Positions 1-64,000 of a DNA stretch of 64,000 bases are shown here, piece after piece. The notes under the pieces are model-generated. The model did no database searches. It was not told the DNA's origin and saw only the letters and a list, made by a program, of their open reading frames with translations. Each line of letters opens with the position of its first letter. Position 1 is the first letter of the stretch. Source of the stretch: Nesterenkonia ebinurensis (GTDB taxonomy: Bacteria > Actinomycetota > Actinomycetes > Actinomycetales > Micrococcaceae); contig NZ_VWNF01000045.1 in NCBI RefSeq assembly GCF_008711175.1, positions 62,001 through 126,000 of the forward strand. The letters run 5' to 3'. The position numbers and the translations under genes are program-made.

Positions 1-446
1 CTTCTGCGGTCCGTATCTTCGATGTAGATCTCCACATCGGGATCGTCCGTTTCATCGGCGAGTTCCCAAAGTCGCAGGTCAAGCCTGAGTTCGGGAAACT
101 CTTGGGCCAGCCTCGCTACGATGCCGGGCATCCACGCTGCACCGACCGAGCTGATGTGAGTGATGGATAAAGACCCTGTGCGCCCCAGGCGCAGGTCTTC
201 GGCGAGGGCAGTGGCATATGAGACCTGTTCCAGTAGGGGCTGGGTGCCCTCGGCGAACCGTCGCCCTACAGCGGTGAGTCTCATGCCTCTGCCATGACGC
301 TCCACCAGCTGTAGCCCAGTTTCCTTCTGCAACGCCTGCAACTGCTGACTCACCGCAGAAGTGGTGTACCCAAGGGTTGCCGCTGCCTTGTTGACTGACC
401 CTTGAGCCACCACTGCGCGGAACGTTCTCAGCCGTGTCAGGTCCAT
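1..446 (-). CDS. LysR family transcriptional regulator, partial (C-terminus beyond window)
   Basis: The reading frame starts at ATG 446 and runs off the left edge, so about 148 residues are visible. It opens with a LysR-type winged helix-turn-helix (start MDLTRLRTFRAV; recognition region around SVNKAAATLGYTTSAVSQQL, residues 17-36), followed by the linker helix and the start of the effector-binding domain. LysR proteins are DNA-binding regulators that often control the divergently transcribed neighbour. Here that neighbour is the EamA exporter, 83 bases away across an AT-rich gap, so it is the likely target. The ligand cannot be inferred. The frame and family are clear; the 3' end is missing only because of the window edge. 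Confidence 0.9.
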   Translation of the reverse strand, partial: MDLTRLRTFRAVVAQGSVNKAAATLGYTTSAVSQQLQALQKETGLQLVERHGRGMRLTAVGRRFAEGTQPLLEQVSYATALAEDLRLGRTGSLSITHISSVGAAWMPGIVARLAQEFPELRLDLRLWELADETDDPDVEIYIEDTDRR

Positions 447-529
447 GCCTCCAACTGTAAAGCAAAACTGAACTATTGATGACCGATTTTCGCTTGTCCT
501 GCACAGTTGCTGAGCGGGATGATCATCTC

Positions 530-1465
530 ATGACTCTTCACACTGAACCTGCTCAACCTCAGAGCAGGGCCGCTTCAAGTGCTTCACCTGTCCCTGTCCT
601 TCCCGTGATTGCCATCGTGCTCACCGTGCTGATGTGGGCCTCAGCCTTCGTCATTATGCGCTGGGCCGCCACCGACATCTCACCCGGGCCCCTGGCCCTG
701 ATCCGACTCATCGCCGGCTCTCTCACGCTCACCGGACTGGTGCTCTGGGTCCGCCGCGGCAAACCCTCGATTCCCCGGGGAAAGGCTCTGGGGCTGACGA
801 TCGCTTTCGGTGTCAGCTGGTTCGCCCTCTATACGCTGGTGTTCAACTGGGCCGGGCATTTCCTTGACGCAGGAACGGTCGCCATGGTGGTCAACCTCGC
901 CCCGCTCATGGTTGGCATTGGTGCCGTTGTCCTCTTCAAAGAGGCTTTCTCCCGCAGACTCTTCATCGGGATGCTGATCTCCCTCTCCGGCGTCGGTTTC
1001 ATCACCGCCTCCGGGGCCACGGGGCAGTTGGCATGGGCAGGGCTGGTGATCGCATTCGCCGCCGCAGTCCTCTACGCCGGAGGGATGCTGCTGCAAAAAC
1101 TGGTTCTGCGCGATGTGGACCCGCTGACCGCCACCTGGCTGGGGTGTATCTCCGGTGCGGCTGCGCTTCTGCCTTTTCTGCCTCAGACGGTCAATGAAGT
1201 CAGCGAAATATCGACCGGCACAATCATCGGTGCGATCTACATGGGTGTAGGTCCCACCGCTTTGGGATTCTGGTTCTGGGGATACGCCATGAACCACTTC
1301 GCCACCGGACGGGTCGCCTCGGCAACGCTGGCAGTACCCGCCGTCGTCGTTCTCATGTCCGCACTCACCCTCGGAGAACTCCCACCCCTGCTAGCAATAC
1401 TCGGCGGCGCGATCTGCCTCGCCGGTGTGGCCCTAGCCCAAATGCGACAGCGCCGCGGAGAATAA
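530..1465 (+). CDS. EamA/DMT family transporter
   Basis: This is an inner-membrane transporter of the drug/metabolite transporter superfamily with ten predicted hydrophobic segments arranged as two EamA repeats (roughly residues 25-155 and 165-295 from this start). Family members export amino acids, metabolites or drugs; the substrate cannot be told from sequence. ATG 530 is chosen because an in-frame earlier TTG/ATG at 476/479 lies in the short promoter gap shared with the lysR gene and would add a polar, non-family N-terminus. The length of 311 residues is usual for the family. Divergence from a LysR regulator suggests induction by a small molecule that the pump exports. Confidence 0.85.
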   Translation: MTLHTEPAQPQSRAASSASPVPVLPVIAIVLTVLMWASAFVIMRWAATDISPGPLALIRLIAGSLTLTGLVLWVRRGKPSIPRGKALGLTIAFGVSWFALYTLVFNWAGHFLDAGTVAMVVNLAPLMVGIGAVVLFKEAFSRRLFIGMLISLSGVGFITASGATGQLAWAGLVIAFAAAVLYAGGMLLQKLVLRDVDPLTATWLGCISGAAALLPFLPQTVNEVSEISTGTIIGAIYMGVGPTALGFWFWGYAMNHFATGRVASATLAVPAVVVLMSALTLGELPPLLAILGGAICLAGVALAQMRQRRGE

Positions 1466-1806
1466 CCAGCCCATACCGGGCGCCCCATCCGCCTAGCTGT
1501 GAAAATCAGCGCCACTTCTTCGAGACCCCATCACTCAGGGAAGCGCCTCTGGTATCCGCTGTGGCCACGTCTCTTGCCGACCAAAAGCCGGTTCTTCCGG
1601 CGAGTGGCAGGCAGAAGGCGCGATAAGACCGCACTGCCGCAGGAACTAGGAGATTCCGCCTCGCCTAGGCTGTCCGGCAAGGACTTGGACTTCCAGAACC
1701 GGTGTCTTAGCTGCGTAGTCCACAGGTCTGGTGAGAGGTATGAGCGCGGATGCCGTATGTCCTGTTGCTTCGCGGAACCACGGTGAGCTCATTTCCATGG
1801 GCAGGC
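1466..1806. other. Intergenic region, no gene recognised
   Basis: About 340 bases lie between the convergent ends of the EamA exporter and the MDR oxidoreductase. A 95-codon open frame at 1499-1786 has a composition unlike the neighbouring proteins (many Arg, Ser and Cys, no recognisable pattern) and no clear ribosome binding site. No strong terminator with a T-run is visible. No function is assigned. Confidence 0.5.
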
Positions 1807-2757
1807 TCAGCTCATGGTGAGGACCAGCTTGCCTGTGGTGCGGTTCGTATCGCCGAGGCGATGCGCCTCTGCGGCCTGGGCGAGCGGGAAAGTCTCCGCG
1901 ATCCTTGCGCGCAGTTCACCCGCCGCTGCCAGCGCGGCGATGGAATCCATGGTGCTGCGCGAGGAGTCCACGAGCATTCTGACGGCGCGGACACCGAGCT
2001 CCGCCGCCTCGCGATAGAAGGTGTCGGAGCCAATGGGCAGGATCGAGACCACGATGCCACCCGGGCGGAGGGTGCGTAGGGAACGGGTGGAGTAGTCTCC
2101 GCCGATGGTGTCGAGCACCACGTCGACCTCTCCTGCGGCCTCGGCGAAGTCCACGGTGCGGTAGTCGATGGCCTCATCGGCGCCCAGGCTGCGAAGGAAT
2201 TCATGCTTCTCGGCGCTGGCGGTGGCGAGCACATAGGCTCCCCGAGCTTTCGCGATCTGGATGGCCACGTGCCCAACGCCGCCGGCTCCCGCGTGGATCA
2301 GAACGCGCTGACCAGCCTCTAGGCCCGCGTTCTCGACGAGTGCCTGCCATGCGGTGAGCGAAACCAGAGGCAGGGCCGCGGCCTGGACGTGATCCAGGGA
2401 AGCGGGCTTGGTCGTGAAGACCCGCGCCGGGGCGGCGACGTACTCGGCGTGAGCGCCGTGGCCGAACGGGTAGGAGAGCATACCGAACACCTCATCACCC
2501 GGCCGGAAGCGCCAGACTCCCACACCTGTAGCTTCGACGATGCCCGAGAGGTCCCATCCGAGCACGAACGGGGGTTCGCCGAGGAATCCTCCGGTCGCGC
2601 GGTGTTTCCAATCGGTGGGGTTGAGGCTGGCGGCGCGGACGCGCACCAGGATCTCGTTCGGGCGCGGCTCAGGGCGCGGCACATCGACGACGGTGAGGAC
2701 GTCAGGAGTGCCGAGGGAACTCTGGGTGACTGCTCGCATCGTGGGGTCCGCATTCAT
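1807..2757 (-). CDS. NADP-dependent oxidoreductase, MDR (zinc-independent alcohol dehydrogenase/quinone reductase-like) family
   Basis: The protein has the medium-chain dehydrogenase architecture: an N-terminal GroES-like domain (NPTDWKHR and GWDLSGIVEATG motifs) and a Rossmann domain with the nucleotide-binding motif HAGAGGVGHVAIQIAKARGA. The cysteine ligands of the structural zinc site are absent, which fits the quinone-oxidoreductase-like, zinc-independent branch. The likely reaction is NADPH-dependent reduction of quinones or enones in the cytosol. ATG 2757 is preferred (316 residues; GGGGA-type ribosome site just upstream) because a further upstream in-frame start at 2835 would cross the start of the divergent lipoate-ligase gene. 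The physiological substrate is unknown. Confidence 0.87.
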   Translation of the reverse strand: MNADPTMRAVTQSSLGTPDVLTVVDVPRPEPRPNEILVRVRAASLNPTDWKHRATGGFLGEPPFVLGWDLSGIVEATGVGVWRFRPGDEVFGMLSYPFGHGAHAEYVAAPARVFTTKPASLDHVQAAALPLVSLTAWQALVENAGLEAGQRVLIHAGAGGVGHVAIQIAKARGAYVLATASAEKHEFLRSLGADEAIDYRTVDFAEAAGEVDVVLDTIGGDYSTRSLRTLRPGGIVVSILPIGSDTFYREAAELGVRAVRMLVDSSRSTMDSIAALAAAGELRARIAETFPLAQAAEAHRLGDTNRTTGKLVLTMS

Positions 2758-2840
2758 AGTTCCCCATGATGCCCTGCCCAGCAACCGCGCACAATGGTCC
2801 CCAGTCGTATCGCGGCCATAGTCCACTAGACTCAAGATCT

Positions 2841-3593
2841 ATGCAGTCAGCGGGTGAGCTTCAGGTGTTCCGGCAGCGTGAGAGCCTCGGCGCCCAGCAG
2901 GACTTGGAGCTCGGGCTGAAGCTGCTGGAGGGGACCCGCAAGTACGCCGTAGACCCCACGCACCCCGAAGCTACACCGCCCACCCTGCGGATCTACCGGC
3001 CCCAGCCCACGGTGGCCTTCGGCCAGCGGGACCGAACGCTCCCCGGATTCGACTCTGCCCAGCAGGCTGCCCGGGAGCTGGGCTTCCACCCCGTGGTGCG
3101 CCGGGCCGGGGGGCGTGCCGCTGCCTACACGCCCGGCTCACTGATCATCGACCACATCGAACCCGACCCCGACCCCATCCGGGAGTCCCAGGCCAGGTTC
3201 TCCGCTTTTGCCGAACTGCTCACCGGCGCTCTCAGCACAGCAGGCATCACCGCCCGGGCCGGCCCGCTGCCGGGGGAGTACTGCTACGGAGAGCACTCCG
3301 TGCACGGGGTTGACCTCCAGCAGCCCGACCGGCGGGTCAAGATCATCGGCACCGCCCAGCGGCAGATCGCCACCGGATGGCTGTTCTCATCCTCGGTGAT
3401 TGTCAGTGATGGCCCCCTCATCCGACGGGTGCTCACCGAGGTCTACTCCGCTCTTGCCCTGGAGTGGGACCCGCTCAGTGCAGGAGCAGCCGACGACGTA
3501 GCGCCCCATGTGACACTCTGTGCCGTAGAGAATGCGGTCCTGGAGGCCTACGCGCAGTACTGGGACCTCACCAGTGGCACCATAGAGATATGA
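2841..3593 (+). CDS. Lipoate/biotin protein ligase family protein (LplA-like)
   Basis: This is a cytosolic protein of about 250 residues with the lipoate-protein ligase A/B fold. Visible family signatures are a substrate-loop region VVRRAGGRAAAYTPGSL in place of the classical RRxSGGGAV motif, and the lysine motif VKIIGTAQRQ, where the lysine normally contacts the acyl-adenylate. Family members attach lipoate or octanoate to E2 subunits or the glycine-cleavage H protein. The start at ATG 2841 fits the family N-terminus (RQRESLGAQQDLELG). The 3' end overlaps the M28 peptidase start (ATGA). The altered glycine motif means it may transfer another acyl group or act as an octanoyltransferase; a second, more canonical ligase is at 54884. 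Confidence 0.8.
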   Translation: MQSAGELQVFRQRESLGAQQDLELGLKLLEGTRKYAVDPTHPEATPPTLRIYRPQPTVAFGQRDRTLPGFDSAQQAARELGFHPVVRRAGGRAAAYTPGSLIIDHIEPDPDPIRESQARFSAFAELLTGALSTAGITARAGPLPGEYCYGEHSVHGVDLQQPDRRVKIIGTAQRQIATGWLFSSSVIVSDGPLIRRVLTEVYSALALEWDPLSAGAADDVAPHVTLCAVENAVLEAYAQYWDLTSGTIEI

Positions 3594-4471
3594 CGCAGCT
3601 TGCCGACCGGATCGCCGGGCACATCAGCGCACTCACCGAGAACGGGCCCCGCCACCCGGAGAACCCGGCGGCTGTCAGTGCCGCCCAAGACTACATCACC
3701 AGTACGCTGGCAGGTTTCGGGTACGACGTCGCCCGCCAGCAGTACGGCACCGAACCCCACCAGGTCAACTACACGGTACGGGTAGGCAGCACAGACCAGC
3801 CTGTGCTGGACATCGGAGCCCACTGGGACACTGTTCCCGGCAGCCCCGGAGCCGATGACAACGCCTCCGGTGCGGCTGGGCTGCTGGAGATCGCCCGGGA
3901 GCTGGCCGCCGCCGAGCCTGCCCAGCCGGTGCGACTGTGTTTCTTCGCCGAGGAGGAGGCCGGTGGACTCCCTGGCAGCACCGCCCATGTCACAACAACC
4001 CTGGAACGCGGAGAGGCCATCGCCGCCGGAATCTCACTGGAGATGATCGCCTACACCGGTGAAGACCAGCAGCTCCCGCCTCAGGCGGGCCCAGCGCTGG
4101 CAGCTGCAGGGGTCCAGGTCCCGGAAGCCGGAGACTTCATCGCCGTGGTGGGCGATGACACCGCCGCAGACTGGGTGGCAGCACTCCTCGGCGCAGCGGC
4201 AGGGGAGTCTCTGCCGGCCCTGCCGCTGGTGGCGCCGGCCGGCGCGATCGGAGATGCCGGGCGCTCAGACCACGCCGCCTACTGGCAGCAGGGCCTGCCT
4301 GGGATCATGATCACTGACACTGCCAACTTCCGGAATCCGCACTACCACCAGCCCAGCGACACCCTGGAGACCCTGGACCTGGAGTTTGCTGCGCAGGTCG
4401 TCCAGACCATCATGGCCGCTGTGCGAGGCGGGTCAGCCTCCAGCGCAGACCAGGCCGATCAGAACCCGTAG
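3590..4471 (+). CDS. M28 family zinc metallopeptidase (aminopeptidase-like)
   Basis: The 293-residue protein shows the M28 co-catalytic zinc signature: GAHWDTVPGSPGADDNASG (His and Asp ligands), FFAEEE (catalytic Glu and ligand), SLEMIAY, and a late histidine in GRSDHAAYWQQG. M28 enzymes release N-terminal residues from peptides. No signal peptide is evident from this start, so it is probably cytosolic. ATG 3590 overlaps the stop codon of the lipoate-ligase gene (ATGA), so the two are translationally coupled. Its 3' end overlaps the convergent VKOR gene by 13 bases. The substrate is unknown. Confidence 0.9.
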   Translation: MTQLADRIAGHISALTENGPRHPENPAAVSAAQDYITSTLAGFGYDVARQQYGTEPHQVNYTVRVGSTDQPVLDIGAHWDTVPGSPGADDNASGAAGLLEIARELAAAEPAQPVRLCFFAEEEAGGLPGSTAHVTTTLERGEAIAAGISLEMIAYTGEDQQLPPQAGPALAAAGVQVPEAGDFIAVVGDDTAADWVAALLGAAAGESLPALPLVAPAGAIGDAGRSDHAAYWQQGLPGIMITDTANFRNPHYHQPSDTLETLDLEFAAQVVQTIMAAVRGGSASSADQADQNP

Positions 4472-5139
4472 GTGAAGGCCTCGGTGAAGTTCAGCAGGAT
4501 GCTGGCGAAGACCAGCAGGTAGATCACCACGATCGCCACCCACCACCAGTCACGGGCGGCACGCTTCAGGGCAGCTGAGGCCGGAAGCACCCCATGCACG
4601 ATGTTCCGCGCAGTGGTCACCACAAAGAACGGAATCACCGCAGTCCAGACGATCATGCAGTAGGGGCAGAGCACCCCGATGCTGAACACCGCGGAGTACC
4701 ACAGCCAGGTGATGAAGCCCATCGCGAAGACTGCACCAGCCTGCAGGCCCAGGTAGTACCAGGCGGGTGCCCGGCCGCCAGCGGCCAGCAGGCTCACCGC
4801 CACACCGATCAGCAGTGGGAAGGCCACCACCCCGATAAAGATATTCGGAAATCCGAAGGTAGCGGCCTGCCAGGACTCCATCACCGCACCACAGGAGACC
4901 CACGGGTTCACATCACAGGCGGTCACATGCTCCGCGTTGTTCCACAGCTGCACCCGCTCATAGAGCAGCAGGAAACTGGCCACAGCGCCGACCGCACCAG
5001 TGACCAGCAGCCACATCACAAACCCGAAAGGCCGTGCGAAAGCCGGGACACGCCCGGCAGTGGAGTCGGCTGCCACCAGATCGGCGCCGTCTTCAGCGCC
5101 GGTATTCGGGGCCTCTACAGTCGTGGACATAGACCCCAT
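4459..5139 (-). CDS. Vitamin K epoxide reductase (VKOR) family membrane protein
   Basis: The 226-residue integral membrane protein has at least four hydrophobic segments. It carries the two redox cysteine pairs expected of bacterial VKOR homologues: a periplasmic-loop pair in ACDVNPWVSCG and the active-site CxxC in VLCPYCMIVW. These enzymes reoxidise DsbA-like proteins by passing electrons to quinone, so this is a DsbB substitute for disulfide formation on the outer face of the membrane. Starts at 5139 and 5130 are both possible. VKOR beside rne is a common arrangement in Micrococcales as far as I recall. Family confidence is high; the thioredoxin-like partner is not in this window. Confidence 0.92.
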   Translation of the reverse strand: MGSMSTTVEAPNTGAEDGADLVAADSTAGRVPAFARPFGFVMWLLVTGAVGAVASFLLLYERVQLWNNAEHVTACDVNPWVSCGAVMESWQAATFGFPNIFIGVVAFPLLIGVAVSLLAAGGRAPAWYYLGLQAGAVFAMGFITWLWYSAVFSIGVLCPYCMIVWTAVIPFFVVTTARNIVHGVLPASAALKRAARDWWWVAIVVIYLLVFASILLNFTEAFTYGF

Positions 5140-5526
5140 TCTACGCAGTATTGAGACGAAGAGGTCAGCGTGCCAGTGAAGCGAGCAGCCGACTTCGGGC
5201 GTGAAGTTCCGCGTAAGCGGGACGCAAGGTGAAGCGGACCAGGCCGTGGGGTGCCCACCTCTGTGACAATACTGTGCGATACTTGATTAATCGGAGGCGC
5301 AGACCACACCTGATCCTCTGAGAAGGCTTTCGCACGCGAGAACCTCACCGGCAGGCACCCGTCGTGGACAACCGAGATGATGAGTCCGCACGGCACCGAA
5401 GACACCAAGATGCCGCCGGTGAGATACTAAGACCCATCGCGCGTGACCGGTACTGAGGCTCCAGCTGAGCAGAGCGCGCCGCACCTATGACGAGGGCGGC
5501 AGCGCCCGGCGAAGAGCATCAGACCG
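5140..5526. promoter_or_regulatory. Divergent VKOR/rne intergenic region
   Basis: The 387 bases between the divergent VKOR and RNase E/G genes must hold both promoters and probably a long rne leader. An AT-rich patch near 5265-5292 is the most promoter-like segment. RNase E genes are often autoregulated through the 5' leader, so a structured leader is plausible, but I could not identify a convincing element. No protein-coding gene is supported here. Confidence 0.4.
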
Positions 5527-8244
5527 GTGAACCGACCACGACATCGTGCTGCGGTCTCACCGAGTGTGGCGGTGCTGGCTGCGGCTGGAGCAGCTTTGAC
5601 ATCCCCCACCAATGAACCCGAAGAGATCTTCAACCCATTCTCCGCCCCCGAGCCTGGACAACCCGGTGCTGAGGCCACTGCAGAGACAGCCGTTGACCCC
5701 GTTCCTGTGGAGCAAGACCCTCTGGACGTGATGTTCCAGGCCCCTGACCTCTCCAAGGTTCCGCCCAAGCAGTCCAAGCCTGCTCCGCAGCAGGACAATA
5801 GCGACGACGACGCCGTGACCCAGAACTCCAGCACCTCCTCAGAGACCGAGGAGGATGAAGAGGATGAGCAGGGCTCGGACTCCGGGCGGAAGAACCGCCG
5901 CAAGCGCCGCCGCGGCGGACGCAACCGCAATAAGTCCGGGGAGAACCAGGAGAGCACAGATTCTGAGAACTCTGCCGAGCAGGCGCAGGAAGGGCAGTCC
6001 CAGCCGGCTAAGAACCAGACCAAGAGCAGTGGTGAGCAGGCGCCGTCCTCCGCTGAACCAGATGATGAGGGCCAGGTGATCCGCAAGAAGCGGCGCCGGC
6101 GCCGCGGCTCAGCTGATATGGAGATCGAGGACGAGGACGGCCACACCGTCACCCGCATCCGCTCCGGGCGCGAGACCGATTCCGGCACCGGATCCGACAA
6201 AGTCTCCTCCGTGAAGGGCTCTACCCGCCTGGAGGCCAAACGCCAGCGCCGCCGGAACTCCCGGGACTCCGGGCGCCGCCGCGGCATCATCACCGAGGCC
6301 GAGTTCCTGGCCCGCCGCGAATCCGTGGACCGGAAGATGATTGTCCGCCAGCGCGGCGAACGCATCCAGATCGGCGTGCTCGAGGATGGAGTGCTGGCTG
6401 AGCACTACGTCTCCCACACCACCCAGGACTCCCTGATCGGCAATGTGTACCTGGGCAAGGTGCAGAACGTGTTGCCTTCCATGGAGGCCGCCTTCGTAGA
6501 TATCGGCCGCGGCCGCAACGCCGTGCTCTACGCCGGCGAGGTCGACTGGGAGGGCGCCAATATCGGCAACGCCCCGCGCAAGATCGAAAACGCCCTGAAG
6601 TCCGGGGACTCGGTGCTGGTGCAGGTCACCAAGGACCCGGTGGGCCATAAGGGCGCCCGGCTGACCAGCCAGGTCTCCCTGCCCGGCCGTTACCTGGTGT
6701 TCGTGCCCGGCGGATCGATGACCGGCATCAGCCGCAAACTGCCTGACACTGAGCGGGCCCGGCTGAAGAAGATCCTCAAAGAGCAGATGCCGGAGAACGC
6801 CGGGGTGATCGTGCGCACCGCCGCCGAGGGCGCCTCCGAAGAGGAGCTCACCAACGATATCAACCGGCTCCGCTCACTCTGGGAGACCATCCAGTCCCAG
6901 GCCAATAATAAGAAGGTCCTGGCCCCTGAGCTGCTCTACGCCGAGCCGGACCTGACCATCAAAGTGGTCCGGGACGTCTTCAACGAAGACTTCTCCGCCA
7001 TGGCGGTCCAGGGTGAGGAGACCTGGGACAACATTGAGGCCTATGTCACCTATGTGGCCCCTCATCTGCTGGACCGCTGCTCCCAGTGGGAGCCTGCCGA
7101 GGGTCAGGCTGAGGACATCTTTTCCCACCACCGGATCGACGAACAGCTGAACAAGGCCCTGGGCCGCGATGTCAAGCTGCCCTCCGGCGGCTCTCTGGTC
7201 TTCGACCGCACTGAGGCGATGACCGTGGTCGACGTCAACACCGGAAAGTTCACCGGCTCCGGGGGCAACCTCGAGGAGACGGTCACCAAGAACAACCTAG
7301 AGGCCGCTGAGGAGATCGTCCGCCAGCTGCGGCTGCGCGATATCGGCGGGATCATCGTGATCGACTTCATCGACATGGTCCTGGAGTCCAACCGGGACCT
7401 GGTGCTGCGCCGGCTGGTGGAGTGCCTGGGCCGGGACCGCACTAAGCACCAGGTGGCTGAGGTCACCAGCCTGGGCCTGGTCCAAATGACCCGCAAACGT
7501 ATGGGCACCGGGCTGCTGGAGGTCTTCTCCACCGAGTGTGAGCACTGCGCTGGCCGCGGCATCATCACCCACCCGGAACCGGTGGAGCACCGCCCCTCCT
7601 ACACCTCAGAGGGTGATGTGGCCTCCGGCAAGAACGCCAAGAAGCGGCGTAAGAAGGGCAAGAAGAACGACGACGTCGGCCACCAGCCCGACCCCAAAGA
7701 GCTCAAGAAGCTAGAGAAAGCCTCCCAGGGCATGGCCAAGGTACTGGCCGCCACCAACGGCAACGGCCACGCGGTATCCGACCAGAACAGCAAGGATGGT
7801 GCCCGATTGAGCCGAGCGGAGACCGGGACGTCAGGGACTGGCTCCGAAGACTCCCCGACTCTCACCATTGGGGGAGAAGCCGTGGAGATCCCCCGCGGGC
7901 AGAAGCAACAGGAGAAGACTGCTCAGCCGGCGGCTGGGAAGAAGGCGCCCAGCCTTGATGCGCTGGAATCCGCCCTGGAGACCCGCAGCCGGCGCCGCCG
8001 GCGTGCCGCAGGATCAGCCCAGGGCTCGGGCGGGGAGGTGACCGAGGTCCAGACCGCTGCCCAGGGCACCGAGAAGACGTTTGCGGCCTCGCTTCGTTCA
8101 CTGCCTTCAGTCGCTTCGGGAGACTCCGACGACGATCAGGGCTCCGCTCAGCTCAAGCAGCCGTCGTCCTCCGAGGATGAGCCGGTGATGCTGGGCGTCG
8201 GCGTCAGCGCCGATGAACTTGCCCGCACCAACCAATCCGAGTAA
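5527..8244 (+). CDS. rne: Ribonuclease E/G (Rne/Rng family)
   Basis: This is the major endoribonuclease for rRNA processing and mRNA decay. The layout of the 905 residues is: a highly charged, disordered N-terminal extension (about 1-260, Glu/Asp/Ser-rich with Lys/Arg blocks), an S1 RNA-binding domain inside the catalytic core (from MIVRQRGERIQIGVLEDG), the DNase I-like subdomain with magnesium ligands Asp569 (VVDVNTGKF) and Asp613 (VIDFIDM), the Zn-link cysteines 671 and 674 (CEHC), and a disordered, Lys-rich then acidic C-terminal tail. Long low-complexity flanks are typical of actinobacterial RNase E and host degradosome contacts and RNA binding. Translation starts at GTG 5527; a later start within the disordered region cannot be excluded. 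rplU follows closely. Confidence 0.95.
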   Translation: MNRPRHRAAVSPSVAVLAAAGAALTSPTNEPEEIFNPFSAPEPGQPGAEATAETAVDPVPVEQDPLDVMFQAPDLSKVPPKQSKPAPQQDNSDDDAVTQNSSTSSETEEDEEDEQGSDSGRKNRRKRRRGGRNRNKSGENQESTDSENSAEQAQEGQSQPAKNQTKSSGEQAPSSAEPDDEGQVIRKKRRRRRGSADMEIEDEDGHTVTRIRSGRETDSGTGSDKVSSVKGSTRLEAKRQRRRNSRDSGRRRGIITEAEFLARRESVDRKMIVRQRGERIQIGVLEDGVLAEHYVSHTTQDSLIGNVYLGKVQNVLPSMEAAFVDIGRGRNAVLYAGEVDWEGANIGNAPRKIENALKSGDSVLVQVTKDPVGHKGARLTSQVSLPGRYLVFVPGGSMTGISRKLPDTERARLKKILKEQMPENAGVIVRTAAEGASEEELTNDINRLRSLWETIQSQANNKKVLAPELLYAEPDLTIKVVRDVFNEDFSAMAVQGEETWDNIEAYVTYVAPHLLDRCSQWEPAEGQAEDIFSHHRIDEQLNKALGRDVKLPSGGSLVFDRTEAMTVVDVNTGKFTGSGGNLEETVTKNNLEAAEEIVRQLRLRDIGGIIVIDFIDMVLESNRDLVLRRLVECLGRDRTKHQVAEVTSLGLVQMTRKRMGTGLLEVFSTECEHCAGRGIITHPEPVEHRPSYTSEGDVASGKNAKKRRKKGKKNDDVGHQPDPKELKKLEKASQGMAKVLAATNGNGHAVSDQNSKDGARLSRAETGTSGTGSEDSPTLTIGGEAVEIPRGQKQQEKTAQPAAGKKAPSLDALESALETRSRRRRRAAGSAQGSGGEVTEVQTAAQGTEKTFAASLRSLPSVASGDSDDDQGSAQLKQPSSSEDEPVMLGVGVSADELARTNQSE

Positions 8245-8314
8245 GATAGAACGTTGGCGCTGATCTGCGCCCAGAATCTTTTTACACATGTTCAACGAGA
8301 GAAGTGAGTCCCAA

Positions 8315-8623
8315 GTGGTGTACGCGATTGTCCGCGCAGGCGGCCGCCAGGAGAAGGTTTCCGTAGGAGACCTCGTGACCCTTGACCGCGTCGACGCCGA
8401 GGCAGGCAGCACCATCGAGCTGCCGGCGGTGATGCTGGTAGACGGGGAGAAGGTCACCACCTCCGCCGAGGATCTGTCCGGTGTGAAGGTCACCGCAGAG
8501 GTTCAGGAGAACCTTCGCGGAAAGAAGATCGTCATTCATAAGTTCAAGAACAAGACCGGCTACCACAAGCGCCAGGGCCACCGTTCTGAGCTGACCCGGG
8601 TGAAGGTCACCTCAATCGCCTGA
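8315..8623 (+). CDS. rplU: 50S ribosomal protein L21
   Basis: The 102-residue protein matches L21 end to end: N-terminus [15 protein letters not shown] and the C-terminal [17 protein letters not shown] typical of 23S rRNA-binding L21. GTG 8315 is selected because it gives the canonical length and is preceded by a purine-rich site; an upstream ATG at 8288 would add nine residues not seen in the family. It is followed by rpmA, as in most bacteria. Confidence 0.97.
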
Positions 8624-8678
8624 GACGGCGATAGACTAGCCCATAAGAAAACGTTCCTGAGAGGCAGGCAGAAAACTC

Positions 8679-8936
8679 ATGGCACATAAGAAAGGTGCGA
8701 GCTCGACCCGCAACGGTCGCGACTCGAATGCACAGCGGCTCGGCGTGAAGCGCTTCGGCGGCCAGACCGTATCCGCCGGCGAGATCCTCATCCGCCAGCG
8801 CGGCACCAAGTTCCACCCCGGCACCAATGTAGGCCGCGGAGGCGACGACACCCTGTTCGCCCTGGCTGACGGTGCTGTGGAGTTCGGCTCCAAGCGCGGC
8901 CGCAAGGTTGTGAACATCGTTCCAGCTGCAGCCTGA
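8679..8936 (+). CDS. rpmA: 50S ribosomal protein L27
   Basis: The 85-residue protein begins [20 protein letters not shown], the conserved L27 N-terminus that reaches toward the peptidyl transferase centre, with no cleavable extension as found in some Firmicutes. It lies 55 bases after rplU and has an upstream site GAGAGGCAGG. A hairpin terminator follows. Confidence 0.97.
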
Positions 8937-8962
8937 GCGCTGCGCAGCTAAACATCCCTAAA

Positions 8963-8997
8963 GGGCCCCGCAGCGTGAGCGCTGACGGGGTCTTTTA
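8963..8997 (+). terminator. Rho-independent terminator after rpmA
   Basis: A GC-rich inverted repeat (left arm from GGCCCCG, right arm CGCTGACGGGGTC, one bulge and one G-T pair) is followed by TTTT. It sits 27 bases after the rpmA stop and before obgE, separating the ribosomal-protein pair from the obg-pro-nad cluster. Confidence 0.8.
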
Positions 8998-9030
8998 GTA
9001 TCTGAACCACCCTCGGACAAGGAGACGCAT

Positions 9031-10527
9031 ATGGCGCACTTTGTGGACCGCGTAGTGCTGCACGCCGCAGGCGGCAACGGCGGCACCGGATGCGTCTCCG
9101 TGCACCGGGAGAAGTTCAAGCCCCTGGGCGGCCCCGACGGCGGCAACGGCGGCGACGGCGGACACGTGGAGCTTGTGGTAGACCCCAACACCACCACTCT
9201 GCTGGACTACCACCACCGCCCGCATCGTCGGGCCGAGAACGGAGGAGTGGGCCAGGGCAGCCTGCGCCACGGACACAAGGGCGCCACCCTGGTGCTGCCG
9301 GTGCCTGACGGCACCGTGGTCAAGGACCGTGACGGCAGTGTGCTGGCCGACCTGGTGGGCGCTGGAGCACGGGCTCGCATTGCCGAGGGCGGCCAGGGCG
9401 GGCTGGGCAATGCAGCCCTGGCCTCCCGGAAGCGCAAAGCCCCCGGCTTCGCCCTACTGGGTACCCCCGGCCAGGAGGCTGAAGTGCTGCTCGAGGTGAA
9501 GTCCGTGGCAGATATCGCCTTGGTCGGCTTTCCCTCGGCCGGAAAGTCCAGCCTGATCGCCGCGCTCTCTGCAGCACGGCCCAAGATCGCCGACTACCCT
9601 TTCACCACCCTGATCCCTAACCTAGGCGTTGTAGAAGCAGGGGAGACCCGGTTTACGGTGGCCGATGTACCCGGTCTGATCCCCGGCGCGGCAGAGGGGA
9701 AAGGCCTGGGACACGAATTCCTGCGCCATGTGGAGCGCTGCGCAGCCCTGGTGCACGTGCTCGACTGCGGCACTCTGGAGACCGATCGGGACCCGATCGC
9801 GGACCTGGACGCCATCGAGGCCGAGCTGACCGCCTATGCCGCAGACGGGCTGCCGCTGACCGAACGGCCCCGGCTTGTCGCCCTGAACAAGACCGACCTG
9901 CCTGACGGCGCAGAGATGGCCGAAATGGTCCGCAGCACCTTGGAGGAGCGCGGGTTCCGGGTCTTTGAGATCTCCGCAGTCTCCCGCAAGGGGCTGCGCG
10001 AGCTCAGCTTCGCCATGGCCCAACTGGTGGCCGAGTCCCGCGCTGCCCAAGAGGTTCAGCAGGCCCCGGTGCCGATGACACTGCGGCCCAAGTCCATCAA
10101 CGACAAGGGTTTCACCGTCACCGGCGAGGAGAAGGCTGGGGAACCGCTGTGGCGGGTGCGCGGGGCAAAGCCTGAGCGCTGGATCCTGCAGACCGACTTC
10201 AACAATGACGAAGCCGTGGGCTACCTGGCCGACCGGCTGCAAGCCTTGGGCATCGAGAATGAGCTGTTCAAGCTCGGCGCCACCCCAGGGGAGTCGGTGG
10301 TGATCGGCCGAGAGGAGGACGGCGTGGTCTTCGAATGGGAGCCCACCATGGCTGCCGGCGCTGAGCACCTGGGCGCACGCGGCACGGATCTTCGCTTCGA
10401 GGACACCCACCGGCCCACCCGCGCGGAGAAGAAGCAGGAGCAGGCCGACCGGCGCGCCGCCAAACGGCAGGTCCGCGAGGAGATGGAAGAACTGTACACC
10501 GCCGATGATGGAGAAAGTGGTGGGTGA
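9031..10527 (+). CDS. obgE: GTPase ObgE/CgtA
   Basis: Obg is an essential GTPase for 50S assembly and stress signalling. The 498-residue protein has the glycine-rich Obg fold (residues 1-160), the G domain with P-loop GFPSAGKSS, switch region DVPGLIPGA and NKTD specificity motif, and a C-terminal OCT domain followed by a charged tail common in actinobacteria. ATG 9031 is preceded by AAGGAG. Its end overlaps only non-coding sequence before proB. Confidence 0.96.
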
Positions 10528-10597
10528 GCGATTGAGCCGAGAGACGAATCGCGCTAGCCGTCTACACCCAGCAGCCCAGCCCCAAGGGGGAGACACC

Positions 10598-11716
10598 GTG
10601 AGCTGGGACATCACCACTGCCAAACGCCTGGTCATCAAGGTGGGCTCCTCCAGTCTGACCACCCTGGACGGGGGCATCAGCGTCCAGGCCCTGAATCGTT
10701 TGGTGGACGCCTGCCAGGGCCTGCGCGCCGCCGGCACCGAGATTGTGCTGGTCTCATCCGGGGCCATCGCCGCCGGGCTTGCACCATTGGGGCTTGACCG
10801 GCGCCCGCACGATCTGGCTGCCCAGCAGGCCGCCGCAGCCGTGGGCCAGGGCCAGCTGCTGGCCCACTACTCCCGGGCTTTCGCCCACCACGGAGCCGAG
10901 GTGGGACAGGTGCTGCTCACCGTGGAGGACCTCATCCGCCGGGCCACCTATGTCAACGCATTGCGCGCACTGGAGAAGCTGCTGGCACTGGGAGTAGTGC
11001 CGATCATCAATGAGAACGACGCTGTGGCCACCGCCGAGATCCGCTTCGGTGACAATGACAGACTCGCCGCCCTGACCGCCAACCTCATCCACGCCGACGG
11101 CTTAGTGCTGCTCTCCGATGTCGATGCCCTCTACGACGGCCCGCCTGTCGAAGGGGGCAAGCCCATTGCCAGGATCGAACGTACCGAGGACCTCAACGGT
11201 GTCACCCTGGGCCCCCGCGGCCGGGCCGGCATCGGCACCGGCGGTATGGTCACCAAAGTGGAGGCGGCCAATATCGTCACCGCCCACGGCATTCCGGCCC
11301 GGCTCACCTCGGCGGCCAAAGCACCAGCCCTATTCTCCGGTGAGGAGGTGGGCACCCTGTTTCTGCCTCGTGGCAAGCGCCGCGGTGCCCGCTCGGCCTG
11401 GCTGGCCCACCTGGCGCACACCAAGGGCAGCATCGCCATCGACGAAGGTGCTCTCAAGGCAGTGATCGGATCCCGGCGCTCCCTGCTGGCCGCAGGGATC
11501 ACAGAAGTTTCTGGCAGTTTCGAAGCCGGCGACGTCGTCGATATCACCAGCGACCAGGGCACGGTGCATGCCCGGGGTGTCAGCTCCTTCTCCGCGGAGG
11601 AAGCGCGCAGAATGCGTGGCAAGAAGACCGCACAGCTGGGTGAGGAACTGGGGGAGGACTACCAGCGCCCAGTGATACATACTGATGACATGGCACGACT
11701 GGAGGTAACTGGATGA
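10598..11716 (+). CDS. proB: Glutamate 5-kinase
   Basis: The enzyme catalyses the first step of proline synthesis, phosphorylating glutamate to glutamyl 5-phosphate. The 372 residues comprise an amino-acid kinase domain (VIKVGSSSLT, INENDAVATAEIRFGDND, GIGTGGMVTKVEAA) and a C-terminal PUA domain (from about residue 280). GTG 10598 is chosen for its AAGGGGGAG ribosome site and family length; an in-frame ATG at 10505 inside the obgE tail would add a non-homologous leader. The stop overlaps proA by four bases. Such kinases are normally feedback-inhibited by proline. Confidence 0.95.
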   Translation: MSWDITTAKRLVIKVGSSSLTTLDGGISVQALNRLVDACQGLRAAGTEIVLVSSGAIAAGLAPLGLDRRPHDLAAQQAAAAVGQGQLLAHYSRAFAHHGAEVGQVLLTVEDLIRRATYVNALRALEKLLALGVVPIINENDAVATAEIRFGDNDRLAALTANLIHADGLVLLSDVDALYDGPPVEGGKPIARIERTEDLNGVTLGPRGRAGIGTGGMVTKVEAANIVTAHGIPARLTSAAKAPALFSGEEVGTLFLPRGKRRGARSAWLAHLAHTKGSIAIDEGALKAVIGSRRSLLAAGITEVSGSFEAGDVVDITSDQGTVHARGVSSFSAEEARRMRGKKTAQLGEELGEDYQRPVIHTDDMARLEVTG

Positions 11717-12963
11717 GCATCGCTGAGATCAGCCGCCGGGCCCGGGAGGCCGCCGGTCCGCTGGGCAGAGCCGACCGGCGGCATAAGGACCGTGCCCTGC
11801 AGGCAGTGGCCGAAGGCCTGCGCGAATCTGCTGGTTCGCTGATCGCGGCCAATGAGCAGGACCTGGTCAGGGGCAAGGAGAACGGACTCTCCGCTTCACT
11901 GCAGGACCGACTGCGACTGGACGCGGCGCGTATCGAGTCCCTGGCCGCATCGGTCGAGGAGGTCATCGGACTGACCGACCCAGTGGGCCGGGTGCTCCAG
12001 GGCCGCACGCTGCCCAATGGTCTGAGGCTGTCCCAGGTGGCAGTGCCGCTGGGTGTGATCGGGGTGATCTATGAGGCCCGGCCCAATGTCACCGTGGACA
12101 TTGCCGCCCTGGCCCTGAAGTCTGGCAACGCTGCGGTGCTGCGCGGCGGGTCGGCCGCCCAGTCCACCAATGAGCTGCTGCTCAGCGTGATCCGTGAGGC
12201 GCTGCGCGAAACCGGGCTGCCTGTGGATGCGGTGCAGACCATCGACCCCTACGGCCGTGAGGGCGCCACCGAGCTGATGACCACCCGCGGCAGCGTGGAT
12301 GTACTCATCCCGCGCGGCGGACGTGAGCTGATCCAGCACGTGGTGAACAATTCCCGGGTCCCGGTGATCGAGACGGGGGAGGGCAATGTGCACATCTATG
12401 TGGATGCCACCGCTGATCCGCAGCTGGCCCGCGATATTGTGCACAACGCGAAAACCTCCCGGCCCAGCGTGTGCAATGCCGCTGAGACCGTGCTCTTCCA
12501 TGCTGAGGCGGGACGGGCTGCCAAAGAGGTGCTGGCAGCTTTGTCCAAGGGCGGCGTCGTCCTCCATGTGGATCCGCGTGCACAGCAGTGGCTCCCAGCC
12601 GCCGGTGCGCAGAGCGATGAGGTGACCGAGGTCCACTACGGCACCGAGTTCCACAACCTGGAGATCGCAGTGGGCGTGGTGGACTCCATCGATGAGGCGA
12701 TCAGTCATATCGGCCGGCACAGCACCGGGCACACTGAGGCCATCCTCACCGATTCGGTGGTCAATGCGGAGAAGTTCATCGCCGAAGTGGATGCGGCAGC
12801 GGTGATCGTCAACGCCTCCACCCGGTTCACCGACGGCGGCGAGTTCGGGCTCGGTGCGGAGGTGGGTATCTCCACCCAGAAGATGCACGCCCGCGGCCCG
12901 ATGGGCATGGCGGAGCTGACCACCACCAAGTGGATCCTCCGCGGTGAGGGCCAGATCCGCTAG
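11713..12963 (+). CDS. proA: Gamma-glutamyl phosphate reductase
   Basis: ProA reduces glutamyl 5-phosphate to glutamate semialdehyde with NADPH, the second step of proline synthesis. The 416-residue protein belongs to the aldehyde dehydrogenase superfamily; the catalytic cysteine lies in SRPSVCNAAETVLFH and the cofactor region in GVIYEARPNVTVD. It is translationally coupled to proB through an ATGA overlap, so the pathway enzymes are made together. Confidence 0.96.
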   Translation: MSIAEISRRAREAAGPLGRADRRHKDRALQAVAEGLRESAGSLIAANEQDLVRGKENGLSASLQDRLRLDAARIESLAASVEEVIGLTDPVGRVLQGRTLPNGLRLSQVAVPLGVIGVIYEARPNVTVDIAALALKSGNAAVLRGGSAAQSTNELLLSVIREALRETGLPVDAVQTIDPYGREGATELMTTRGSVDVLIPRGGRELIQHVVNNSRVPVIETGEGNVHIYVDATADPQLARDIVHNAKTSRPSVCNAAETVLFHAEAGRAAKEVLAALSKGGVVLHVDPRAQQWLPAAGAQSDEVTEVHYGTEFHNLEIAVGVVDSIDEAISHIGRHSTGHTEAILTDSVVNAEKFIAEVDAAAVIVNASTRFTDGGEFGLGAEVGISTQKMHARGPMGMAELTTTKWILRGEGQIR

Positions 12964-13024
12964 AATCTCACGTTTCCTAGTAGACTCGTAGAGAGAAACT
13001 GTCACTTCGTCCTGAGGGAGAGGT

Positions 13025-13201
13025 ATGAACCTGCCTGTTCTGGCACTGTTGGCCACCGGCCCCACCCCCACCGAACTGCCCTTTCCGGCCTGGGTGTACG
13101 GTGTGGTGATGTTCGTCGTGCTGATGCTCAGCCTGCTGATCACCCTGGGCTTCGCCAGCAAAGGCAGGGAACTGCCTGCCGATCCGCAGGCACACCACTG
13201 A
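13025..13201 (+). CDS. Small single-pass membrane protein between proA and nadD
   Basis: A 58-codon frame begins at ATG 13025 behind a good ribosome site (GAGGGAGAGG) and ends two bases before the nadD start. The predicted product starts [20 protein letters not shown] and has one strong hydrophobic segment (about residues 22-44, [19 protein letters not shown]), then a short polar tail with histidines. It resembles small uncharacterised membrane proteins I recall at this locus in related actinobacteria. Function unknown. The ribosome site, hydrophobic profile and tight spacing to nadD support a real gene. Confidence 0.75.
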
Positions 13202-13202
13202 C

Positions 13203-13871
13203 TTGACTCCTCCCTTCAGCACCCTCGCCTCAGCCGAGGCGGACGGCCGTAGGCGCCGCATAGGCATTATGGGCGGGACCTTTGACCCCATCCACCACGG
13301 GCACCTGGTGGCCGCCTCGGAGGTGGCCGCGGAGTTCAGCCTGGATGAGGTGGTGTTCGTGCCCACCGGGCAGCCCTGGCAGAAGGTCGGCCGGGAGGTC
13401 ACCCAGGCGGAGCACCGGTACCTGCTGACCGTGATCGCCACGGCGTCGAACCCACGGTTCTCGGTCTCCCGGGTGGATATTGACCGCGGTGGCGCCACTT
13501 ACACCATCGATACGCTGCGTGATTTCCGGGCTATGTACCCACAGGCTGACCTGTTCTTCATCACCGGGGCTGACGCGATGGCCCAGATCATGTCCTGGAA
13601 GAACGTGGAGGAGCTCTGGGAATTGGCTCACTTCGTCTCAGTGACCCGCCCGGGTTACCGCAGCGAGGACTTCGGGCTGACCGAGAACATCAGCCTGATG
13701 GAGATCCCAGCGATGGCAATCAGCTCCACCGATCTGCGCGCCCGGGGCAAGGCAGGCAAGCCGGTGTGGTACCTGGTGCCTGACGGCGTGGTCCAATACA
13801 TCAATAAACACCAGCTCTATCAGGCCGATTCGCATACCATGGAGCAGAACCATCAGGAGGCTTCCTCATGA
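13203..13871 (+). CDS. nadD: Nicotinate-nucleotide adenylyltransferase
   Basis: NadD adenylates nicotinate mononucleotide in NAD synthesis. The 222-residue protein shows the nucleotidyltransferase motif [11 protein letters not shown] and the C-terminal ISSTDLR motif. The likely start is TTG 13203, because the first ATG in frame (13269) would remove the first beta strand. A TTG start directly behind the small membrane protein stop implies coupled translation. Its end overlaps the next gene (ATGA). Confidence 0.93.
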
Positions 13872-14938
13872 GCGCAGACACTACTGAGCAGAACGCGGGG
13901 GGCGGAGACGAGCTCCGCGCCCGGTATCTGCCTGTCTCGCGCAAGGAGCTGCGCCGCCGCCGCGAGGCCGAGTTGGCTGTCCAACGTGCTGCAGAAGAAG
14001 AGTCCCAGGCCACCCAGGACGCCTTGGCTGAAGCGGCGCCCGAGCCTGCTGATGAGGTAGCTGTCCGTGCCCTGCAGGACACTGACTCTGCCGAGGGTGA
14101 TGATCTTCCTGAGCCGCCTGAACCTGCCGAAGTGACGGGACTGGATGAGCCTGGCGGGGATTCAGAGGAAGCAGACGACGCCGCCCAACAGGACTCAGAG
14201 GACTCAGAGCCGCAGACCGAGTCAGATCAGAACGCACCAGAGATTCCAGTCGAGGCCCCAGTAGCGGTACTTCCTGGGCCGCCCCGGCCTGCCGAGGAGC
14301 CGGCCAGGCCCGAGGAGGAGGTTGCTGATGCTGAGTCGGAGATTGGCGATAATGACGACGTCACACAGGTGATCAGCCAGGTGAAGGAACTCCATGAGGA
14401 GCCTGAGGAAGCTGCAGTTGAGCAGGAGGACCTCCCGGGTTCCCGGCGGGCCCGCAGGCTGCTGCGGGAGACCCGGTCGATCCCGCCGCTGAGCCCTGAG
14501 CTGCTGGCTGAGCTTGATGCCACCAATGCTGAGGTTGCCAAGAACGACGACCCCAACCGGGTGGACCCGGATCTGCTGAAGAAGCAGCAGGCACTGGCGG
14601 CCAAGGCCATGCAGGCTAATCAGGAGCGGATGCGCAAGGAGCATGCGGAGAAGGAGAAGGAGCGCCGCCGTAAGCTGCGCGAACGCCCTGAGTCCCAGGT
14701 GCTCACTGAACGGATGGTTCGTGACTCTCTCAATCAGGACCCGGAGCAGATGCAGTACGCTACCGGCCAGATTGAACCGGTGCATGCCCAGGGTGCTCAT
14801 GGCCTGGACCTGAACAAAATGATCGATGCCACCTCCCGTCAGACTGACCGGCAGAACGTGTTGGTCTGGCTGGTGGTGATCCTAGCCATCCTGCTGGTGG
14901 GGGCCATTGCCGCTGTTGTCTACTTTATGGTGCTCTGA
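13868..14938 (+). CDS. Acidic protein with C-terminal transmembrane anchor, function unknown
   Basis: The 356-residue protein has a long, disordered, Glu/Asp/Pro-rich N-terminal region (about 30-180), a Lys/Arg/Glu-rich stretch likely to form coiled coil (residues 235-285), and one C-terminal hydrophobic helix ([20 protein letters not shown]) that ends almost at the terminus, suggesting a tail-anchored protein facing the cytosol. It begins with [12 protein letters not shown], a basic helix seen in similarly placed actinobacterial proteins. It overlaps nadD by four bases and precedes rsfS by four bases, so it belongs to the same operon. No enzymatic domain is visible. Confidence 0.8.
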
Positions 14939-14942
14939 GCTG

Positions 14943-15323
14943 ATGGCTGTTCCTGAGATTGTGCTTGCTGAGCTTCGCACTGCGGCTGCTGCGGCTGTCG
15001 ATAAGCTGGCCACCAATATTGTGGGCTATGACGTGGGGGAGCGGCTGGGTATCACCGATGCTTTCCTGGTCTGCTCGGCTCCCTCGGAGAGGCAGATCGG
15101 CGCGATCTGCGAGGAGATTGAGTACCAGTTGAAGGAGCGGCACAGCTCTGCTCCGGCCCGCCGCGAGGGTAAGGATTCGGGCACCTGGGTGCTGTTGGAC
15201 TATGGGCATATGGTGATCCATGTTCAGCATGAGCAGGAGCGTGCGGTCTACGGTCTGGACCGCCTCTATGCGGACGTTCCCAAGCTGGATTTAGATTTGC
15301 CGGAAGGCCCGCAGACGGTGTAA
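14943..15323 (+). CDS. rsfS: Ribosome silencing factor RsfS
   Basis: RsfS binds L14 on the 50S subunit and blocks subunit joining under starvation. The 126-residue protein carries the family signatures ERLGITDAFLVCSAPSERQ and TWVLLDYGHMVIHV. ATG 14943 is the natural start; an upstream frame opening overlaps the preceding gene. It is the last protein gene of the housekeeping block before tRNA-Ala. Confidence 0.95.
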   Translation: MAVPEIVLAELRTAAAAAVDKLATNIVGYDVGERLGITDAFLVCSAPSERQIGAICEEIEYQLKERHSSAPARREGKDSGTWVLLDYGHMVIHVQHEQERAVYGLDRLYADVPKLDLDLPEGPQTV

Positions 15324-15362
15324 CGTGTAGGGGTTGCCAATCCGGCGATAGCAACTGAATAT

Positions 15363-15435
15363 GGGGGTATGGCGCAGCTGGTAGCGCGTCTGCATGGCAT
15401 GCAGAAGGTCACGGGTTCGAGTCCCGTTACCTCCA
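15363..15435 (+). tRNA. tRNA-Ala (GGC)
   Basis: The 73-base sequence folds as a cloverleaf. The acceptor stem pairs GGGGGTA with TACCTCC, including the G3-T70 wobble that marks alanine tRNA; the anticodon arm has stem TCTGC/GCAGA with loop ATGGCAT, giving anticodon GGC. The T arm reads CGGGTTCGAGTCCCG and the discriminator is A; CCA is not encoded. The downstream DNA is accessory, so the 3' end of this gene is the probable integration site. Confidence 0.95.
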
Positions 15436-15452
15436 CGTAAGTTGAGAAATTC

Positions 15453-15485
15453 GAAACCTGCCCCGTCTGATGGCGGGGCAGTTTC
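15453..15485. terminator. Hairpin just downstream of tRNA-Ala
   Basis: An eight-base perfect stem CTGCCCCG/CGGGGCAG with an eight-base loop extends, through one bulged C, to GAAAC/GTTTC. It may terminate tRNA-Ala transcription or the recombinase message from the other side. It lies on the island side of the presumed attachment site, so it could also belong to the integrase recognition sequence. Confidence 0.5.
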
Positions 15486-16378
15486 GCGTCCGGGCCCGGT
15501 TCGGTCGGCTGCGCACTGTGGGCGTGGGCCAGGACGGTGGCCGCGGGCTCGGCGGGGACGAACGTGACGTTTTCGTCTTCGTCAACGACGATGCGCTTGA
15601 ACAGGGCACGGTTGAGCATGCGGCGTTCAGTAGGTTCGCATCGGGCGTAGAGATCACCGAGGTCGGTGAGGACGCCGAGGAGCTGATCGAGTCCGTCGTG
15701 GGCATCCCGGTAGGTGGTCGCGAGGCCGTCGAGTCGGCTCGTGATCGCGTCCAGGCTGGTGCGGATGCGGTCCTGTTCGGCCTTGAGCAGGTCCAGGGGG
15801 ATCGCGTCGGCGTAGTGGGCCTGGACGAGCTTGAGGCGTTCGGCTTCCAACTTGTCCAGCTGGGCTTGGAGGAGCTTGCGTTCGTCGTCGCTGGAGGCTT
15901 CGAGCTGGTCGAACACTCGGTGCAGCACCGAGGCGACGTGTTCGGCTTCGGTGGCGGTGAGGCCGTTGGTGCCGTAGTCCCGGTCGATCCGGTCCTCGAC
16001 TCTGGGTGCCAGGACGGCGGAGCGGGTGCAGCCGGTCTTCTTCCGCCGGCCTGAGCAGGTGAAGTACTCGTATCGGTCGTCGTTCTTGTCCCGGGGTCGT
16101 TCGATCATGAGCTTGGCCCCGCAGGAGCAGTACAGGTTGCCTTTGAGGTAGTGGTCGTACTTCTGCGGGCGCTCGCCGACGGCGTTCTTCGCATCGAGCT
16201 GGGTCTGCACGCGCAGCCAGGTCTCCGAATCCACCAGCGGCGTGTGGGCGCCGTCGTAGGTGACGCCGCGGAAGGTCACTGTGCCCTGGTAGTAGAGGTT
16301 GGTCAGGATCTTGTGCAACGCCGTGGTCGTCACCGGACGGGCGGGCTGGGACGGGGTGGCCCGAGAACTCAGGCCGAG

Positions 16379-17317
16379 TCAGCGGTAGTGATCAGTGATC
16401 TCCTGGGCGAGGTCGACGATGCGCTGCTTGGCCTCGGGCGGGTTGAGGACGGTGACGGCGGCGCCGAAGGCGAGGAGTTGGCGCACGTCTTCGAGGTCGT
16501 TGTATTTGAGGGCGGCGCTCACATGCCCGGTGTCGTCGGCTTTGCCGAGGGTGAGGCGAGTGCCCAGGATGCGGACGGCTCGTTCGACTTGATGCTCGCT
16601 GATGAGGAGGTCGATGACGTCGTGGCCGGCTGTCTCCCAGGTCGATGTCAGTTCGTTCGCGACTCTCGCCAAGTTCGCGCCGGGGCGGAGCCGTCGGCGG
16701 GTGCGAAGGACCTCCCAGTACAGGAGACGTTGGAGCGCGAACAACCGTGGCGCGCTGTTCTCGTCGGCGACGAGGTACCAGCGCCCGGCTTTGGCCAAGA
16801 GGCCGTAGGGATTGATCGTCCGGGTTGAAGGCTCTCGTCCGAACCTGCGGTAGGTGATCTTCAGTCGCATGCCTCGCCGAAGGTCGCCGATGATCGCGGC
16901 GGGGGTCACGCCTTCGGGTTCGCTTCCGAACCAGGGGCGGTTGTCGCTGACGACGAGGTCGCCCAATGGCAGCAGCTCGTCACCGGTGCGCTCGGTGGCG
17001 ACCTTGCGGATCGCTCGGTTGCTGGCGGTATCGATGCCCAGGCGGCGGCGCTGATCGTCGTCCAGACCGGTCAGGGTCAGATGCTCGCGTTCTTCCGATG
17101 TGAGGCGAGTGGCGTCCAGGGTCGATCCGGGAAGGAGGGACACCCCGCCGTGGCGTCCCTGTCGGGTCAGCACGGGGAAGCCGGCTTCGGCCAGCCAGTT
17201 CAGGTCACGGATGATCGTGCGCACCGAGACGCCGATCTCTCCGGCCAGCGCGGGTGCTGTGGTGACCGGCCTGGCTTGCAGGGCCAGCAGCAGTGAGAAG
17301 AATCGGTCGGGCGTCAC
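16379..17317 (-). CDS. HTH/WYL domain transcriptional regulator
   Basis: The 312-residue protein has an N-terminal winged helix (ALAGEIGVSVRTIIRDLNWL, residues 23-42) and a central WYL domain (ITYRRFGREPSTRTINPYGL, then GRWYLVADE), followed by a WCX-like C-terminal region. WYL proteins bind DNA and sense nucleic acids or small ligands; many sit in defence or mobile islands, though plain metabolic regulators are also common. It is divergent from a VOC-family gene 84 bases away, its most likely target. Its stop codon is the exact junction with the truncated recombinase. Confidence 0.9.
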   Translation of the reverse strand: MTPDRFFSLLLALQARPVTTAPALAGEIGVSVRTIIRDLNWLAEAGFPVLTRQGRHGGVSLLPGSTLDATRLTSEEREHLTLTGLDDDQRRRLGIDTASNRAIRKVATERTGDELLPLGDLVVSDNRPWFGSEPEGVTPAAIIGDLRRGMRLKITYRRFGREPSTRTINPYGLLAKAGRWYLVADENSAPRLFALQRLLYWEVLRTRRRLRPGANLARVANELTSTWETAGHDVIDLLISEHQVERAVRILGTRLTLGKADDTGHVSAALKYNDLEDVRQLLAFGAAVTVLNPPEAKQRIVDLAQEITDHYR

Positions 17318-17401
17318 ATCTCAATCATCTCAGAGAACATGACATATCTTGGCGTGTTTTTCCCTCAGACTGGTGGCATCAACCCGACCGGAAGGAACCC
17401 C

Positions 17402-17764
17402 ATGACTGCTCCGAACATGTTCATCATCTACGTCGCCGATGCTCCGACCGCTGCTCGTTTCTACAGCGACCTGTTCGACATCACGCCTAGTTTCGAGACG
17501 CCCGGCTTCGTCGCGTTCGACCTCTCCGACGGTGTGCAACTCGCGCTGTGGAACCTGCCCCAGGAGGAACTCGACCGCGCATCGGTACGCACCAGCGAGC
17601 TGTGCCTGGCGCTTCCGGCCAATGAGCTGATCGACGAGCAATTCCAGGCGTGGAAGAACAAGGGTGTGCGGATCGTGTCCGAGCCGCGGGACGAAGCGTT
17701 CGGTCGAACGTTCGTCGCGGCGGACCCCGACGGCAACCTGATCCGTGTGGCGCCCGTGGATTGA
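17402..17764 (+). CDS. VOC (glyoxalase/bleomycin resistance) family protein
   Basis: The 120-residue protein has a single VOC fold with two beta-alpha-beta-beta-beta units (MFIIYVADAPTAARFYSDLF; TFVAADPDGNLIRVAPVD). Such small dimeric proteins bind metal-dependent substrates or sequester drugs; none can be named here. ATG 17402 is favoured by the GGAAGGAA site. The divergent WYL gene is probably its regulator. Confidence 0.88.
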   Translation: MTAPNMFIIYVADAPTAARFYSDLFDITPSFETPGFVAFDLSDGVQLALWNLPQEELDRASVRTSELCLALPANELIDEQFQAWKNKGVRIVSEPRDEAFGRTFVAADPDGNLIRVAPVD

Positions 17765-17814
17765 AGTGCCGATGACGGAACGACCCAGAAAGTTCATCCC
17801 TGCTTCCACAACGC

Positions 17815-17856
17815 GCTCATGGTCATACCGTATAGTGATACGGTATGACCATGAGC
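17815..17856. promoter_or_regulatory. 42-bp perfect palindrome over the tetR start, probable TetR operator
   Basis: Two 19-base arms (17815-17833 and 17838-17856) are exact inverse complements around a four-base centre AGTG. The core reads GGTCATACCGTAT/ATACGGTATGACC. The palindrome contains a good -10 hexamer (TATAGT, 17831-17836) and both candidate tetR start codons (17845 and 17851). A regulator bound here would block its own promoter and start site. The position suggests a leaderless or near-leaderless transcript. The inverse repeat is seen directly; operator function is inferred. Confidence 0.8.
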
Positions 17857-18462
17857 AGAAACAAATCAACGCGCATACGGCGCGCGGGCGGGGCCAGGCG
17901 AATCCAGGTACTGGGTCAGGTTGTGGAGGTGCTGTCCGAGCGCGGATATGCCGCGACCCGGTTCGCCGATGTGTCGCAAACCTCAGGTGTCGCGGTGTCG
18001 ACGTTGCAGGGCTACTTCGGGTCCCGTGAGGACATGCTCATCGAGGCGCTTCAGGGCGCGACCTCGGGCGAGGTCGAGGCACTGGCCGAGCTAGCCTCCG
18101 GGTTCGAGGACCCGTGGCAGCAGTTGGTCGCGCTGGTCGACCGGGGCCTGTCGACACCTGTGCCGACGTGGCGGATGCTGATGGAGTTCTGGACCGCCGC
18201 CGCCCACGATGCCGAGCTGCGCGCCCACGCCGCCGTGCTGGCCGAGCAGTACCGACAGCCGTTCGTCGAGGCGGTAGAACGTGGGGTGGAGTCTGGCTCG
18301 TTCTCTCCCCGGTTCGACGTCACCGCGGTCGTGGACGTGGTGGTCGCGACGATGGACGGCCTGCTTTACCCGCTCGTGCTGGGGCACCGGGCCTCGGACG
18401 ATCTTGACTATCGCGATGTGGTGCTCGCTCAGCTCGCCTTCGTCCTCGGGACCGACGTATGA
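17845..18462 (+). CDS. TetR family transcriptional regulator
   Basis: The 205-residue protein has a TetR-type N-terminal HTH (RGYAATRFADVSQTSGVAVS then LQGYFGSREDM, residues 32-65) and an all-helical ligand-binding C-terminal domain. Starts at 17845 or 17851 are both possible and both lie inside the palindromic operator. Its stop overlaps the NmrA gene start (ATGA), so the regulator heads the operon it probably represses. The inducing ligand is unknown. Confidence 0.93.
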   Translation: MTMSRNKSTRIRRAGGARRIQVLGQVVEVLSERGYAATRFADVSQTSGVAVSTLQGYFGSREDMLIEALQGATSGEVEALAELASGFEDPWQQLVALVDRGLSTPVPTWRMLMEFWTAAAHDAELRAHAAVLAEQYRQPFVEAVERGVESGSFSPRFDVTAVVDVVVATMDGLLYPLVLGHRASDDLDYRDVVLAQLAFVLGTDV

Positions 18463-19286
18463 CGGTCCTGGTGACCGCCGCGAGCGGGAAAGTCGGCCGC
18501 GAAGTGCGAGCACAACTTGACGCGCGCGATGTCGACGTGCGGGCAGCGTCCCGGCGCAGCGCTATCTCGCTGGACTGGAGTGATCCGGCAACGTGGCCGG
18601 CCGTACTGGAGGGCGTGGACCGGGTGTTCCTGATCGTGCCCGGTGGTGACGACGGACACCGCTCGGTCACCGGGCTCGGCAGCGCGGTGGTGGAATTCCT
18701 CGACCTCGCCCAGCACCGCGGCGTCGGGCGTGTGGTGCTGATGACCGCCCTGGGCATGGAATACGCTCCGGCCGAGGTCGAGCAGCGCGGCGTCGAACTT
18801 CACCTGCAACGCAGCGGCCTGGAGTGGACGATCCTGCGGCCGAACTGGTTCTTCCAGAACCTGACCGACGGCCCGCTGCGCGCCCTCGCCGACGCACACG
18901 ACGGCGTGCTACGCCTACCGACCGGCGATGCCGCGGTCAGCTTCATCGACACCCGCGACATCGCGGCCGTCACCGTCGAGGTCCTCCTCGGCGATCACCA
19001 CGGCCGTGAGTACGCGCTGACCGGACCACACAGCCTAACCTTCACCGAGGTGGCTGCCGCCTGCCGGGACTCGCCGGTTCCGGTCGAGGCCTATGAGCCG
19101 ATCTCCGACCCGGACTTCCGCAGCACGGTCCTCGGCCTGGGCTGGCACCCGGACTATGTGAACACCGTCAGCGGCCTGTTTGCCACGATCGCCGCCGGCC
19201 ATGCTGAACCCGTCCTCCCCGATATCGCCGACGTGCTGTGCCGTGCGCCTCGGTCGTTCGCTGGGTTCCTCGCGGAAACGCGATGA
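18459..19286 (+). CDS. NmrA-like NAD(P)-binding protein (atypical SDR)
   Basis: The 275-residue Rossmann-fold protein opens MTVLVTAASGKVGREV, the glycine-rich dinucleotide-binding motif of atypical short-chain dehydrogenases, and has the family features LRPNWFFQNL and DTRDIAAVTVEVL. NmrA-like proteins either reduce quinones and other small electrophiles or act as redox sensors without catalysis. It is coupled to tetR upstream and to the ASCH-HTH gene downstream by four-base overlaps. The operon suggests detoxification, but the substrate is not known. Confidence 0.9.
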   Translation: MTVLVTAASGKVGREVRAQLDARDVDVRAASRRSAISLDWSDPATWPAVLEGVDRVFLIVPGGDDGHRSVTGLGSAVVEFLDLAQHRGVGRVVLMTALGMEYAPAEVEQRGVELHLQRSGLEWTILRPNWFFQNLTDGPLRALADAHDGVLRLPTGDAAVSFIDTRDIAAVTVEVLLGDHHGREYALTGPHSLTFTEVAAACRDSPVPVEAYEPISDPDFRSTVLGLGWHPDYVNTVSGLFATIAAGHAEPVLPDIADVLCRAPRSFAGFLAETR

Positions 19287-19870
19287 TCCTCACCGACCGG
19301 ATCGCTCACGGCGTCGCCGAAGGCTCGGTCACGCTCGCCTACCGCCGCTGGACGCGCCCTCGGGTCACACCCGGGGCGACGTTCCGCACGGTGGCCGGGA
19401 TCGTGCGCATCGAGGCAATTGACCGAGCCGACCTCGAACAGCTCGACCCCACCGCCGCGCAGGACGCCGGCTACGCCACCCTCGAGGAGCTGCTCGCCAC
19501 CTTCCGCGGGGACGACAGCATCCCGCTGTGGCGGATCGCTCTGGCGTGGGTCGGCTCCGATCCCCGAGAAGCGCTCGCGGAGAACGCAGTGCTCTCGCCC
19601 TCCGATATCGCCGACATCGACGCCCTGCTGGACCGTCTCGACGCCCGCACCCCGTGGGCACGCACCACGCTGAGCCGGATCGCAGAGCATCCGGGCACCA
19701 CCGCCGTGCAGCTCGTCGATGAGCTGCCGCTGGGCAAGGACTCCCTCAAACGCCGCATCCGCACTCTCAAAGAGCACGGCCTGACCCGCAGCCTGCCCAC
19801 CGGCTACGAACTTTCCGCCCGCGGACGGGCCTACCTGTCAGCTACCAGCCCCGAAAGGCCCGTCCCATGA
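19283..19870 (+). CDS. ASCH-like/PUA-fold protein with C-terminal winged helix
   Basis: The 195-residue protein begins at ATG 19283, overlapping the upstream stop. Its N-terminal half (residues 1-105) has the pattern of an ASCH domain: an RRWTRPRVTPGATFRTVAG segment forming the cleft strands and a WRIALAWVG strand; ASCH domains have a PUA-like fold and bind RNA or nucleosides. The C-terminal half (about 125-190) looks like a winged helix (TTAVQLVDELPLGKDSLKRR then IRTLKEHGLTRSL). The fusion suggests nucleic-acid binding and regulation. The domain calls come from pattern recognition and the function is not established. Confidence 0.65.
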   Translation: MILTDRIAHGVAEGSVTLAYRRWTRPRVTPGATFRTVAGIVRIEAIDRADLEQLDPTAAQDAGYATLEELLATFRGDDSIPLWRIALAWVGSDPREALAENAVLSPSDIADIDALLDRLDARTPWARTTLSRIAEHPGTTAVQLVDELPLGKDSLKRRIRTLKEHGLTRSLPTGYELSARGRAYLSATSPERPVP

Positions 19871-20634
19871 CCGAGCACACCGTCGGTGTTCCGAACCTCA
19901 TCGAACTCCAAACCCCCGACCCCGATGCAGCCGCCCAGTTCTACACCGAACTGTTCGGCTGGCGAATCGATGACAAGCCCCCGGCCGGCTATCGCTATGC
20001 CCGCGCGCTTGACGGCGCCGTCATCGCCGGGCTCCGACAAGCAGACGGCGACCAGCCCGCGGCGTGGACGGTCTACCTGACCACGAACGACATCGCCCGC
20101 GCCACGGGGCGTGCAGCCGAAAGCGATGCCCGCATTCTGCACGGTCCCGTAGACGTCCCGGGCCAGGGAGAAGTCGCAGTGATCGCTGATCCCACGGGCG
20201 CAGTCACCGGCCTCTGGCAGCCGCGACCGGGCTGGCATTTCGCCAGTCACGCCCCCGGCGCGTATGCCTGGGCCGAGCTTCTCACCCCGAGCGGCAGCAT
20301 CGCCGACGACTTCTACGCTGAGCTCGTCGGGCTCGGCTCGACACAGATCGGAGACGCAGACACCTACGACTACGCAGTCTGGACCCCGACCGGACATCAG
20401 GCACCCGTGGCCGGACGTCACCAGGTCGGTGTCCACGACGGTGGTCCTGCGCACTGGCGCGTCTACTTCACCGTTGACCCGGCCATCGGCACCGACCAAG
20501 TCCTGACGAACGCGCTTCGGCTCGGAGCGACCCTTGTCGCGGAGCCCAGCGACATCCCCGCCGGACGCATTGCCGTGCTGACCGACCCCGCTGGAGCGCA
20601 GTTCGCTCTGCTGACACCGGCACCGCGAACCTGA
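19867..20634 (+). CDS. Tandem VOC family protein
   Basis: The 255-residue protein contains two consecutive VOC modules (residues 8-120 and 128-250), each with the typical FYTELFGW or FYAELVGL helix and a closing DPTGA or DPAGAQFALL strand. This two-module form is widespread in actinobacteria and often annotated as glyoxalase or a hydroxylase-like enzyme. It is the last gene of the coupled tetR operon (ATGA overlap). Confidence 0.9.
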   Translation: MTEHTVGVPNLIELQTPDPDAAAQFYTELFGWRIDDKPPAGYRYARALDGAVIAGLRQADGDQPAAWTVYLTTNDIARATGRAAESDARILHGPVDVPGQGEVAVIADPTGAVTGLWQPRPGWHFASHAPGAYAWAELLTPSGSIADDFYAELVGLGSTQIGDADTYDYAVWTPTGHQAPVAGRHQVGVHDGGPAHWRVYFTVDPAIGTDQVLTNALRLGATLVAEPSDIPAGRIAVLTDPAGAQFALLTPAPRT

Positions 20635-20664
20635 CACCAGCACACGTGCAAGTAGCCCGAGCGT

Positions 20665-21609
20665 GTGTCGTCGATCGAGGAAGCCGCAACCGGCGATAGT
20701 CGCGCGTCCTTCGCCCCGATCCTCGCCCGCACGCGCTCGGTTCATCGACCCATCGCACCCGTCGCGTACGACTGCGTGAAGCTGATCTTCGTCCGGCACG
20801 GCTCGGCGATCCTGCTCAGCGAGTTCGGCGAGAAGCCGGTCAAGGTCGGCGACGTCGTGGCGCTCGGCGCGAACACTCTGTGTGGGAGTGAGCCCGAAGG
20901 CTCCATCACCGTTACGACACTCTACTTGGATCGCGACTACGTGATCGACCAGGTGTTCTGGCAGCACGCCGCGTTGCTGGCCGACCGATGGGATGCTCAG
21001 GACTTCGCCGACGAGCTGTATTCAGAACCGGCGCAAATACTCCGCCTCGGTGAAGATCGCGCTGGGATGCTCGCGCCGTGGTTGGACGAACTGGTCGCGC
21101 TGAGCCTCGACGGGCCGTCGCCGGAGCGGTTCTACCGGATGCAGGCATTGCTCTTCGCTGTGCTCGACGTGGTGACCCCGTTCGTGCGCACCACTGCCTC
21201 GCGCCGGTCTGCGTCACAACGGAAGTCCACCCGGCCCGGCCTCCCGCGTCACCGTGGCTTCGCCCCGCTGAGTGCCGAAGTGCGTCAAGCCGTCGAGCTG
21301 CTCCGCGGTGCACCTAGTGAACGGTGGACCCTCGACCGCCTCGCCGACACTGTGCACCTGTCACCAGCACAGCTGAGCCGGGTCTTCGTCGACGCCTACG
21401 GCAAGACACCGTTGGCGTACCTGACGATGCTTCGAGCCGAGCAGATGGCTCGGTTGCTCCGGGAAACCGAGGCGACCGTCGAGCAGGCAGCCCGAAGCGT
21501 CGGCTGGTCGAGTCGTAACCATGCAGCTCGTCTGTTCCGCCAGTGCGTGGGCGTGAGCCCTGGCCGTTACCGCAAGCTCAGCCGTAAGCCTCGCCGAGCG
21601 GTTGCGTGA
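20665..21609 (+). CDS. AraC family transcriptional regulator
   Basis: The 314-residue protein has a cupin-like N-terminal sensor (residues 35-110) and two C-terminal helix-turn-helix motifs of AraC type (WTLDRLADTVHLSPAQLSRV and ATVEQAARSVGWSSRNHAAR, ending with FRQCVGVSPGRYRK). The start is taken as GTG 20665, although the N-terminal 20 residues are uncertain. It follows the VOC gene by 30 bases and could be read with it. Ligand and targets are unknown. Confidence 0.88.
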   Translation: MSSIEEAATGDSRASFAPILARTRSVHRPIAPVAYDCVKLIFVRHGSAILLSEFGEKPVKVGDVVALGANTLCGSEPEGSITVTTLYLDRDYVIDQVFWQHAALLADRWDAQDFADELYSEPAQILRLGEDRAGMLAPWLDELVALSLDGPSPERFYRMQALLFAVLDVVTPFVRTTASRRSASQRKSTRPGLPRHRGFAPLSAEVRQAVELLRGAPSERWTLDRLADTVHLSPAQLSRVFVDAYGKTPLAYLTMLRAEQMARLLRETEATVEQAARSVGWSSRNHAARLFRQCVGVSPGRYRKLSRKPRRAVA

Positions 21610-21633
21610 CACTCCGTCGTGTTACACGGTTCA

Positions 21634-21984
21634 TTAGGCGCGGGCGCCAGCTGTGGTGGCATGGCGTTCGATGCGTCGATCACGAGACTCCGAAGTTCTC
21701 GCGCGGACGAGGAGGAACAGGCTGACCGGCCCCATCACGGTGAACTTCATCGCGTTCCATACCAGGATCAGAACCACCAGATGCAGCCAATCGGGCGCGC
21801 CGTCGGCGATGAGAGTAGTTACGACGCTCGCGCCGTACAGATAGGGGAGTGCTAGCAGCATCGCCGGGACGCCCCAACGTAGCCCGCGCCGGGTTCGAAT
21901 CGCGTCCAGTGCGATGTTGGTGGGCATGTAGCGGCGCAGGAAGTAGCGGGTGTGGACGCTGGCGGTCCAGATCAAGCGGAACAT
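21634..21984 (-). CDS. Small conserved membrane protein
   Basis: ATG 21984 behind GGAGAGGAC gives a 116-residue protein starting MFRLIWTASVHTRYFLRRYM, with two hydrophobic segments (about 37-60 and 66-94) and a basic C-terminus. I recall near-identical proteins, sometimes labelled sulfate permease, in actinobacterial plasmids and islands, but nothing in the sequence supports transport. It is convergent with the AraC gene. Confidence 0.75.
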   Translation of the reverse strand: MFRLIWTASVHTRYFLRRYMPTNIALDAIRTRRGLRWGVPAMLLALPYLYGASVVTTLIADGAPDWLHLVVLILVWNAMKFTVMGPVSLFLLVRARTSESRDRRIERHATTAGARA

Positions 21985-22388
21985 GGCGACAGTCCTCTCC
22001 GAGTCTCCGGCGACAAGGAATCGAAGGACTGTCCAGCCGAAGCCGTCTGGTCGTGCCACCACGTCCGGTGGTGGCGTAGCAGGTAGAGGCCGCCTGCCGA
22101 CAGAATATCGCGTTGTCATGAGGACAGGAAGTGCCCGACCTGTCCCGCCCTGTCGGTGTGCCGTGCGACCCTTGACCAGGCACGAGGTCGAGGAGCTCGC
22201 ACGGCCGACGGGACCGGGGAAGCTCCGAAGCTGCACGGAGGTCATTGATGCGCCGGGTCCGCCCTGACGTCTTGAGGACCGTTTGACTCTGGAGATGGGG
22301 TCCGCAGCGGCGCGGCTCACGACCAGGCTGAGCCCGGGATCGGTACGATAGAACAACGATGATCATCTGAGGACGAGGAGCGTGGAGC
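21985..22388. promoter_or_regulatory. Divergent regulatory region between small membrane protein and AAA+ gene
   Basis: The 404 bases hold no convincing gene; a longer minus-strand frame crosses it but lacks protein-like composition. An eight-base inverse repeat with a five-base loop (GCCACCAC/GTGGTGGC, 22055-22075) lies in the upstream region of the membrane-protein gene. A ribosome site (GAGGACGAGGAG) precedes the AAA+ start. No canonical promoter pair stands out. Confidence 0.45.
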
Positions 22389-23366
22389 ATGGCACGAGGA
22401 GACCTGCTCTTGGCTCTCGTGCAGTCCGGCGCAGGTGGCGACGACCTTGCCTTCCGCCGCGCGGCCGAAGCGTTGATCGCCGAGGAAGAGAATAAGAAGC
22501 ACAACGTGCTTGCCTCGCAACTTACCGACGCATTGCGACGGAAGCGCTCGGGGACAACTAGCAGCGTGACGGCGCTGGCCCGGAACGAGGCCACGCGGGG
22601 CCTCTTCCATGAGCAAGAGCCGCAGCGGCGACTATCCGATCTGGTTCTACCGGTCGAAGCCCGCCAGGCTGTCAGCCAGCTCGTGGAAGAGCATCATCGA
22701 CGCGATCTTCTACGAAGCCACGGAGTGGAACCTCGCCATCGCCTGCTCTTCGTCGGGCCACCCGGTGGCGGTAAGACGTCGTTGGCAGAGGCGGTCGCGA
22801 CCGAGTTGGCGGTGCCATTGCTAAGCGTGCGTTATGAGGGCCTGATCGGCAGTTTCCTCGGAGAAACCGCATCAAGAATGGAGGCCCTTTTTGATGCGGT
22901 TCGAGTTCGACCATGCGTTCTCTTCTTCGACGAGTTCGACGTCGTCGCAAAAGAGCGCGGTGATACGCACGAGACGGGAGAGATCAAGCGAGTCGTAAGC
23001 TCGCTGCTTCTCCAGGTCGACCGACTGCCGAGTCACGTCATCGTCATTGCCGCCACGAACCACGCAGAACTGCTGGATCGCGCCGTGTGGCGGCGGATGC
23101 AACTTCGACTCGACCTTCCGTATCCCACGAGAGCCGGAAAAATCGAGTGGTTGCAGGCGTGGACCGCACGTACGGAAGTGAGCCTTGGACTCACGCCGAG
23201 GACTGTTGCAGACCGCCTCGGGCGAGTCAGCTTTGCCGAGCTCGAAGAGTTCGCGCTCGATGTGCAGAGACGTTCCATACTTTCGGGACCGGAGCCAGAC
23301 TCGGTGGCCGTCGTTCAGCAGTTGCTCAAACAGTGGGCCGGCCGCGCTAGCGTCAGCGAGAGCTAA
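22389..23366 (+). CDS. AAA+ ATPase of the AAA-subtilase pair (IetA-like)
   Basis: The 325-residue protein has an N-terminal helical region (1-80) and one CDC48/FtsH-like AAA+ domain: Walker A GPPGGGKTS (123-131), Walker B LFFDEFD (178-184), sensor-1 Asn in AATN (221-224) and arginine-finger candidates in VWRRMQ. Such ATPases remodel or present client proteins. The stop codon overlaps the start of the subtilase gene (TAATG), so the two are made together. An AAA+ ATPase paired with a subtilase matches, from memory, the IetAS anti-phage module described by Gao and colleagues in 2020. Defence is inferred from this pairing and the island location. Confidence 0.85.
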   Translation: MARGDLLLALVQSGAGGDDLAFRRAAEALIAEEENKKHNVLASQLTDALRRKRSGTTSSVTALARNEATRGLFHEQEPQRRLSDLVLPVEARQAVSQLVEEHHRRDLLRSHGVEPRHRLLFVGPPGGGKTSLAEAVATELAVPLLSVRYEGLIGSFLGETASRMEALFDAVRVRPCVLFFDEFDVVAKERGDTHETGEIKRVVSSLLLQVDRLPSHVIVIAATNHAELLDRAVWRRMQLRLDLPYPTRAGKIEWLQAWTARTEVSLGLTPRTVADRLGRVSFAELEEFALDVQRRSILSGPEPDSVAVVQQLLKQWAGRASVSES

Positions 23367-25879
23367 TGCCACCGGACGACCGGGCTTCGACGTCGAGGCC
23401 TGTCATTCTGGGCAGGATTGCCGCACCGCGACCAATTCGACCGCCCCGAGGTGGCGGAGGTCGTGCTCGTTTCGCGGACCCCGAGGCGCGGTCCCGACGT
23501 ATCGACGTACGCTTCGACGAAGCGAGTGCCGCCCTCGGCGACCAGATTCAGATATCTGAGTCGATCCACGCGGCCGATCCCCAGCTGGTCTTGGTTTTCG
23601 AAGCGCTTGACGAGCAGCTTGACCTAAGTGCCGTAGCCGAAAAGGTCGGCATTGAGATCCTCGTTGAGGCTGAGAATGTGATATCACCCGACGATGATTT
23701 CCAACTCGTCAGTCAGCAACCGCGGAATCCTTACATCTCCTCATGTCTCCACGCTGTCTGTACGAATCAGCAAGCGTTCGACAATTTGCTTTCTTTATGG
23801 CGCGCCTGGAGGGAGACTGAGCAGCTTCCTCGGGGCTACTCGCCGTTGCGCGACCTCTTCGCGCACCTGAAAGACATACGGCCGTGGGGGCCGCAAGATC
23901 GGCTCAGAACGATCGACTGGGACGAGTACTTCGCCGGGCGCATTGACGACCAGCCACACAACATTGAGATTGAACTTTGGTATCGACGCAGCTCTCGAAC
24001 ACGCGAAGAGAGCCAGCGTCAGGTTGCTGCCCTCATCGAGCAAGCGGGAGGTCAAGTTACAACGACCGCAATCATCGACCAGATCGGCTACCACGGCCTC
24101 AAGTGCACCGTCCCAACTCAGATGCTCCGCGACCTCGCTTCGGGCAATCATGACGCCGTACGCGTCGTCAGGTCGACTAACGTGATGTATCTGCGCGTGG
24201 CAGGACAAGCTCTACCGGTTGTCGGCCCTCCGACCGACGTGCGGGGTCAGACCGATGGTGAGGCTCCAACAGGCGATCCGGTCCTCTGTCTTCTGGACGG
24301 CGCCCCGGCAGCGAACCACCCTCTGCTCCGCGACCGAGTCATCGTCCATGACCCCGACGACCTGCTTGGCCGAGCCACTGTCGACGAACTCAGACACGGG
24401 ACATGGATGACCTCGGTAGCGGTGTGGGGAGACCGCGGAGCAAACGAGCTGCCAGCCAGACGCCCTGTGCTTGTCCGTCCGGTCCTGACCCCCGCCGACG
24501 ACACGCTCCACCGATCCGAGGAACTACCGCCGACCGAGTTGGTTCCCGATCTGATGTGGCGCACCTTCCGCGAGTTGTTCGAGGGCACTGACACTCAGCC
24601 CGCGGCGGGTGAGAGCATCGCCATTGTCAATATCTCGATAGGTGACCCGGCATCGCCTTTCGACACGATCTTGTCCTCGTGGGCGCGGATGATCGACTGG
24701 CTGAGCTACGAGTACGGCGTGGTCGTGATCGTGTCAGCGGGAAACCATCCGAATCTCACACTGAGCCCGACAACATCGAGCGAAGTCGCTGCACTACGTG
24801 GCGCTGACCGACGCCAAGCCATACTTGACGCGCTACACCGACAACAGAACGAGCGCAGGCTCCTGGCGCCAGCAGAGTCGGTCAACGCTCTCAGTGTCGG
24901 TGCGATTCATGACGATGCCTCATCCGCCGCGCCGCAGGGCTACGCCGTCGATCCCACCGACAACCTGCTATCCATTAGCCCCGTCTCGCCTACTGGGAGC
25001 GGGTATCGAAGGAGCATCAAGCCAGACCTCGCTGCCAACGGCGGTCGCGTGTTCTTCCGCGACGGCGTCACAGCTCAGGAATCCGTCGTCTTCACTGGCG
25101 TCTCTGCACTTGGACCTGGCATTCGAGTCGCGACACCCACCCAGTTCCGCGAGACACACATCGCTGGAACGAGCCCTGCCGCCGCGTTGGTTTCGAAGCG
25201 GGCCGCACGCCTTCACGACGTGATCGACGAGATCACCGCGGGCGTTCCCATCACCCGTAGGCAGCGAGCCTCGGCGATCAAGGCGCTCTTGGTTCATGGA
25301 TCGGCCTGGCCGCAGGAACTGGCCCACCACCCGATACCAGCAGAGATCGCTCTCGGCAATGGAGCTGCTGTTCGCGACTACGCCGACGGCTGTGCCACCA
25401 ACGAGGCCGTAGTCATCTTCCTTGGGTCCATCGGAGCTGCTGAGGAACAAGAACTCCTCTTTCCGTTGCCGGACGGATTGAGCGTTCGCGAGACGAAGCG
25501 CATCGATGCGACCCTTGCGTGGCTCACGCCAGTCAACTGGCGCCACCGGCAATACCGTAAGGCCGCGCTGTCGTTCGTCAAACCGGCGGGATCGATTCCA
25601 GCGCTGGGGACGCCGAGTGGTCTGGCGTCGGACGTGACGACGCGAGGCGCATCTTCTGTTCAACACCAGTCTTGGGAGATGGAGAAGGCCTTTGCCTCTG
25701 GGCAGGGTTCGAACATGGCCGTCCGTGTCAAGTGCTACGAGCAGGCAGGTGGGCTGCTCGGTGAACGCGTCGACTTCGCCGTCGCTCTCTCACTATGGGT
25801 TGCTCCCGCGCTCAATGTCGACGTGTACAGCCAGGTTAGGACGCAGGTTGAAACTCGCGTGCCCATCCTGCCGCAGTGA
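23366..25879 (+). CDS. S8 subtilisin-like serine protease of the AAA-subtilase pair (IetS-like)
   Basis: The 837-residue protein has an uncharacterised N-terminal half and a subtilase domain from about residue 300. A full catalytic set is visible: Asp311 (CLLDGAP), His344 (RHGTWMTS), oxyanion Asn460 (VSAGNHPN) and nucleophile Ser603 (AGTSPAAALVS). The sequence around Asp and His is diverged from secreted subtilisins. There is no signal peptide, so it is an intracellular protease. Translation is coupled to the AAA+ gene. The partner ATPase could recognise an infection cue and deliver or activate substrates, but neither trigger nor target is known. Confidence 0.87.
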   Translation: MPPDDRASTSRPVILGRIAAPRPIRPPRGGGGRARFADPEARSRRIDVRFDEASAALGDQIQISESIHAADPQLVLVFEALDEQLDLSAVAEKVGIEILVEAENVISPDDDFQLVSQQPRNPYISSCLHAVCTNQQAFDNLLSLWRAWRETEQLPRGYSPLRDLFAHLKDIRPWGPQDRLRTIDWDEYFAGRIDDQPHNIEIELWYRRSSRTREESQRQVAALIEQAGGQVTTTAIIDQIGYHGLKCTVPTQMLRDLASGNHDAVRVVRSTNVMYLRVAGQALPVVGPPTDVRGQTDGEAPTGDPVLCLLDGAPAANHPLLRDRVIVHDPDDLLGRATVDELRHGTWMTSVAVWGDRGANELPARRPVLVRPVLTPADDTLHRSEELPPTELVPDLMWRTFRELFEGTDTQPAAGESIAIVNISIGDPASPFDTILSSWARMIDWLSYEYGVVVIVSAGNHPNLTLSPTTSSEVAALRGADRRQAILDALHRQQNERRLLAPAESVNALSVGAIHDDASSAAPQGYAVDPTDNLLSISPVSPTGSGYRRSIKPDLAANGGRVFFRDGVTAQESVVFTGVSALGPGIRVATPTQFRETHIAGTSPAAALVSKRAARLHDVIDEITAGVPITRRQRASAIKALLVHGSAWPQELAHHPIPAEIALGNGAAVRDYADGCATNEAVVIFLGSIGAAEEQELLFPLPDGLSVRETKRIDATLAWLTPVNWRHRQYRKAALSFVKPAGSIPALGTPSGLASDVTTRGASSVQHQSWEMEKAFASGQGSNMAVRVKCYEQAGGLLGERVDFAVALSLWVAPALNVDVYSQVRTQVETRVPILPQ

Positions 25880-25915
25880 TTGCTTCACTGTCCTGAGATC
25901 GAGCCCAGAGGGCGG

Positions 25916-28222
25916 CTAGCTCGACTGGACGGCATTGGTGACGCCATAGCTTAGGGAGTAGAGGCGATCCCGGAGAGCCTGAGGGTCGGGGAGCGTCGAA
26001 CGCGGCTCATCAGCAAGTCTGAAGTCACGCTGAATCTTGCGGATGTCATCGAGAACCTTGTCTGCTTCAGCCGCATCCCGTGGAAGCTGAGCGCTCAGGT
26101 TCTCCAGCAGTGCGGTTACCTCGTTCTTGCGGATGTTGTTCGGGTGGTCCGCAATGAAGTTCTTACGAAGACGCTTGATGATGGTGGAGATCTTGGCATG
26201 GGCGTGGTCACGCATTGCCTCGCGTTGCTTGGATTCGATCAGGGCGAGGGTAGGTCGGAAGTTTTCGTACAGGTCCCGCTGAACCTTGAGCGTGGCCTTG
26301 CTGTCAAGGGCGAGGTCGATCACTGATCTCGCGAAAGGTACCTTTTCGACCTCTAGCGGCCGTTTAAGATCACCCTTCTGGCTGGCTTCGACTGCGGCCC
26401 ACTGTAGTAGCTTGAAGGTCTTCTCACCCTTGACCGTCTTCACGTCGGACCAATTCGCCAGGAAGGCTTCCGCTTGGTCACGGGGAAGGACCGTTTGAGC
26501 GAGCTTCTTAATGGCCTCGTTCGCAAGTGAAATCGGAACGAGATCCTCCAACTCCACGATGCCTTCACGATCCTCTCCGTCTATCGTGGCAGCGACCGTG
26601 AACATCAGAGACTTCGGCAGAAGTCCCTTCATGGCCTTAACATCTTCGATGGCCTTCAGGCCGTCCGTGTCGTTGTCGACAAGGACGAGCACCGCCGGCT
26701 TATCCTCGTCGCGACCGCGAGCGAGATGGACCATGTATGAGACGTTGCCCGCGCCGCCGCAGGGCACCAGGGTGAGGGTGTTCAGGTCGAGCGCGTCGCC
26801 ATCGGGAGAGACCTTGCGGGCGATGGCGCTGGCACCCGCAAGAAGTATCGGGTCGGCCTGGCCTTCAAGCATGAGATTGCAGGAACTGATGAAGGTCGTC
26901 TCGGCGACGAAACCGCCAAGGGACGATCGAAGCGGCTCATAGTGATTGCGGCCCGCGTTGTTGACTACGCGAGTCCCTTCCTCGCCGTCGCCCTTCTCGA
27001 GAACCCGGATTCGTTCGGCATGGTTCTTATCGATCAGAAACGGCGAGTGTGTTACATACACGACTTGCACGGGCGTTGTCTGATCGTCCTCGGGATGCGC
27101 GAATGCCCGGAAGATCCGAAGTAGATCCTGCTGTCCGGAGTTTGACAAGAAGGCATCGGGCTCATCCATGAGGAGGATCTCGCCATCCTCCGCCGTGTGC
27201 GATAGGTACTGCACGAAGTAGCTGAGGAAGTACTTGAGGCCCTGGCTTCGCTCCTTGAACGTATAGTCACTGCCAGTGCGGTCGCGGATCGTGAAAACGA
27301 GGTCGAAATCGCGCAGTCGGAGTCGCAAGGCGAAATCTCTGTCTTGAGTCCACCACCGTCTGAAGTTAAGAGAGTCCGCAAGCTTGCGGTTCATCTTGTC
27401 AACGAGCGCCTCGGCATAGCCCTCAGACGTGTGTACGGCGTTCTTCAACTCGGCAAACTCGGATGGTGTGATGCCGGCAACGTCGATCAACAGCCGACGA
27501 GCCAAGTCCCACTGGTCGATTAGATCTTGGTCAGGCGTGCCATCTTTGCCGTCATAGGCGGGGCGGGTTCCACTGCCCGGTGTTTCTTCAAGCGCCTCGG
27601 GGTTGTCGCGAACGAACAGCATCCGCGAGAGCCAACCTTGCCTGGTTCGGTTCGTCCTCGAATGATCGCCCGCCAGATACGCGATCTCGACGCTGTCAGG
27701 CAGAGGTATCCGAGCGTCGATCCTGAAGGACTTTGGCAGTTCCAGCGCGTCCGGAACCTCATCCAGCTCGACCAGTTCGTCGCCGAGATAGATGACAACG
27801 CGGTCATGGAAACGGAACAGGTGGAAGGAATCGACTTCTGTAGCTTCCCACTCCTGCAGGCCGAGGATGACCTCGGCTTGCTCCGGCGTCAAGTCAGTGA
27901 ATTCTCCTCCGAACTCTGGCAGCTCGGGTGCGTTGTCTTCGTTGAACTCCGTGGAGTATCGGCAGAAGTCGCGTTTGACGTAGCCTTCGCCAGTGAGAAG
28001 CGCCTCGATGGCACCGAGCAGCTGGCTCTTTCCCGCTTCGTTCGCGCCTACCACCGTCGTCACCTCGGGTTCCAGCGGGACTCGCACGAAAGGAAAAAAC
28101 AGCTCCTCCGCACCAAGCTGGTCCCACGGATCAGGACGCGCCGTGTCATCCTCCCGACTCTTTCGGAGGTAGTCGAAGTTGAACGACCGGAAGAACCGGA
28201 TGTACAAGGTCGTCAGTCTCAT
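25916..28222 (-). CDS. OLD-family nuclease: ABC-type ATPase with TOPRIM domain
   Basis: The 768-residue protein combines an ABC/SMC-like ATPase and a TOPRIM nuclease. Walker A is GANEAGKS (59-66); the signature and Walker B regions appear in KERSQGLKYFLSYF and EILLMDEPDAFLS, followed by the switch histidine in VYVTHSPF. The TOPRIM acidic residues are Glu453 (LEGQADP) and Asp516/Asp518 (LVDNDTDG). OLD nucleases cut DNA in a metal-dependent way; the founder protects P2 lysogens against lambda. There is no UvrD-like helicase beside it, which suggests the stand-alone class. It is convergent with the subtilase gene, with 36 bases between the ends. A role in defence is inferred. Confidence 0.85.
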   Translation of the reverse strand: MRLTTLYIRFFRSFNFDYLRKSREDDTARPDPWDQLGAEELFFPFVRVPLEPEVTTVVGANEAGKSQLLGAIEALLTGEGYVKRDFCRYSTEFNEDNAPELPEFGGEFTDLTPEQAEVILGLQEWEATEVDSFHLFRFHDRVVIYLGDELVELDEVPDALELPKSFRIDARIPLPDSVEIAYLAGDHSRTNRTRQGWLSRMLFVRDNPEALEETPGSGTRPAYDGKDGTPDQDLIDQWDLARRLLIDVAGITPSEFAELKNAVHTSEGYAEALVDKMNRKLADSLNFRRWWTQDRDFALRLRLRDFDLVFTIRDRTGSDYTFKERSQGLKYFLSYFVQYLSHTAEDGEILLMDEPDAFLSNSGQQDLLRIFRAFAHPEDDQTTPVQVVYVTHSPFLIDKNHAERIRVLEKGDGEEGTRVVNNAGRNHYEPLRSSLGGFVAETTFISSCNLMLEGQADPILLAGASAIARKVSPDGDALDLNTLTLVPCGGAGNVSYMVHLARGRDEDKPAVLVLVDNDTDGLKAIEDVKAMKGLLPKSLMFTVAATIDGEDREGIVELEDLVPISLANEAIKKLAQTVLPRDQAEAFLANWSDVKTVKGEKTFKLLQWAAVEASQKGDLKRPLEVEKVPFARSVIDLALDSKATLKVQRDLYENFRPTLALIESKQREAMRDHAHAKISTIIKRLRKNFIADHPNNIRKNEVTALLENLSAQLPRDAAEADKVLDDIRKIQRDFRLADEPRSTLPDPQALRDRLYSLSYGVTNAVQSS

Positions 28223-28402
28223 CGGTCGCTCCTACCCGCCGTTGCGCACGGCCGAGGCGACCGTGCTCTCAGGGTATCGACATGCGCCGACATCGACGCC
28301 GAGATCGGAGTCGGGGCACAACGTGTCGCGGCGCCACGGTCGTGCCTGCGATGCAAGTGCCACCCCGGACAGAACTTTGTCACGGGCTGGACACCGACCG
28401 CA

Positions 28403-28840
28403 CTAGCGTAGACGACCATGAGAGTCACGCGTGGCGACTCCTCGGTCAAGGATGTAGGTACGAACGGTACCTGCGGAGAACCCGAGATTGGTGCCAACGC
28501 GTTCAAGCGACTCGCCCGCCGCGTACCGGCGGACCATCTCGTCTACCTCGCAGGCGGACGGCGTTGCGCGCCGTAACTGCACGCCGCGGGCACGAAGCAG
28601 GGCCGCTAGTCGTTGCCGGCTGACGTCAAGGGCAGGGGCAATCTCGCGAAGCGTCGCTCCGGCCTCGTAGCGAACCTCAGCTGCGAGCAAAGCCGCCTCG
28701 CTGACCCGTGTCTGCTGCCGGATGAGGGGTGGCTCACGGCGAGCGAAACTCTTGGTCCTCTGTCTGATCTGCCAGTGCCTCACGGCCATGCGAACCAGGG
28801 GCGGGGCAAGTTTCGATAATGCTCCCGTTAGGCCCACCAT
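28403..28840 (-). CDS. Double helix-turn-helix protein
   Basis: From ATG 28840 the product has 145 residues. Two similar HTH units follow each other (AGATLREIAPALDVSRQRLA, about 60-79, and AGESLERVGTNLGFSAGTVR, about 108-127), the second ending DRGVATRDSHGR. Such repeats resemble the DNA-binding tail of resolvases and small regulators carried with recombinases. It is transcribed toward the OLD gene 180 bases away and may regulate it. A longer upstream frame exists but crosses the hydrolase remnant. Confidence 0.7.
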   Translation of the reverse strand: MVGLTGALSKLAPPLVRMAVRHWQIRQRTKSFARREPPLIRQQTRVSEAALLAAEVRYEAGATLREIAPALDVSRQRLAALLRARGVQLRRATPSACEVDEMVRRYAAGESLERVGTNLGFSAGTVRTYILDRGVATRDSHGRLR

Positions 28841-28861
28841 TGAAGATGTACTAGAACTCCC

Positions 28862-29257
28862 GACAGTGCCGGCGGTGGACTGGCGGCCGGGGTGACAATC
28901 GCCGCACGGGATGCCGGTGTTCCGGTGGCCAGGCAAATCCTGATCTATCCGATGCTCGATGACCGGACCACCACACCCGATCCGCACCTGGTCCCGTTTA
29001 TGACTTGGACCCATGACGACAACTACACAGCTTGGCAGGCGCTGCTGGGCCAGGACATGGGCGGAGCCAAGGTGAGTTCGCTTGTAGTGCCCGCGCGTCT
29101 GGACGATCATGCGGGGCTCGCACCGGCATACATCGAGGTCGGAGAGCTTGACATCGTCCGCCCGGGGGTTCCGCACGGCTTTGAGGTGATCGCGCTGGGC
29201 ACGGAACTTTCAGACCGTGCCTTCGAGGACCGGCGACGAGTAATCACCTCCTTCTAG
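28862..29257 (+). pseudogene. Alpha/beta hydrolase (HSL-type esterase) remnant
   Basis: The frame starts abruptly at the nucleophile motif DSAGGGLAAG of a hormone-sensitive-lipase-type esterase; the preceding half with the oxyanion HGGG motif is absent. It continues normally (RQILIYPMLDDRTTTP, GLAPAYIEVGELDI), then jumps directly to PHGFE, losing roughly 24 residues before the catalytic histidine. A GTG at 28892 could start translation, but the product would lack the nucleophile. Decay is clear from both losses. Confidence 0.85.
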
Positions 29258-29524
29258 GCGCGAGCGCATCCGTCTCGGACGATTCTGGTTCGGGTGAGAG
29301 GAAGACGAGTTGTTGCGGAGATGTCGGCAGCTGTGACGCGCCAACCGTGTTCGGCGAGTCAGAGTGCTTCGGTTCCGGTTCCGCAGCCAGCGTCCAGCGC
29401 TGTACCCGCACGCAGGTACGCGGTATCGGTCAACAGATAGGGGTTGACCGGGAGTTGGTGCTCGCTGTTCGAGGTGGCGGGTGCCCAGTGGTGCTCCCAA
29501 GTAGTCCTTGTCAAAGTCGGCCAT
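29254..29524 (-). pseudogene. Class I SAM-dependent methyltransferase remnant (frameshift and premature stop)
   Basis: The gene begins at ATG 29524, overlapping the stop of the flavoprotein gene. After MADFDKDY an extra T in a TT run shifts the frame; restoring it gives HHWAPATSNSEHQLPVNPYL and the SAM motif ALDAGCGTGTEAL, then TGA where a tryptophan codon would be expected, and LAEHGWRVTAADISAT. Homology then fades and the 3' two thirds are missing. The order flavoprotein then methyltransferase is, as far as I recall, a common actinobacterial pair, so this is an eroded operon partner. Confidence 0.85.
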
Positions 29525-30483
29525 CAGGCACCCACCGTGTTGCTGCTGTCTGCGATGGTGCGGTCTGCGCGAGCGAAGACCATCTCGGTGTTGATCGTCA
29601 TCGCCACTCGCGCCCCGTTTGCCGCGGACTCGCTGACCTGCATGCCGGGGTTCACCACATTGCCCGCCGCCCAAACACCGGGCACGGAGGTGTGCCCGGC
29701 AGGATCGGCGACGATGGCGACACCCGCGGCGTTCTCTGCGACATCCACCCCGAGCTCATCGAGGCCGTCGAGGCGTGCCGTGGTCAGAGCGGGAACAGCC
29801 AACGCATCCAGCCCGACCTGCCCTCCGTCGTCCATGACCGCTGCCGTGAGTCGGTCATCGACCACGTCGACACCATGCAGCTGTCCCGGCACGATCGTGA
29901 TCCCGAGAGCGCGAACCTTCTCGAGCTGGTCGGCGGGGAACTCGAGCCCGTTGGGGAAGAACGTCATCTGCTCGCTCCACTGATGGAACAGCAGTGCCTG
30001 CATCGCCGACATCGGTCCGGTCGCGAGGAGGCCGATCCGCTGATCGCGGATCTCCCAGCCGTGGCAGTACGGGCAGTGCACGATATCCCGGCCCCACCGC
30101 TCGGCAAGACCGGGAATCGAAGGAAGGTCATCCCGCACCCCTGTCGCGATCAGCAGCTGGCCAGCTCGAATCGTCGAGTCGTCGTTGAGCACGAGAGTGA
30201 AACCGTCTTCAGCAGAGCCGGACGCGCGATGAACATCCCCCTGGAGGTTGCGAGCACCGTAAGAAGCCGCCTCTTGACGTCCACGCTCCAAAAGCTCGAG
30301 TGGGTTCACACCCTCCTGGCCGAGCAGCCCGTGCGCTGCGGCCGCGGGGGCATTCCTGGGCGCGCCTGCGTCGATGACAACGGCGCTGCGGCGCGCACGT
30401 GCAAGAATCAGTGCCGCGCTCAGCCCGGCCGAGCCGCCGCCGATGATCGCGACGTCGTATACCTGATCGTGTGTGGTGCCCAT
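29524..30483 (-). CDS. Thioredoxin-reductase-like NAD(P)/FAD-dependent oxidoreductase
   Basis: The 319-residue flavoprotein has the FAD-binding motif IIGGGSAGLSAALILARARR near the N-terminus, a redox CxxC in HCPYCHGWE (about 137-145) and the second FAD motif GVWAAGNVVNPGMQV. The NADPH-binding GxGxxA motif is weak (GLLATGPMSAMQ), as in ferredoxin- or bacillithiol-type members, so the reductant is uncertain. It overlaps a broken methyltransferase gene by four bases. It probably reduces a small dithiol protein or metabolite in the cytosol. Confidence 0.9.
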   Translation of the reverse strand: MGTTHDQVYDVAIIGGGSAGLSAALILARARRSAVVIDAGAPRNAPAAAAHGLLGQEGVNPLELLERGRQEAASYGARNLQGDVHRASGSAEDGFTLVLNDDSTIRAGQLLIATGVRDDLPSIPGLAERWGRDIVHCPYCHGWEIRDQRIGLLATGPMSAMQALLFHQWSEQMTFFPNGLEFPADQLEKVRALGITIVPGQLHGVDVVDDRLTAAVMDDGGQVGLDALAVPALTTARLDGLDELGVDVAENAAGVAIVADPAGHTSVPGVWAAGNVVNPGMQVSESAANGARVAMTINTEMVFARADRTIADSSNTVGA

Positions 30484-30734
30484 TACGCTGTCCTCTCGTT
30501 CTTCCGCGATGCATACCCAGAATCACTCAGACCAGATCCGCTGGCAATTATTCTTGCTGAACGGCAAAATCGAGGCATGAGCGAACACACCAATCTCGTC
30601 AGTCGGCAAGGCCAGCGCGCCCACATACGTGCTTCCGACGGCGACCGCGATGCAGCATCGGCATTGACACGCTACTACCTCGAACCCGGCAAAAAGTAGT
30701 TGGTCTTGATCGTCTTACTCTTGCGGTTCTTGGG

Positions 30735-31472
30735 CTACGCGCGGGTGGCGTGAGCCGCTAGCGTATCGGCGGTGGGGCTGTGAGGGTGGTCGGTCAGATG
30801 CTGGTCGAGCAGTGCCGCCCCATGAAGCATGGCTCGCGCTCGTGCAGTGAACGCCATCTGTCGTTCTCCAAGTGCGGCACGGAGACCGTCGCCGCTGCCG
30901 GTTCTGCGTAGTTCTTCGATGATGGGCCTGATACGCGTGAAGCGGTAATGCCCCTGCCGCAGGAGCCGGATCACACGAGCATCTCGCACATCCTCTACAT
31001 CATAGGATCGGTGCCGTCTGTAGGGCAGGCGTTCTGGTGCGAGGAGGCCAGCGTTCTCCCAGACACGAAGAGCGGAGGTGCGGACGCCGAGTAGGTGCGC
31101 GAGTTCCCCAATGGACATCGGTACCCGGCGGTACAACGGCTCATCCAATGCAGTGTTGATCGCGTTGAGTGCCTGCACCGTCTGAGCGAGCCTTTGGCGC
31201 TGCTCGTGAAGCGCTTGATGACTGGCGTCGATGAGCGCCAGAGCCTTGGCGACGCTGCCCCGAACGACGGACGTCATGATGGTGCGGGCCGTCGGTGCGC
31301 CGTGGCCTCGGGCGAGGGCCTGGTAGCAGTGCAGGGCGCTGAGGTGTTCATCGGTGTAGATGCGGTAACCGGTGGCGGTGCGCTCGGCGGCGGGGAGGAC
31401 TCCTGCGGCTTCGAGGTTGCGTACCTGTTGGGTCGATACACCCGCGCTGGCGGCGAGATCGGCTGGCTTCAT
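30735..31472 (-). CDS. MerR-type regulator with two HTH domains (TioE-like)
   Basis: The 245-residue protein starts at ATG 31472 behind GGGAGAGGGG. It carries one MerR HTH at the N-terminus (MKPADLAASAGVSTQQVRNL) and a second near residue 128 (MSIGELAHLLGVRTSALRVW), matching the TioE-type layout. MerR proteins usually bend promoter DNA and respond to drugs or oxidants. It is divergent from a small gene 109 bases away, with an inverse repeat between them. Confidence 0.88.
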   Translation of the reverse strand: MKPADLAASAGVSTQQVRNLEAAGVLPAAERTATGYRIYTDEHLSALHCYQALARGHGAPTARTIMTSVVRGSVAKALALIDASHQALHEQRQRLAQTVQALNAINTALDEPLYRRVPMSIGELAHLLGVRTSALRVWENAGLLAPERLPYRRHRSYDVEDVRDARVIRLLRQGHYRFTRIRPIIEELRRTGSGDGLRAALGERQMAFTARARAMLHGAALLDQHLTDHPHSPTADTLAAHATRA

Positions 31473-31506
31473 CCCCTCTCCCTTCGATTCCGTGTTGAGG
31501 GTTCGT

Positions 31507-31542
31507 GAGCGGATTCGCCGCATTGAAATGAGGAATCCGCTC
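31507..31542. promoter_or_regulatory. Inverse repeat between MerR and small divergent gene
   Basis: Ten-base perfect arms GAGCGGATTC (31507-31516) and GAATCCGCTC (31533-31542) are separated by 16 bases. A second, shorter pair (TCAACT at 31551 and AGTTGA at 31573) follows. The location midway between the divergent starts suggests an operator for the MerR protein. The repeats are seen; binding is inferred. Confidence 0.5.
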
Positions 31543-31581
31543 GCAGAGTATCAACTAGCAGTTCAACGATACAGTTGAAGT

Positions 31582-31782
31582 ATGGGAAATAAGGAGAACG
31601 CACCGATTCGGTTCCGTCTTGACGTTGACCTCTCCGCCGTGGCGGGCGACCCTACGGAGGAACTATCGCGGGTGCTGCGATACTGGGCGGGCAACATGAA
31701 GCACTACGACTTCGAACAACCCGCCACGGAGACGGTGTACGACTCGGAATACCGCGAGGTCGGCGGCTGGTCACTCGCCTGA
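31582..31782 (+). CDS. Small protein of unknown function, divergent from merR gene
   Basis: The 66-residue acidic product starts MGNKENAPIRFRLDVDLSAV and ends GGWSLA. It has no membrane segment. ATG 31582 is near promoter-like AT-rich sequence and the amino-acid composition is protein-like. It resembles small uncharacterised proteins of actinobacterial mobile DNA. The divergent MerR regulator may control it. Confidence 0.6.
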   Translation: MGNKENAPIRFRLDVDLSAVAGDPTEELSRVLRYWAGNMKHYDFEQPATETVYDSEYREVGGWSLA

Positions 31783-32201
31783 TCAGAGGCCGGGTGCCGA
31801 TCCGTCACGGTCCAGGAGCTGTGGTCCAGTAAGTCCAGCCAATCCTCGACCAAGCCGACAACCACGCCCCACCCCACATGCATCTGCTTCAGAATCTACA
31901 TGGTCTACATTCAAGCTTGCGGTCTGAGCGGATAGGAGGCCCCCTTAGCAACCACCGCTTGGCGCTCGTTGTTCGGCCAGGAGCACGGTGACGGCCTATC
32001 ACCGCAGGGATGCAGCAGGTGATCCGGAGATCTGCCTAAGGGCATTCACCGCAATGGGTATGGACTCTGAAGGCGGGCTGCGAACATCATGATCGTGTGA
32101 CAGTTGTCGAATTCGGGGTTGCTCGTCCGTCATGATAGTGAGGTCGTGACCGCGGCCGGGACGATGGACAGAAGCGTCCAAGAGCAGACAGGATCAAAAA
32201 T
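31783..32201. promoter_or_regulatory. Intergenic region with candidate ECF42 promoter (32105-32127)
   Basis: No gene is supported in these 419 bases. At 32105-32110 lies TGTCGA, followed 13 bases later by CGTC (32124-32127). From memory, ECF42 sigma factors recognise a -35 TGTCGA and a -10 CG(A/T)C, so this is a good candidate promoter for the DGPF-sigma operon 75 bases downstream and implies autoregulation. The left part also marks the probable end of the island, but no repeat of the tRNA-Ala end was found. Confidence 0.55.
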
Positions 32202-32582
32202 ATGACGGAATACATGGTGATGATCGTCGGCGATACCGACAGGTGGTGGACCACGATGAGCCGAAACGAGCGAGAGACCGGCTATTCGGAGTACACCCGC
32301 TTCGAAGAGGAGCTCACCAAACGGAACCATCGCATCATCGGTGGTGCCGAACTGCATGCCTCAACACAGGCCAAGACTGTGCTGCCGGGCGGAGGAATTA
32401 TCACAGATGGCCCATTCGCCGAGACTGCTGAGCATGTGGGCGGCTTCTACTTGGTGGAGACCGAGGACCTTGAGGATTTGACTAAGTGCTGCAAGATCAT
32501 CGCCGCTGTCGGCGATGCCGTGGAGATCCGTCCCACCGTCTCGTCAGAGGCCCGCGCAGCATTCACCAAGGAGCGTGCATGA
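32202..32582 (+). CDS. YCII/DGPF-domain protein 1
   Basis: The 126-residue protein has the YCII-related fold with the hallmark segment ITDGPFAETAEHVGGFYLVE (residues 67-86). DGPF proteins are small, ferredoxin-like dimers almost always found beside ECF41 or ECF42 sigma factors; their biochemical role is undefined. This is the first of three copies and overlaps the second by four bases. Confidence 0.9.
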   Translation: MTEYMVMIVGDTDRWWTTMSRNERETGYSEYTRFEEELTKRNHRIIGGAELHASTQAKTVLPGGGIITDGPFAETAEHVGGFYLVETEDLEDLTKCCKIIAAVGDAVEIRPTVSSEARAAFTKERA

Positions 32583-32926
32583 TGAAATATCTGATGCTCC
32601 TGATGTCCGAAGGGGAGAACCCGCCCTGGGACCAGCAGACCCCCGAGCAGCAGGCTGCTGCGATGCAGCGCCACGAGGACTTCGGGGCTGCCTGCAATGC
32701 CCATGAGGGCGTAGCCATCCTGTCCGGGGAGGCCCTGGACGGGACACCCACGGTGGTGCGGATCCGCGGCGGGGAACGGAGCGTGACCGACGGTCCCTAC
32801 GCAGAGGCCGTCGAACAACTCGGCGGCTTCTACCTCATAGAGACCCCGGACCTGCCGACACTCCTGGAGCTGGCCAAGCTCCTGCCGCCCTACGACCTGC
32901 AGTTCAGCCCGGTGGGGGAGGTCTGA
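32579..32926 (+). CDS. YCII/DGPF-domain protein 2
   Basis: The 115-residue protein starts MMKYLMLLMSEGENPPW and contains VTDGPYAEAVEQLGGFYLIE. The start overlaps the stop of copy 1 (ATGA). It differs enough from copies 1 and 3 in its N-terminal half to suggest separate roles or partners and not a recent duplication. Confidence 0.92.
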   Translation: MMKYLMLLMSEGENPPWDQQTPEQQAAAMQRHEDFGAACNAHEGVAILSGEALDGTPTVVRIRGGERSVTDGPYAEAVEQLGGFYLIETPDLPTLLELAKLLPPYDLQFSPVGEV

Positions 32927-32929
32927 GGG

Positions 32930-33277
32930 GTGAAGCACTATATGTTCCTGATCGCCTACCAGCCGGGGGACCTCAGCGCCGCCTCAGAGGAGGCCCGGGC
33001 TGCTTTCTTCGAGCAGCATGGTGCCTTCTCTGCCTTTGTCGCCGAACACGGGAAAGAGTTGGCCAGCGCTGCGCTGGACGACGTAGAGACGGCGACCACG
33101 GTGCGACATGTCAATGGCGAGATTGTGGTCTCTGACGGCCCGTTCGCGCAGACCTCCGAGATCATCGGCGGCTATTACCAGGTGGAGCTACCAGATCTGG
33201 ACACCGCCATCGCGGCGGTGCGGCTTCTGCCGCCGTCCTATTCCCTCGAGATCCGCCCGATCAGCACCATCACGTGA
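32930..33277 (+). CDS. YCII/DGPF-domain protein 3
   Basis: The 115-residue protein starts at GTG 32930, three bases after copy 2, and carries VSDGPFAQTSEIIGGYYQVE. Its stop overlaps the sigma-factor start (GTGA), so the sigma factor depends on its translation. Confidence 0.92.
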   Translation: MKHYMFLIAYQPGDLSAASEEARAAFFEQHGAFSAFVAEHGKELASAALDDVETATTVRHVNGEIVVSDGPFAQTSEIIGGYYQVELPDLDTAIAAVRLLPPSYSLEIRPISTIT

Positions 33278-34587
33278 GCTACGAGCCACTTGAGCGTGTA
33301 GTGCGCCAGGAGTGGGGACGCCTGATCGGCCTGCTCCTGGCACGATACCGCCGCCTTGATCTGGTGGAGGACGCCTTAGGCGACGCCGTTGAGGCCGCTG
33401 CTCGGGCTTGGCCCGTCGAAGGCGCTCCGAAGGACCCGGCAGCCTGGCTCAACAGGGCTGCCAGCCGCCGTGTGCTGGATCGGCTGCGGGCTGAGGCCAT
33501 GCAGCAGCGCCGCGTGGCTTTGCTGGTGACTGAGGCACAGCGCAGCCAAGAGAGAGCAGGAACGATGGCCGACACCGGCAACCTGGTCGAGGACGACCTC
33601 CTGCGCCTGATACTGATGTGCACACATCCGGCGCTGAAGCCCGAGGCGGCCAGCGCGCTGGCCCTGCGACTGGTCCTGGGAGTCAGCACCTATGACGTGG
33701 CACGGCTCTTCTTAGTCCCGGAGCCGACCATGGCGGCCCGGATCACTCGCGCTAAAAAGAAGATCATCGCAGCTGGCATCCCGTTCGCGATACCGGGGGC
33801 GGATGTTCTTCCGCAACGTCTGGAGGCTGTTGCCCAAACAGCCTATCTGGCCTTCACCGCCGGCTATGCCCCCGGCAGCGGGAACAACCTGCTCCGCACC
33901 GACCTGGCCGGCGAGGCCGTCCGGTTGGTCCGGGTGGTCCTTCAGAAGTGCCCCACCGAGCCGGTACTGGTGACACTGCTCGCGCTGCTGCTGCTCCAGC
34001 ACTCTCGCCGGGACGCCCGACTCGGGACCGAAGGAGGACTCGTTCTGCTTGCCGATCAGGACCGGTCCCAATGGCACCGCGAGGAGATCGACGAGGCACT
34101 CGACTTGCTGGATACGCTGAACGGTCCGCTGGATCTTTCGGCGATGGCTGCCAGATATCTTATCCAAGCGCGAATCGCAGCAGAGCATGCGACAGCAGCT
34201 GAGGCCGGAGACACCAGATGGGACCGGATCGTTGCTCACTATGATCTGCTGCTGCAGCTCTCAGCGTCACCTGCTGCCGGTTTGGCCCGTGCGGTGGCGG
34301 TGGCTGAAGCAGAGGGCCCTGAGGCCGGTCTGGCGGCCCTGGACGGCCTGAGCATGCCGGGCAGTCATCGTCCCGCTGCGGTGCGGGCCGAGTTATTGGT
34401 CCGCACCGGACGGATCGATCAAGCACAGGCATCCTACGTTGAAGCGATCGCACTGTGCCGCAACGAGGCCGAGCTGGAATACCTGAAAAAACGGGCGGTT
34501 GAGATCGGGATCACTCTCCCGCCGGAGGATTCAACTGCGCAGCAGCTGCCTCAAGATGATCCTTCTCGCAACGGCCAAAATCGCTGA
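33274..34587 (+). CDS. ECF42-type RNA polymerase sigma factor with C-terminal TPR-like extension
   Basis: The 437-residue protein has sigma-2 (residues 8-75) and sigma-4 (about 115-170, LVLGVSTYDVARLFLVPEPTM) regions, then a long helical extension of about 240 residues rich in TPR-like repeats. This extension and the adjacent DGPF genes define the ECF42 group, where the extension, not an anti-sigma factor, is needed for activity. It starts at GTG 33274, overlapping DGPF 3. A matching promoter sits upstream of the operon. The inducing signal is unknown. Confidence 0.92.
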   Translation: MSYEPLERVVRQEWGRLIGLLLARYRRLDLVEDALGDAVEAAARAWPVEGAPKDPAAWLNRAASRRVLDRLRAEAMQQRRVALLVTEAQRSQERAGTMADTGNLVEDDLLRLILMCTHPALKPEAASALALRLVLGVSTYDVARLFLVPEPTMAARITRAKKKIIAAGIPFAIPGADVLPQRLEAVAQTAYLAFTAGYAPGSGNNLLRTDLAGEAVRLVRVVLQKCPTEPVLVTLLALLLLQHSRRDARLGTEGGLVLLADQDRSQWHREEIDEALDLLDTLNGPLDLSAMAARYLIQARIAAEHATAAEAGDTRWDRIVAHYDLLLQLSASPAAGLARAVAVAEAEGPEAGLAALDGLSMPGSHRPAAVRAELLVRTGRIDQAQASYVEAIALCRNEAELEYLKKRAVEIGITLPPEDSTAQQLPQDDPSRNGQNR

Positions 34588-34680
34588 GACAGCACGCCCG
34601 CACGCCGACTGCTCAGGAAGGAGACTTCAGCCCTGCTGAGTGTCGGATAAGGGAAGCTCTCCGGCGGTAGATTGGATGTC

Positions 34681-35403
34681 ATGGCAAAGGGACCCATGAC
34701 TCGGCCGGACGGGAAACCCATCCAGGTGGTGATCGCCGACGACGAGACCATGCTCGCCGACCTGCTGCGCTTCGCCGTGACCTCGGAGGGCTGGCAGCCG
34801 CATACCGCCTCCGACGGGCAGAGGGCGCTGAAACTCATCCGCGAGGTAAGCCCCGACGTGGTGGTCCTCGACGTGATGATGCCCCAGGTGGACGGAGTGG
34901 AGGTGGTCCGACGTGTCCGGACCGGCGGCAACGAGGTGCCGATTCTCCTGCTGACGGCCAAGGATGAGGTATCAGACAGGATTGCCGGACTCAGCGCGGG
35001 CGCAGACGACTACGTCACCAAGCCCTTCAGCGTGGAGGAGGTGGTGATCCGCCTGCGCGGTCTGGTGCGCCGGCATCTGCGCGCGCTCGAAGCCGACGAA
35101 GCGCTCCTGGTGGTCGGGGACCTGCAGCTGAACGATGAGACCCACGAGGTCATGCGGGCCGGAGTGCGCATTGAGCTCACCGCCACGGAGTTCGCGCTCC
35201 TGAGGTACCTGATGGAGAACCCGCGGACGGTGCTGAGCAAAGCCCAGATCCTTGACCGGGTATGGGGATACGACTTCGGAGGAAGATCATCGGTGGTGGA
35301 GCTCTACATCTCCTATCTGCGGAAGAAAATCGACAGCGTGGGGGAGCCGATGATCCACACCCTGCGCGGCGTCGGCTACACCATCAGGGCCGCCGATGCG
35401 TAG
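34681..35403 (+). CDS. OmpR/PhoB-type response regulator
   Basis: The 240-residue protein has a receiver domain with acidic pocket VVIADDETM, phospho-acceptor Asp64 (VVLDVMMPQVDG) and the lysine of VTKPF, then a winged-helix DNA-binding domain ending in RGVGYTIRAADA. ATG 34681 is preferred over the TTG nine bases earlier. Its 3' end overlaps the histidine kinase start by eight bases. The adjacent Tat-dioxygenase operon is a possible target. Confidence 0.93.
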   Translation: MAKGPMTRPDGKPIQVVIADDETMLADLLRFAVTSEGWQPHTASDGQRALKLIREVSPDVVVLDVMMPQVDGVEVVRRVRTGGNEVPILLLTAKDEVSDRIAGLSAGADDYVTKPFSVEEVVIRLRGLVRRHLRALEADEALLVVGDLQLNDETHEVMRAGVRIELTATEFALLRYLMENPRTVLSKAQILDRVWGYDFGGRSSVVELYISYLRKKIDSVGEPMIHTLRGVGYTIRAADA

Positions 35404-36913
35404 GAGATGGCCGCTGCGGCGGCAGCTCGCGGTGATCGTAGTAGTCATGACCGTGGCCGCGGTGCTGGTGATCGGCACCGTCAGCGTGATCACCCAGCGG
35501 ACCGGCCTGATCAACAGGCTTGACGATCAGCTGCAGATCACTCTCGATGCCGCCTCGCGCGACGCACTGCCCAATCCGGTGCCACCGTGGTCAGGCTCCG
35601 CCCCCGAAGGTGCGGCTGAACCCGCACCTAACTGGCAGGAGGGCCCGGAGGTCGGTCCGCAGCTCGGCGGGCTGACCGTGGTGGCCGACGCTAGCCGGCC
35701 GGTGGCGGCGCAGCAGATACGGGCCGAATATGTGGACCCGGAGACAGGTGAGGTTCATGATCTCGACGACGACCAGGTGCATCGGCTCCTCGCAGAGGCC
35801 GGGACGGCGGCCGCCCCCACCACCGTGGATCTGGGCGAGGAGGGAACCTTCCGAGTCTCTGCCCGCACGGTGGAGGAGAGCATCACCGTGGTGGCCGGAC
35901 AGTCCATGGCGCAGGTGGACCGCACGGTAGGTGAGCAGGTGACGGTCTTCGCCTTAGTCGCGGCCGCCACCTTGAGCATCACGCTCGCTATCACCCTGAC
36001 CCTGATCCGCAGGGGACTCCGTCCGCTGCGCCGACTGAGCCAGGTGTCGGGACAGGTGGCCGCCACACCGCTGGCCTCCGGCGAGGTCAGCCTGCAGCGG
36101 GTACCAGAAGCTGTCACCGATTCGAGCACTGAGATCGGGCAGGTGGGCGAAGCCTTCAACACCATGCTCGCCCACGTGGAGAACGCGCTGCAGACCAGGG
36201 AGTCCTCCGAGCAACGCTTGCGGCAGTTCATCGCCGACGCCAGTCACGAGCTGCGCACCCCACTGGCCGCGGTGAGCGGGTATGCCGAACTGGCCCATGG
36301 CGCCGTCGAGGCCCCCGGGCAGCAGGCGCAGGGTCAGCAGCACACCGTGAAGGACTCCCTGCTGCGGATCCGGTCGGCTTCATCTCGTATGAGCCTGATG
36401 GTCGAGGACCTGCTGCTGTTGGCGCGCCTGGATGCCGGGGTGCCCCTGCGCAGCGAGCCCGTCCCATTGGCAGGCCTTCTGGCGGAGGCCTGTTCCGATG
36501 CTCAGGTCACCTCCGGTGACCACCGCTGGGTGCTGGACCTGCCGGAGGATGCCGCAGAGGTCACCGTGACGGGAGACCCCGACCGGCTCTACCAGGTGCT
36601 GGCCAATCTGCTGACCAACGCCCGGTCCCACACGCCGGCCGGTACAGAGGTCACCCTCAGCCTCAGTGCAGGACAGGACTGGACGGAGGTCATAGTGCAC
36701 GACGACGGCCCTGGCATCGAGAACAGCCGGATCGGCAGGATCTTCGACCGCTTCTACCGCGGTGACCCCTCACGCGGCCAGGCCGCTGGATCCAGCGGCC
36801 TGGGACTGGCCATCGTGAAGGCGATCGTCAGCGCCCACGGCGGGCAGGTCAGTGTCAGCAGCAGACCCGGCTCCACCAGCTTCCTCGTCCGGCTTCCGCG
36901 CCGCCGCGGCTGA
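35396..36913 (+). CDS. Membrane sensor histidine kinase
   Basis: The 505-residue kinase has a signal-anchor helix (residues 10-32), an extracytoplasmic sensor of about 140 residues, a second membrane helix (about 182-203), a HAMP linker, HisKA with phospho-accepting His284 (DASHELRTPLAAVSGY) and HATPase_c with N, G1 and G2 boxes (LTNARSHTP, DDGPGIE, GSSGLGLAIVKAI). It pairs with the upstream regulator. The last 144 bases overlap the convergent tatB-like frame. The sensed signal is unknown. Confidence 0.93.
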   Translation: MRRRWPLRRQLAVIVVVMTVAAVLVIGTVSVITQRTGLINRLDDQLQITLDAASRDALPNPVPPWSGSAPEGAAEPAPNWQEGPEVGPQLGGLTVVADASRPVAAQQIRAEYVDPETGEVHDLDDDQVHRLLAEAGTAAAPTTVDLGEEGTFRVSARTVEESITVVAGQSMAQVDRTVGEQVTVFALVAAATLSITLAITLTLIRRGLRPLRRLSQVSGQVAATPLASGEVSLQRVPEAVTDSSTEIGQVGEAFNTMLAHVENALQTRESSEQRLRQFIADASHELRTPLAAVSGYAELAHGAVEAPGQQAQGQQHTVKDSLLRIRSASSRMSLMVEDLLLLARLDAGVPLRSEPVPLAGLLAEACSDAQVTSGDHRWVLDLPEDAAEVTVTGDPDRLYQVLANLLTNARSHTPAGTEVTLSLSAGQDWTEVIVHDDGPGIENSRIGRIFDRFYRGDPSRGQAAGSSGLGLAIVKAIVSAHGGQVSVSSRPGSTSFLVRLPRRRG

Positions 36914-37363
36914 ACCGACCGGCTCTGCAGCCAGCCCTGCAGGACGCGGGGATCCCAACCTGCGCTCAGAGGCCGGAGCGATGATCCGCCGCTGAGGCGC
37001 TGATGTGACCTCCTGTTCGTCCTGGCGCAGCGGGATCCTGCGAGGGTGTCCTGAGGATCCGCCGATGACGTACACCGGTGAGGGCGCCACGGCCGGCTCG
37101 CCGTCCTCCTGCTGAGAGTCCAGCGCCTGCCGGATGATACGGCGCGGATCGTACTGGCGCAGGTCCAGGGCCTGCCACTGCTGAGAATCCATCACGGCGC
37201 CGGCCTCACCCTCGGCGCGCACCCGTGCCGAGGCTGCCGCAGACTTCAGCGACCGCACCAGCTGGCCCAGCTTCTGGGCGTAGACGGGAAGCTGCTGGGG
37301 TCCCAGCAAGAACGCGGCCACCATCCCGACGATCAGCAGTTTCTCAAGGCTCAGACCCAGCAT
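36770..37363 (-). CDS. tatB: Sec-independent translocase protein TatB-like
   Basis: The 197-residue protein has the TatA/B layout: a short N-terminal membrane helix (EKLLIVGMVAAFLLGP, residues 7-22), a GPQQLP hinge, an amphipathic helix (YAQKLGQLVRSLKSAAASAR) and a long, disordered polar tail. The glutamate just before the membrane helix and the length favour TatB. Its start lies 20 bases inside tatC. The last 47 codons run antisense to the histidine kinase gene, so the C-terminus is either truly overlapping or the tail has no function. Confidence 0.82.
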   Translation of the reverse strand: MLGLSLEKLLIVGMVAAFLLGPQQLPVYAQKLGQLVRSLKSAAASARVRAEGEAGAVMDSQQWQALDLRQYDPRRIIRQALDSQQEDGEPAVAPSPVYVIGGSSGHPRRIPLRQDEQEVTSAPQRRIIAPASERRLGSPRPAGLAAEPVGSAAAARKPDEEAGGAGSAADTDLPAVGADDRLHDGQSQAAGSSGLAA

Positions 37364-38129
37364 CTTGGATCTCCTTTCTTGTGATGAGCCATTCCCTCAG
37401 CGACGCCACGGCCGCCGCGGCCAGGTAGAGCGCGGTCATGGGCACCGCCACCAGGAACAGGGACAACACGTCCGCCGCAGGCGTCGCCAGGGCTGAGAAC
37501 AGTACGACTGCGACAACGGCTGGTCTCCAGCTGCGCCAGATGGTTCCCGCGCTGAGGAGGCCGAGGAAGTTCAGCATCACCAGTACCACCGGCAGGACGA
37601 ACGCGGCTCCGACGGCAAGGACCAGCCTCAGAACGAAGTCCACGTAATAGCCCGCCTGCAGCAGGACCGAGTCTTGTTCTCCGCCGAAGCCTGCCAGCAG
37701 CTGCACCATATGGGGGAAGAGTGAGAAGCCGGTGCAGGCTCCGGCGAGGAAAAGCGGCAATGCGGCACCCAGGAACCCCAGAGTGTACCGGCGTTCCCCA
37801 CGCGTGAGGCCCGGGGTGAGGAAGGCGAGGAGCTGGTAGAGCCACACCGGGGAGGAGAGGACCACCCCGGTGTACATCGCGATCTTCAGCCGAAGGTCGA
37901 AGGCCGCGGTGACCCTGTCATAGTTCAGGCTCGCGTTCTGTGACTCGGCGAGCTCTGTCACAGGTGAGCGCAGCAGCTCCATCACGCTCTCGGAGAGCAG
38001 CCATCCCATGACCGATCCGATCAGCAGGGCGGCGGCGGCCCAGACGGCACGCCGTCGAGCTTCCTTCAGGTGATCGGCCACTGGCATCCGTGAACCTGGA
38101 CGGGCTTCGGTGCCAGCGGAAGCGGTCAT
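37344..38129 (-). CDS. tatC: Sec-independent translocase protein TatC
   Basis: TatC is the receptor of the twin-arginine pathway that exports folded proteins. The 261-residue protein has six hydrophobic segments, the conserved early motif HLKEARRRA (in place of HLxELRxR) and the FxxPGL-like segment FLTPGLTRGERR. The start overlaps tatA by four bases. Its position with an exported dioxygenase suggests a dedicated copy beside a general Tat set elsewhere in the genome. Confidence 0.93.
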   Translation of the reverse strand: MTASAGTEARPGSRMPVADHLKEARRRAVWAAAALLIGSVMGWLLSESVMELLRSPVTELAESQNASLNYDRVTAAFDLRLKIAMYTGVVLSSPVWLYQLLAFLTPGLTRGERRYTLGFLGAALPLFLAGACTGFSLFPHMVQLLAGFGGEQDSVLLQAGYYVDFVLRLVLAVGAAFVLPVVLVMLNFLGLLSAGTIWRSWRPAVVAVVLFSALATPAADVLSLFLVAVPMTALYLAAAAVASLREWLITRKEIQDAGSEP

Positions 38130-38377
38130 GACGTCGACGTGCCGGCGGTGCCGCCGGCGGCAGGGTCGGCGACAGGTATGGTCACAGTGGGTGGGGCCGA
38201 ACCAACCGACTGCACCTGCTGGGCTGGCTGATGGTCCTCCTCAGTGACCTCCTCCTTCAATATCCGCATGGACTGACCCACGCTTTTGGCCAGGGCCGGC
38301 AGCTTGGTGGCTCCGAAAAGCAGGACGAGGGTCGCAAGCACGATGAGGGCGTGCCATCCGGTGAGATTCTGCAGCAT
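38126..38377 (-). CDS. tatA: Sec-independent translocase protein TatA
   Basis: The 83-residue protein has a single N-terminal membrane helix (WHALIVLATLVLLFGATKLP), the FGATKLP hinge and an amphipathic helix (ALAKSVGQSMRILKEEV), the canonical TatA pore-forming design. It is 32 bases from the dioxygenase stop and overlaps tatC. Confidence 0.94.
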   Translation of the reverse strand: MLQNLTGWHALIVLATLVLLFGATKLPALAKSVGQSMRILKEEVTEEDHQPAQQVQSVGSAPPTVTIPVADPAAGGTAGTSTS

Positions 38378-38409
38378 GGGTTTTCCTTCTGTCGGTGAGA
38401 TGTATGCGA

Positions 38410-39432
38410 TCAGTCTGTGGGGGTTGGTCCGTCGCCGGGCCTGCCATCGGGCCTGCCGCCCGGGTCACCTGGGCCTACTCCGGGTGCCTCGCCGCTGCCG
38501 CTGGGACTTGTCTCGGGGTCTACCAGAACGGTCAGCGAGGCGGTGTAGCCCTCTTCGAGCGAGCCGGTCACCGTGGCCATCTGGTGTTCGGCGGAGTCGT
38601 TGCCGAAGACGTTGTCCGTCTCGAGGCTGACCCCGTCCATGTTCCGGGAGGAGCCTTCATAGGCGGCGAGCTCGTAGACGCCGTCGCTGATATCCTCGGG
38701 AAGCGCCATCTGCGAGACGGCGATGGCGTTGGTGTAGTCCTCGATGTCCTCCACGGACTGATAGACCTCGAAGTGGATATGAGGCCAACGGCCGGTGTAG
38801 CAAGCTGGGTAGATGGCGGTGAAGCTCAGCTCCCCGGCCTCGTCTGCCACCTGCACCCCGCGCAACCAGGTCTGATCCTCCACGCCCTCCGAGTACATGG
38901 AGTAGCGGCCCTGTGCATCGCACATCCAGGCATAGAGAGCTGCTCCGGCGAACGGGGCAGCTTCCTGCTGGGCGTTGAGCAGGGTGAACCGGACCTCCAG
39001 CGGCACGCCCTGGACTGTCTCACCCCCGTCGAGGCTGGTGGTGATGTCCTGCCTGATGATGCCGGACTCCTCCAGCACGTCGGGCCCGTTGGAGCCATCC
39101 CCCGGGTAAGGGCCGGAGGTCTCGTCGGGGATTTCGGTCTCCGGGACCTCCGCGGCGGCAGAGGCGCTGGCACCGGTGGAGCCTGAGGTTGCTGCTGATG
39201 AGGCGGAGGCCGCCGGCGTCGTCGTGGAACCTGAGCCGTCAACGCTGCAGGCTGCAAGCGCGGTGACGCTGACACCGGCCATGCTCAGGCCGAGGATGCC
39301 TCGTCGGCTGATGAGGGTCTGCAGGTCGAAGGAGGCGCCCTGATCGACGACCTCCTCCTGGGGGCGCTGCAGCAGCCGCCCCTCGAAGGACGGTCCTTCG
39401 GGGGTCTGCTCCGGTTCTGGCACGCGTAGCAT
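38410..39432 (-). CDS. Tat-exported lipoprotein, intradiol-dioxygenase-like
   Basis: The 340-residue protein starts at ATG 39432 (GGAGTG site). It has an unusual 40-residue n-region, then a twin-arginine signal SRRGILGLSMAGVSVTALAAC whose LAAC is a lipobox, predicting an exported, lipid-anchored protein. The mature part is a dioxygenase of the intradiol ring-cleavage fold: ETSGPYPGDGSNGPD, LYAWMCDAQGRYSMY, and the Tyr/His iron region PACYTGRWPHIHFEVY. Two iron ligands of the classical Tyr2-His2 set are recognisable here (Y and HxH). Export of such an iron enzyme needs Tat, and the tat genes follow directly. The substrate is unknown. Confidence 0.85.
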   Translation of the reverse strand: MLRVPEPEQTPEGPSFEGRLLQRPQEEVVDQGASFDLQTLISRRGILGLSMAGVSVTALAACSVDGSGSTTTPAASASSAATSGSTGASASAAAEVPETEIPDETSGPYPGDGSNGPDVLEESGIIRQDITTSLDGGETVQGVPLEVRFTLLNAQQEAAPFAGAALYAWMCDAQGRYSMYSEGVEDQTWLRGVQVADEAGELSFTAIYPACYTGRWPHIHFEVYQSVEDIEDYTNAIAVSQMALPEDISDGVYELAAYEGSSRNMDGVSLETDNVFGNDSAEHQMATVTGSLEEGYTASLTVLVDPETSPSGSGEAPGVGPGDPGGRPDGRPGDGPTPTD

Positions 39433-39552
39433 GTTGATCACTCCTGGGTGGGTTGTGGTGTGCTGACAGGGATCAGCATCCTCGCCCAACTCATGAGAGA
39501 GCTGTGGCCCGCTTATGAATCAGCTATGGATCCTCCGGCTGAGAGGCCCAGG

Positions 39553-39568
39553 CGCCGTCATGACGGCG
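39553..39568. promoter_or_regulatory. 16-bp perfect palindrome between dioxygenase and acyl-CoA dehydrogenase genes
   Basis: The sequence CGCCGTCATGACGGCG is self-complementary and lies 46 bases upstream of the acyl-CoA dehydrogenase start and 121 bases upstream of the divergent dioxygenase start. A second pair (CTTGA at 39577, TCAAG at 39594) follows. Either may be an operator; the binding protein is not known. Confidence 0.5.
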
Positions 39569-39613
39569 GGATCTCGCTTGACACAGATATGATTCAAGTC
39601 ACAGACTCGCCAT

Positions 39614-41227
39614 ATGGCTGATACTCACCAGGTGCTGAACCAGGCCCCGCCGCTGGTGGACTATAACGTGGCCGCCGACCCTGCTCTGCTGGATGGCCTA
39701 CACAGCCAGGGTGCCGGCTGGGCTGAGCAGGAATTGCACCAGTTGGGCAAGCTCGCCGGCAGCCAGCAGGCCCAGGACTGGGGCCGTCAGGCCAATGAGA
39801 ATCCACCAGCGCTGAAGACCCACGACCGGTACGGCCACCGGATCGACGAAGTCGAATTCCACCCGGCCTGGCACCAGCTGATGAACACAGCCGTCAGCCA
39901 CGGGCTGCACGCCGCGCCCTGGACCGATGACCGCCCCGGCGCCCACACCGCCCGGGCCGCCAAGTTCCTGGTGTGGAGTCAGGTGGAAGCAGGCCATATG
40001 TGCCCGATCTCCATGACCTACGCCGCGGTCTCGCCACTGCGCCACGCCCCTGAGCTCTCGGAGGTCTACGAGCCGCTGCTGGCCTCCCGAGACTATGACT
40101 GCGGCCTGCGTGAGCCCCGCACCAAACGAGGGGTGATCGCCGGGATGTCCATGACCGAGAAACAGGGTGGCTCCGACGTGCGGGCCAACACAACCACCGC
40201 TGAACCCGCTTCAGACGGCTCCTATGTGATCACCGGACACAAATGGTTCACCTCAGCGCCGATGAGCGATATCTTCCTCACCCTGGCCCAAGCCCCCGGC
40301 GGCCTCACCTGTTTCCTACTGCCCCGAGTGCTGCCCGACGGCAGTCGCAACGGGATCCGCCTGCAACGGCTCAAGGACAAGCTGGGCAACACGTCCAACG
40401 CCTCAGCGGAGATTGAGTACGACGCCGCCCTGGGTTGGAAAGTAGGGGAGGAGGGCCGGGGTGTGCCCACCATTGTGGAGATGGTCAACAACACCCGGTT
40501 GGACTGCGTACTGGCCACCGCATCCCTGATGCGCCAGGCAGCAGTCCAAGCCGTCCATCACTGCGTCCACCGGGAAGCCTTCGGTGCCAGGCTCATCGAC
40601 CAGCCAGCCATGCGTAATGTGCTGGCTGACCTGGTGTTGGAGTCTGAGGCAGCTACCAGCATCGCCCTCCGGCTGGCCGGCGCCAGAGGTGACCAGGAGC
40701 AGAACGCCTTCCGCCGACTGGCCCTGGCAGCAGCCAAGTACTGGGTCTGCAAGCGCGGGCCGGTGCACACCGGTGAGGCGCTGGAGTGCCATGGCGGCAA
40801 CGGGTATGTGGAAGAGTCAGGCATGCCACGGATCTACCGGGAGGCGCCACTGCTGTCTATCTGGGAGGGCTCAGGAAATGTGGCCGCCCTGGACACCTTG
40901 CGGGCGATGGCTAAGGAGCCCGAGACCCTCGAGGCGTTCTTCCAGCAGGTTGACAGGGCGGCGGGGCAGAACCAGCACCTGGATGCAGCACGCAAAGACC
41001 TTCAGCGTGGTCTGACCCACCCGGAGGATGCCCAGTATCAGGTCAGAAGAACAGTGGAGAAGATGGCCCTGGTCCTCCAGGCCTCCCTGCTGGTGCAGCA
41101 CTCCCCGGCGGCCGTGGCCGATGCCTTCTGCGCTTCCCGGCTCGGCGGCGACTGGGGCTATGCCTTCGGAACCCTGCCCCGCGGCGTCGATACTGAAGCC
41201 ATCCTCACCCGCGCACGTCCCAGCTGA
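39614..41227 (+). CDS. aidB: AidB-like acyl-CoA dehydrogenase
   Basis: The 537-residue flavoprotein matches the AidB branch: N-terminal LNQAPPLVDYNVAADPALL, the FAD-contact region GMSMTEKQGGSDVRANTTTA, and the catalytic/loop segment GNGYVEESGMPRIYREAPLLSIWEGSGN. E. coli AidB is induced by alkylation stress and binds DNA; the enzyme substrate is unclear. It is convergent with a DEAD-box helicase gene. Confidence 0.88.
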   Translation: MADTHQVLNQAPPLVDYNVAADPALLDGLHSQGAGWAEQELHQLGKLAGSQQAQDWGRQANENPPALKTHDRYGHRIDEVEFHPAWHQLMNTAVSHGLHAAPWTDDRPGAHTARAAKFLVWSQVEAGHMCPISMTYAAVSPLRHAPELSEVYEPLLASRDYDCGLREPRTKRGVIAGMSMTEKQGGSDVRANTTTAEPASDGSYVITGHKWFTSAPMSDIFLTLAQAPGGLTCFLLPRVLPDGSRNGIRLQRLKDKLGNTSNASAEIEYDAALGWKVGEEGRGVPTIVEMVNNTRLDCVLATASLMRQAAVQAVHHCVHREAFGARLIDQPAMRNVLADLVLESEAATSIALRLAGARGDQEQNAFRRLALAAAKYWVCKRGPVHTGEALECHGGNGYVEESGMPRIYREAPLLSIWEGSGNVAALDTLRAMAKEPETLEAFFQQVDRAAGQNQHLDAARKDLQRGLTHPEDAQYQVRRTVEKMALVLQASLLVQHSPAAVADAFCASRLGGDWGYAFGTLPRGVDTEAILTRARPS

Positions 41228-41276
41228 GTGGAATCAGGCTGAAGAACGAATCAGGAAGACTGGCTCAGCGCAAGTG

Positions 41277-42590
41277 CTAGCGGGAGGCGGAGCGACGGCG
41301 TCCGCTGCTGTTGCGGCTGCGGGAACTGTTTCGCCCGGGCCGGTACCCGGAAGCGCGTCCACCGCCACGGCCACTACTGTGTCCACCCGAGTGTGTGGAC
41401 TGCTGCTGAGCAGGTGCTACAGGCTTGACATAGGGCGCCTGCTCACCCACCAAGTCCAGCACTGCAGTGGAGTCACTGGTCACCGTCATCGGCTGAGCCT
41501 TGATCGCGGCCCGGCGCAGCAGTGCCTGGGTATCGCGGCGCTGCTCAGGCAGCATCACAGTGACCACATCCCCGCTGGAGCCTGCCCGGGCGGTGCGCCC
41601 TGAGCGGTGCAGATAGGCCTTGTGCTCGGCCGGCGGATCAACATGGACCACCAGCTTCACATTGTCCACATGCACGCCACGGGCTGCCACATCGGTGGCT
41701 ACCAGTACCCGCACGCCCTCCTTGCTGAAGGCTGCCAGATTCCGGTCGCGCGCATTCTGCGACAGGTTGCCGTGCAGATCCACCGCAGGAGTCCCGGAAG
41801 AGGTCAGCTGCTTGGCCAGCTTCTTGGCCTGGTGCTTGGTGCGGGTGAACAGGATCCGCTTGCCGGTTCCGGAGGCCAGTGTCTTCACCAGCGTCTTCTT
41901 CTCCTCGGCGGAGACCTCAAAGATGTGATGGGTCATCGCCGAGACATGCGAAGTCGGCTCATCCACCGAATGCAGCAGCTCATTGTGCAGGAACCGCTTG
42001 ACCAGCTTATCCACCCCGTTGTCCAGGGTCGCGGAGAAGAACAGTCGCTGGCCACGGGCGGGTGTCTTGGCCAGAATCCTGGTCACACCGGGCAGGAACC
42101 CCAGATCAGCCATATGGTCAGCCTCATCCAGCACGGTCACCTGAACCTCATCGAGGCTCAGCTCGCCCTGCTGGAGCAGGTCCTCCAGCCGACCGGGGCA
42201 GGCCACCACAATGTCCACGCCCTTGCGCAGCGCAGCCACCTGGTGCTTCTGGCTCACCCCGCCGAAAATAGTGGTGGTGTTCAGCCCCATGACACCGGCC
42301 AGAGGCTCCAGCACTGCGTTGATCTGGGTGGCCAACTCCCGGGTGGGAGCCAGTACCAAGCCCCGCGGCCTGCCAGAGGCAGTGCGGGCGGCGGCGTCGG
42401 CCAACCGGGCCACCAGCGGAATTGAAAAGGCCAGAGTCTTACCGGAACCGGTCTTGCCGCGGCCCAGCACATCACGTCCGCCCAGGGTGTCCGGCAGGGT
42501 CTGCTGCTGGATGGGGAAAGCGGCGAACTTGCCCTCAGCGGCAAGGATGCGCACCAGGGGAGCGGGCACGCCGAGGTCAACAAAAGTCAA
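41277..42590 (-). CDS. DEAD-box RNA helicase
   Basis: The 437-residue helicase has all core motifs: Q motif (FPIQQQTLP), Walker A GRGKTGSGKT, PTRELA, DEAD in VTVLDEADHMADLG, SAT in FFSATLD, and C-terminal ARGVHVDNV and HRSGRTARAG. A basic Gly/Arg/Ser-rich tail ends it (SGRGGGRASGYRPGR). Such helicases remodel RNA in ribosome assembly or decay. The tail likely binds RNA. The cellular target is not known. Confidence 0.94.
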   Translation of the reverse strand: MTFVDLGVPAPLVRILAAEGKFAAFPIQQQTLPDTLGGRDVLGRGKTGSGKTLAFSIPLVARLADAAARTASGRPRGLVLAPTRELATQINAVLEPLAGVMGLNTTTIFGGVSQKHQVAALRKGVDIVVACPGRLEDLLQQGELSLDEVQVTVLDEADHMADLGFLPGVTRILAKTPARGQRLFFSATLDNGVDKLVKRFLHNELLHSVDEPTSHVSAMTHHIFEVSAEEKKTLVKTLASGTGKRILFTRTKHQAKKLAKQLTSSGTPAVDLHGNLSQNARDRNLAAFSKEGVRVLVATDVAARGVHVDNVKLVVHVDPPAEHKAYLHRSGRTARAGSSGDVVTVMLPEQRRDTQALLRRAAIKAQPMTVTSDSTAVLDLVGEQAPYVKPVAPAQQQSTHSGGHSSGRGGGRASGYRPGRNSSRSRNSSGRRRSASR

Positions 42591-42828
42591 GGGTGTATCA
42601 GAAATGGGAGGAGCCTTTCAGAGGCGGGAAACGGGTTCGCCGCGAGAAGCTCAACAGGTTCCTACGACGCACGGTGCGAAAATCACCGAAGTCCCTAGTC
42701 TATCAGGACACCTGCCGGTTCAGCGCCCGGAAGGGTTGTGGTCAGCGTGTTTGTGGGCAATATCATGCTGGAGTCCAGCTGAGCTTCCCAGGATGGGAAC
42801 ACGTTGCACCCGAGCAGAAGGACTTCTG

Positions 42829-44319
42829 ATGAGCTCCCTGTGGCTCGACACCCACACCGTCACTGTGCCCCAGACCCCGTTCCCTCAAGACCAGAAGTAC
42901 GACGCCGCAGTGGCCGGAGCCGGTCTGACCGGACTCACCATCGCCGTGCTGCTGGCCCGCGCAGGATTGCGCACCGTGGTGCTGGAAGCCCGACATATCG
43001 GCGCGGCAGCTACCGGAAACACCACCGCGAAGGTCTCGCTGCTTCAAGGCAGCCAGCTCTCCTCCATCCGATCCCATCGCTCGGATGAGATTCTGCAGGC
43101 CTATGTGGAGGGAAACCGGGAGGCCCAGGCTTGGCTGCTGCGATATCTGGACGAGCACGGCATCGGCTATCAGCACCGCACCGCCTGGACTGTTGCCCAT
43201 ACCGCTGAGGGGGTACAGACACTGGAGAATGAGTACGAGGCCGCTCAGACCGCCGCACTGCCCGTGGAATGGCAGCAGCCCACCGAACTTCCTTACCAGG
43301 TGGAATCTGCGATTGCCCTGAAGGACCAGGCGCAGATCCACCCGGTAGAGGTGCTCGATGCTCTGGCTACTGAGCTCCTGGAGCGCGGCGGACAGATTGT
43401 CCAGGGCGCACGGCTGATAGATGCCGAAAACGGTCCGCCGGTAGAAGTCAAGACCACCGCCGGATCTCTGCAGACAGATCGTCTGATCCTGGCCACCGGA
43501 GCACCGGTGCTGGACCGCGGCGGGCATTTCGCCACAATGCAGGGCCACCGCTCCTATGCGCTGGCCTACCGGATCCCGTCCGGAACACCGGTGCCGCAGG
43601 GGATGCACCTGAGCGTAGATGAGCCCAGCCGCAGCCTACGGACCGCCTCAGCTGCTGGGGAAGAGTTGTTGCTGGTGGGCGGCAACGGGCATGTGGTGGG
43701 GCGTGCGGATTCGCCTGCTCAGGCAGTGGCTGATATCGAGGACTGGACTCAGCGCCATTTCCCGGGCGCGCAGCGTACACACAGCTGGTCGGCCCAGGAC
43801 TACCGGCCGGCAGACTATGTGCCGTTCTTCGGGAAGCTTCGGCGAGGTGGCGGGAATATCTACCTGGCCACCGGGTACAACAAATGGGGTATGACTAACG
43901 CTGTGGCCGCAGCACTGGGCGTCTCAGCTGAGATTCTCGGCGGCCAGATGCACTGGGCGCAGACGCTGTCTGAACGTGGCCCTGCGATCAGGGGCGCGGT
44001 GACCGCGGTGAAGGACAATGCTGAGATCGGCGCCCGCATGGTCAAGGACTGGGGCAGTGCCGAGGTGGGTGCCCTGCCTGATGCTCCGCCTGAGGAGGGC
44101 CGCGGCGTCGTCGGCCGTTCCGGTGGTAAACCGGTGGCGGTCTCCACGCTCGAAGGTGCCACCCGTAAGGTCTCTGCGGTCTGCCCGCATATGGGTGGGA
44201 TTCTGCAGTGGAACGATGCCGAGTGCTCCTGGGACTGCCCTCTGCACGCCTCCCGCTTCGCCCCCGACGGAACGCTGCTGGAAGGCCCCGCGGTCAGCGA
44301 TCTGAAGAGTGCGGAATAA
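42829..44319 (+). CDS. FAD-dependent oxidoreductase with C-terminal Rieske domain
   Basis: The 496-residue protein has an N-terminal DAO-type FAD domain (AVAGAGLTGLTIAVLLARAG) and a C-terminal Rieske 2Fe-2S domain whose ligands appear as CPHMGG and CPLHAS. This two-domain form resembles YhfW-type proteins that may couple an amine or thiol oxidation to an electron carrier. ATG 42829 is chosen by the GAAGGA site and domain start; a long upstream frame extension is not protein-like. It stands alone, divergent from the helicase gene. Confidence 0.92.
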   Translation: MSSLWLDTHTVTVPQTPFPQDQKYDAAVAGAGLTGLTIAVLLARAGLRTVVLEARHIGAAATGNTTAKVSLLQGSQLSSIRSHRSDEILQAYVEGNREAQAWLLRYLDEHGIGYQHRTAWTVAHTAEGVQTLENEYEAAQTAALPVEWQQPTELPYQVESAIALKDQAQIHPVEVLDALATELLERGGQIVQGARLIDAENGPPVEVKTTAGSLQTDRLILATGAPVLDRGGHFATMQGHRSYALAYRIPSGTPVPQGMHLSVDEPSRSLRTASAAGEELLLVGGNGHVVGRADSPAQAVADIEDWTQRHFPGAQRTHSWSAQDYRPADYVPFFGKLRRGGGNIYLATGYNKWGMTNAVAAALGVSAEILGGQMHWAQTLSERGPAIRGAVTAVKDNAEIGARMVKDWGSAEVGALPDAPPEEGRGVVGRSGGKPVAVSTLEGATRKVSAVCPHMGGILQWNDAECSWDCPLHASRFAPDGTLLEGPAVSDLKSAE

Positions 44320-44332
44320 AAACTGATCTGTC

Positions 44333-44614
44333 GTGGACCACCATGGCCACTTTGAAAGCAAAGATGAGGCTCGCCAAGAGTGGGGATCATTTATTTCAGG
44401 CGTGAAGAAGTCTGCCTTCACCCTGACCGCTGAGGAATGGATGCAGATGCAGGAGCAAGTGGCCCGGGTGATAGATCCGCGAGCATCTGAGCTTCACGAA
44501 TCCGATTCGTTGCCGAATGATCATTTCTCGGCGCGGACCCTCATGCGCGACTCATTAGAGCGGTCCTACGCCGCGATGCGAATGATGGGGCTCAACAGGC
44601 AGAACGATGAGTGA
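44333..44614 (+). CDS. Hypothetical acidic protein, 93 residues
   Basis: The frame starts at GTG 44333, 13 bases after the Rieske flavoprotein stop. The product is rich in Glu, Met and His with amphipathic helices (TAEEWMQMQEQVARVIDPRA) and no membrane segment. Codon pattern fits the host. No family is recognised. The start is uncertain. Confidence 0.5.
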   Translation: MDHHGHFESKDEARQEWGSFISGVKKSAFTLTAEEWMQMQEQVARVIDPRASELHESDSLPNDHFSARTLMRDSLERSYAAMRMMGLNRQNDE

Positions 44615-44615
44615 A

Positions 44616-44765
44616 TCAGGTCTTGCTGTCGTCCCCATCCTTGGAGTTGTCATCCTTGGGGTCACCAGCCCCACCTTCATCATCCCACCTGTCGAGACGA
44701 GAGGAGCCCCTACGAGTAGCGGCTTTCTCACGGTCCTTTTCAACGCGCTCTTTCTTGGAAGCCAA
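44616..44765 (-). CDS. Candidate small highly charged protein
   Basis: A TTG start at 44765 would give 49 residues, Lys/Arg-rich in the first half (ASKKERVEKDREKAATRR) and Asp/Gly/Lys-rich at the end. It lies 37 bases after the small membrane protein gene on the same strand. The composition is protein-like, but there is no strong ribosome site. It may be a real gene or a remnant. Confidence 0.3.
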   Translation of the reverse strand: MASKKERVEKDREKAATRRGSSRLDRWDDEGGAGDPKDDNSKDGDDSKT

Positions 44766-44802
44766 ACCTGGGTTGACACCCCCACCTCGATCGAAGACTG
44801 GG

Positions 44803-44973
44803 TTACAGTGCTCGCTTCATTCGGCGCGCACGCTCCCGGATAAACCCGAAAACGAGAGTGCCGAGGAACAACACAATCCCGATGATGGCCAACCACACCA
44901 GGCCCTCAAAAACGAACCCGACGATCGACAACACCACCCAGGCGACCAACAGGATTACTAGTACTGTCCACAT
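44803..44973 (-). CDS. Small two-helix membrane protein, 56 residues
   Basis: ATG 44973 opens MWTVLVILLVAWVVLSIVGF and gives two hydrophobic helices (3-21 and 25-43) ending in a basic tail (RERARRMKRAL). This is the pattern of small hydrophobic proteins common in actinobacteria, though I cannot name a function. It is too short to be caught by a usual length cut-off. Confidence 0.7.
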   Translation of the reverse strand: MWTVLVILLVAWVVLSIVGFVFEGLVWLAIIGIVLFLGTLVFGFIRERARRMKRAL

Positions 44974-45268
44974 GTTCTAAAGGTACGCCTGTTCCATCAG
45001 AATAGATAGGTCTGAGGCGCTACCGCCTGAAAGTGCCCACCCGATCCCACCCTGGAGCACCTGCCCTACCTCGACATCTGGTTCTGTGAGCCGTCTTGGT
45101 GCGAGATGGGCCAGCGCAAGACACCCGTGGACAGGTATATGTTCAAAGCATCAGGGGAGTGGGCCAGCGACCACCGAGCGGAGCTGTTCCGGGCCCCGCT
45201 GAGGCTGGCAGAGCATTGGGGAATACACGATCACAATACGGGGATTCGGCGGCTCAGACGTAATTTGG

Positions 45269-45342
45269 TGCGTCGAGAGGGACTCGAACCCCCGACACCT
45301 GCGGTGTAAACGCAGTGCTCTAACCAACTGAGCTATCGACGC
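45269..45342 (-). tRNA. tRNA-Val (TAC)
   Basis: On the minus strand the acceptor stem pairs GCGTCGA with TCGACGC, the anticodon arm is CTGCG/CGCAG with loop TTTACAC, giving anticodon TAC, and the T arm reads GGGGGTTCGAGTCCC. The discriminator is A. A CCA sequence follows in the DNA (45266-45268). Confidence 0.95.
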
Positions 45343-45433
45343 ATATGCCGGAAATCGGCACGGTTTAGGATTCTACACAAAAACGCCGGTGCGGGCCCTG
45401 TTGGGCCTGCCCGGCGTTGTGCCTCAGCTGGGA

Positions 45434-45637
45434 TCAGCGGCGGAAAGCTGTCCTATCCAAGGCGTAGAAGTCCCGGGCTGGAGCGTCATGCGGGCCGAAT
45501 TCGAAGTCTCGGCGCTCAGCAGCGCTGAGCAGCTGCAGAATCCGGTTGCTGGGCACCATCGTGCCGGAAACGCTGCGAGCCTTGGACCGTTTGTTGGACA
45601 GGCTGCCCGTGTAGATTCTCTCCATCAGAGGGTTCAC
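45434..45637 (-). CDS. Hypothetical basic protein, 67 residues
   Basis: GTG 45637 behind AAAGGA gives a product beginning MNPLMERIYTGSLSNKRSKA, basic at the start, with NRILQLLSAAERRDFEFGPH later. It has no membrane segment. Promoter-like AT-rich sequence lies upstream. It is not recognised as a family. Confidence 0.5.
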   Translation of the reverse strand: MNPLMERIYTGSLSNKRSKARSVSGTMVPSNRILQLLSAAERRDFEFGPHDAPARDFYALDRTAFRR

Positions 45638-45769
45638 GTATGCACATCCTTTCTCATGTATGTGTAGTTGCGTCTGCGAACTAAATGATCCAACCAGAAC
45701 CGCACAGGAAACATTCCTGTAACATTCGGTTTACATGAGAAATGTGAGCAATATCTCCGGAATGCAGGG

Positions 45770-46639
45770 TTACTGTTCCGAGGCGCGGAAATCTGCGAGT
45801 CTGGACTGCTCCGCGGCGTAGAGGCCAGCCCCCACGATCCCGGCGTTGTTGGTCAGCTGCGCCGGCACTACCTTGGCCCGCAGACCGGTGACCTGGGGCA
45901 GGAAATCCTCACTGCGCTTGGAGATTCCACCACCGATGATGAACTTGTTCACCGGCTGAATGCGCTCAATATGCTTCAGATAGCGCTCCAGCGTGCGGCC
46001 GTACTCGTCCCAGGGCATCTCCAGCCGTTCCCGTGCAGCTGCCGAGATCTTCTGCTCGGCGGGCTTCACACCCTCGAACTCCAGATGCCCCAGCTCCGAA
46101 TTGGGCACCAGCACCCCGTCATGCACGATCGCGGTGCCGACTCCGGTGCCCAGCGTCACCATCATGATGGTCCCGGGCTTATTGGCGCCGGCCCCATACC
46201 GGGCCTCAGCCAGGCCCGCGGCGTCGGCGTCATTGAGGGTGAAAGTGCGCCCGGGCAGGTCCTTGAGCAGCTCGGTGGTGTCAGACTCCAGCCAGGACTC
46301 GTCAATATTGGACGCCGAGAGCACCACGTTGTCGATCACAATCCCGGGCACAGCGACTCCTACCGCAAGCTCATCCAAAGCCGGTGCCTTCTCCCGGGAG
46401 AGCAGCTCATCGAGGATCTCGCCGATCACTGCCGCCACCGCCTGCGGAGTAGCTGGCTGCGGGGTGGGGATGCGGAACCGTTTGCCGGTCAGTGTCCCCT
46501 TGCGCAGATTGACGATCCCGCCCTTGATGCCGGTGCCGCCCACATCAATGCCGATGGCACGTTTGGGCAGCTGCGACAGTCCCGCGCTGGCCGGCCCGAG
46601 CGCCTCCGCAGCGGGAACAGTCTGGTCAGGTTTGGTCAT
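45770..46639 (-). CDS. ppgK: Polyphosphate glucokinase (ROK family)
   Basis: PpgK phosphorylates glucose with polyphosphate or ATP, a hallmark of actinobacteria. The 289-residue protein has the phosphate-binding motif GIDVGGTGIKGGIV near residue 29, the glucose region NDADAAGLAEARYGAG and MVTLGTGVGTAIVHDG. It follows map with one base shared (TGATG), implying coupled translation. Confidence 0.93.
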   Translation of the reverse strand: MTKPDQTVPAAEALGPASAGLSQLPKRAIGIDVGGTGIKGGIVNLRKGTLTGKRFRIPTPQPATPQAVAAVIGEILDELLSREKAPALDELAVGVAVPGIVIDNVVLSASNIDESWLESDTTELLKDLPGRTFTLNDADAAGLAEARYGAGANKPGTIMMVTLGTGVGTAIVHDGVLVPNSELGHLEFEGVKPAEQKISAAARERLEMPWDEYGRTLERYLKHIERIQPVNKFIIGGGISKRSEDFLPQVTGLRAKVVPAQLTNNAGIVGAGLYAAEQSRLADFRASEQ

Positions 46640-47529
46640 CAGGCTCCTTCAGTGGGCAGGGTGAGAATCTCAGCACCCTCACCGGTGATCAGAACGGTGT
46701 GCTCAAACTGGGCGGTGCGCTTCCGGTCCCGGGTGACTGCCGTCCAGCCGTCCTCCCACATATCCCAGTGCCGGGTGCCCAGGGTGAGCATCGGCTCCAC
46801 GGTGAACACCATGCCGGGTTCGATGGGCTGAGAGTGTTCCGGGGCGGCGTCGTAATGGGGAATCACCAGCCCGGTGTGGAAGGCCGGCCCCACCCCGTGC
46901 CCGATGAACTCGTGCACCGTGCCATAGCCGAAGCGGCGGGCGTAGACCTCGATGGCGCGGCCGATCACATTGATGGGACGGCCTGGTTTGGCTGCCCGGA
47001 TCCCGCGCATCATTGCCTCATGGGTGCGCTCCACCAGCAGCCGGGACTCCTCATCCACATCGCCGACCAGAAAGGTGACGTTGTGGTCCCCGTGCGCACC
47101 GTCCAGATAGGCGGTGATGTCCAGGTTGACGATGTCTCCTTCGGCCAGCACGGTGGAGTCGGGGATGCCGTGGCAGACCACCTCGTTGACCGAGGTGCAG
47201 ATGGACTTGGGGAACCCGCGGTAGCTCAGGCAGCTGGGGTAGGCGCCGCGCTCGATCAGATAGCTGTGGGCGAAGGCGTCCAACTCATCGGTGGTGACCC
47301 CGGGCTTGATCAGCTTGCCGGTGGCGACCATCGCATCAGCGGCGAGCTGGGCCGCCTTCCTGATCCGGGTGATAGTAGCGGCGTCGAAGGCATCCGAGCC
47401 GGTGTACTTGGGCGGCTCCGGCAGGCCCACATAGTTGGGCTTGTCAATGTGCGCCGGCACCGGGCGCTGCGGTGAGAGCGTACCCCGGGTGAGTGTGCCC
47501 ACCGGCGCCTGGGAGAGTGCTGAAGCCAT
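46639..47529 (-). CDS. map: Methionine aminopeptidase, type I
   Basis: Map removes the initiator methionine. The 296-residue enzyme carries the pita-bread metal ligands: HGIPD near the active-site His, NLDITAYLDGAHGDHNVTF (two Asp), EFIGHGVGPAFH (His), FTVEPML (Glu) and FEHTVLIT (Glu). Its N-terminal extension of about 50 residues with a PxxP-rich segment is the actinobacterial type (as in mycobacterial MapB). ATG 47529 has AGGA at proper distance; GTG 47550 is an alternative. Confidence 0.94.
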   Translation of the reverse strand: MASALSQAPVGTLTRGTLSPQRPVPAHIDKPNYVGLPEPPKYTGSDAFDAATITRIRKAAQLAADAMVATGKLIKPGVTTDELDAFAHSYLIERGAYPSCLSYRGFPKSICTSVNEVVCHGIPDSTVLAEGDIVNLDITAYLDGAHGDHNVTFLVGDVDEESRLLVERTHEAMMRGIRAAKPGRPINVIGRAIEVYARRFGYGTVHEFIGHGVGPAFHTGLVIPHYDAAPEHSQPIEPGMVFTVEPMLTLGTRHWDMWEDGWTAVTRDRKRTAQFEHTVLITGEGAEILTLPTEGA

Positions 47530-47576
47530 GGCCGCAATCCTATCGGGCACCCGGTGGGTGGGCGTAGTCTGTGAGG

Positions 47577-47741
47577 GTGAGCGATTATTGGTACAACATG
47601 ACCACCGGGGAAGTGGAGCAGGGCGCTAAGTCCGGCTGGAGGCACCTGCTGGGCCCGTATAAGACCTACGCCGAGGCTGCCCGCGCCCTAGAGAAGGTCG
47701 AGCAGCGCAACGAAGAGTGGGACAACGAGGACGACGCCTAG
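47577..47741 (+). CDS. Small SPOR-like protein, 54 residues
   Basis: GTG 47577 starts MSDYWYNMTTGEVEQGAKSG, followed by WRHLLGPYKTYAEAARALE and an acidic end. The pattern of aromatic residues with GPYxTxxEA resembles a short SPOR-type repeat, and I recall such proteins beside map in actinobacteria. It overlaps the convergent panB end by four bases. Confidence 0.75.
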   Translation: MSDYWYNMTTGEVEQGAKSGWRHLLGPYKTYAEAARALEKVEQRNEEWDNEDDA

Positions 47742-48610
47742 AAGGTGTGCTCATCGGTGGGGAACGTGCCCTTCTGAACTTCGCAGCGGAAGGCCTGGAC
47801 TGCCTCGGTGATGGTCCCGCGCAGATCAGCATATTGCTTGACGAAGCGCGGCAGTCGGCCGTTGTTGAGCCCCAGCATGTCCTGCCAGACCAGCACCTGG
47901 CCGGTGGTGGCACTGCCGGCACCGATTCCGATGGTGGGGATGCGCACTTCCTGCTCCAGCTGGGCCGCCAGCTCTGCCGGAATCATCTCCACCAGCAGGC
48001 AGAATGCGCCAGCTTCCTCCAGGGCACGGGCGTCTGCGATCACCTGCTGGGCATGCTCCCCGCGCCCCTGCACCCGGAATCCGCCCAGCTGGTGCTCAGA
48101 CTGCGGGGTGAAGCCGGCATGGGCCATCACCGGGATACCAGCATCGACCACTGCTTTGACATGCGGGGCCAGCCCGGCATGGGCCTCCATCTTCACCGCC
48201 TGGACCCCCGCCTCCTTCATGAACCGCACCGCAGTATGCACTGCCTGCGCAGGCGTTGCCTGGTAGCTGCCGAAGGGCAGATCGGCCACCACCAGAGCGC
48301 GCTTGGCCCCGTTGACCACTGACTTGGCGTAGACCAGCAGCTCATCAACGGTGATGCCCAGCGTGGAGGCGCTGCCCTGCATCACATTGGCCGCTGAGTC
48401 GCCCACCAGCAGCACTTCGATCCCGGTCTCATCGAAAACCTGCGCCATCATGGCGTCATAGGCGGTGAGCATGGCGAAGCGCTGGCCCTCATCCTTGAAC
48501 CGCTGCAGGTGGTGGGTGCGGATACGGGCGGGCCTGCGGGCAGCTGGTGCGGAGGCGGCGTCGTGCTGTGCCACTCCGCTGTAAGGTGCGGACTGTTCAT
48601 CATTGGACAT
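47738..48610 (-). CDS. panB: 3-methyl-2-oxobutanoate hydroxymethyltransferase
   Basis: PanB makes ketopantoate from alpha-ketoisovalerate and methylene-THF in pantothenate synthesis. The 290-residue TIM-barrel protein has metal-binding LVGDSAANVMQG, VADLPFGSYQ, KMEAHAG and GIGAGSATTGQVLV. ATG 48610 is the first start after the upstream divergent region; the open frame runs further but only antisense to glnA2. The first 35 residues are disordered. Confidence 0.94.
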   Translation of the reverse strand: MSNDEQSAPYSGVAQHDAASAPAARRPARIRTHHLQRFKDEGQRFAMLTAYDAMMAQVFDETGIEVLLVGDSAANVMQGSASTLGITVDELLVYAKSVVNGAKRALVVADLPFGSYQATPAQAVHTAVRFMKEAGVQAVKMEAHAGLAPHVKAVVDAGIPVMAHAGFTPQSEHQLGGFRVQGRGEHAQQVIADARALEEAGAFCLLVEMIPAELAAQLEQEVRIPTIGIGAGSATTGQVLVWQDMLGLNNGRLPRFVKQYADLRGTITEAVQAFRCEVQKGTFPTDEHTF

Positions 48611-48618
48611 AGGGTCAA

Positions 48619-48656
48619 GACTACTCCGCGCTCCGCGGCGGTTGGGTAGAGTAGTC
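48619..48656. promoter_or_regulatory. Inverse repeat between panB and glnA2
   Basis: Eight-base arms GACTACTC (48619-48626) and GAGTAGTC (48649-48656) enclose a GC-rich centre. It lies just upstream of both divergent genes. It could be an operator or a leader hairpin. No GlnR-type box was seen here. Confidence 0.4.
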
Positions 48657-48709
48657 AACGCCGGACGATGACCGGACAACAACTCATTCTCAGGAGGCGG
48701 AAGACGCAT

Positions 48710-50050
48710 ATGGACCGTCAGCAGGAATTTGTACTGCGCACCATCGAGGAGCGCGACGTCCGCTTTGTCCGGCTGTGGTTCTCCGATGTGGTGGGAGCCC
48801 TGAAGTCCGTGGCGCTGGCACCGGCTGAGGTGGAGGGCGCCTTCGCCGAGGGGCTGGGCTTTGACGGATCCTCCATCGAGGGGCTCTCCCGGGTCTTCGA
48901 ATCCGACATGCTGCTCAAGCCGGACCCCTCCAGCTTCCAGATCCTGCCCTGGCGCGGCGAGGATGAGCCCACTGCCCGGATGTTCTGCGATATCCTCACC
49001 CCGGACCAGGAATCCGCGCTGGGCGACCCCCGGTACGTGCTGCGCCGTCAGCTCGACGCCGCCGGGGAGATGGGCTTCACCTGCTACACCCACCCAGAGA
49101 TCGAGTTCTACCTGCTGGCCTCCGAGGAGCCCGACGACACCGGCCGGCCAGTCCCTGCCGATAACGCCGGGTATTTCGACCACATCACCGGCTCGGTGGC
49201 CCAGGACCTGCGCCGACACACCGTGAACATGCTCGAGGCCGTGGGCATCTCCGTGGAGTTCAGCCACAACGAGGTCGGTCCGGGCCAGAACGAGATCGAC
49301 CTGCGCTATGCCGATGCGCTGACCACCGCGGACAACATCCAGACCTTCCGCACCATCGTCAAAGAGGTGGCCCTGGCGCACGGCAAATACGCCAGCTTCA
49401 TGCCCAAGCCCTTCAGTGAGCACCCTGGCTCGGCCATGCACAGCCACTTCAGCCTGTTCGAGGGCGACACCAACGCGTTCTACGCCCCCAACGCCGAGTT
49501 CAATCTCTCCACCACCGCCCGGCAGTTCATTGCCGGGGTGCTGACCCACGCCCCGGAGTTCACTGCGGTGACCAACCAGTTCGTGAACTCGTATAAGCGG
49601 CTCTGGGGCGGGGGAGAGGCTCCCAGCCACATCTCCTGGGGCCACAACAACCGCTCAGCGCTGATCCGGGTGCCGCTGTATAAGCCCACCAAGGGCGGCT
49701 CTGCACGGGTGGAGTTCCGCGGCATCGACTCTGCAGCCAATCCCTACCTGGCCTACGCCGTAGTGATCGGCGCCGGGCTGAAGGGCATCAAGGAGGGCTA
49801 CGAACTGGCCGAGCCGGTCACCGAGGATGTCTGGAGTCTGAGCACAGCCGAACGCAAGGTGCTGGGCCTTCGGCCCTTGCCGGGCACCCTGCACGAGGCC
49901 ATCCGCCAGATGGAGGACTCCGAGCTTGTGGCCGGGATCCTCGGCGAGCAGGTGTTCGATAACTTCCTGCGCAATAAGCGCCAGGAGTGGGACGAATACC
50001 GGGTCAACGTCTCTCCCTTCGAGATCACGAAGTACCTCGGTATGGTTTAA
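48710..50050 (+). CDS. glnA2: Glutamine synthetase family, GlnA2-type
   Basis: The 446-residue protein has the beta-grasp domain with GFDGSSIEG and catalytic motifs HPEIEFYL, VEFSHNEVGPGQNEID, MPKPFSEHPGSAMHSHFS and NNRSALIRVP. The adenylylation tyrosine found in GlnA1 is replaced (VTEDVWSLSTAERK), so GlnE should not modify it. Such GlnA2 proteins in actinobacteria may synthesise glutamine weakly or gamma-glutamylate polyamines. An AGGAGG site precedes ATG 48710; an earlier frame start is not needed. glnE follows by three bases. Confidence 0.94.
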   Translation: MDRQQEFVLRTIEERDVRFVRLWFSDVVGALKSVALAPAEVEGAFAEGLGFDGSSIEGLSRVFESDMLLKPDPSSFQILPWRGEDEPTARMFCDILTPDQESALGDPRYVLRRQLDAAGEMGFTCYTHPEIEFYLLASEEPDDTGRPVPADNAGYFDHITGSVAQDLRRHTVNMLEAVGISVEFSHNEVGPGQNEIDLRYADALTTADNIQTFRTIVKEVALAHGKYASFMPKPFSEHPGSAMHSHFSLFEGDTNAFYAPNAEFNLSTTARQFIAGVLTHAPEFTAVTNQFVNSYKRLWGGGEAPSHISWGHNNRSALIRVPLYKPTKGGSARVEFRGIDSAANPYLAYAVVIGAGLKGIKEGYELAEPVTEDVWSLSTAERKVLGLRPLPGTLHEAIRQMEDSELVAGILGEQVFDNFLRNKRQEWDEYRVNVSPFEITKYLGMV

Positions 50051-50053
50051 GGC

Positions 50054-53000
50054 GTGCCTGCTCAGCTGCCAACTGCGCGTGAGCTGATTGCTGCTGGTTT
50101 TCAGGAGACGCAGCGCGCCCAGAACTTCCTGACAGATCCGCAGCTTGCCAAGCTGCAGCCGCAGGCCCTGGTGAGCACCCTCTATGAGGCCCCCGGTCCT
50201 GACCAGGCGCTGCTGCTGCTGATCCGTCTGCTGGAGAGGGCACCGAAGGTCGGTGAGCTCTTTGCCGAGGAGCCGGCTTCGGTTCGCTCAGATTTCTCAG
50301 CCGCTTCAGACGACTCTGAGCAGACCCAGGTCGTCGCTCCGTCCCATCGGGCGCCGTCGCCTGGATATCCGGCGGCTGTGCCACTGCTGAGGCTGCTGGG
50401 CGCCTCCCAAGCCCTGGGTGAGTTCCTTATCCGGCACCCCGAATGCGCCGATCTGGTTCTGGGGCAACCAACCGGTGGTACAGCTTGGACTGACCCCAGC
50501 GCAGAGCAGCTGCGCGAGCGGCTGATGAGCGCGGTGCGGGCCGATTCCGGTGCTCAGACTCCGGTGGCGGAGCTGAGCGAGGAGTTCACCGCCAAGCAGG
50601 CCGGCCGCGCCCTGCGCATCGCCTACCGCTGCGAGATCACCCGCCTGGCCCTGTGTGACCTCACCGCCGCAGACCCCCTGTCCTATCTGGATACGGCCGC
50701 ACGACAGCTTGCTGACCTTGCTGCCGCTGCCATCGACGCCGCTCTGGCGGTCAGCCGGGCCCAGCTGGTGGCCCGCCGGGCTGAGGCAGAGCAGATCGAG
50801 CTTGCGGTGATCGGGATGGGCAAATGCGGGGCTCGGGAGCTGAACTACATCTCCGATGTGGACGTGATCTACATACACTCAGCACCGGAGGAGTACGACG
50901 CCGCATCCGCCCGTGATCTGGCTATCAGCCTGGCCAGCGGTATCGCCAAAGTGCTGGGCGCCTCTGACGGGGAGCCCGCCCTGTGGGAGGTTGACGCCAA
51001 TCTGCGCCCTGAGGGCAGGGACGGACCGCTCTCGCGCACCCTGGACTCGCACGAGGAGTACTACCGCCGGTGGGCTGCCGGATGGGAGTTTCAGGCCCTG
51101 CTGAAGGCTCGGCCGATTGCCGGCAGCGCGGCCCTGGGTGCTGCGTATATGGAGCGGATCGGCCCGCTGGTGTGGCAGGCGGCCACCCGTGAGGGCTTTG
51201 TGCAGGATGTGCAGGCGATGCGGCGGCGTGTCTTCGAGAACATTCCGTACCGGCATGCTGACCGGGAGATCAAGCTGGGTCGGGGTGGGCTGCGCGATAT
51301 CGAGTTCACCGTGCAGCTGCTGCAGCTGGTGCACGGGCGAGTGGATGAGCAGCTGCGGGTGCGCGACACCCTGTCTGCGATCAAAGCGCTGGGGGAGGGG
51401 GAGTACGTCTCCAGTCGGGACCAGGAGGCGATGAGCAGGTGCTACCGGCAGCTGCGGCTCTATGAGCACCGCATTCAGATGGCCCAGATGCGCCGAACCC
51501 ACCTGATGCCGCAGAAGGAAACTGCGCTGCGGGCCCTGTCCCATGCTGTGCGCCCGGCCGGCCAGCCCCGCCGGTCCAGTCCTGAGGAAGTGCTTAAGGA
51601 GTGGCAGCAGGTGACCCGTGAGGTGGCCACCTTCCACGAGACCATTTTCTACCGCCCGCTGCTCTCCACCACCGCAGTGCTCTCCGAGGACGAGGTGCGG
51701 CTCTCCCCGGAGTCGGTGGCCGACCGGCTGGCCGCCCTGGGCTTCAGTGATCCCAAAGGCGCACTGCGACATATCGAGGCACTGACCTCAGGGGTCTCCC
51801 GCAAGGCCACCCTGCAGAAGCGCATCCTGCCGATGATGCTGGGCTGGTTGGCTCAAGGCGTGGACCCTGACCACGGGCTGCTGGCCTTCCGCCGACTCAG
51901 TGAGTCCCTGGGCGCCAGCCCCTGGTATCTGACCATGCTGCGGGATTCCTCGGTGGCTGCTGAACGGCTCTGCCAGCTGCTGACCAGCTCCCGGTTCGTC
52001 TCCGAGATGCTGGAGCACCGGCCCGAGTCCGCCCAGTGGCTGGGGGACGACGACGCCCTGGCGCCACGTAGTTTCGACTCACTGTGGACTGAGATACAGA
52101 GTGCTCTGGACCGGCACGAGGGGGAGGCCCAGACTGCGGTGCGGCTGGCCCGGCTGATCCGGCAGCGTGAGCAGCTGCGGATCGCCATCGCTGATGCCTG
52201 CGGGCTGATCAGCCAGCAGGAGGTGGGTGCCGCACTGACCGAGGCGGACCGGGCTGCCACCTTGGGCGCTCTGCGGGTTGCTGAGGAGGAGGTCTTCGCT
52301 GAGGAGGGCCGACTGGTCAGCTTCCTGGTGATCGCGATGGGCCGTCAGGGCGGCCGCGAGATTAGTTACGGCTCGGATATGGACGCCATGTTCGTGCACC
52401 GACCGGTGGAGGGTGCGCAGAGGACTGCCGCTGACCGCCAGGCCCAGAAGTTGGCGCTGCGGCTGACACAGCTGCTCTCCAAGCCGGTCAGACCTGCCGT
52501 GCGTGGGGAGGTCCCGCTGCAGATTGACGCGGACCTGCGTCCGGAGGGCAAGAAGGGTCCGCTCTCCCGGTCTCTGGGGTCCTACGAGGAGTACTACCGG
52601 CGCTGGATGGATATCTGGGAGCGCCAGGCTCTGCTGCGGGCTCGCCCGGTGGCCGGCTCCGATTGGCTGGCGGTGGACTTCATGGACCTGGTGGACGGCA
52701 TCCGTTACGGGGATCCGCCCACTGCCACGCAGCTGCGTGAGATCCGCCGGATCAAGGCCCGGGTGGAGTCCGAGCGGCTGCCCCGCGGGGCGGACCCCTC
52801 ACGGCATGTGAAACTGGGCCGCGGCGGGCTCTCCGATGTGGAATGGCTGGTGCAGATCTATCAGCTCGAACATGCTGACGCCCACCCGGTGCTGCGCGGC
52901 ACCGGCACGCTGCAGGTGCTCAACGGCCTGGTGGACTGCCAGCTGATGAGCCCTGATGATGCGAACACCTTGGCAAAGGCCTGGAAACTGTGCACCCAGG

Positions 53001-53188
53001 TTCGTTCCGGGATCATGATCTGGTCCGGCAAGATCTCCGATGTGCTGCCCAGCTCCCGCCGCGACCTGGAGGCGGTCTCCCGCTGGTCCGGCTTCGCCCC
53101 GGGCCGGGCCGCAGCCTTCGAGGAGCACTATCTGCGCACCACCCGCCGGGCCCGCCAGGTCTATGAGCGGCACTTCTACGCAGCTTAG
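50054..53188 (+). CDS. glnE: Bifunctional glutamine synthetase adenylyltransferase/adenylyl-removing enzyme
   Basis: GlnE adenylylates glutamine synthetase in nitrogen excess and reverses it in nitrogen shortage. The 1044-residue protein has two nucleotidyltransferase halves: the N-terminal de-adenylylase (GMGKCGARELNYISDVDVI near residue 255) and the C-terminal adenylylase (AMGRQGGREISYGSDMDAMF near 760), each followed by a GlnD-uridylyltransferase-like helical domain. Translation begins at GTG 50054. Its target is probably GlnA1 at 57237. The stop codon abuts the convergent thioesterase stop with no base between. Confidence 0.95.
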   Translation: MPAQLPTARELIAAGFQETQRAQNFLTDPQLAKLQPQALVSTLYEAPGPDQALLLLIRLLERAPKVGELFAEEPASVRSDFSAASDDSEQTQVVAPSHRAPSPGYPAAVPLLRLLGASQALGEFLIRHPECADLVLGQPTGGTAWTDPSAEQLRERLMSAVRADSGAQTPVAELSEEFTAKQAGRALRIAYRCEITRLALCDLTAADPLSYLDTAARQLADLAAAAIDAALAVSRAQLVARRAEAEQIELAVIGMGKCGARELNYISDVDVIYIHSAPEEYDAASARDLAISLASGIAKVLGASDGEPALWEVDANLRPEGRDGPLSRTLDSHEEYYRRWAAGWEFQALLKARPIAGSAALGAAYMERIGPLVWQAATREGFVQDVQAMRRRVFENIPYRHADREIKLGRGGLRDIEFTVQLLQLVHGRVDEQLRVRDTLSAIKALGEGEYVSSRDQEAMSRCYRQLRLYEHRIQMAQMRRTHLMPQKETALRALSHAVRPAGQPRRSSPEEVLKEWQQVTREVATFHETIFYRPLLSTTAVLSEDEVRLSPESVADRLAALGFSDPKGALRHIEALTSGVSRKATLQKRILPMMLGWLAQGVDPDHGLLAFRRLSESLGASPWYLTMLRDSSVAAERLCQLLTSSRFVSEMLEHRPESAQWLGDDDALAPRSFDSLWTEIQSALDRHEGEAQTAVRLARLIRQREQLRIAIADACGLISQQEVGAALTEADRAATLGALRVAEEEVFAEEGRLVSFLVIAMGRQGGREISYGSDMDAMFVHRPVEGAQRTAADRQAQKLALRLTQLLSKPVRPAVRGEVPLQIDADLRPEGKKGPLSRSLGSYEEYYRRWMDIWERQALLRARPVAGSDWLAVDFMDLVDGIRYGDPPTATQLREIRRIKARVESERLPRGADPSRHVKLGRGGLSDVEWLVQIYQLEHADAHPVLRGTGTLQVLNGLVDCQLMSPDDANTLAKAWKLCTQVRSGIMIWSGKISDVLPSSRRDLEAVSRWSGFAPGRAAAFEEHYLRTTRRARQVYERHFYAA

Positions 53189-53629
53189 CTAGGACTCCGG
53201 GGCGTAGTCCTGTAAGCGTTCCCGCTGCTCAGTATTGAGCCGCTGAGGCCGGCCGGTGTCACGATCCACCATCACCAAGGTTGAGTAGGCAGTGACCTTC
53301 GGGGCGGCGTCGTGCTTTGCTGCTCTGAGCGCATAGTCAATGGTGAAGCTGGCTCCGCCCACCTTGCTGATGCTCATCTGCACCCAGACCGGATCGCGCT
53401 GATACGGCAACTGCGCACGGTAGCGGAGCTGGAAGTCAGCAACCAGCGCCCAGATCTGCTGTGCGGGCTCAAGCGGAGGGAAGATCCCGGAGTCCTGCGC
53501 TCCTGGGGCACTCCAGAACGCCCGGGCGCGGGCCTCTTCCAAGAGTCTGAGGATAGCCACATTATTGATATGGCCATAGGCGTCCTGATCGCCCCAGCGC
53601 AGCTCAACCGGCACGGCAACAGCACCCAT
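53189..53629 (-). CDS. Acyl-CoA thioesterase (hotdog fold, 4HBT type)
   Basis: The 146-residue hotdog-fold protein has the 4HBT motif WGDQDAYGHINN with the catalytic aspartate. It cleaves acyl-CoA thioesters; chain preference is unknown. It is in a convergent pair with glnE. Confidence 0.92.
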   Translation of the reverse strand: MGAVAVPVELRWGDQDAYGHINNVAILRLLEEARARAFWSAPGAQDSGIFPPLEPAQQIWALVADFQLRYRAQLPYQRDPVWVQMSISKVGGASFTIDYALRAAKHDAAPKVTAYSTLVMVDRDTGRPQRLNTEQRERLQDYAPES

Positions 53630-53775
53630 GGCTCCATCCTATCGCCGCAGGTGGGTGGTGGAGCTCTCCTCCGTGCACCTGCGGCGGCTCAGAACCCCGC
53701 TCCTCGCGAGTAGAGGTACCGAATCTCGGTGTTATTCCGGCTCTCAACGCCGTTTTAGCACCGAAATCGGGCACA

Positions 53776-54789
53776 TCAATCAGAGGAAGCCTGCGGTGCT
53801 GGCGCCAGTAGCTCGAGGGTGCGGTGCTGGACCTCCTCATCGGGGGCCAGGTTCACCAGGATGAGCTCATCGGCTGACACCTGGTCGGCGAAGCTCTCCA
53901 GCCAATCGACCACTTCGGACTGAGTCCCGGCCACCGTCCTGGAGAGCATGCCCAGTACCTGCTGACCGGCCGGATGGTCACGCAGCAGCTCCACATCCTC
54001 TGCGCTGAGCTCCTTGTTCCGGCCCAGCATGGTACGGATCCACCCGTTCTCCGCCTTACGGCGCTGTTCACGTGCGGTGGCGGCGTCATCATGGGCGATC
54101 ACATTTGCAGCGGCGATGAAGTGCGGTGCGGCACCCGGGCCCAGCAGCGATCCGGCCGCGCTGAAGTTCTCCCGGTAGGTGGCCGCGGCATGCTCCAGCA
54201 TCTGAGGCGCGAAGTGGCTGGCGAAGGCATAGGGCAGGCCCAGCTGTGCGGCCAGCTGGGCGCCGAACAGCGATGAGCCCAGGATGTAGAGCGGCACTTC
54301 GGTGCCCCAGCCCGGGTATGCGTTGACCCCGGGGATGCGCGAATGCCCGTTGAGATAGCCGGAGAGCTCCATGATGTCGGCCTGGAACCGGTCGGCCTCG
54401 GTGCCGTCGCGGCGCAGCGCGCGCATAGTGGGCGCATCAGTGCCCGGTGCCCGACCCAGTCCCAGGTCGATCCGTTCGGGAAAGAGCGTCTCCAGGGTGC
54501 CGAACTGCTCAGCGATCACCAGCGGAGAGTGGTTGGGCAGCATGATCCCACCGGCGCCGACCCGCACGTTCTGCGTACCGGCAGCAATGTGTTGGATCAG
54601 CAGGGAGGTGGCCGAGCTGGCCACATGGGGCATGTTGTGGTGCTCAGCGAACCAGATACGCTCATAGCCCAATGTGTCGGCGGTCTTGGCCAGACGCAGC
54701 GAGCGGGCAATGCCTTCGGCGATAGTCTCACCCTCCCGTACACGGGCCAGATCGAGCAGGGAGAGCGGGCGCGAAACACGAGGAGTCAT
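53776..54789 (-). CDS. LLM class flavin-dependent oxidoreductase
   Basis: The 337-residue protein has the luciferase-like TIM barrel: [18 protein letters not shown] and [20 protein letters not shown] are the MsnO8-like signatures for a flavin-dependent monooxygenase. It uses reduced FMN or F420; which one cannot be told. It is divergent from the lipoate ligase gene. Substrate unknown. Confidence 0.92.
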
Positions 54790-54883
54790 ACTGTCTGTAA
54801 CTGCGCGACGGGCCCCCTATCATCCGGCCGGCCCTCAGCTGTGAGCAGAACCCCTTTAGGGTCTGACCTCCTAGGATGGGCTC

Positions 54884-55966
54884 ATGGCGCAGACAACGGC
54901 CCACGGTGAGTACAAAGTCCCCGGCGGCAAGCTGGTGGTGGTGGACCTTGAGCACGACGACCGCACCATCACCTCCGCTTCACTCAACGGAGATTTCTTC
55001 TTAGAGCCCGACGACGCCCTGGAGGCTCTGAACCGGGCACTGACCGGACTGCCCGCCTCCGCTTCCCGGGATGAGATCGGCCAGGCAGTGCGGGCGGGAC
55101 TTCCCGAGGGTGCGCAGATGATCGGCTTCGACGAATCAGCGGTGGCCACCGCGGTGCGCCGGGCTGTTGGTCGGGCCACCGGATGGGAGGATCATCAGTG
55201 GGAGGTGCTGCCCGCGGTCAATCTGCCGATCCAGCTCAACGTAGCACTGGATCAGGTGCTCACCGAAGAGGTGGGAGCTGGCCGCAGGCCTCCGCTGATG
55301 CGGCTTTGGGACTGGTCTGAGCGTGCCGTGGTGATCGGGTCCTTCCAATCGGTGGCCAATGAGGTGGATTCCCAGGCGGCTGCGCAGCTTGAAGCCGTGG
55401 TGGTGCGCCGGATCTCCGGGGGAGGGGCCATGTTCATGGAGGCAGGCAACTGCATCACCTATTCGCTGTGTTTCCCGCAGTCCCTGGTGGATGGGCTGAG
55501 TTTCGCCGACTCGTACCCCTTCCTGGACTCTTGGGTGATGCAGGCCCTGGAGAAGGTTGGGGTGAAGGCGGAGTACAAACCGCTCAACGACATCGTCTCC
55601 GCCGCCGAGGGTGAAGGTCACGGCCGCAAAATAGGCGGTGCCGCCCAGAAGCGGCTGGCCAACGGCGGCATGCTCCACCACGTGACCATGAGCTACGACA
55701 TCAACGCCGAACGGATGACCCGCCTGCTGCGGATCGGCCGCGAGAAGCTCTCCGATAAGGGGCACCGCTCAGCGGTGAAACGTGTGGATCCGCTGCGCAG
55801 CCAGACCGGCCTTGCCCGGGAGCAGATCATGGAGGTCTTCGCCCAGACCTTCGCCCAGCGGCACCACGCCGCGGCAGCCAGTATTCGACCCCATGAGCTG
55901 GTCCGTGCTGAGCAGCTGGTGGCCGAGAAGTTCAGCACTGACGAGTGGACCGCCCGAGTTCCGTGA
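54884..55966 (+). CDS. Lipoate-protein ligase with N-terminal accessory domain
   Basis: The 360-residue protein starts with a 100-residue accessory (LplB/C-terminal-like) domain (EYKVPGGKLVVVDLEHDDRT), then the catalytic LplA domain with RRISGGGAMFMEAGNCITYS and lysine motif GRKIGGAAQKR. The accessory domain is placed before the catalytic domain, the reverse of E. coli LplA. It likely activates lipoate with ATP and attaches it to E2 or H proteins. Its stop shares one base with a candidate start of the acyl-CoA dehydrogenase. Confidence 0.9.
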   Translation: MAQTTAHGEYKVPGGKLVVVDLEHDDRTITSASLNGDFFLEPDDALEALNRALTGLPASASRDEIGQAVRAGLPEGAQMIGFDESAVATAVRRAVGRATGWEDHQWEVLPAVNLPIQLNVALDQVLTEEVGAGRRPPLMRLWDWSERAVVIGSFQSVANEVDSQAAAQLEAVVVRRISGGGAMFMEAGNCITYSLCFPQSLVDGLSFADSYPFLDSWVMQALEKVGVKAEYKPLNDIVSAAEGEGHGRKIGGAAQKRLANGGMLHHVTMSYDINAERMTRLLRIGREKLSDKGHRSAVKRVDPLRSQTGLAREQIMEVFAQTFAQRHHAAAASIRPHELVRAEQLVAEKFSTDEWTARVP

Positions 55967-55986
55967 TGACCGACGAAGGAGCATAT

Positions 55987-57147
55987 GTGAGCATCAGCGA
56001 CGTTCTGACCCCGGACCTGCTGCACCGTATCCGGGAGCGCGCCCCCGGCTACGACGAGCGCAATGAGTTCTGCGCCGAGGATCTCGATGAGCTGCAGCAG
56101 GCAGGTTACCTCAAAGCACTGGTGCCCGAAGAGTTCGGCGGATTGGGATGGGATTTGCGCCAGCTGGTGGAAACGCAGCGGAGGCTTTCCGCCTACGCCC
56201 CGGCCACCGCACTGGCAGTGAATATGCACCATGTCTGGGTCTCGGTGGGCCGGCAGATGGTGCGTAGGGGACATCCCGAGTTCGAGCAGGTGCTCACCGA
56301 GAGCTCCGAGGGGCACATTTTTGCCTTCGGCATCTCTGAGCCAGGCAACGACGCCGTGCTCTTCGATTCCAGCACTGCGGCGCAGGCCAATGATGATGGC
56401 TCGGTGAGCTTCACCGGCACCAAGATCTTCACCACTCTGTCCCCGGCATGGACCAGGCTGGGGCTCTTCGGCAAGGACACTGCCGCTACCGGAGAAGAGG
56501 GCGAGACTCCGCTGATCTTCGGGTTCCTTCCTCGGGAGGCTGAGGGCTGGCGGGCGGCTGATGATTGGGATGTGCTGGGTATGCGGGCCACCCACTCGAA
56601 CAGCACGCTGCTCGACGGCGCCACCGTCCCGGCGCAGCGGATCGTACGCCGGCTGCCCACCGGTCCTAATCAGGATCCGCTGGTCTTTGCGATCTTCTCC
56701 TCATTCCTGACCCTGCTGTCCGCGGTCTACACCGGCATTGGTGACCGTGCCCTGCAGCTTGGAGCCGAGCATGCCGCCGCCAGAGAGGCGCTGACCACCG
56801 GGGAGACCCTGGATCAGGACCCGGATATCCGCTACAAGCTGGCCGAGGCCCAGCTGCGGCAACTGGCCTTGGACGCCCAGCTGCGCAGTATCGCAGCCGA
56901 GGTGGAGGCAGGTGCGGAGCATGGCCCCTCCTGGTTTCCACGACTGGTGACCCTGCGCACCACAGCCACCCGTACTGCCCGGGCTGTGCTCGATGCTGCC
57001 CTGGGGACTAGCGGGGGTGCACAGTACCGACGTACCTCGGAGCTGTCTCGGCTTTACCGGGATGCCTTGGCCGGCATCCACCACCCCTCCGATGACGAGT
57101 CCGCCCACCGCACCCTGGCCAACTACCTCCTGGGTCCGCTGAAGTAA
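55987..57147 (+). CDS. Acyl-CoA dehydrogenase family protein
   Basis: The 386-residue flavoprotein has the FAD/substrate region FGISEPGNDAVLF and helical C-terminal domain. GTG 55987 follows AAGGAG by five bases; an ATG at 55966 that overlaps the ligase stop is the alternative. Family enzymes oxidise acyl-CoA or act as flavin monooxygenases. Coupling to lipoate ligase may reflect branched-chain or fatty acyl metabolism. The substrate is uncertain. Confidence 0.9.
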   Translation: MSISDVLTPDLLHRIRERAPGYDERNEFCAEDLDELQQAGYLKALVPEEFGGLGWDLRQLVETQRRLSAYAPATALAVNMHHVWVSVGRQMVRRGHPEFEQVLTESSEGHIFAFGISEPGNDAVLFDSSTAAQANDDGSVSFTGTKIFTTLSPAWTRLGLFGKDTAATGEEGETPLIFGFLPREAEGWRAADDWDVLGMRATHSNSTLLDGATVPAQRIVRRLPTGPNQDPLVFAIFSSFLTLLSAVYTGIGDRALQLGAEHAAAREALTTGETLDQDPDIRYKLAEAQLRQLALDAQLRSIAAEVEAGAEHGPSWFPRLVTLRTTATRTARAVLDAALGTSGGAQYRRTSELSRLYRDALAGIHHPSDDESAHRTLANYLLGPLK

Positions 57148-57179
57148 CCCGCCGTCGTCGTTGTTTCTGCCACGAAACG

Positions 57180-57219
57180 CGGAGGTGGGCCCCACCCCAA
57201 TGGGTGAGACCCACCTCCG
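57180..57219. terminator. Hairpin between acyl-CoA dehydrogenase and glnA1 ends
   Basis: Ten-base perfect arms CGGAGGTGGG/CCCACCTCCG enclose a second short pair (CACCC/GGGTG). It lies between convergent genes and would serve both directions. T-runs are weak, so strength is uncertain. Confidence 0.65.
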
Positions 57220-57236
57220 TATGGCGTCAGTCAGAC

Positions 57237-58667
57237 TCAGACGCTGAAGTACAGCTCGAACTCGTAGGGGTTCAGGCGCAGCGCCAGAGGCTCGATCTCC
57301 TCTTCGCGCTTGTACTCGATCCAGGCCTCGATCAGCTCCTCGGTGAACACGCCGCCCTCGAGCAGGAACTCGTGGTCAGCCTCCAGAGCCTCCAGAGCCT
57401 CATCCAGTGAGCCGGGAGCCTGCGGGATGTCCTTCAGCTCCTCAGCGGGAAGCTCATAGAGGTCCTTGTCCACCGGCTCATGCGGTTCGATCCGGTTCTT
57501 GATCCCGTCCAGGCCGGCCATCAGCATGGCGGTGAAAGCCAGGTAGGGGTTGCCGGAGGAGTCGGGCGCACGGAACTCGATGCGCTTGGCCTTGGGGTTG
57601 GAACCGGTGATCGGGATGCGGATGGCCGCAGACCGGTTGCCCTGGGAGTAGACCAGGGAGACCGGGGCCTCGTAGCCCTTGACCAGGCGCTTATAGGAGT
57701 TCACCGTGGGGTTGGTGAAGGCCAGCAGGGCGTGAGCGTGCTTCAGGATGCCGCCGATGTACCAGCGGGCGGTGTCCGAGAGGTTGGCGTAGCCGGTCTC
57801 GGAGAAGAACAGCGGCTCCTCGCCGTTCCACAGGGACTGGTGCACGTGCATACCGGAGCCGTTCTCCTCGAAGATCGGCTTGGGCATGAAGGTGGCGGAG
57901 AGGCCGTAGGCAGCAGCAGTGTTCTTCACCACGTACTTGAACTTCTGGATGTCGTCGGCAGCCAGGGTCAGGGTGTTGAACTTGTAGTTGATCTCCTGCT
58001 GGCCGGGGCCTGCCACCTCATGGTGGGAACGCTCCACGGACAGTCCGGCCCGTTCCAGGGCCAGCACGATCTCATCGCGGACCTCAGCGGACTTATCCTG
58101 TGGGGAGACCGGGTAGTAGCCGCCCTTGGTGGCCAGCTTATGTGCATCCGGCACACCCTCGAACTCGCCGGAGTTCTCGTTGCCCCAGACAGCCTCCTTG
58201 GCGCCCAGGGAGTAGAAGGACTCCTGGGGGGAGGACTTGAAGGCCACTGAGTCGAACAGGAAGAACTCGGCCTCCGGGCCGAAGAAGGCGGTGTCAGCAA
58301 TACCGGATGAGGCCAGGTACTCCTCGGCCTTCTGGGCCACACCGCGCGGGTCGCGGCCGTAGGGCTCTCCGGTGCGCGGGTTGATGATCGAGAAGGTCAT
58401 CACCAGGGTCTTGGCTGCGCGGTACTCATCCACGAAAGCGGTGGAGGGGTCCGGGATCAGCTGCATATCGGATTCCTGGATGCCCTGGAACCCACGGATG
58501 GAGGAGCCGTCGAACAGCTGGCCGTTCTCGAAGAAGTCGAGATCCACAGTATGGGCGGGGACGTTGAAGTGGTGCTGCAGACCTGGCAGGTCGGTGAATC
58601 GGATGTCAACAAACTTGACGTCCTCTTCCTCGATGAACTTCAGGGCTTCTTCCGGGCTTGAAAACAT
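57237..58667 (-). CDS. glnA: Glutamine synthetase type I
   Basis: The main ammonium-assimilating enzyme. The 476-residue protein has [61 protein letters not shown] and [14 protein letters not shown]. Adenylylation tyrosine Tyr404 is present in DLYELPAEE, matching control by GlnE. A four-half-site GlnR box lies 88 to 125 bases upstream. The gene ends at the bidirectional hairpin. Confidence 0.97.
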
Positions 58668-58754
58668 GTCTGTCCGTGCTCCTTGTCGAGTGACTGTACA
58701 TGGGAACCGAGAGCCTGGGCACCCGGCGCTCTTCCTAACCTTACCGAGCAGCGA

Positions 58755-58792
58755 GTTTCCCTCCCGTCACGCAATTGTTTCCAGAAGGTTAC
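58755..58792 (-). promoter_or_regulatory. GlnR box upstream of glnA (four half-sites)
   Basis: On the minus strand the order is GTAAC-n6-GAAAC-n6-GTGAC-n6-GAAAC, with all three spacers six bases. This fits the published actinobacterial GlnR consensus gTnAc-n6-GaAAc, duplicated. It sits 88 bases upstream of the glnA start and 31 bases from the divergent RDD gene start. GlnR should activate glnA when nitrogen is short. Confidence 0.85.
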
Positions 58793-58822
58793 AGAGTTTG
58801 CACGCCGATAGACTTGAGCACC

Positions 58823-59248
58823 GTGAGCACACCAGGAGATGACGACGCTGCCGCGCCCAGCTACCCGGGGGAACAGTTAGGTCTGCCCCCCTCAGGCCCC
58901 GGCGCACTGGCCCCCTGGGGCCGGCGGATCCTGGCACTGTTCATCGACTGGGCCATCGCCTCGCTGATTTCGCTGACCTGGTTCAACTATGACGTCTGGG
59001 TCACCTTAGGGCTCTTCGTGCTGATGCACGTGACCCTGGTGGGGCTGCTGGGAGTGACCATCGGCAAACGACTGGCCCGCATCCAGGTGGTCCGGCTGCG
59101 CGACTCCGAGCCTGCCACGATCCCAGGCCCGCACTGGGCGCTGCTGCGCACGCTGCTTCTGCTGGCCGTGATTCCGGTGGTCGTGATATCCCCGGAAGGG
59201 CGCGGTCTGCATGACAGAATCACAGGGACTGTCCAAGTGATCATGTGA
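58823..59248 (+). CDS. RDD family membrane protein
   Basis: The 141-residue protein has a disordered acidic N-terminus (1-35), then the RDD core (WGRRILALFIDWAIASLISL) with three hydrophobic segments and GRGLHDRITGTVQV at the end. Family function is mostly unknown; some aid ion transport. GTG 58823 is the usual RDD start. The stop overlaps the next gene (GTGA). Confidence 0.9.
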   Translation: MSTPGDDDAAAPSYPGEQLGLPPSGPGALAPWGRRILALFIDWAIASLISLTWFNYDVWVTLGLFVLMHVTLVGLLGVTIGKRLARIQVVRLRDSEPATIPGPHWALLRTLLLLAVIPVVVISPEGRGLHDRITGTVQVIM

Positions 59249-60519
59249 GGAACCTCATGGCCCACCACGCTCCGCCGCCCCGCAGCACCGCCTTGGCAGC
59301 AGCCGCGCTGGCCGGGCTTCTACTGGCCACCTCTTGTGGGAGTTTCCAGGCGCCGGAGGAAGACAGCGCCGGAGCCACCATCCCTGGCCCCACCATTGAG
59401 GGCGCTGACCCAGAAGGAGATGCCTCCGAAGGGGAGAATGCAGAGCAGGACAGTCAGGGAGCCGATGACGACGCCCCCGCAGAGCCTGAGCTGCCGGAGC
59501 TTCCGGCGGCCAGCACCACCGGTTTCGAACAGGTAGAGACCATCAGCGAACCGGCGATCAGCCCCAAATCGGTGGTGGCCAGCGGGCATGGCCTGGCCAT
59601 CGCCAACAACATGATGTACCAGCACACCGTCACCGTCTATGACACCGAGACAGGAGAGCTGGTCCAGGAGCTCTCCGACGCGATCAGCCCCGGCGCCCTG
59701 GGTGTGGAAGGCTACCCGGACACAGTGCAGGGCGCCCCGGTGGAAGCAGTGTGGACTGCTGACGGCCAGCATGCCTATGTCTCCCAGTACGACCTGGCCG
59801 GTATCGGTGCCGCCGCCTATGACGACTGCCGCAACGGCGAGGAAGTCCCACCCTCAGCGGTCTACCGCTACAGCGTGGCCGAGCAGGACTGGGACCAGTT
59901 CATTGAAGTCGGCCGAGTGCCCAAGTTCCAGGCCCTGACCCCGGATGAGTCCCGGCTGCTGGTCACCAACTGGTGCGACTTCGACCTCTCAGTGGTGGAC
60001 ACCGCCACCGGCGAAGAGGAGATGCGGGTACCGCTGAGCTCCCAGCCCCGCGGCATTGCTGCGATGCCGGATAATCGCACGGTCTACGTCACCGCGATGT
60101 ACGCCAATCAGCTCTGGAAAGTAGATTTGGAGACCGGGGATGCCGAGGTCATCTACGACCAGGCCAGCTTCCCCCGGCACCTGGTGCTCTCCCCGGAGGC
60201 CGAGGTGCTCTATGTGACCTTCAGCCGCTCCGACCTGCTGGTGGCCTTCGACACCGAGACCGATGAAGTCATTGCCTCCACCACCACCGGACGCGAGCCG
60301 CGCACCATGGACATCTCCGCCGACGGCACCGCCCTCTACGTGGTGAACTACTACGAGGACACCGTCTCGAAGTTCGATGCCGAGACCCTTGAAGAGATCC
60401 AGCGCCAGCCCACCGGCCACCTGCCCATCGGAGTCAGCTATGACCCGATGACCGGTACTGTCTGGGTGGCAAACTACTCAGGCACAATAGGCGTCTACGA
60501 CGACACCCTGTCACGCTGA
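59245..60519 (+). CDS. Lipoprotein with YncE-like beta-propeller
   Basis: The 424-residue protein has a lipoprotein signal (AALAGLLLATSC, cysteine at residue 31 of the GTG start), an acidic linker (about 35-85), and seven-bladed propeller repeats of the YVTN/YncE type (VTVYDTETGELVQEL, RTVYVTAMYANQLWKV, TALYVVNYYEDTVSKFD). It should be anchored outside the membrane and may bind proteins or small molecules. Coupled to the RDD gene by a four-base overlap. Confidence 0.88.
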   Translation: MRNLMAHHAPPPRSTALAAAALAGLLLATSCGSFQAPEEDSAGATIPGPTIEGADPEGDASEGENAEQDSQGADDDAPAEPELPELPAASTTGFEQVETISEPAISPKSVVASGHGLAIANNMMYQHTVTVYDTETGELVQELSDAISPGALGVEGYPDTVQGAPVEAVWTADGQHAYVSQYDLAGIGAAAYDDCRNGEEVPPSAVYRYSVAEQDWDQFIEVGRVPKFQALTPDESRLLVTNWCDFDLSVVDTATGEEEMRVPLSSQPRGIAAMPDNRTVYVTAMYANQLWKVDLETGDAEVIYDQASFPRHLVLSPEAEVLYVTFSRSDLLVAFDTETDEVIASTTTGREPRTMDISADGTALYVVNYYEDTVSKFDAETLEEIQRQPTGHLPIGVSYDPMTGTVWVANYSGTIGVYDDTLSR

Positions 60520-60581
60520 GCGAGCTGCGGCGCTCAGCTCGGTGACGGGCCCGGTCCCGCTTCCCTGGCATCTCACTTCGC

Positions 60582-61547
60582 TCAACCCGGCGTGCTGGCT
60601 GATGCCTGTGTGGTAAGCCCTCGAGTCCGGTAATGGCCGAGGTAGCGGTCGAAGACCAGAGTCGCCGCCACGATGAGCACTGCGGAGCCGAGCATATGCA
60701 GCCACACCAGCAGGATGGGCAGCCCCGTCCAGTGCTGCCAGTAGCCGATCGTCCCCTGGGCCAGGATCACCGCAATGAGGAACCACACCGACCTGCGCTG
60801 GGCGGTGGAGGTCCGCAGCCGGAACTGGCGGATCGCCAGGAAGACTGCGGCCGCGCAGAGCACATAGACCGGGATCACATGCAGCCGGGTGACCAGCTCA
60901 GCGTTGAACTCATGGCGTGGTGAGCCCGGGTCACCGGCATGCGGACCGGTGCCGGTGACCACAGTCCCCAGCACCACCGCGATCCAGCTGGCGGTCAGTA
61001 CAATGGCTGCCAGCTGGCGGGTAGCGGCATCGTGCTCCCCGTCCACCACTGACTGCCCGGGCTGGCCGGCATGCGCCAGCTCCAGATTGATCCGCACCAG
61101 CAGTCCGGTGGCCACCATCACCAGTCCGGCTGAGGCCAGGAAGTGCAGGGCCACCACCCAGGGGTTGAGATTGGTCCAGACGGTGATCCCGCCGATGACA
61201 CCCTGCAGCGGAATGCCGAAACCGATGATCAGAGTGCGCACCACCAGGGAGCGGTGGGTGGACCAGAGCCGCACCACAGTCAGGAACATCGCCACACTGA
61301 TCGCGATCAGCACATAGGTGAGCATCCGGTTGCCGAACTCGATGGCCCCATGGATGCCCATCTCCGGGGTGGAGACCCAGGAATCGGCGGTGCAGCGAGG
61401 CCACTCCGGGCAGCCCAGGCCAGAGTCGGTCAGCCGCACCGCGCCGCCAGTGAGGATGATTCCGATATTGGAGATCAGCGTGGCCCAGGCCAGGATCTTG
61501 GTGGTGCGGGTGATCCGGTCGGGCAGCCGGCGGGTGATTACGTCCAT
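60582..61547 (-). CDS. ctaA: Heme A synthase (COX15/CtaA family)
   Basis: CtaA oxidises heme O to heme A for cytochrome aa3. The 321-residue protein has eight hydrophobic segments and conserved histidines in EFGNRMLTY (upstream Glu), LHFLASAGL, NAELVTRLHVIPVY and WLHMLGS. The cysteine pair GLGCPEWPRC typical of bacterial CtaA is present near residue 44. It overlaps the ABC permease gene end by ten bases. Confidence 0.94.
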   Translation of the reverse strand: MDVITRRLPDRITRTTKILAWATLISNIGIILTGGAVRLTDSGLGCPEWPRCTADSWVSTPEMGIHGAIEFGNRMLTYVLIAISVAMFLTVVRLWSTHRSLVVRTLIIGFGIPLQGVIGGITVWTNLNPWVVALHFLASAGLVMVATGLLVRINLELAHAGQPGQSVVDGEHDAATRQLAAIVLTASWIAVVLGTVVTGTGPHAGDPGSPRHEFNAELVTRLHVIPVYVLCAAAVFLAIRQFRLRTSTAQRRSVWFLIAVILAQGTIGYWQHWTGLPILLVWLHMLGSAVLIVAATLVFDRYLGHYRTRGLTTQASASTPG

Positions 61548-62311
61548 CGGAAGAACCTCCTGGCGAGCAGTACAGCGGTCACGACCCAGGCCGTGAGGAT
61601 CAGCAGCGGGATCACCGGGAGCGTGCCGTGGATGGCCGCTTCCCGCAGCGCCTCGCCCAGTGCTGCCGAGGGCAGGCCCAGCAGCAGCGCACCGGCACCC
61701 TCATGGGACAGCGGGATCACCGCACCCCCGGCGGCGCCCATCAGCACCCAGGCCACATTGGTCACCGCAAGGGTGGCCTCGGCACGGACAGTCCCGGCGA
61801 TCAGCAGCCCCAGAGCGGTGAAGGCAGCAGCACCGAGTACCACGCCGCAGCCCAGCCAGATCAGGCCCACCGGATCAGGCTCCCAGCCCAGGGCCAGGCC
61901 GGTTCCGCCGAGCACAGTGAGTTGGACCAGGATCACGCACAGCACGGCGATCGCTTTGCCGAGGATCAGGCCGGTGGGGCCCAGGGGAGTGGTGGAGAGG
62001 AAGGCCAGCACCCGGTACTGGCGCTCGAAGCCGGTGGCGATGGAGGCCCCGGTGAAGGCTGAGGCCATCACCGCCAGCGCCAGCACCCCAGGAGCTGTTG
62101 TCTGGATCTCTGGGACGATATCGGTGATTGCATGGGCCCGGTGCAGGCCGATGAGCACCAGCAGCGGGAGGATCAGGCTGACCAGCAGCTGCTCCCCATT
62201 GCGCAGGGTGATCTGCGCCTCGTAGAGACCATGGGCGAGCACCCGTCGGTGGGCAGGGGCAGGCCGGGGAGCAGGCGGCGTCGTACCGGTGGTGTTGGGC
62301 TGGGTGCTCAC
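61538..62311 (-). CDS. ABC-2 type exporter permease
   Basis: The 257-residue protein has six hydrophobic segments and the ABC-2 layout (MVASAFTGASIATGFERQYR-like central turn). With the upstream ATPase it forms an exporter, often found next to ctaA in actinobacteria and linked to cytochrome assembly. The substrate is unknown. Its start overlaps the ATPase gene by four bases. Confidence 0.88.
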   Translation of the reverse strand: MSTQPNTTGTTPPAPRPAPAHRRVLAHGLYEAQITLRNGEQLLVSLILPLLVLIGLHRAHAITDIVPEIQTTAPGVLALAVMASAFTGASIATGFERQYRVLAFLSTTPLGPTGLILGKAIAVLCVILVQLTVLGGTGLALGWEPDPVGLIWLGCGVVLGAAAFTALGLLIAGTVRAEATLAVTNVAWVLMGAAGGAVIPLSHEGAGALLLGLPSAALGEALREAAIHGTLPVIPLLILTAWVVTAVLLARRFFRWT

Positions 62312-63279
62312 GGGGCGGAGACCTCCCAGAAGACGTCCTCAAGCGTGCGGGCCTCAAAGCTGATCTCAGCAGGCAGCAGGTCAATCTGCGCCCACCAAGA
62401 GCTCAGTGCCTGCAGGTCCGCCGGGGTGGAGATGTTCTCCACGGCCCAGCAGGAGCCTGCCCGGTTGGTGCCGTTGTCCTGGGCCACCGGAAGCGGGGCA
62501 GCCTTCAGCTCTGCGGCGGTGAGGATGCGCGGGGAGGCGAAGGTCAGCCGGCGTGCAGGCACTGTGCCGTTGCGTGCGGCTGCGGAGCCCTGGTGGGTGA
62601 GCTCGGCCACGGTGCCATGCCGCACCACCTGGCCGTCTTTGAGGATGTGCACGGAGTCGGCCAGCTGCTGGGCCTCCTCCAGCAGGTGAGTGGTCAGCAC
62701 AATGCCGGTGCCGCAGCTGCGCAGCTCACTGATGAGGTCGAAGACAAGCTGCCGGGACTGTGGGTCGAGTCCGGCCGAGGGTTCGTCCAGGAAAACCAGC
62801 TCAGGCCTGCCGATGAGTGCGGCGGCCAGCGCGATGCGCTGTTTCTGCCCCCCGGAGAGCCGGCGCACGCTGGTGGTGAGGAAGCTGCCCAGATCCAGGC
62901 GTTCGGTGAGGTCCTTCAGCGGCCAGGGATATTGGTGCAGGGCAGAGATATGGCGCAGCAGGGTCACGGGCTTCACCGACTGGGGGAGTCCGCCGTCCTG
63001 GAGCATCACGCCGACCCTGGCCCGAAGTTCCGCACCGGCGCGGTAGGGGTCCTGGCCCAGCAGCCGCACCGTGCCGGCGGAGGGACGGATCATTCCCTGG
63101 GCACAGCCCAGCGTGGTGGTTTTTCCTGCCCCGTTGGGGCCGATGATCACGGTGACTTCCCCACGCCTGGCGGTGAGGTCCACCCCGGCGAGAATCTCAG
63201 TGACTCCACTGGCTGAACGGGCTGAGCCGAGAGCGTAGCGCACCCCGGTGAGGCTCAGGCAGAGGGCAGATGCGGGCAC
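62308..63279 (-). CDS. ABC transporter ATP-binding protein
   Basis: The 323-residue ATPase has Walker A GPNGAGKTT, signature RRLSGGQKQRIALA, Walker B LVFLDEPSAGLD and H-loop LTTHLLEE. A C-terminal domain of about 110 residues follows, as in ABC exporters of the CcmA/DrrA type. It overlaps its permease gene, forming one exporter unit with the heme A synthase downstream. Confidence 0.95.
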   Translation of the reverse strand: MPASALCLSLTGVRYALGSARSASGVTEILAGVDLTARRGEVTVIIGPNGAGKTTTLGCAQGMIRPSAGTVRLLGQDPYRAGAELRARVGVMLQDGGLPQSVKPVTLLRHISALHQYPWPLKDLTERLDLGSFLTTSVRRLSGGQKQRIALAAALIGRPELVFLDEPSAGLDPQSRQLVFDLISELRSCGTGIVLTTHLLEEAQQLADSVHILKDGQVVRHGTVAELTHQGSAAARNGTVPARRLTFASPRILTAAELKAAPLPVAQDNGTNRAGSCWAVENISTPADLQALSSWWAQIDLLPAEISFEARTLEDVFWEVSAP

Positions 63280-63328
63280 CGCACCAGTCTACCGTTTTCT
63301 ACAGGTTGTAGAAGTACCGGCGTTGGAG

Positions 63329-64000
63329 TCAGGGCAGTTCGAAGCAGTACTCCTCGGCGATGGCCTCGGCGATTTCGAAGGATTCATCGGTCATGATGTA
63401 CTCCGAGCCTGGCTCCTCGCCCCATTCCAGGGTGTCACGGTCGGCACCTAGGAACAGCACCGCATAGGAGCTGGTGACCGCCTCCACCATGTCTCCGACG
63501 ATCGGCGGGGCCACCGAGCCGCATTTCATATGGATCTGGTGGTGGGCGATCTCATGACGAACCAGTTCGTACCACCAGACATCGCGCACATAATCCGCAA
63601 AGTAGATGTGGTCGGGGTTGAGGTAGATGGCTTCCGGCGTGGCCTCACAGTAGTAGCCGGTGTCCCTGGTGTTATCGTGGGTCTCCAGGCAGACCACTTC
63701 GTCGAAGTCGTCGACCACCTCTAGGTTGAAGATCTCGGCCAGTTCCTCCCCGGCGGTCCAGTAGGTGCTCTCGTTGTCCAGCTCAGGGGCATAGCTGGCG
63801 GCCTGCTCCTCCCACTCGTAGAAGTCTGGGTGTCGGTCGTCATACTCGTACCAGTCCTCCGGGTCCTCTGCCGGAACATTGAGCAGCTGGCCGTCGGTGA
63901 ACCGCACCTCCAGCTCATCGAGCTGCTCCAGGGTCTGCTCGATCTGTTCGTCCAGCTCATCAGGGTCCTCGCTGGTGAGCTGGTCAGCATCGAGCATCTC
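63329..64000 (-). CDS. HExxH metalloprotease-like acidic protein, 5' partial
   Basis: The frame is open to the right edge; a methionine at 63997 is followed upstream by another codon, so the true start is probably outside. The visible 223 residues are very acidic (DPDELDEQIEQTLEQLDELE near the start) and include a zinc-binding motif LVRHEIAHHQIH, typical of zincins. Paired cysteines (CLETHDNT and YYCEA; KCGS, EYC) suggest an exported, disulfide-containing domain. The family is not identified. Confidence 0.75.
   Translation of the reverse strand, partial: EMLDADQLTSEDPDELDEQIEQTLEQLDELEVRFTDGQLLNVPAEDPEDWYEYDDRHPDFYEWEEQAASYAPELDNESTYWTAGEELAEIFNLEVVDDFDEVVCLETHDNTRDTGYYCEATPEAIYLNPDHIYFADYVRDVWWYELVRHEIAHHQIHMKCGSVAPPIVGDMVEAVTSSYAVLFLGADRDTLEWGEEPGSEYIMTDESFEIAEAIAEEYCFELP

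What the first reader, a model, noticed from the sequence alone, without database searches (positions are those of the whole stretch)
22389..25879. Coupled AAA+ ATPase and subtilase, an IetAS-like defence module in a tRNA-Ala island
Seen: a CDC48-like AAA+ gene and an intracellular subtilase with a complete Asp311/His344/Asn460/Ser603 set overlap by TAATG, in an island beside tRNA-Ala. Known: as I recall, Gao et al. 2020 described ietAS as an ATPase plus subtilase pair protecting against phage. Inference: this is a diverged member. The subtilase has a 300-residue N-terminal region with no recognisable domain that may hold the sensor or substrate specificity.
Basis: partly seen in the sequence, partly recalled or inferred. 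Interest (0 to 1): 0.8.

Follow-up and report, generated by a model that had tools for sequence, protein, structure and literature searches.

The report
IetAS phage-defence gene pair, Nesterenkonia island
Two overlapping genes of a Nesterenkonia bacterium encode an ATP-driven ring protein and a protein-cutting enzyme of the already described IetAS anti-phage family; it is an intact, diverged member, and its predicted shape suggests how the cutter may be kept switched off.

Summary
In detail: ORFs 22389-23366 (AAA ATPase, 325 aa) and 23366-25879 (subtilase, 837 aa) overlap by TAATG, with the stated catalytic residues. Both proteins match PADLOC IetA and IetS models end to end (E 5e-145 and 1e-256), but stay far below NCBIfam's equivalog cut-offs: a diverged IetAS member. 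The tRNA-Ala island is real: about 26 kb separates the tRNA from the next core gene, against 1.3-3.0 kb in four related genomes.

New detail: the IetS N-terminus is conserved in the family. An AlphaFold model (mean pLDDT 81.5) puts a beta-alpha-beta-beta-alpha-beta domain directly before the protease, and fold matches include pro-Tk-subtilisin and ProN-Tk-SP. I propose a protease with a built-in inhibitor, controlled by a threading AAA ring. That is inferred, not shown.

Side finding: four IMG/VR contigs carry IetA with intact motifs and no IetS. Overall: a new member of a known kind, modest interest.

The parts
22389..23366 (+). ietA: single-ring AAA ATPase, 325 aa, with ~75-residue N-terminal region
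   Evidence: PADLOC IetA PDLC04232 1-322 of 330, E 5.2e-145; Pfam AAA PF00004
22755..22778 (+). Walker A of IetA (residues 123-130, GPPGGGKT)
22845..22868 (+). pore-loop-1-like motif of IetA (residues 153-160, IGSFLGET; [FY]LG); assignment as pore loop by position, recalled from AAA unfoldases
   Evidence: F/Y-L-G in 13 of 13 rows and 32 of 32 rows; the two sets share rows
22917..22934 (+). Walker B of IetA (residues 177-182, VLFFDE)
23091..23096 (+). putative arginine fingers of IetA (R235, R236, in DRAVWRRMQ)
   Evidence: invariant in 13 of 13 rows; role recalled
23366..25879 (+). ietS: S8 subtilase, 837 aa, start overlaps ietA stop (TAATG)
   Evidence: PADLOC IetS PDLC04233 residues 10-833, E 1.3e-256; Pfam Peptidase_S8 305-645
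23396..23419 (+). conserved N-terminal peptide of IetS (residues 11-18, RPVILGRI; family pattern x-P-[LVI]-[LI] with a hydrophobic residue at 18)
   Evidence: P12 33/36, L/V/I at 13 33/36, L/I at 14 34/36, L/F/V/I at 18 36/36, R/K at 11 23/36; block 11-20 has mean pLDDT 90
23480..23935 (+). IetS N-terminal alpha/beta region (residues 39-190) with RPWGPQDR (172-179)
   Evidence: conservation; secondary structure
23954..24205 (+). IetS pro-domain-like domain (residues 197-280), beta-alpha-beta-beta-alpha-beta
   Evidence: DSSP of the model; Foldseek/VIA alignments with pro-Tk-subtilisin and ProN-Tk-SP
24263..25345 (+). IetS subtilisin-like catalytic domain (residues 300-660; D311, H344, N460, S603)
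25358..25801 (+). IetS C-terminal beta-rich domain (residues 665-812)
   Evidence: VIA alignment with KP-43 and SubHal spans model 6-810, Z 25.4
25916..28222 (-). OLD-like gene: split ABC-type ATPase plus weak TOPRIM-like match, 768 aa; convergent neighbour, facultative
   Evidence: homologue beside ietAS in Williamsia; in 2 of 24 loci
20672..28837 (.). block shared at 94% DNA identity with N. alkaliphila F10, where its flanks are different
15363..15436 (+). tRNA-Ala(GGC), left edge of the variable region
15269..16333 (-). ORF with Recombinase and zinc-ribbon domains of a large serine recombinase but no resolvase domain; overlaps the tRNA; the DNA is also present after the tRNA in N. alkaliphila and G025
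   Evidence: DNA shared to 16376. Upstream DNA was not searched for the missing domain
15437..41420 (.). about 26 kb insertion relative to four related genomes

Best explanation
A diverged, intact IetAS anti-mobile-element system carried on a genomic island. IetA is a single AAA ring that very probably threads polypeptide. IetS is a cytosolic subtilase built like a zymogen: an N-terminal peptide and a pro-domain-like domain sit before the catalytic domain and are kept in the mature protein. In the resting cell IetS is latent. On infection IetA, acting as sensor or as the arm that reacts to a phage-made protein, uses ATP either to pull the inhibitory N-terminal part off IetS or to feed it unfolded substrate, and IetS then cuts phage or host proteins and stops the infection. 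Shown here: gene pair, family match, intact motifs, selection, island. Supported by a predicted model: the zymogen-like build. Inferred: latency, trigger, target and outcome. Identity as IetAS about 0.95; the latch mechanism about 0.45.
For: Full-length PADLOC IetA/IetS matches. ietA lies directly upstream of ietS in 24 of 24 loci given to (23 found through IetS, so biased; several are close relatives; one IetA is cut by a contig end; in L020 the IetS was seen only by profile). Catalytic tetrad 36/36. Walker A, Walker B, arginine and [FY]LG motifs 32/32 rows above 380 bits, window included. Purifying selection. Model of IetS (27-row alignment, mean pLDDT 81.5, pTM 0.86) with residues 198-278 in beta-alpha-beta-beta-alpha-beta order before the catalytic domain. 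Foldseek aligns it over 529-541 columns with pro-Tk-subtilisin entries 3wiv, 3wiu, 2e1p (TM by target 0.56-0.61) and lists intracellular subtilisin precursors. VIA aligns 459 residues, model 175-829, with ProN-Tk-SP 3afg (Z 21.8). Mean conservation is 1.95 bits for residues 41-190, 1.86 for 197-280, 2.03 for the protease 301-660, but 0.77 for the linker 281-300. Island setting here; relatives on 100 plasmid records and in IMG/VR contigs. One paper reports IetAS in Pf phages associated with phage resistance of isolates (PMC11878078, passages).
Against: No experiment, and this branch lies far from NCBIfam's IteA/IteS equivalog clade. Coordinates of the model were not available, so I could not check that the pro-domain-like domain or the N-terminal peptide lies over the active site. 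The pro-Tk-subtilisin alignments have rmsd 6.6-7.3 A and TM by query of only 0.30-0.32, and ProN-Tk-SP 6.7 A, so domain placement may differ. Ferredoxin-like folds are common. No Pfam I9 match and no conserved cleavage site in the linker. A first model with 5 rows failed (pLDDT 38).
Confidence: 0.6

Rival explanations
1. IetAS works as a toxin-antitoxin-like or plasmid/island-stabilising pair: IetA holds a toxic protease in check, and loss or blocking of IetA frees it.
For: 100 of 72,556 plasmid records carry IetS relatives (E <= 1e-5; 61 cover at least 80% of the query), 46 typed conjugative. One paper files IetAS under TA systems while stating that its mechanism is unknown (PMC11878078, passages). 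Four IMG/VR contigs carry IetA without IetS; the only two IetS loci without IetA (L142, L147) start within 315 bases of the locus end.
Against: IetA keeps all motifs of an active threading ATPase, more than a stoichiometric antitoxin needs (inference). IetS without IetA was not searched for systematically.
Confidence: 0.2
2. A house-keeping ATP-dependent protease for damaged proteins, not a defence system.
For: The best PDB sequence matches of IetA are Cdc48/p97-type ATPases; AAA plus protease is the usual build of quality-control machines (recalled).
Against: Sporadic: 2 of 30 genomes of the genus and 9 of 396 of the phylum sample (E <= 1e-20), both counts with the own genome. Lies on an island in a block with different flanks in N. 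alkaliphila. PADLOC names it as defence; NCBIfam does so only below its cut-offs.
Confidence: 0.07
3. The working unit here is three genes: IetAS plus the OLD-like ATPase/TOPRIM protein (25916-28222).
For: The OLD-like gene is adjacent to ietAS in the window and N. alkaliphila, and in Williamsia on the other side and on the same strand as ietAS; it is under purifying selection.
Against: Found in only 2 of 24 ietAS loci (L006, L007, flanks of varying length). In the phylum sample it occurs in 4 of 396 genomes and coincides with IetS only in the window's own genome. Relatives stand without IetAS in the stretches shown, next to type I restriction genes in Deinococcus but not in Rhodococcus.
Confidence: 0.08
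4. The system acts against incoming plasmids or conjugative elements rather than phages.
For: Plasmid-borne relatives, two of them seen next to conjugation or Tn7-like genes; no match in 50,697 phage records at E <= 1e-5.
Against: Complete IetAS copies occur in IMG/VR contigs. Being carried on plasmids does not show what is targeted.
Confidence: 0.1

Closest known systems
IetAS (PADLOC IetA PDLC04231/04232, IetS PDLC04233/04234; original description Gao et al. 2020, recalled, paper not held)
   Same: AAA ATPase followed by S8 subtilase, full-length profile match, same gene order in 24 loci
   Different: Far below the NCBIfam IteA/IteS equivalog cut-offs; 26% identity over 544 columns to L153, the one of four IetS relatives scanned that scores highest with IteS, itself below that cut-off
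Intracellular subtilisins with LIPY/F pro-peptide (PDB 2wv7, 2x8j, 6f9m; PMC6220982, passages)
   Same: Subtilase of the cytosol; a short hydrophobic, proline-containing N-terminal peptide; fold match
   Different: IetS has an extra ~280 residues between that peptide and the protease; its motif is x-P-[LVI]-[LI], theirs [LVI]-[IFLV]-P-[YFH]; inhibition not shown
Pro-subtilisins with inhibitor I9 pro-domain (pro-Tk-subtilisin 2e1p/3wiv; ProN-Tk-SP 3afg)
   Same: Predicted domain of the same order and place before the catalytic domain
   Different: No I9 Pfam match at E <= 1; domain nearly as conserved as the enzyme, no conserved cleavage site seen
Cdc48/p97, FtsH, PAN type AAA unfoldases
   Same: Walker A/B, arginines, [FY]LG motif
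   Different: Single AAA domain, own ~75-residue N-terminal region, protease on a separate chain of the S8 family

Membership tests
IetAS (broad, PADLOC) | First gene matches an IetA profile over its length | tested here: met
   PDLC04232, residues 1-322, E 5.2e-145
IetAS (broad, PADLOC) | Second gene matches an IetS profile over its length | tested here: met
   PDLC04233, residues 10-833, E 1.3e-256
IetAS (broad, PADLOC) | Two adjacent genes, ATPase first | tested here: met
   TAATG overlap; 24 of 24 loci
IetAS (broad, PADLOC) | Catalytic residues of ATPase and subtilase intact | tested here: met
IetAS (broad, PADLOC) | Protection against phage | not testable with these tools
   needs plating assays
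NCBIfam IteA/IteS equivalog clade (NF042959, NF042956) | Score above the curated cut-off | tested here: not met
   218.6 of 510 and 65.7 of 900 bits
Peptidase S8 (subtilase) | PF00082 above gathering score, Asp/His/Ser triad with oxyanion Asn | tested here: met
   66.7 bits, cut-off 21.8; tetrad
Inhibitor_I9 pro-domain family | Pfam I9 match before the protease | tested here: not met
   only PF00082 reported for P0002 at E <= 1
Inhibitor_I9 pro-domain fold | beta-alpha-beta-beta-alpha-beta domain docked on the protease | tested here: inconclusive
   topology and joint alignment seen; docking not visible without coordinates
OLD-family nuclease (neighbour P0003) | ABC-type ATPase plus TOPRIM | tested here: inconclusive
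   AAA_21/AAA_15 above cut-off, OLD-like_TOPRIM 16.7 of 23.2 bits

The most novel reading that the evidence does not exclude
IetA is the brake or key of an inbuilt-inhibitor subtilase, and phages exploit this: the orphan IetA proteins on IMG/VR contigs (two full length, two whose homology begins only at residue 72-73, all with intact ATPase motifs) are counter-defence decoys that join IetA rings and keep IetS off.
Probability: 0.12. Interest if true: 0.75.

Novelty: new member of a known kind. Interest (0 to 1): 0.3.

Why it matters
The mechanism of IetAS is called unknown or not fully elucidated in the passages of two papers seen here. The family alignment and model give concrete, cheap tests: delete residues 1-20 or the 197-280 domain of IetS, mutate the [FY]LG motif of IetA, and co-express phage-borne orphan IetA. 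If the latch idea is right, IetAS would be a bacterial immune protease released by a AAA machine.

Tried and rejected
AlphaFold with 5 rows (collected 85) gave pLDDT 38 and was not used; 27 rows gave a usable model. PDB search by sequence found no IetS at E <= 0.01 and two weak subtilase hits with a profile. A duplicated tRNA 3' end as attachment site was sought in the window and not found (one search used a generic motif that does not fit this tRNA). The small membrane-protein gene next to ietA occurs beside both own copies, but similar DNA lies at many other places in the genus (window about 21700-22100), so I rejected it as a component. The OLD-like gene was tested as a third component and judged facultative. 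Literature: nine searches; no listed title or abstract start was a mechanistic study of IetAS, and I looked into passages of PMC12755874, PMC11878078 and PMC12839542 (no mention of IetAS). The library lacks preprints and most subscription papers, so absence means little. The viral structure library gave generic subtilases as its best matches.

Rows dropped before counts: of 45 rows in A5 plus A7, 4 repeats, 4 rows of 780 aa or less and one near-identical row were left out, leaving 36. IetA-like proteins of 380 bits or less in IMG/VR loci (among them 14 loci between 150 and 343 bits without an IetS hit) were not counted as orphans, as they may not be IetA.
Full report
What is there. The window belongs to a Nesterenkonia genome: the best named relative, IetS 98% identical, is N. 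alkaliphila F10, and G003, in the same genus group, has the same match at the same contig coordinates and is taken to be that genome (inference). Two overlapping genes, 22389-23366 and 23366-25879, encode a AAA ATPase and a subtilase.

What it is. PADLOC's IetA and IetS profiles match both proteins end to end. NCBIfam's IteA is the top hit and IteS the only hit of the two proteins, but far under their equivalog cut-offs, so the pair belongs to the broad IetAS family and not to that clade. The own genome carries a second IetAS pair on another contig (IetA 51-52%, IetS 30-32% identical), also a PADLOC match. IetS was found in 2 of 30 genomes of the genus and 9 of 396 of the phylum sample (E <= 1e-20), both with the own genome; in 100 of 72,556 plasmid records, 61 of them over at least 80% of the query; in none of 50,697 phage records; and in IMG/VR contigs. 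In each of 24 loci examined, ietA lies upstream of ietS; the loci were found mostly through IetS, are partly related, and one IetA is cut by a contig end.

The island. In most of the listed genus matches (the lists are cut) the DNA of the window is conserved up to the tRNA-Ala; in N. alkaliphila and G025 it goes on to 16376, past the recombinase ORF. Sequence conserved in the genus resumes at 41420. In four genomes with both flanks close together the gap is 1.3 (G027), 2.0 (G006), 1.9 (G017) and 3.0 kb (G013), against 26.0 kb here. I chose these four from the lists; for the other genomes I did not work out the arrangement, and in several the right-flank match lies far away or on another contig. 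An ORF with the Recombinase and zinc-ribbon domains of a large serine recombinase, without a resolvase domain, overlaps and follows the tRNA. No repeat of the tRNA end was found in the window. The inner block 20672-28837 (AraC regulator, small membrane protein, ietAS, OLD-like gene, HTH gene) occurs at 94% identity in N. alkaliphila with different flanks and on another contig of that draft than the tRNA-Ala region, which suggests that the block moves separately. The block is 61.9% G+C against 64.7-66.8% around it.

Selection. Against N. alkaliphila the NG86 dN/dS is 0.028 (ietA), 0.098 (ietS) and 0.071 (OLD-like), so all three are maintained. Synonymous sites against Williamsia are saturated for ietA and ietS, so no ratio is given.

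IetS build. The catalytic tetrad is invariant in 36 of 36 rows. The N-terminal region is conserved: P12 33/36, W174 35/36, D178 35/36, R179 35/36, E203 34/36, G229 36/36, M274 32/36. Mean conservation is 1.95 bits (41-190), 1.86 (197-280), 0.77 (281-300), 2.03 (301-660) and 1.93 (665-812). The model from 27 sequences (mean pLDDT 81.5, pTM 0.86) shows residues 198-278 as beta-alpha-beta-beta-alpha-beta, then the subtilisin fold, then a beta-rich C-terminal domain. VIA places it closest to SubHal and KP-43 (Z 25.4, rmsd 3.2-3.3, 388-390 residues). Foldseek lists PCSK9, pro-Tk-subtilisin and intracellular subtilisin precursors, with rmsd 6.6-7.3 for pro-Tk-subtilisin. VIA row 3afg (ProN-Tk-SP) covers model 175-829 at rmsd 6.7. 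In 17 of the 50 VIA rows the alignment begins at model residues 2-7, so the extreme N-terminal peptide may pack on the protease core; block 11-20 has mean pLDDT 90. Without coordinates I cannot say where it lies.

IetA build. Walker A, Walker B, the WRR arginines and an [FY]LG motif at the place of pore loop 1 are kept in 32 of 32 rows. That the motif is a pore loop is by alignment position, recalled from AAA unfoldases.

Mechanism. The most likely reading is an ATP-driven threading ring paired with a latent subtilase. In intracellular subtilisins a short N-terminal pro-peptide with a LIPY/F motif binds across the active site and inhibits (PMC6220982, passages), a precedent for locking a cytosolic subtilase. 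IetS has both a short conserved N-terminal peptide and a pro-domain-like domain that, judging by conservation, are kept for function. How infection releases the lock, and what is cut, is open.

The OLD-like neighbour. It is adjacent in Williamsia too, upstream and on the same strand there, behind a type I restriction R gene. Of the 24 ietAS loci searched it is in two, L006 and L007. In the phylum sample 4 of 396 genomes have it and only the own genome has both. I regard it as an independent island-mate.

Orphan IetA. One search aligned 31 distinct IetA ORFs above 380 bits, 27 of them from IMG/VR loci. Four of those (L055, L057, L064, L070) have no IetS on the whole record (nine records searched, the three controls and the two fragment cases matched). 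L056 and L059 keep only about the first 150 and 100 residues of IetS; L060 and L077 are cut by a contig end. L070's IetA lies just before terminase genes, L064 has a terminase gene nearby, L057 a YqaJ recombinase and an endolysin-type gene; for L055 the one neighbour scanned gave no Pfam hit. In L064 and L070 homology begins at residue 72-73. The ATPase motifs are intact in all four. These records are of unknown completeness.

Verdict. Interest rests on the testable build of IetS and on the orphan IetA genes.

Noticed in passing
L055:8001-8969, L057:7983-8972, L064:7836-8852, L070:7992-8780 (IMG/VR contigs): IetA homologues with intact ATPase motifs but no IetS on the record; in L064 and L070 homology begins at residue 72-73, L070 precedes terminase genes. 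Possible counter-defence or regulator.
   Followed up: partly
L056:8001-9517, L059:1574-2908: IetA followed by only the first ~150 or ~100 residues of IetS.
   Followed up: partly
L005:10383-13951 (own genome, G000:C46): Second IetAS pair beside a DUF4062 protein, a 1149-aa nSTAND5 protein directly downstream, a phage-type integrase and a TrwC relaxase.
   Followed up: partly
PHROG 3757 and PHROG 3964: Both listed as unknown function; they match IetA (E 5.9e-79) and IetS (E 3.3e-46) of the window, so they could be renamed.
   Followed up: no
L009:9989-12516: IetS of Antrihabitans sp. YC2-6 is split into two frames around residue 525, a frameshift or sequencing error.
   Followed up: no
L030:2899-9505 (Shewanella plasmid): IetAS lies just after TnsD and TnsE genes, with one small regulator gene between, as possible cargo of a Tn7-like element.
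   Followed up: no
window 28892-29254: Alpha/beta hydrolase fragment (Pfam Abhydrolase_3, profile positions 89-179 of 210) directly at the right edge of the mobile block.
   Followed up: no
L158:1843-1897 and 2653-2726 (G013, between tRNA-Ala and the next core gene): Two short stretches 78-80% identical to window 28764-28837, the right edge of the ietAS block; possible trace of the same mobile element.
   Followed up: no
L038:5001-7346 and L007:3116-8673: Relatives of the OLD-like protein sit next to type I restriction genes in Deinococcus and Williamsia, though not in Rhodococcus L037.
   Followed up: partly
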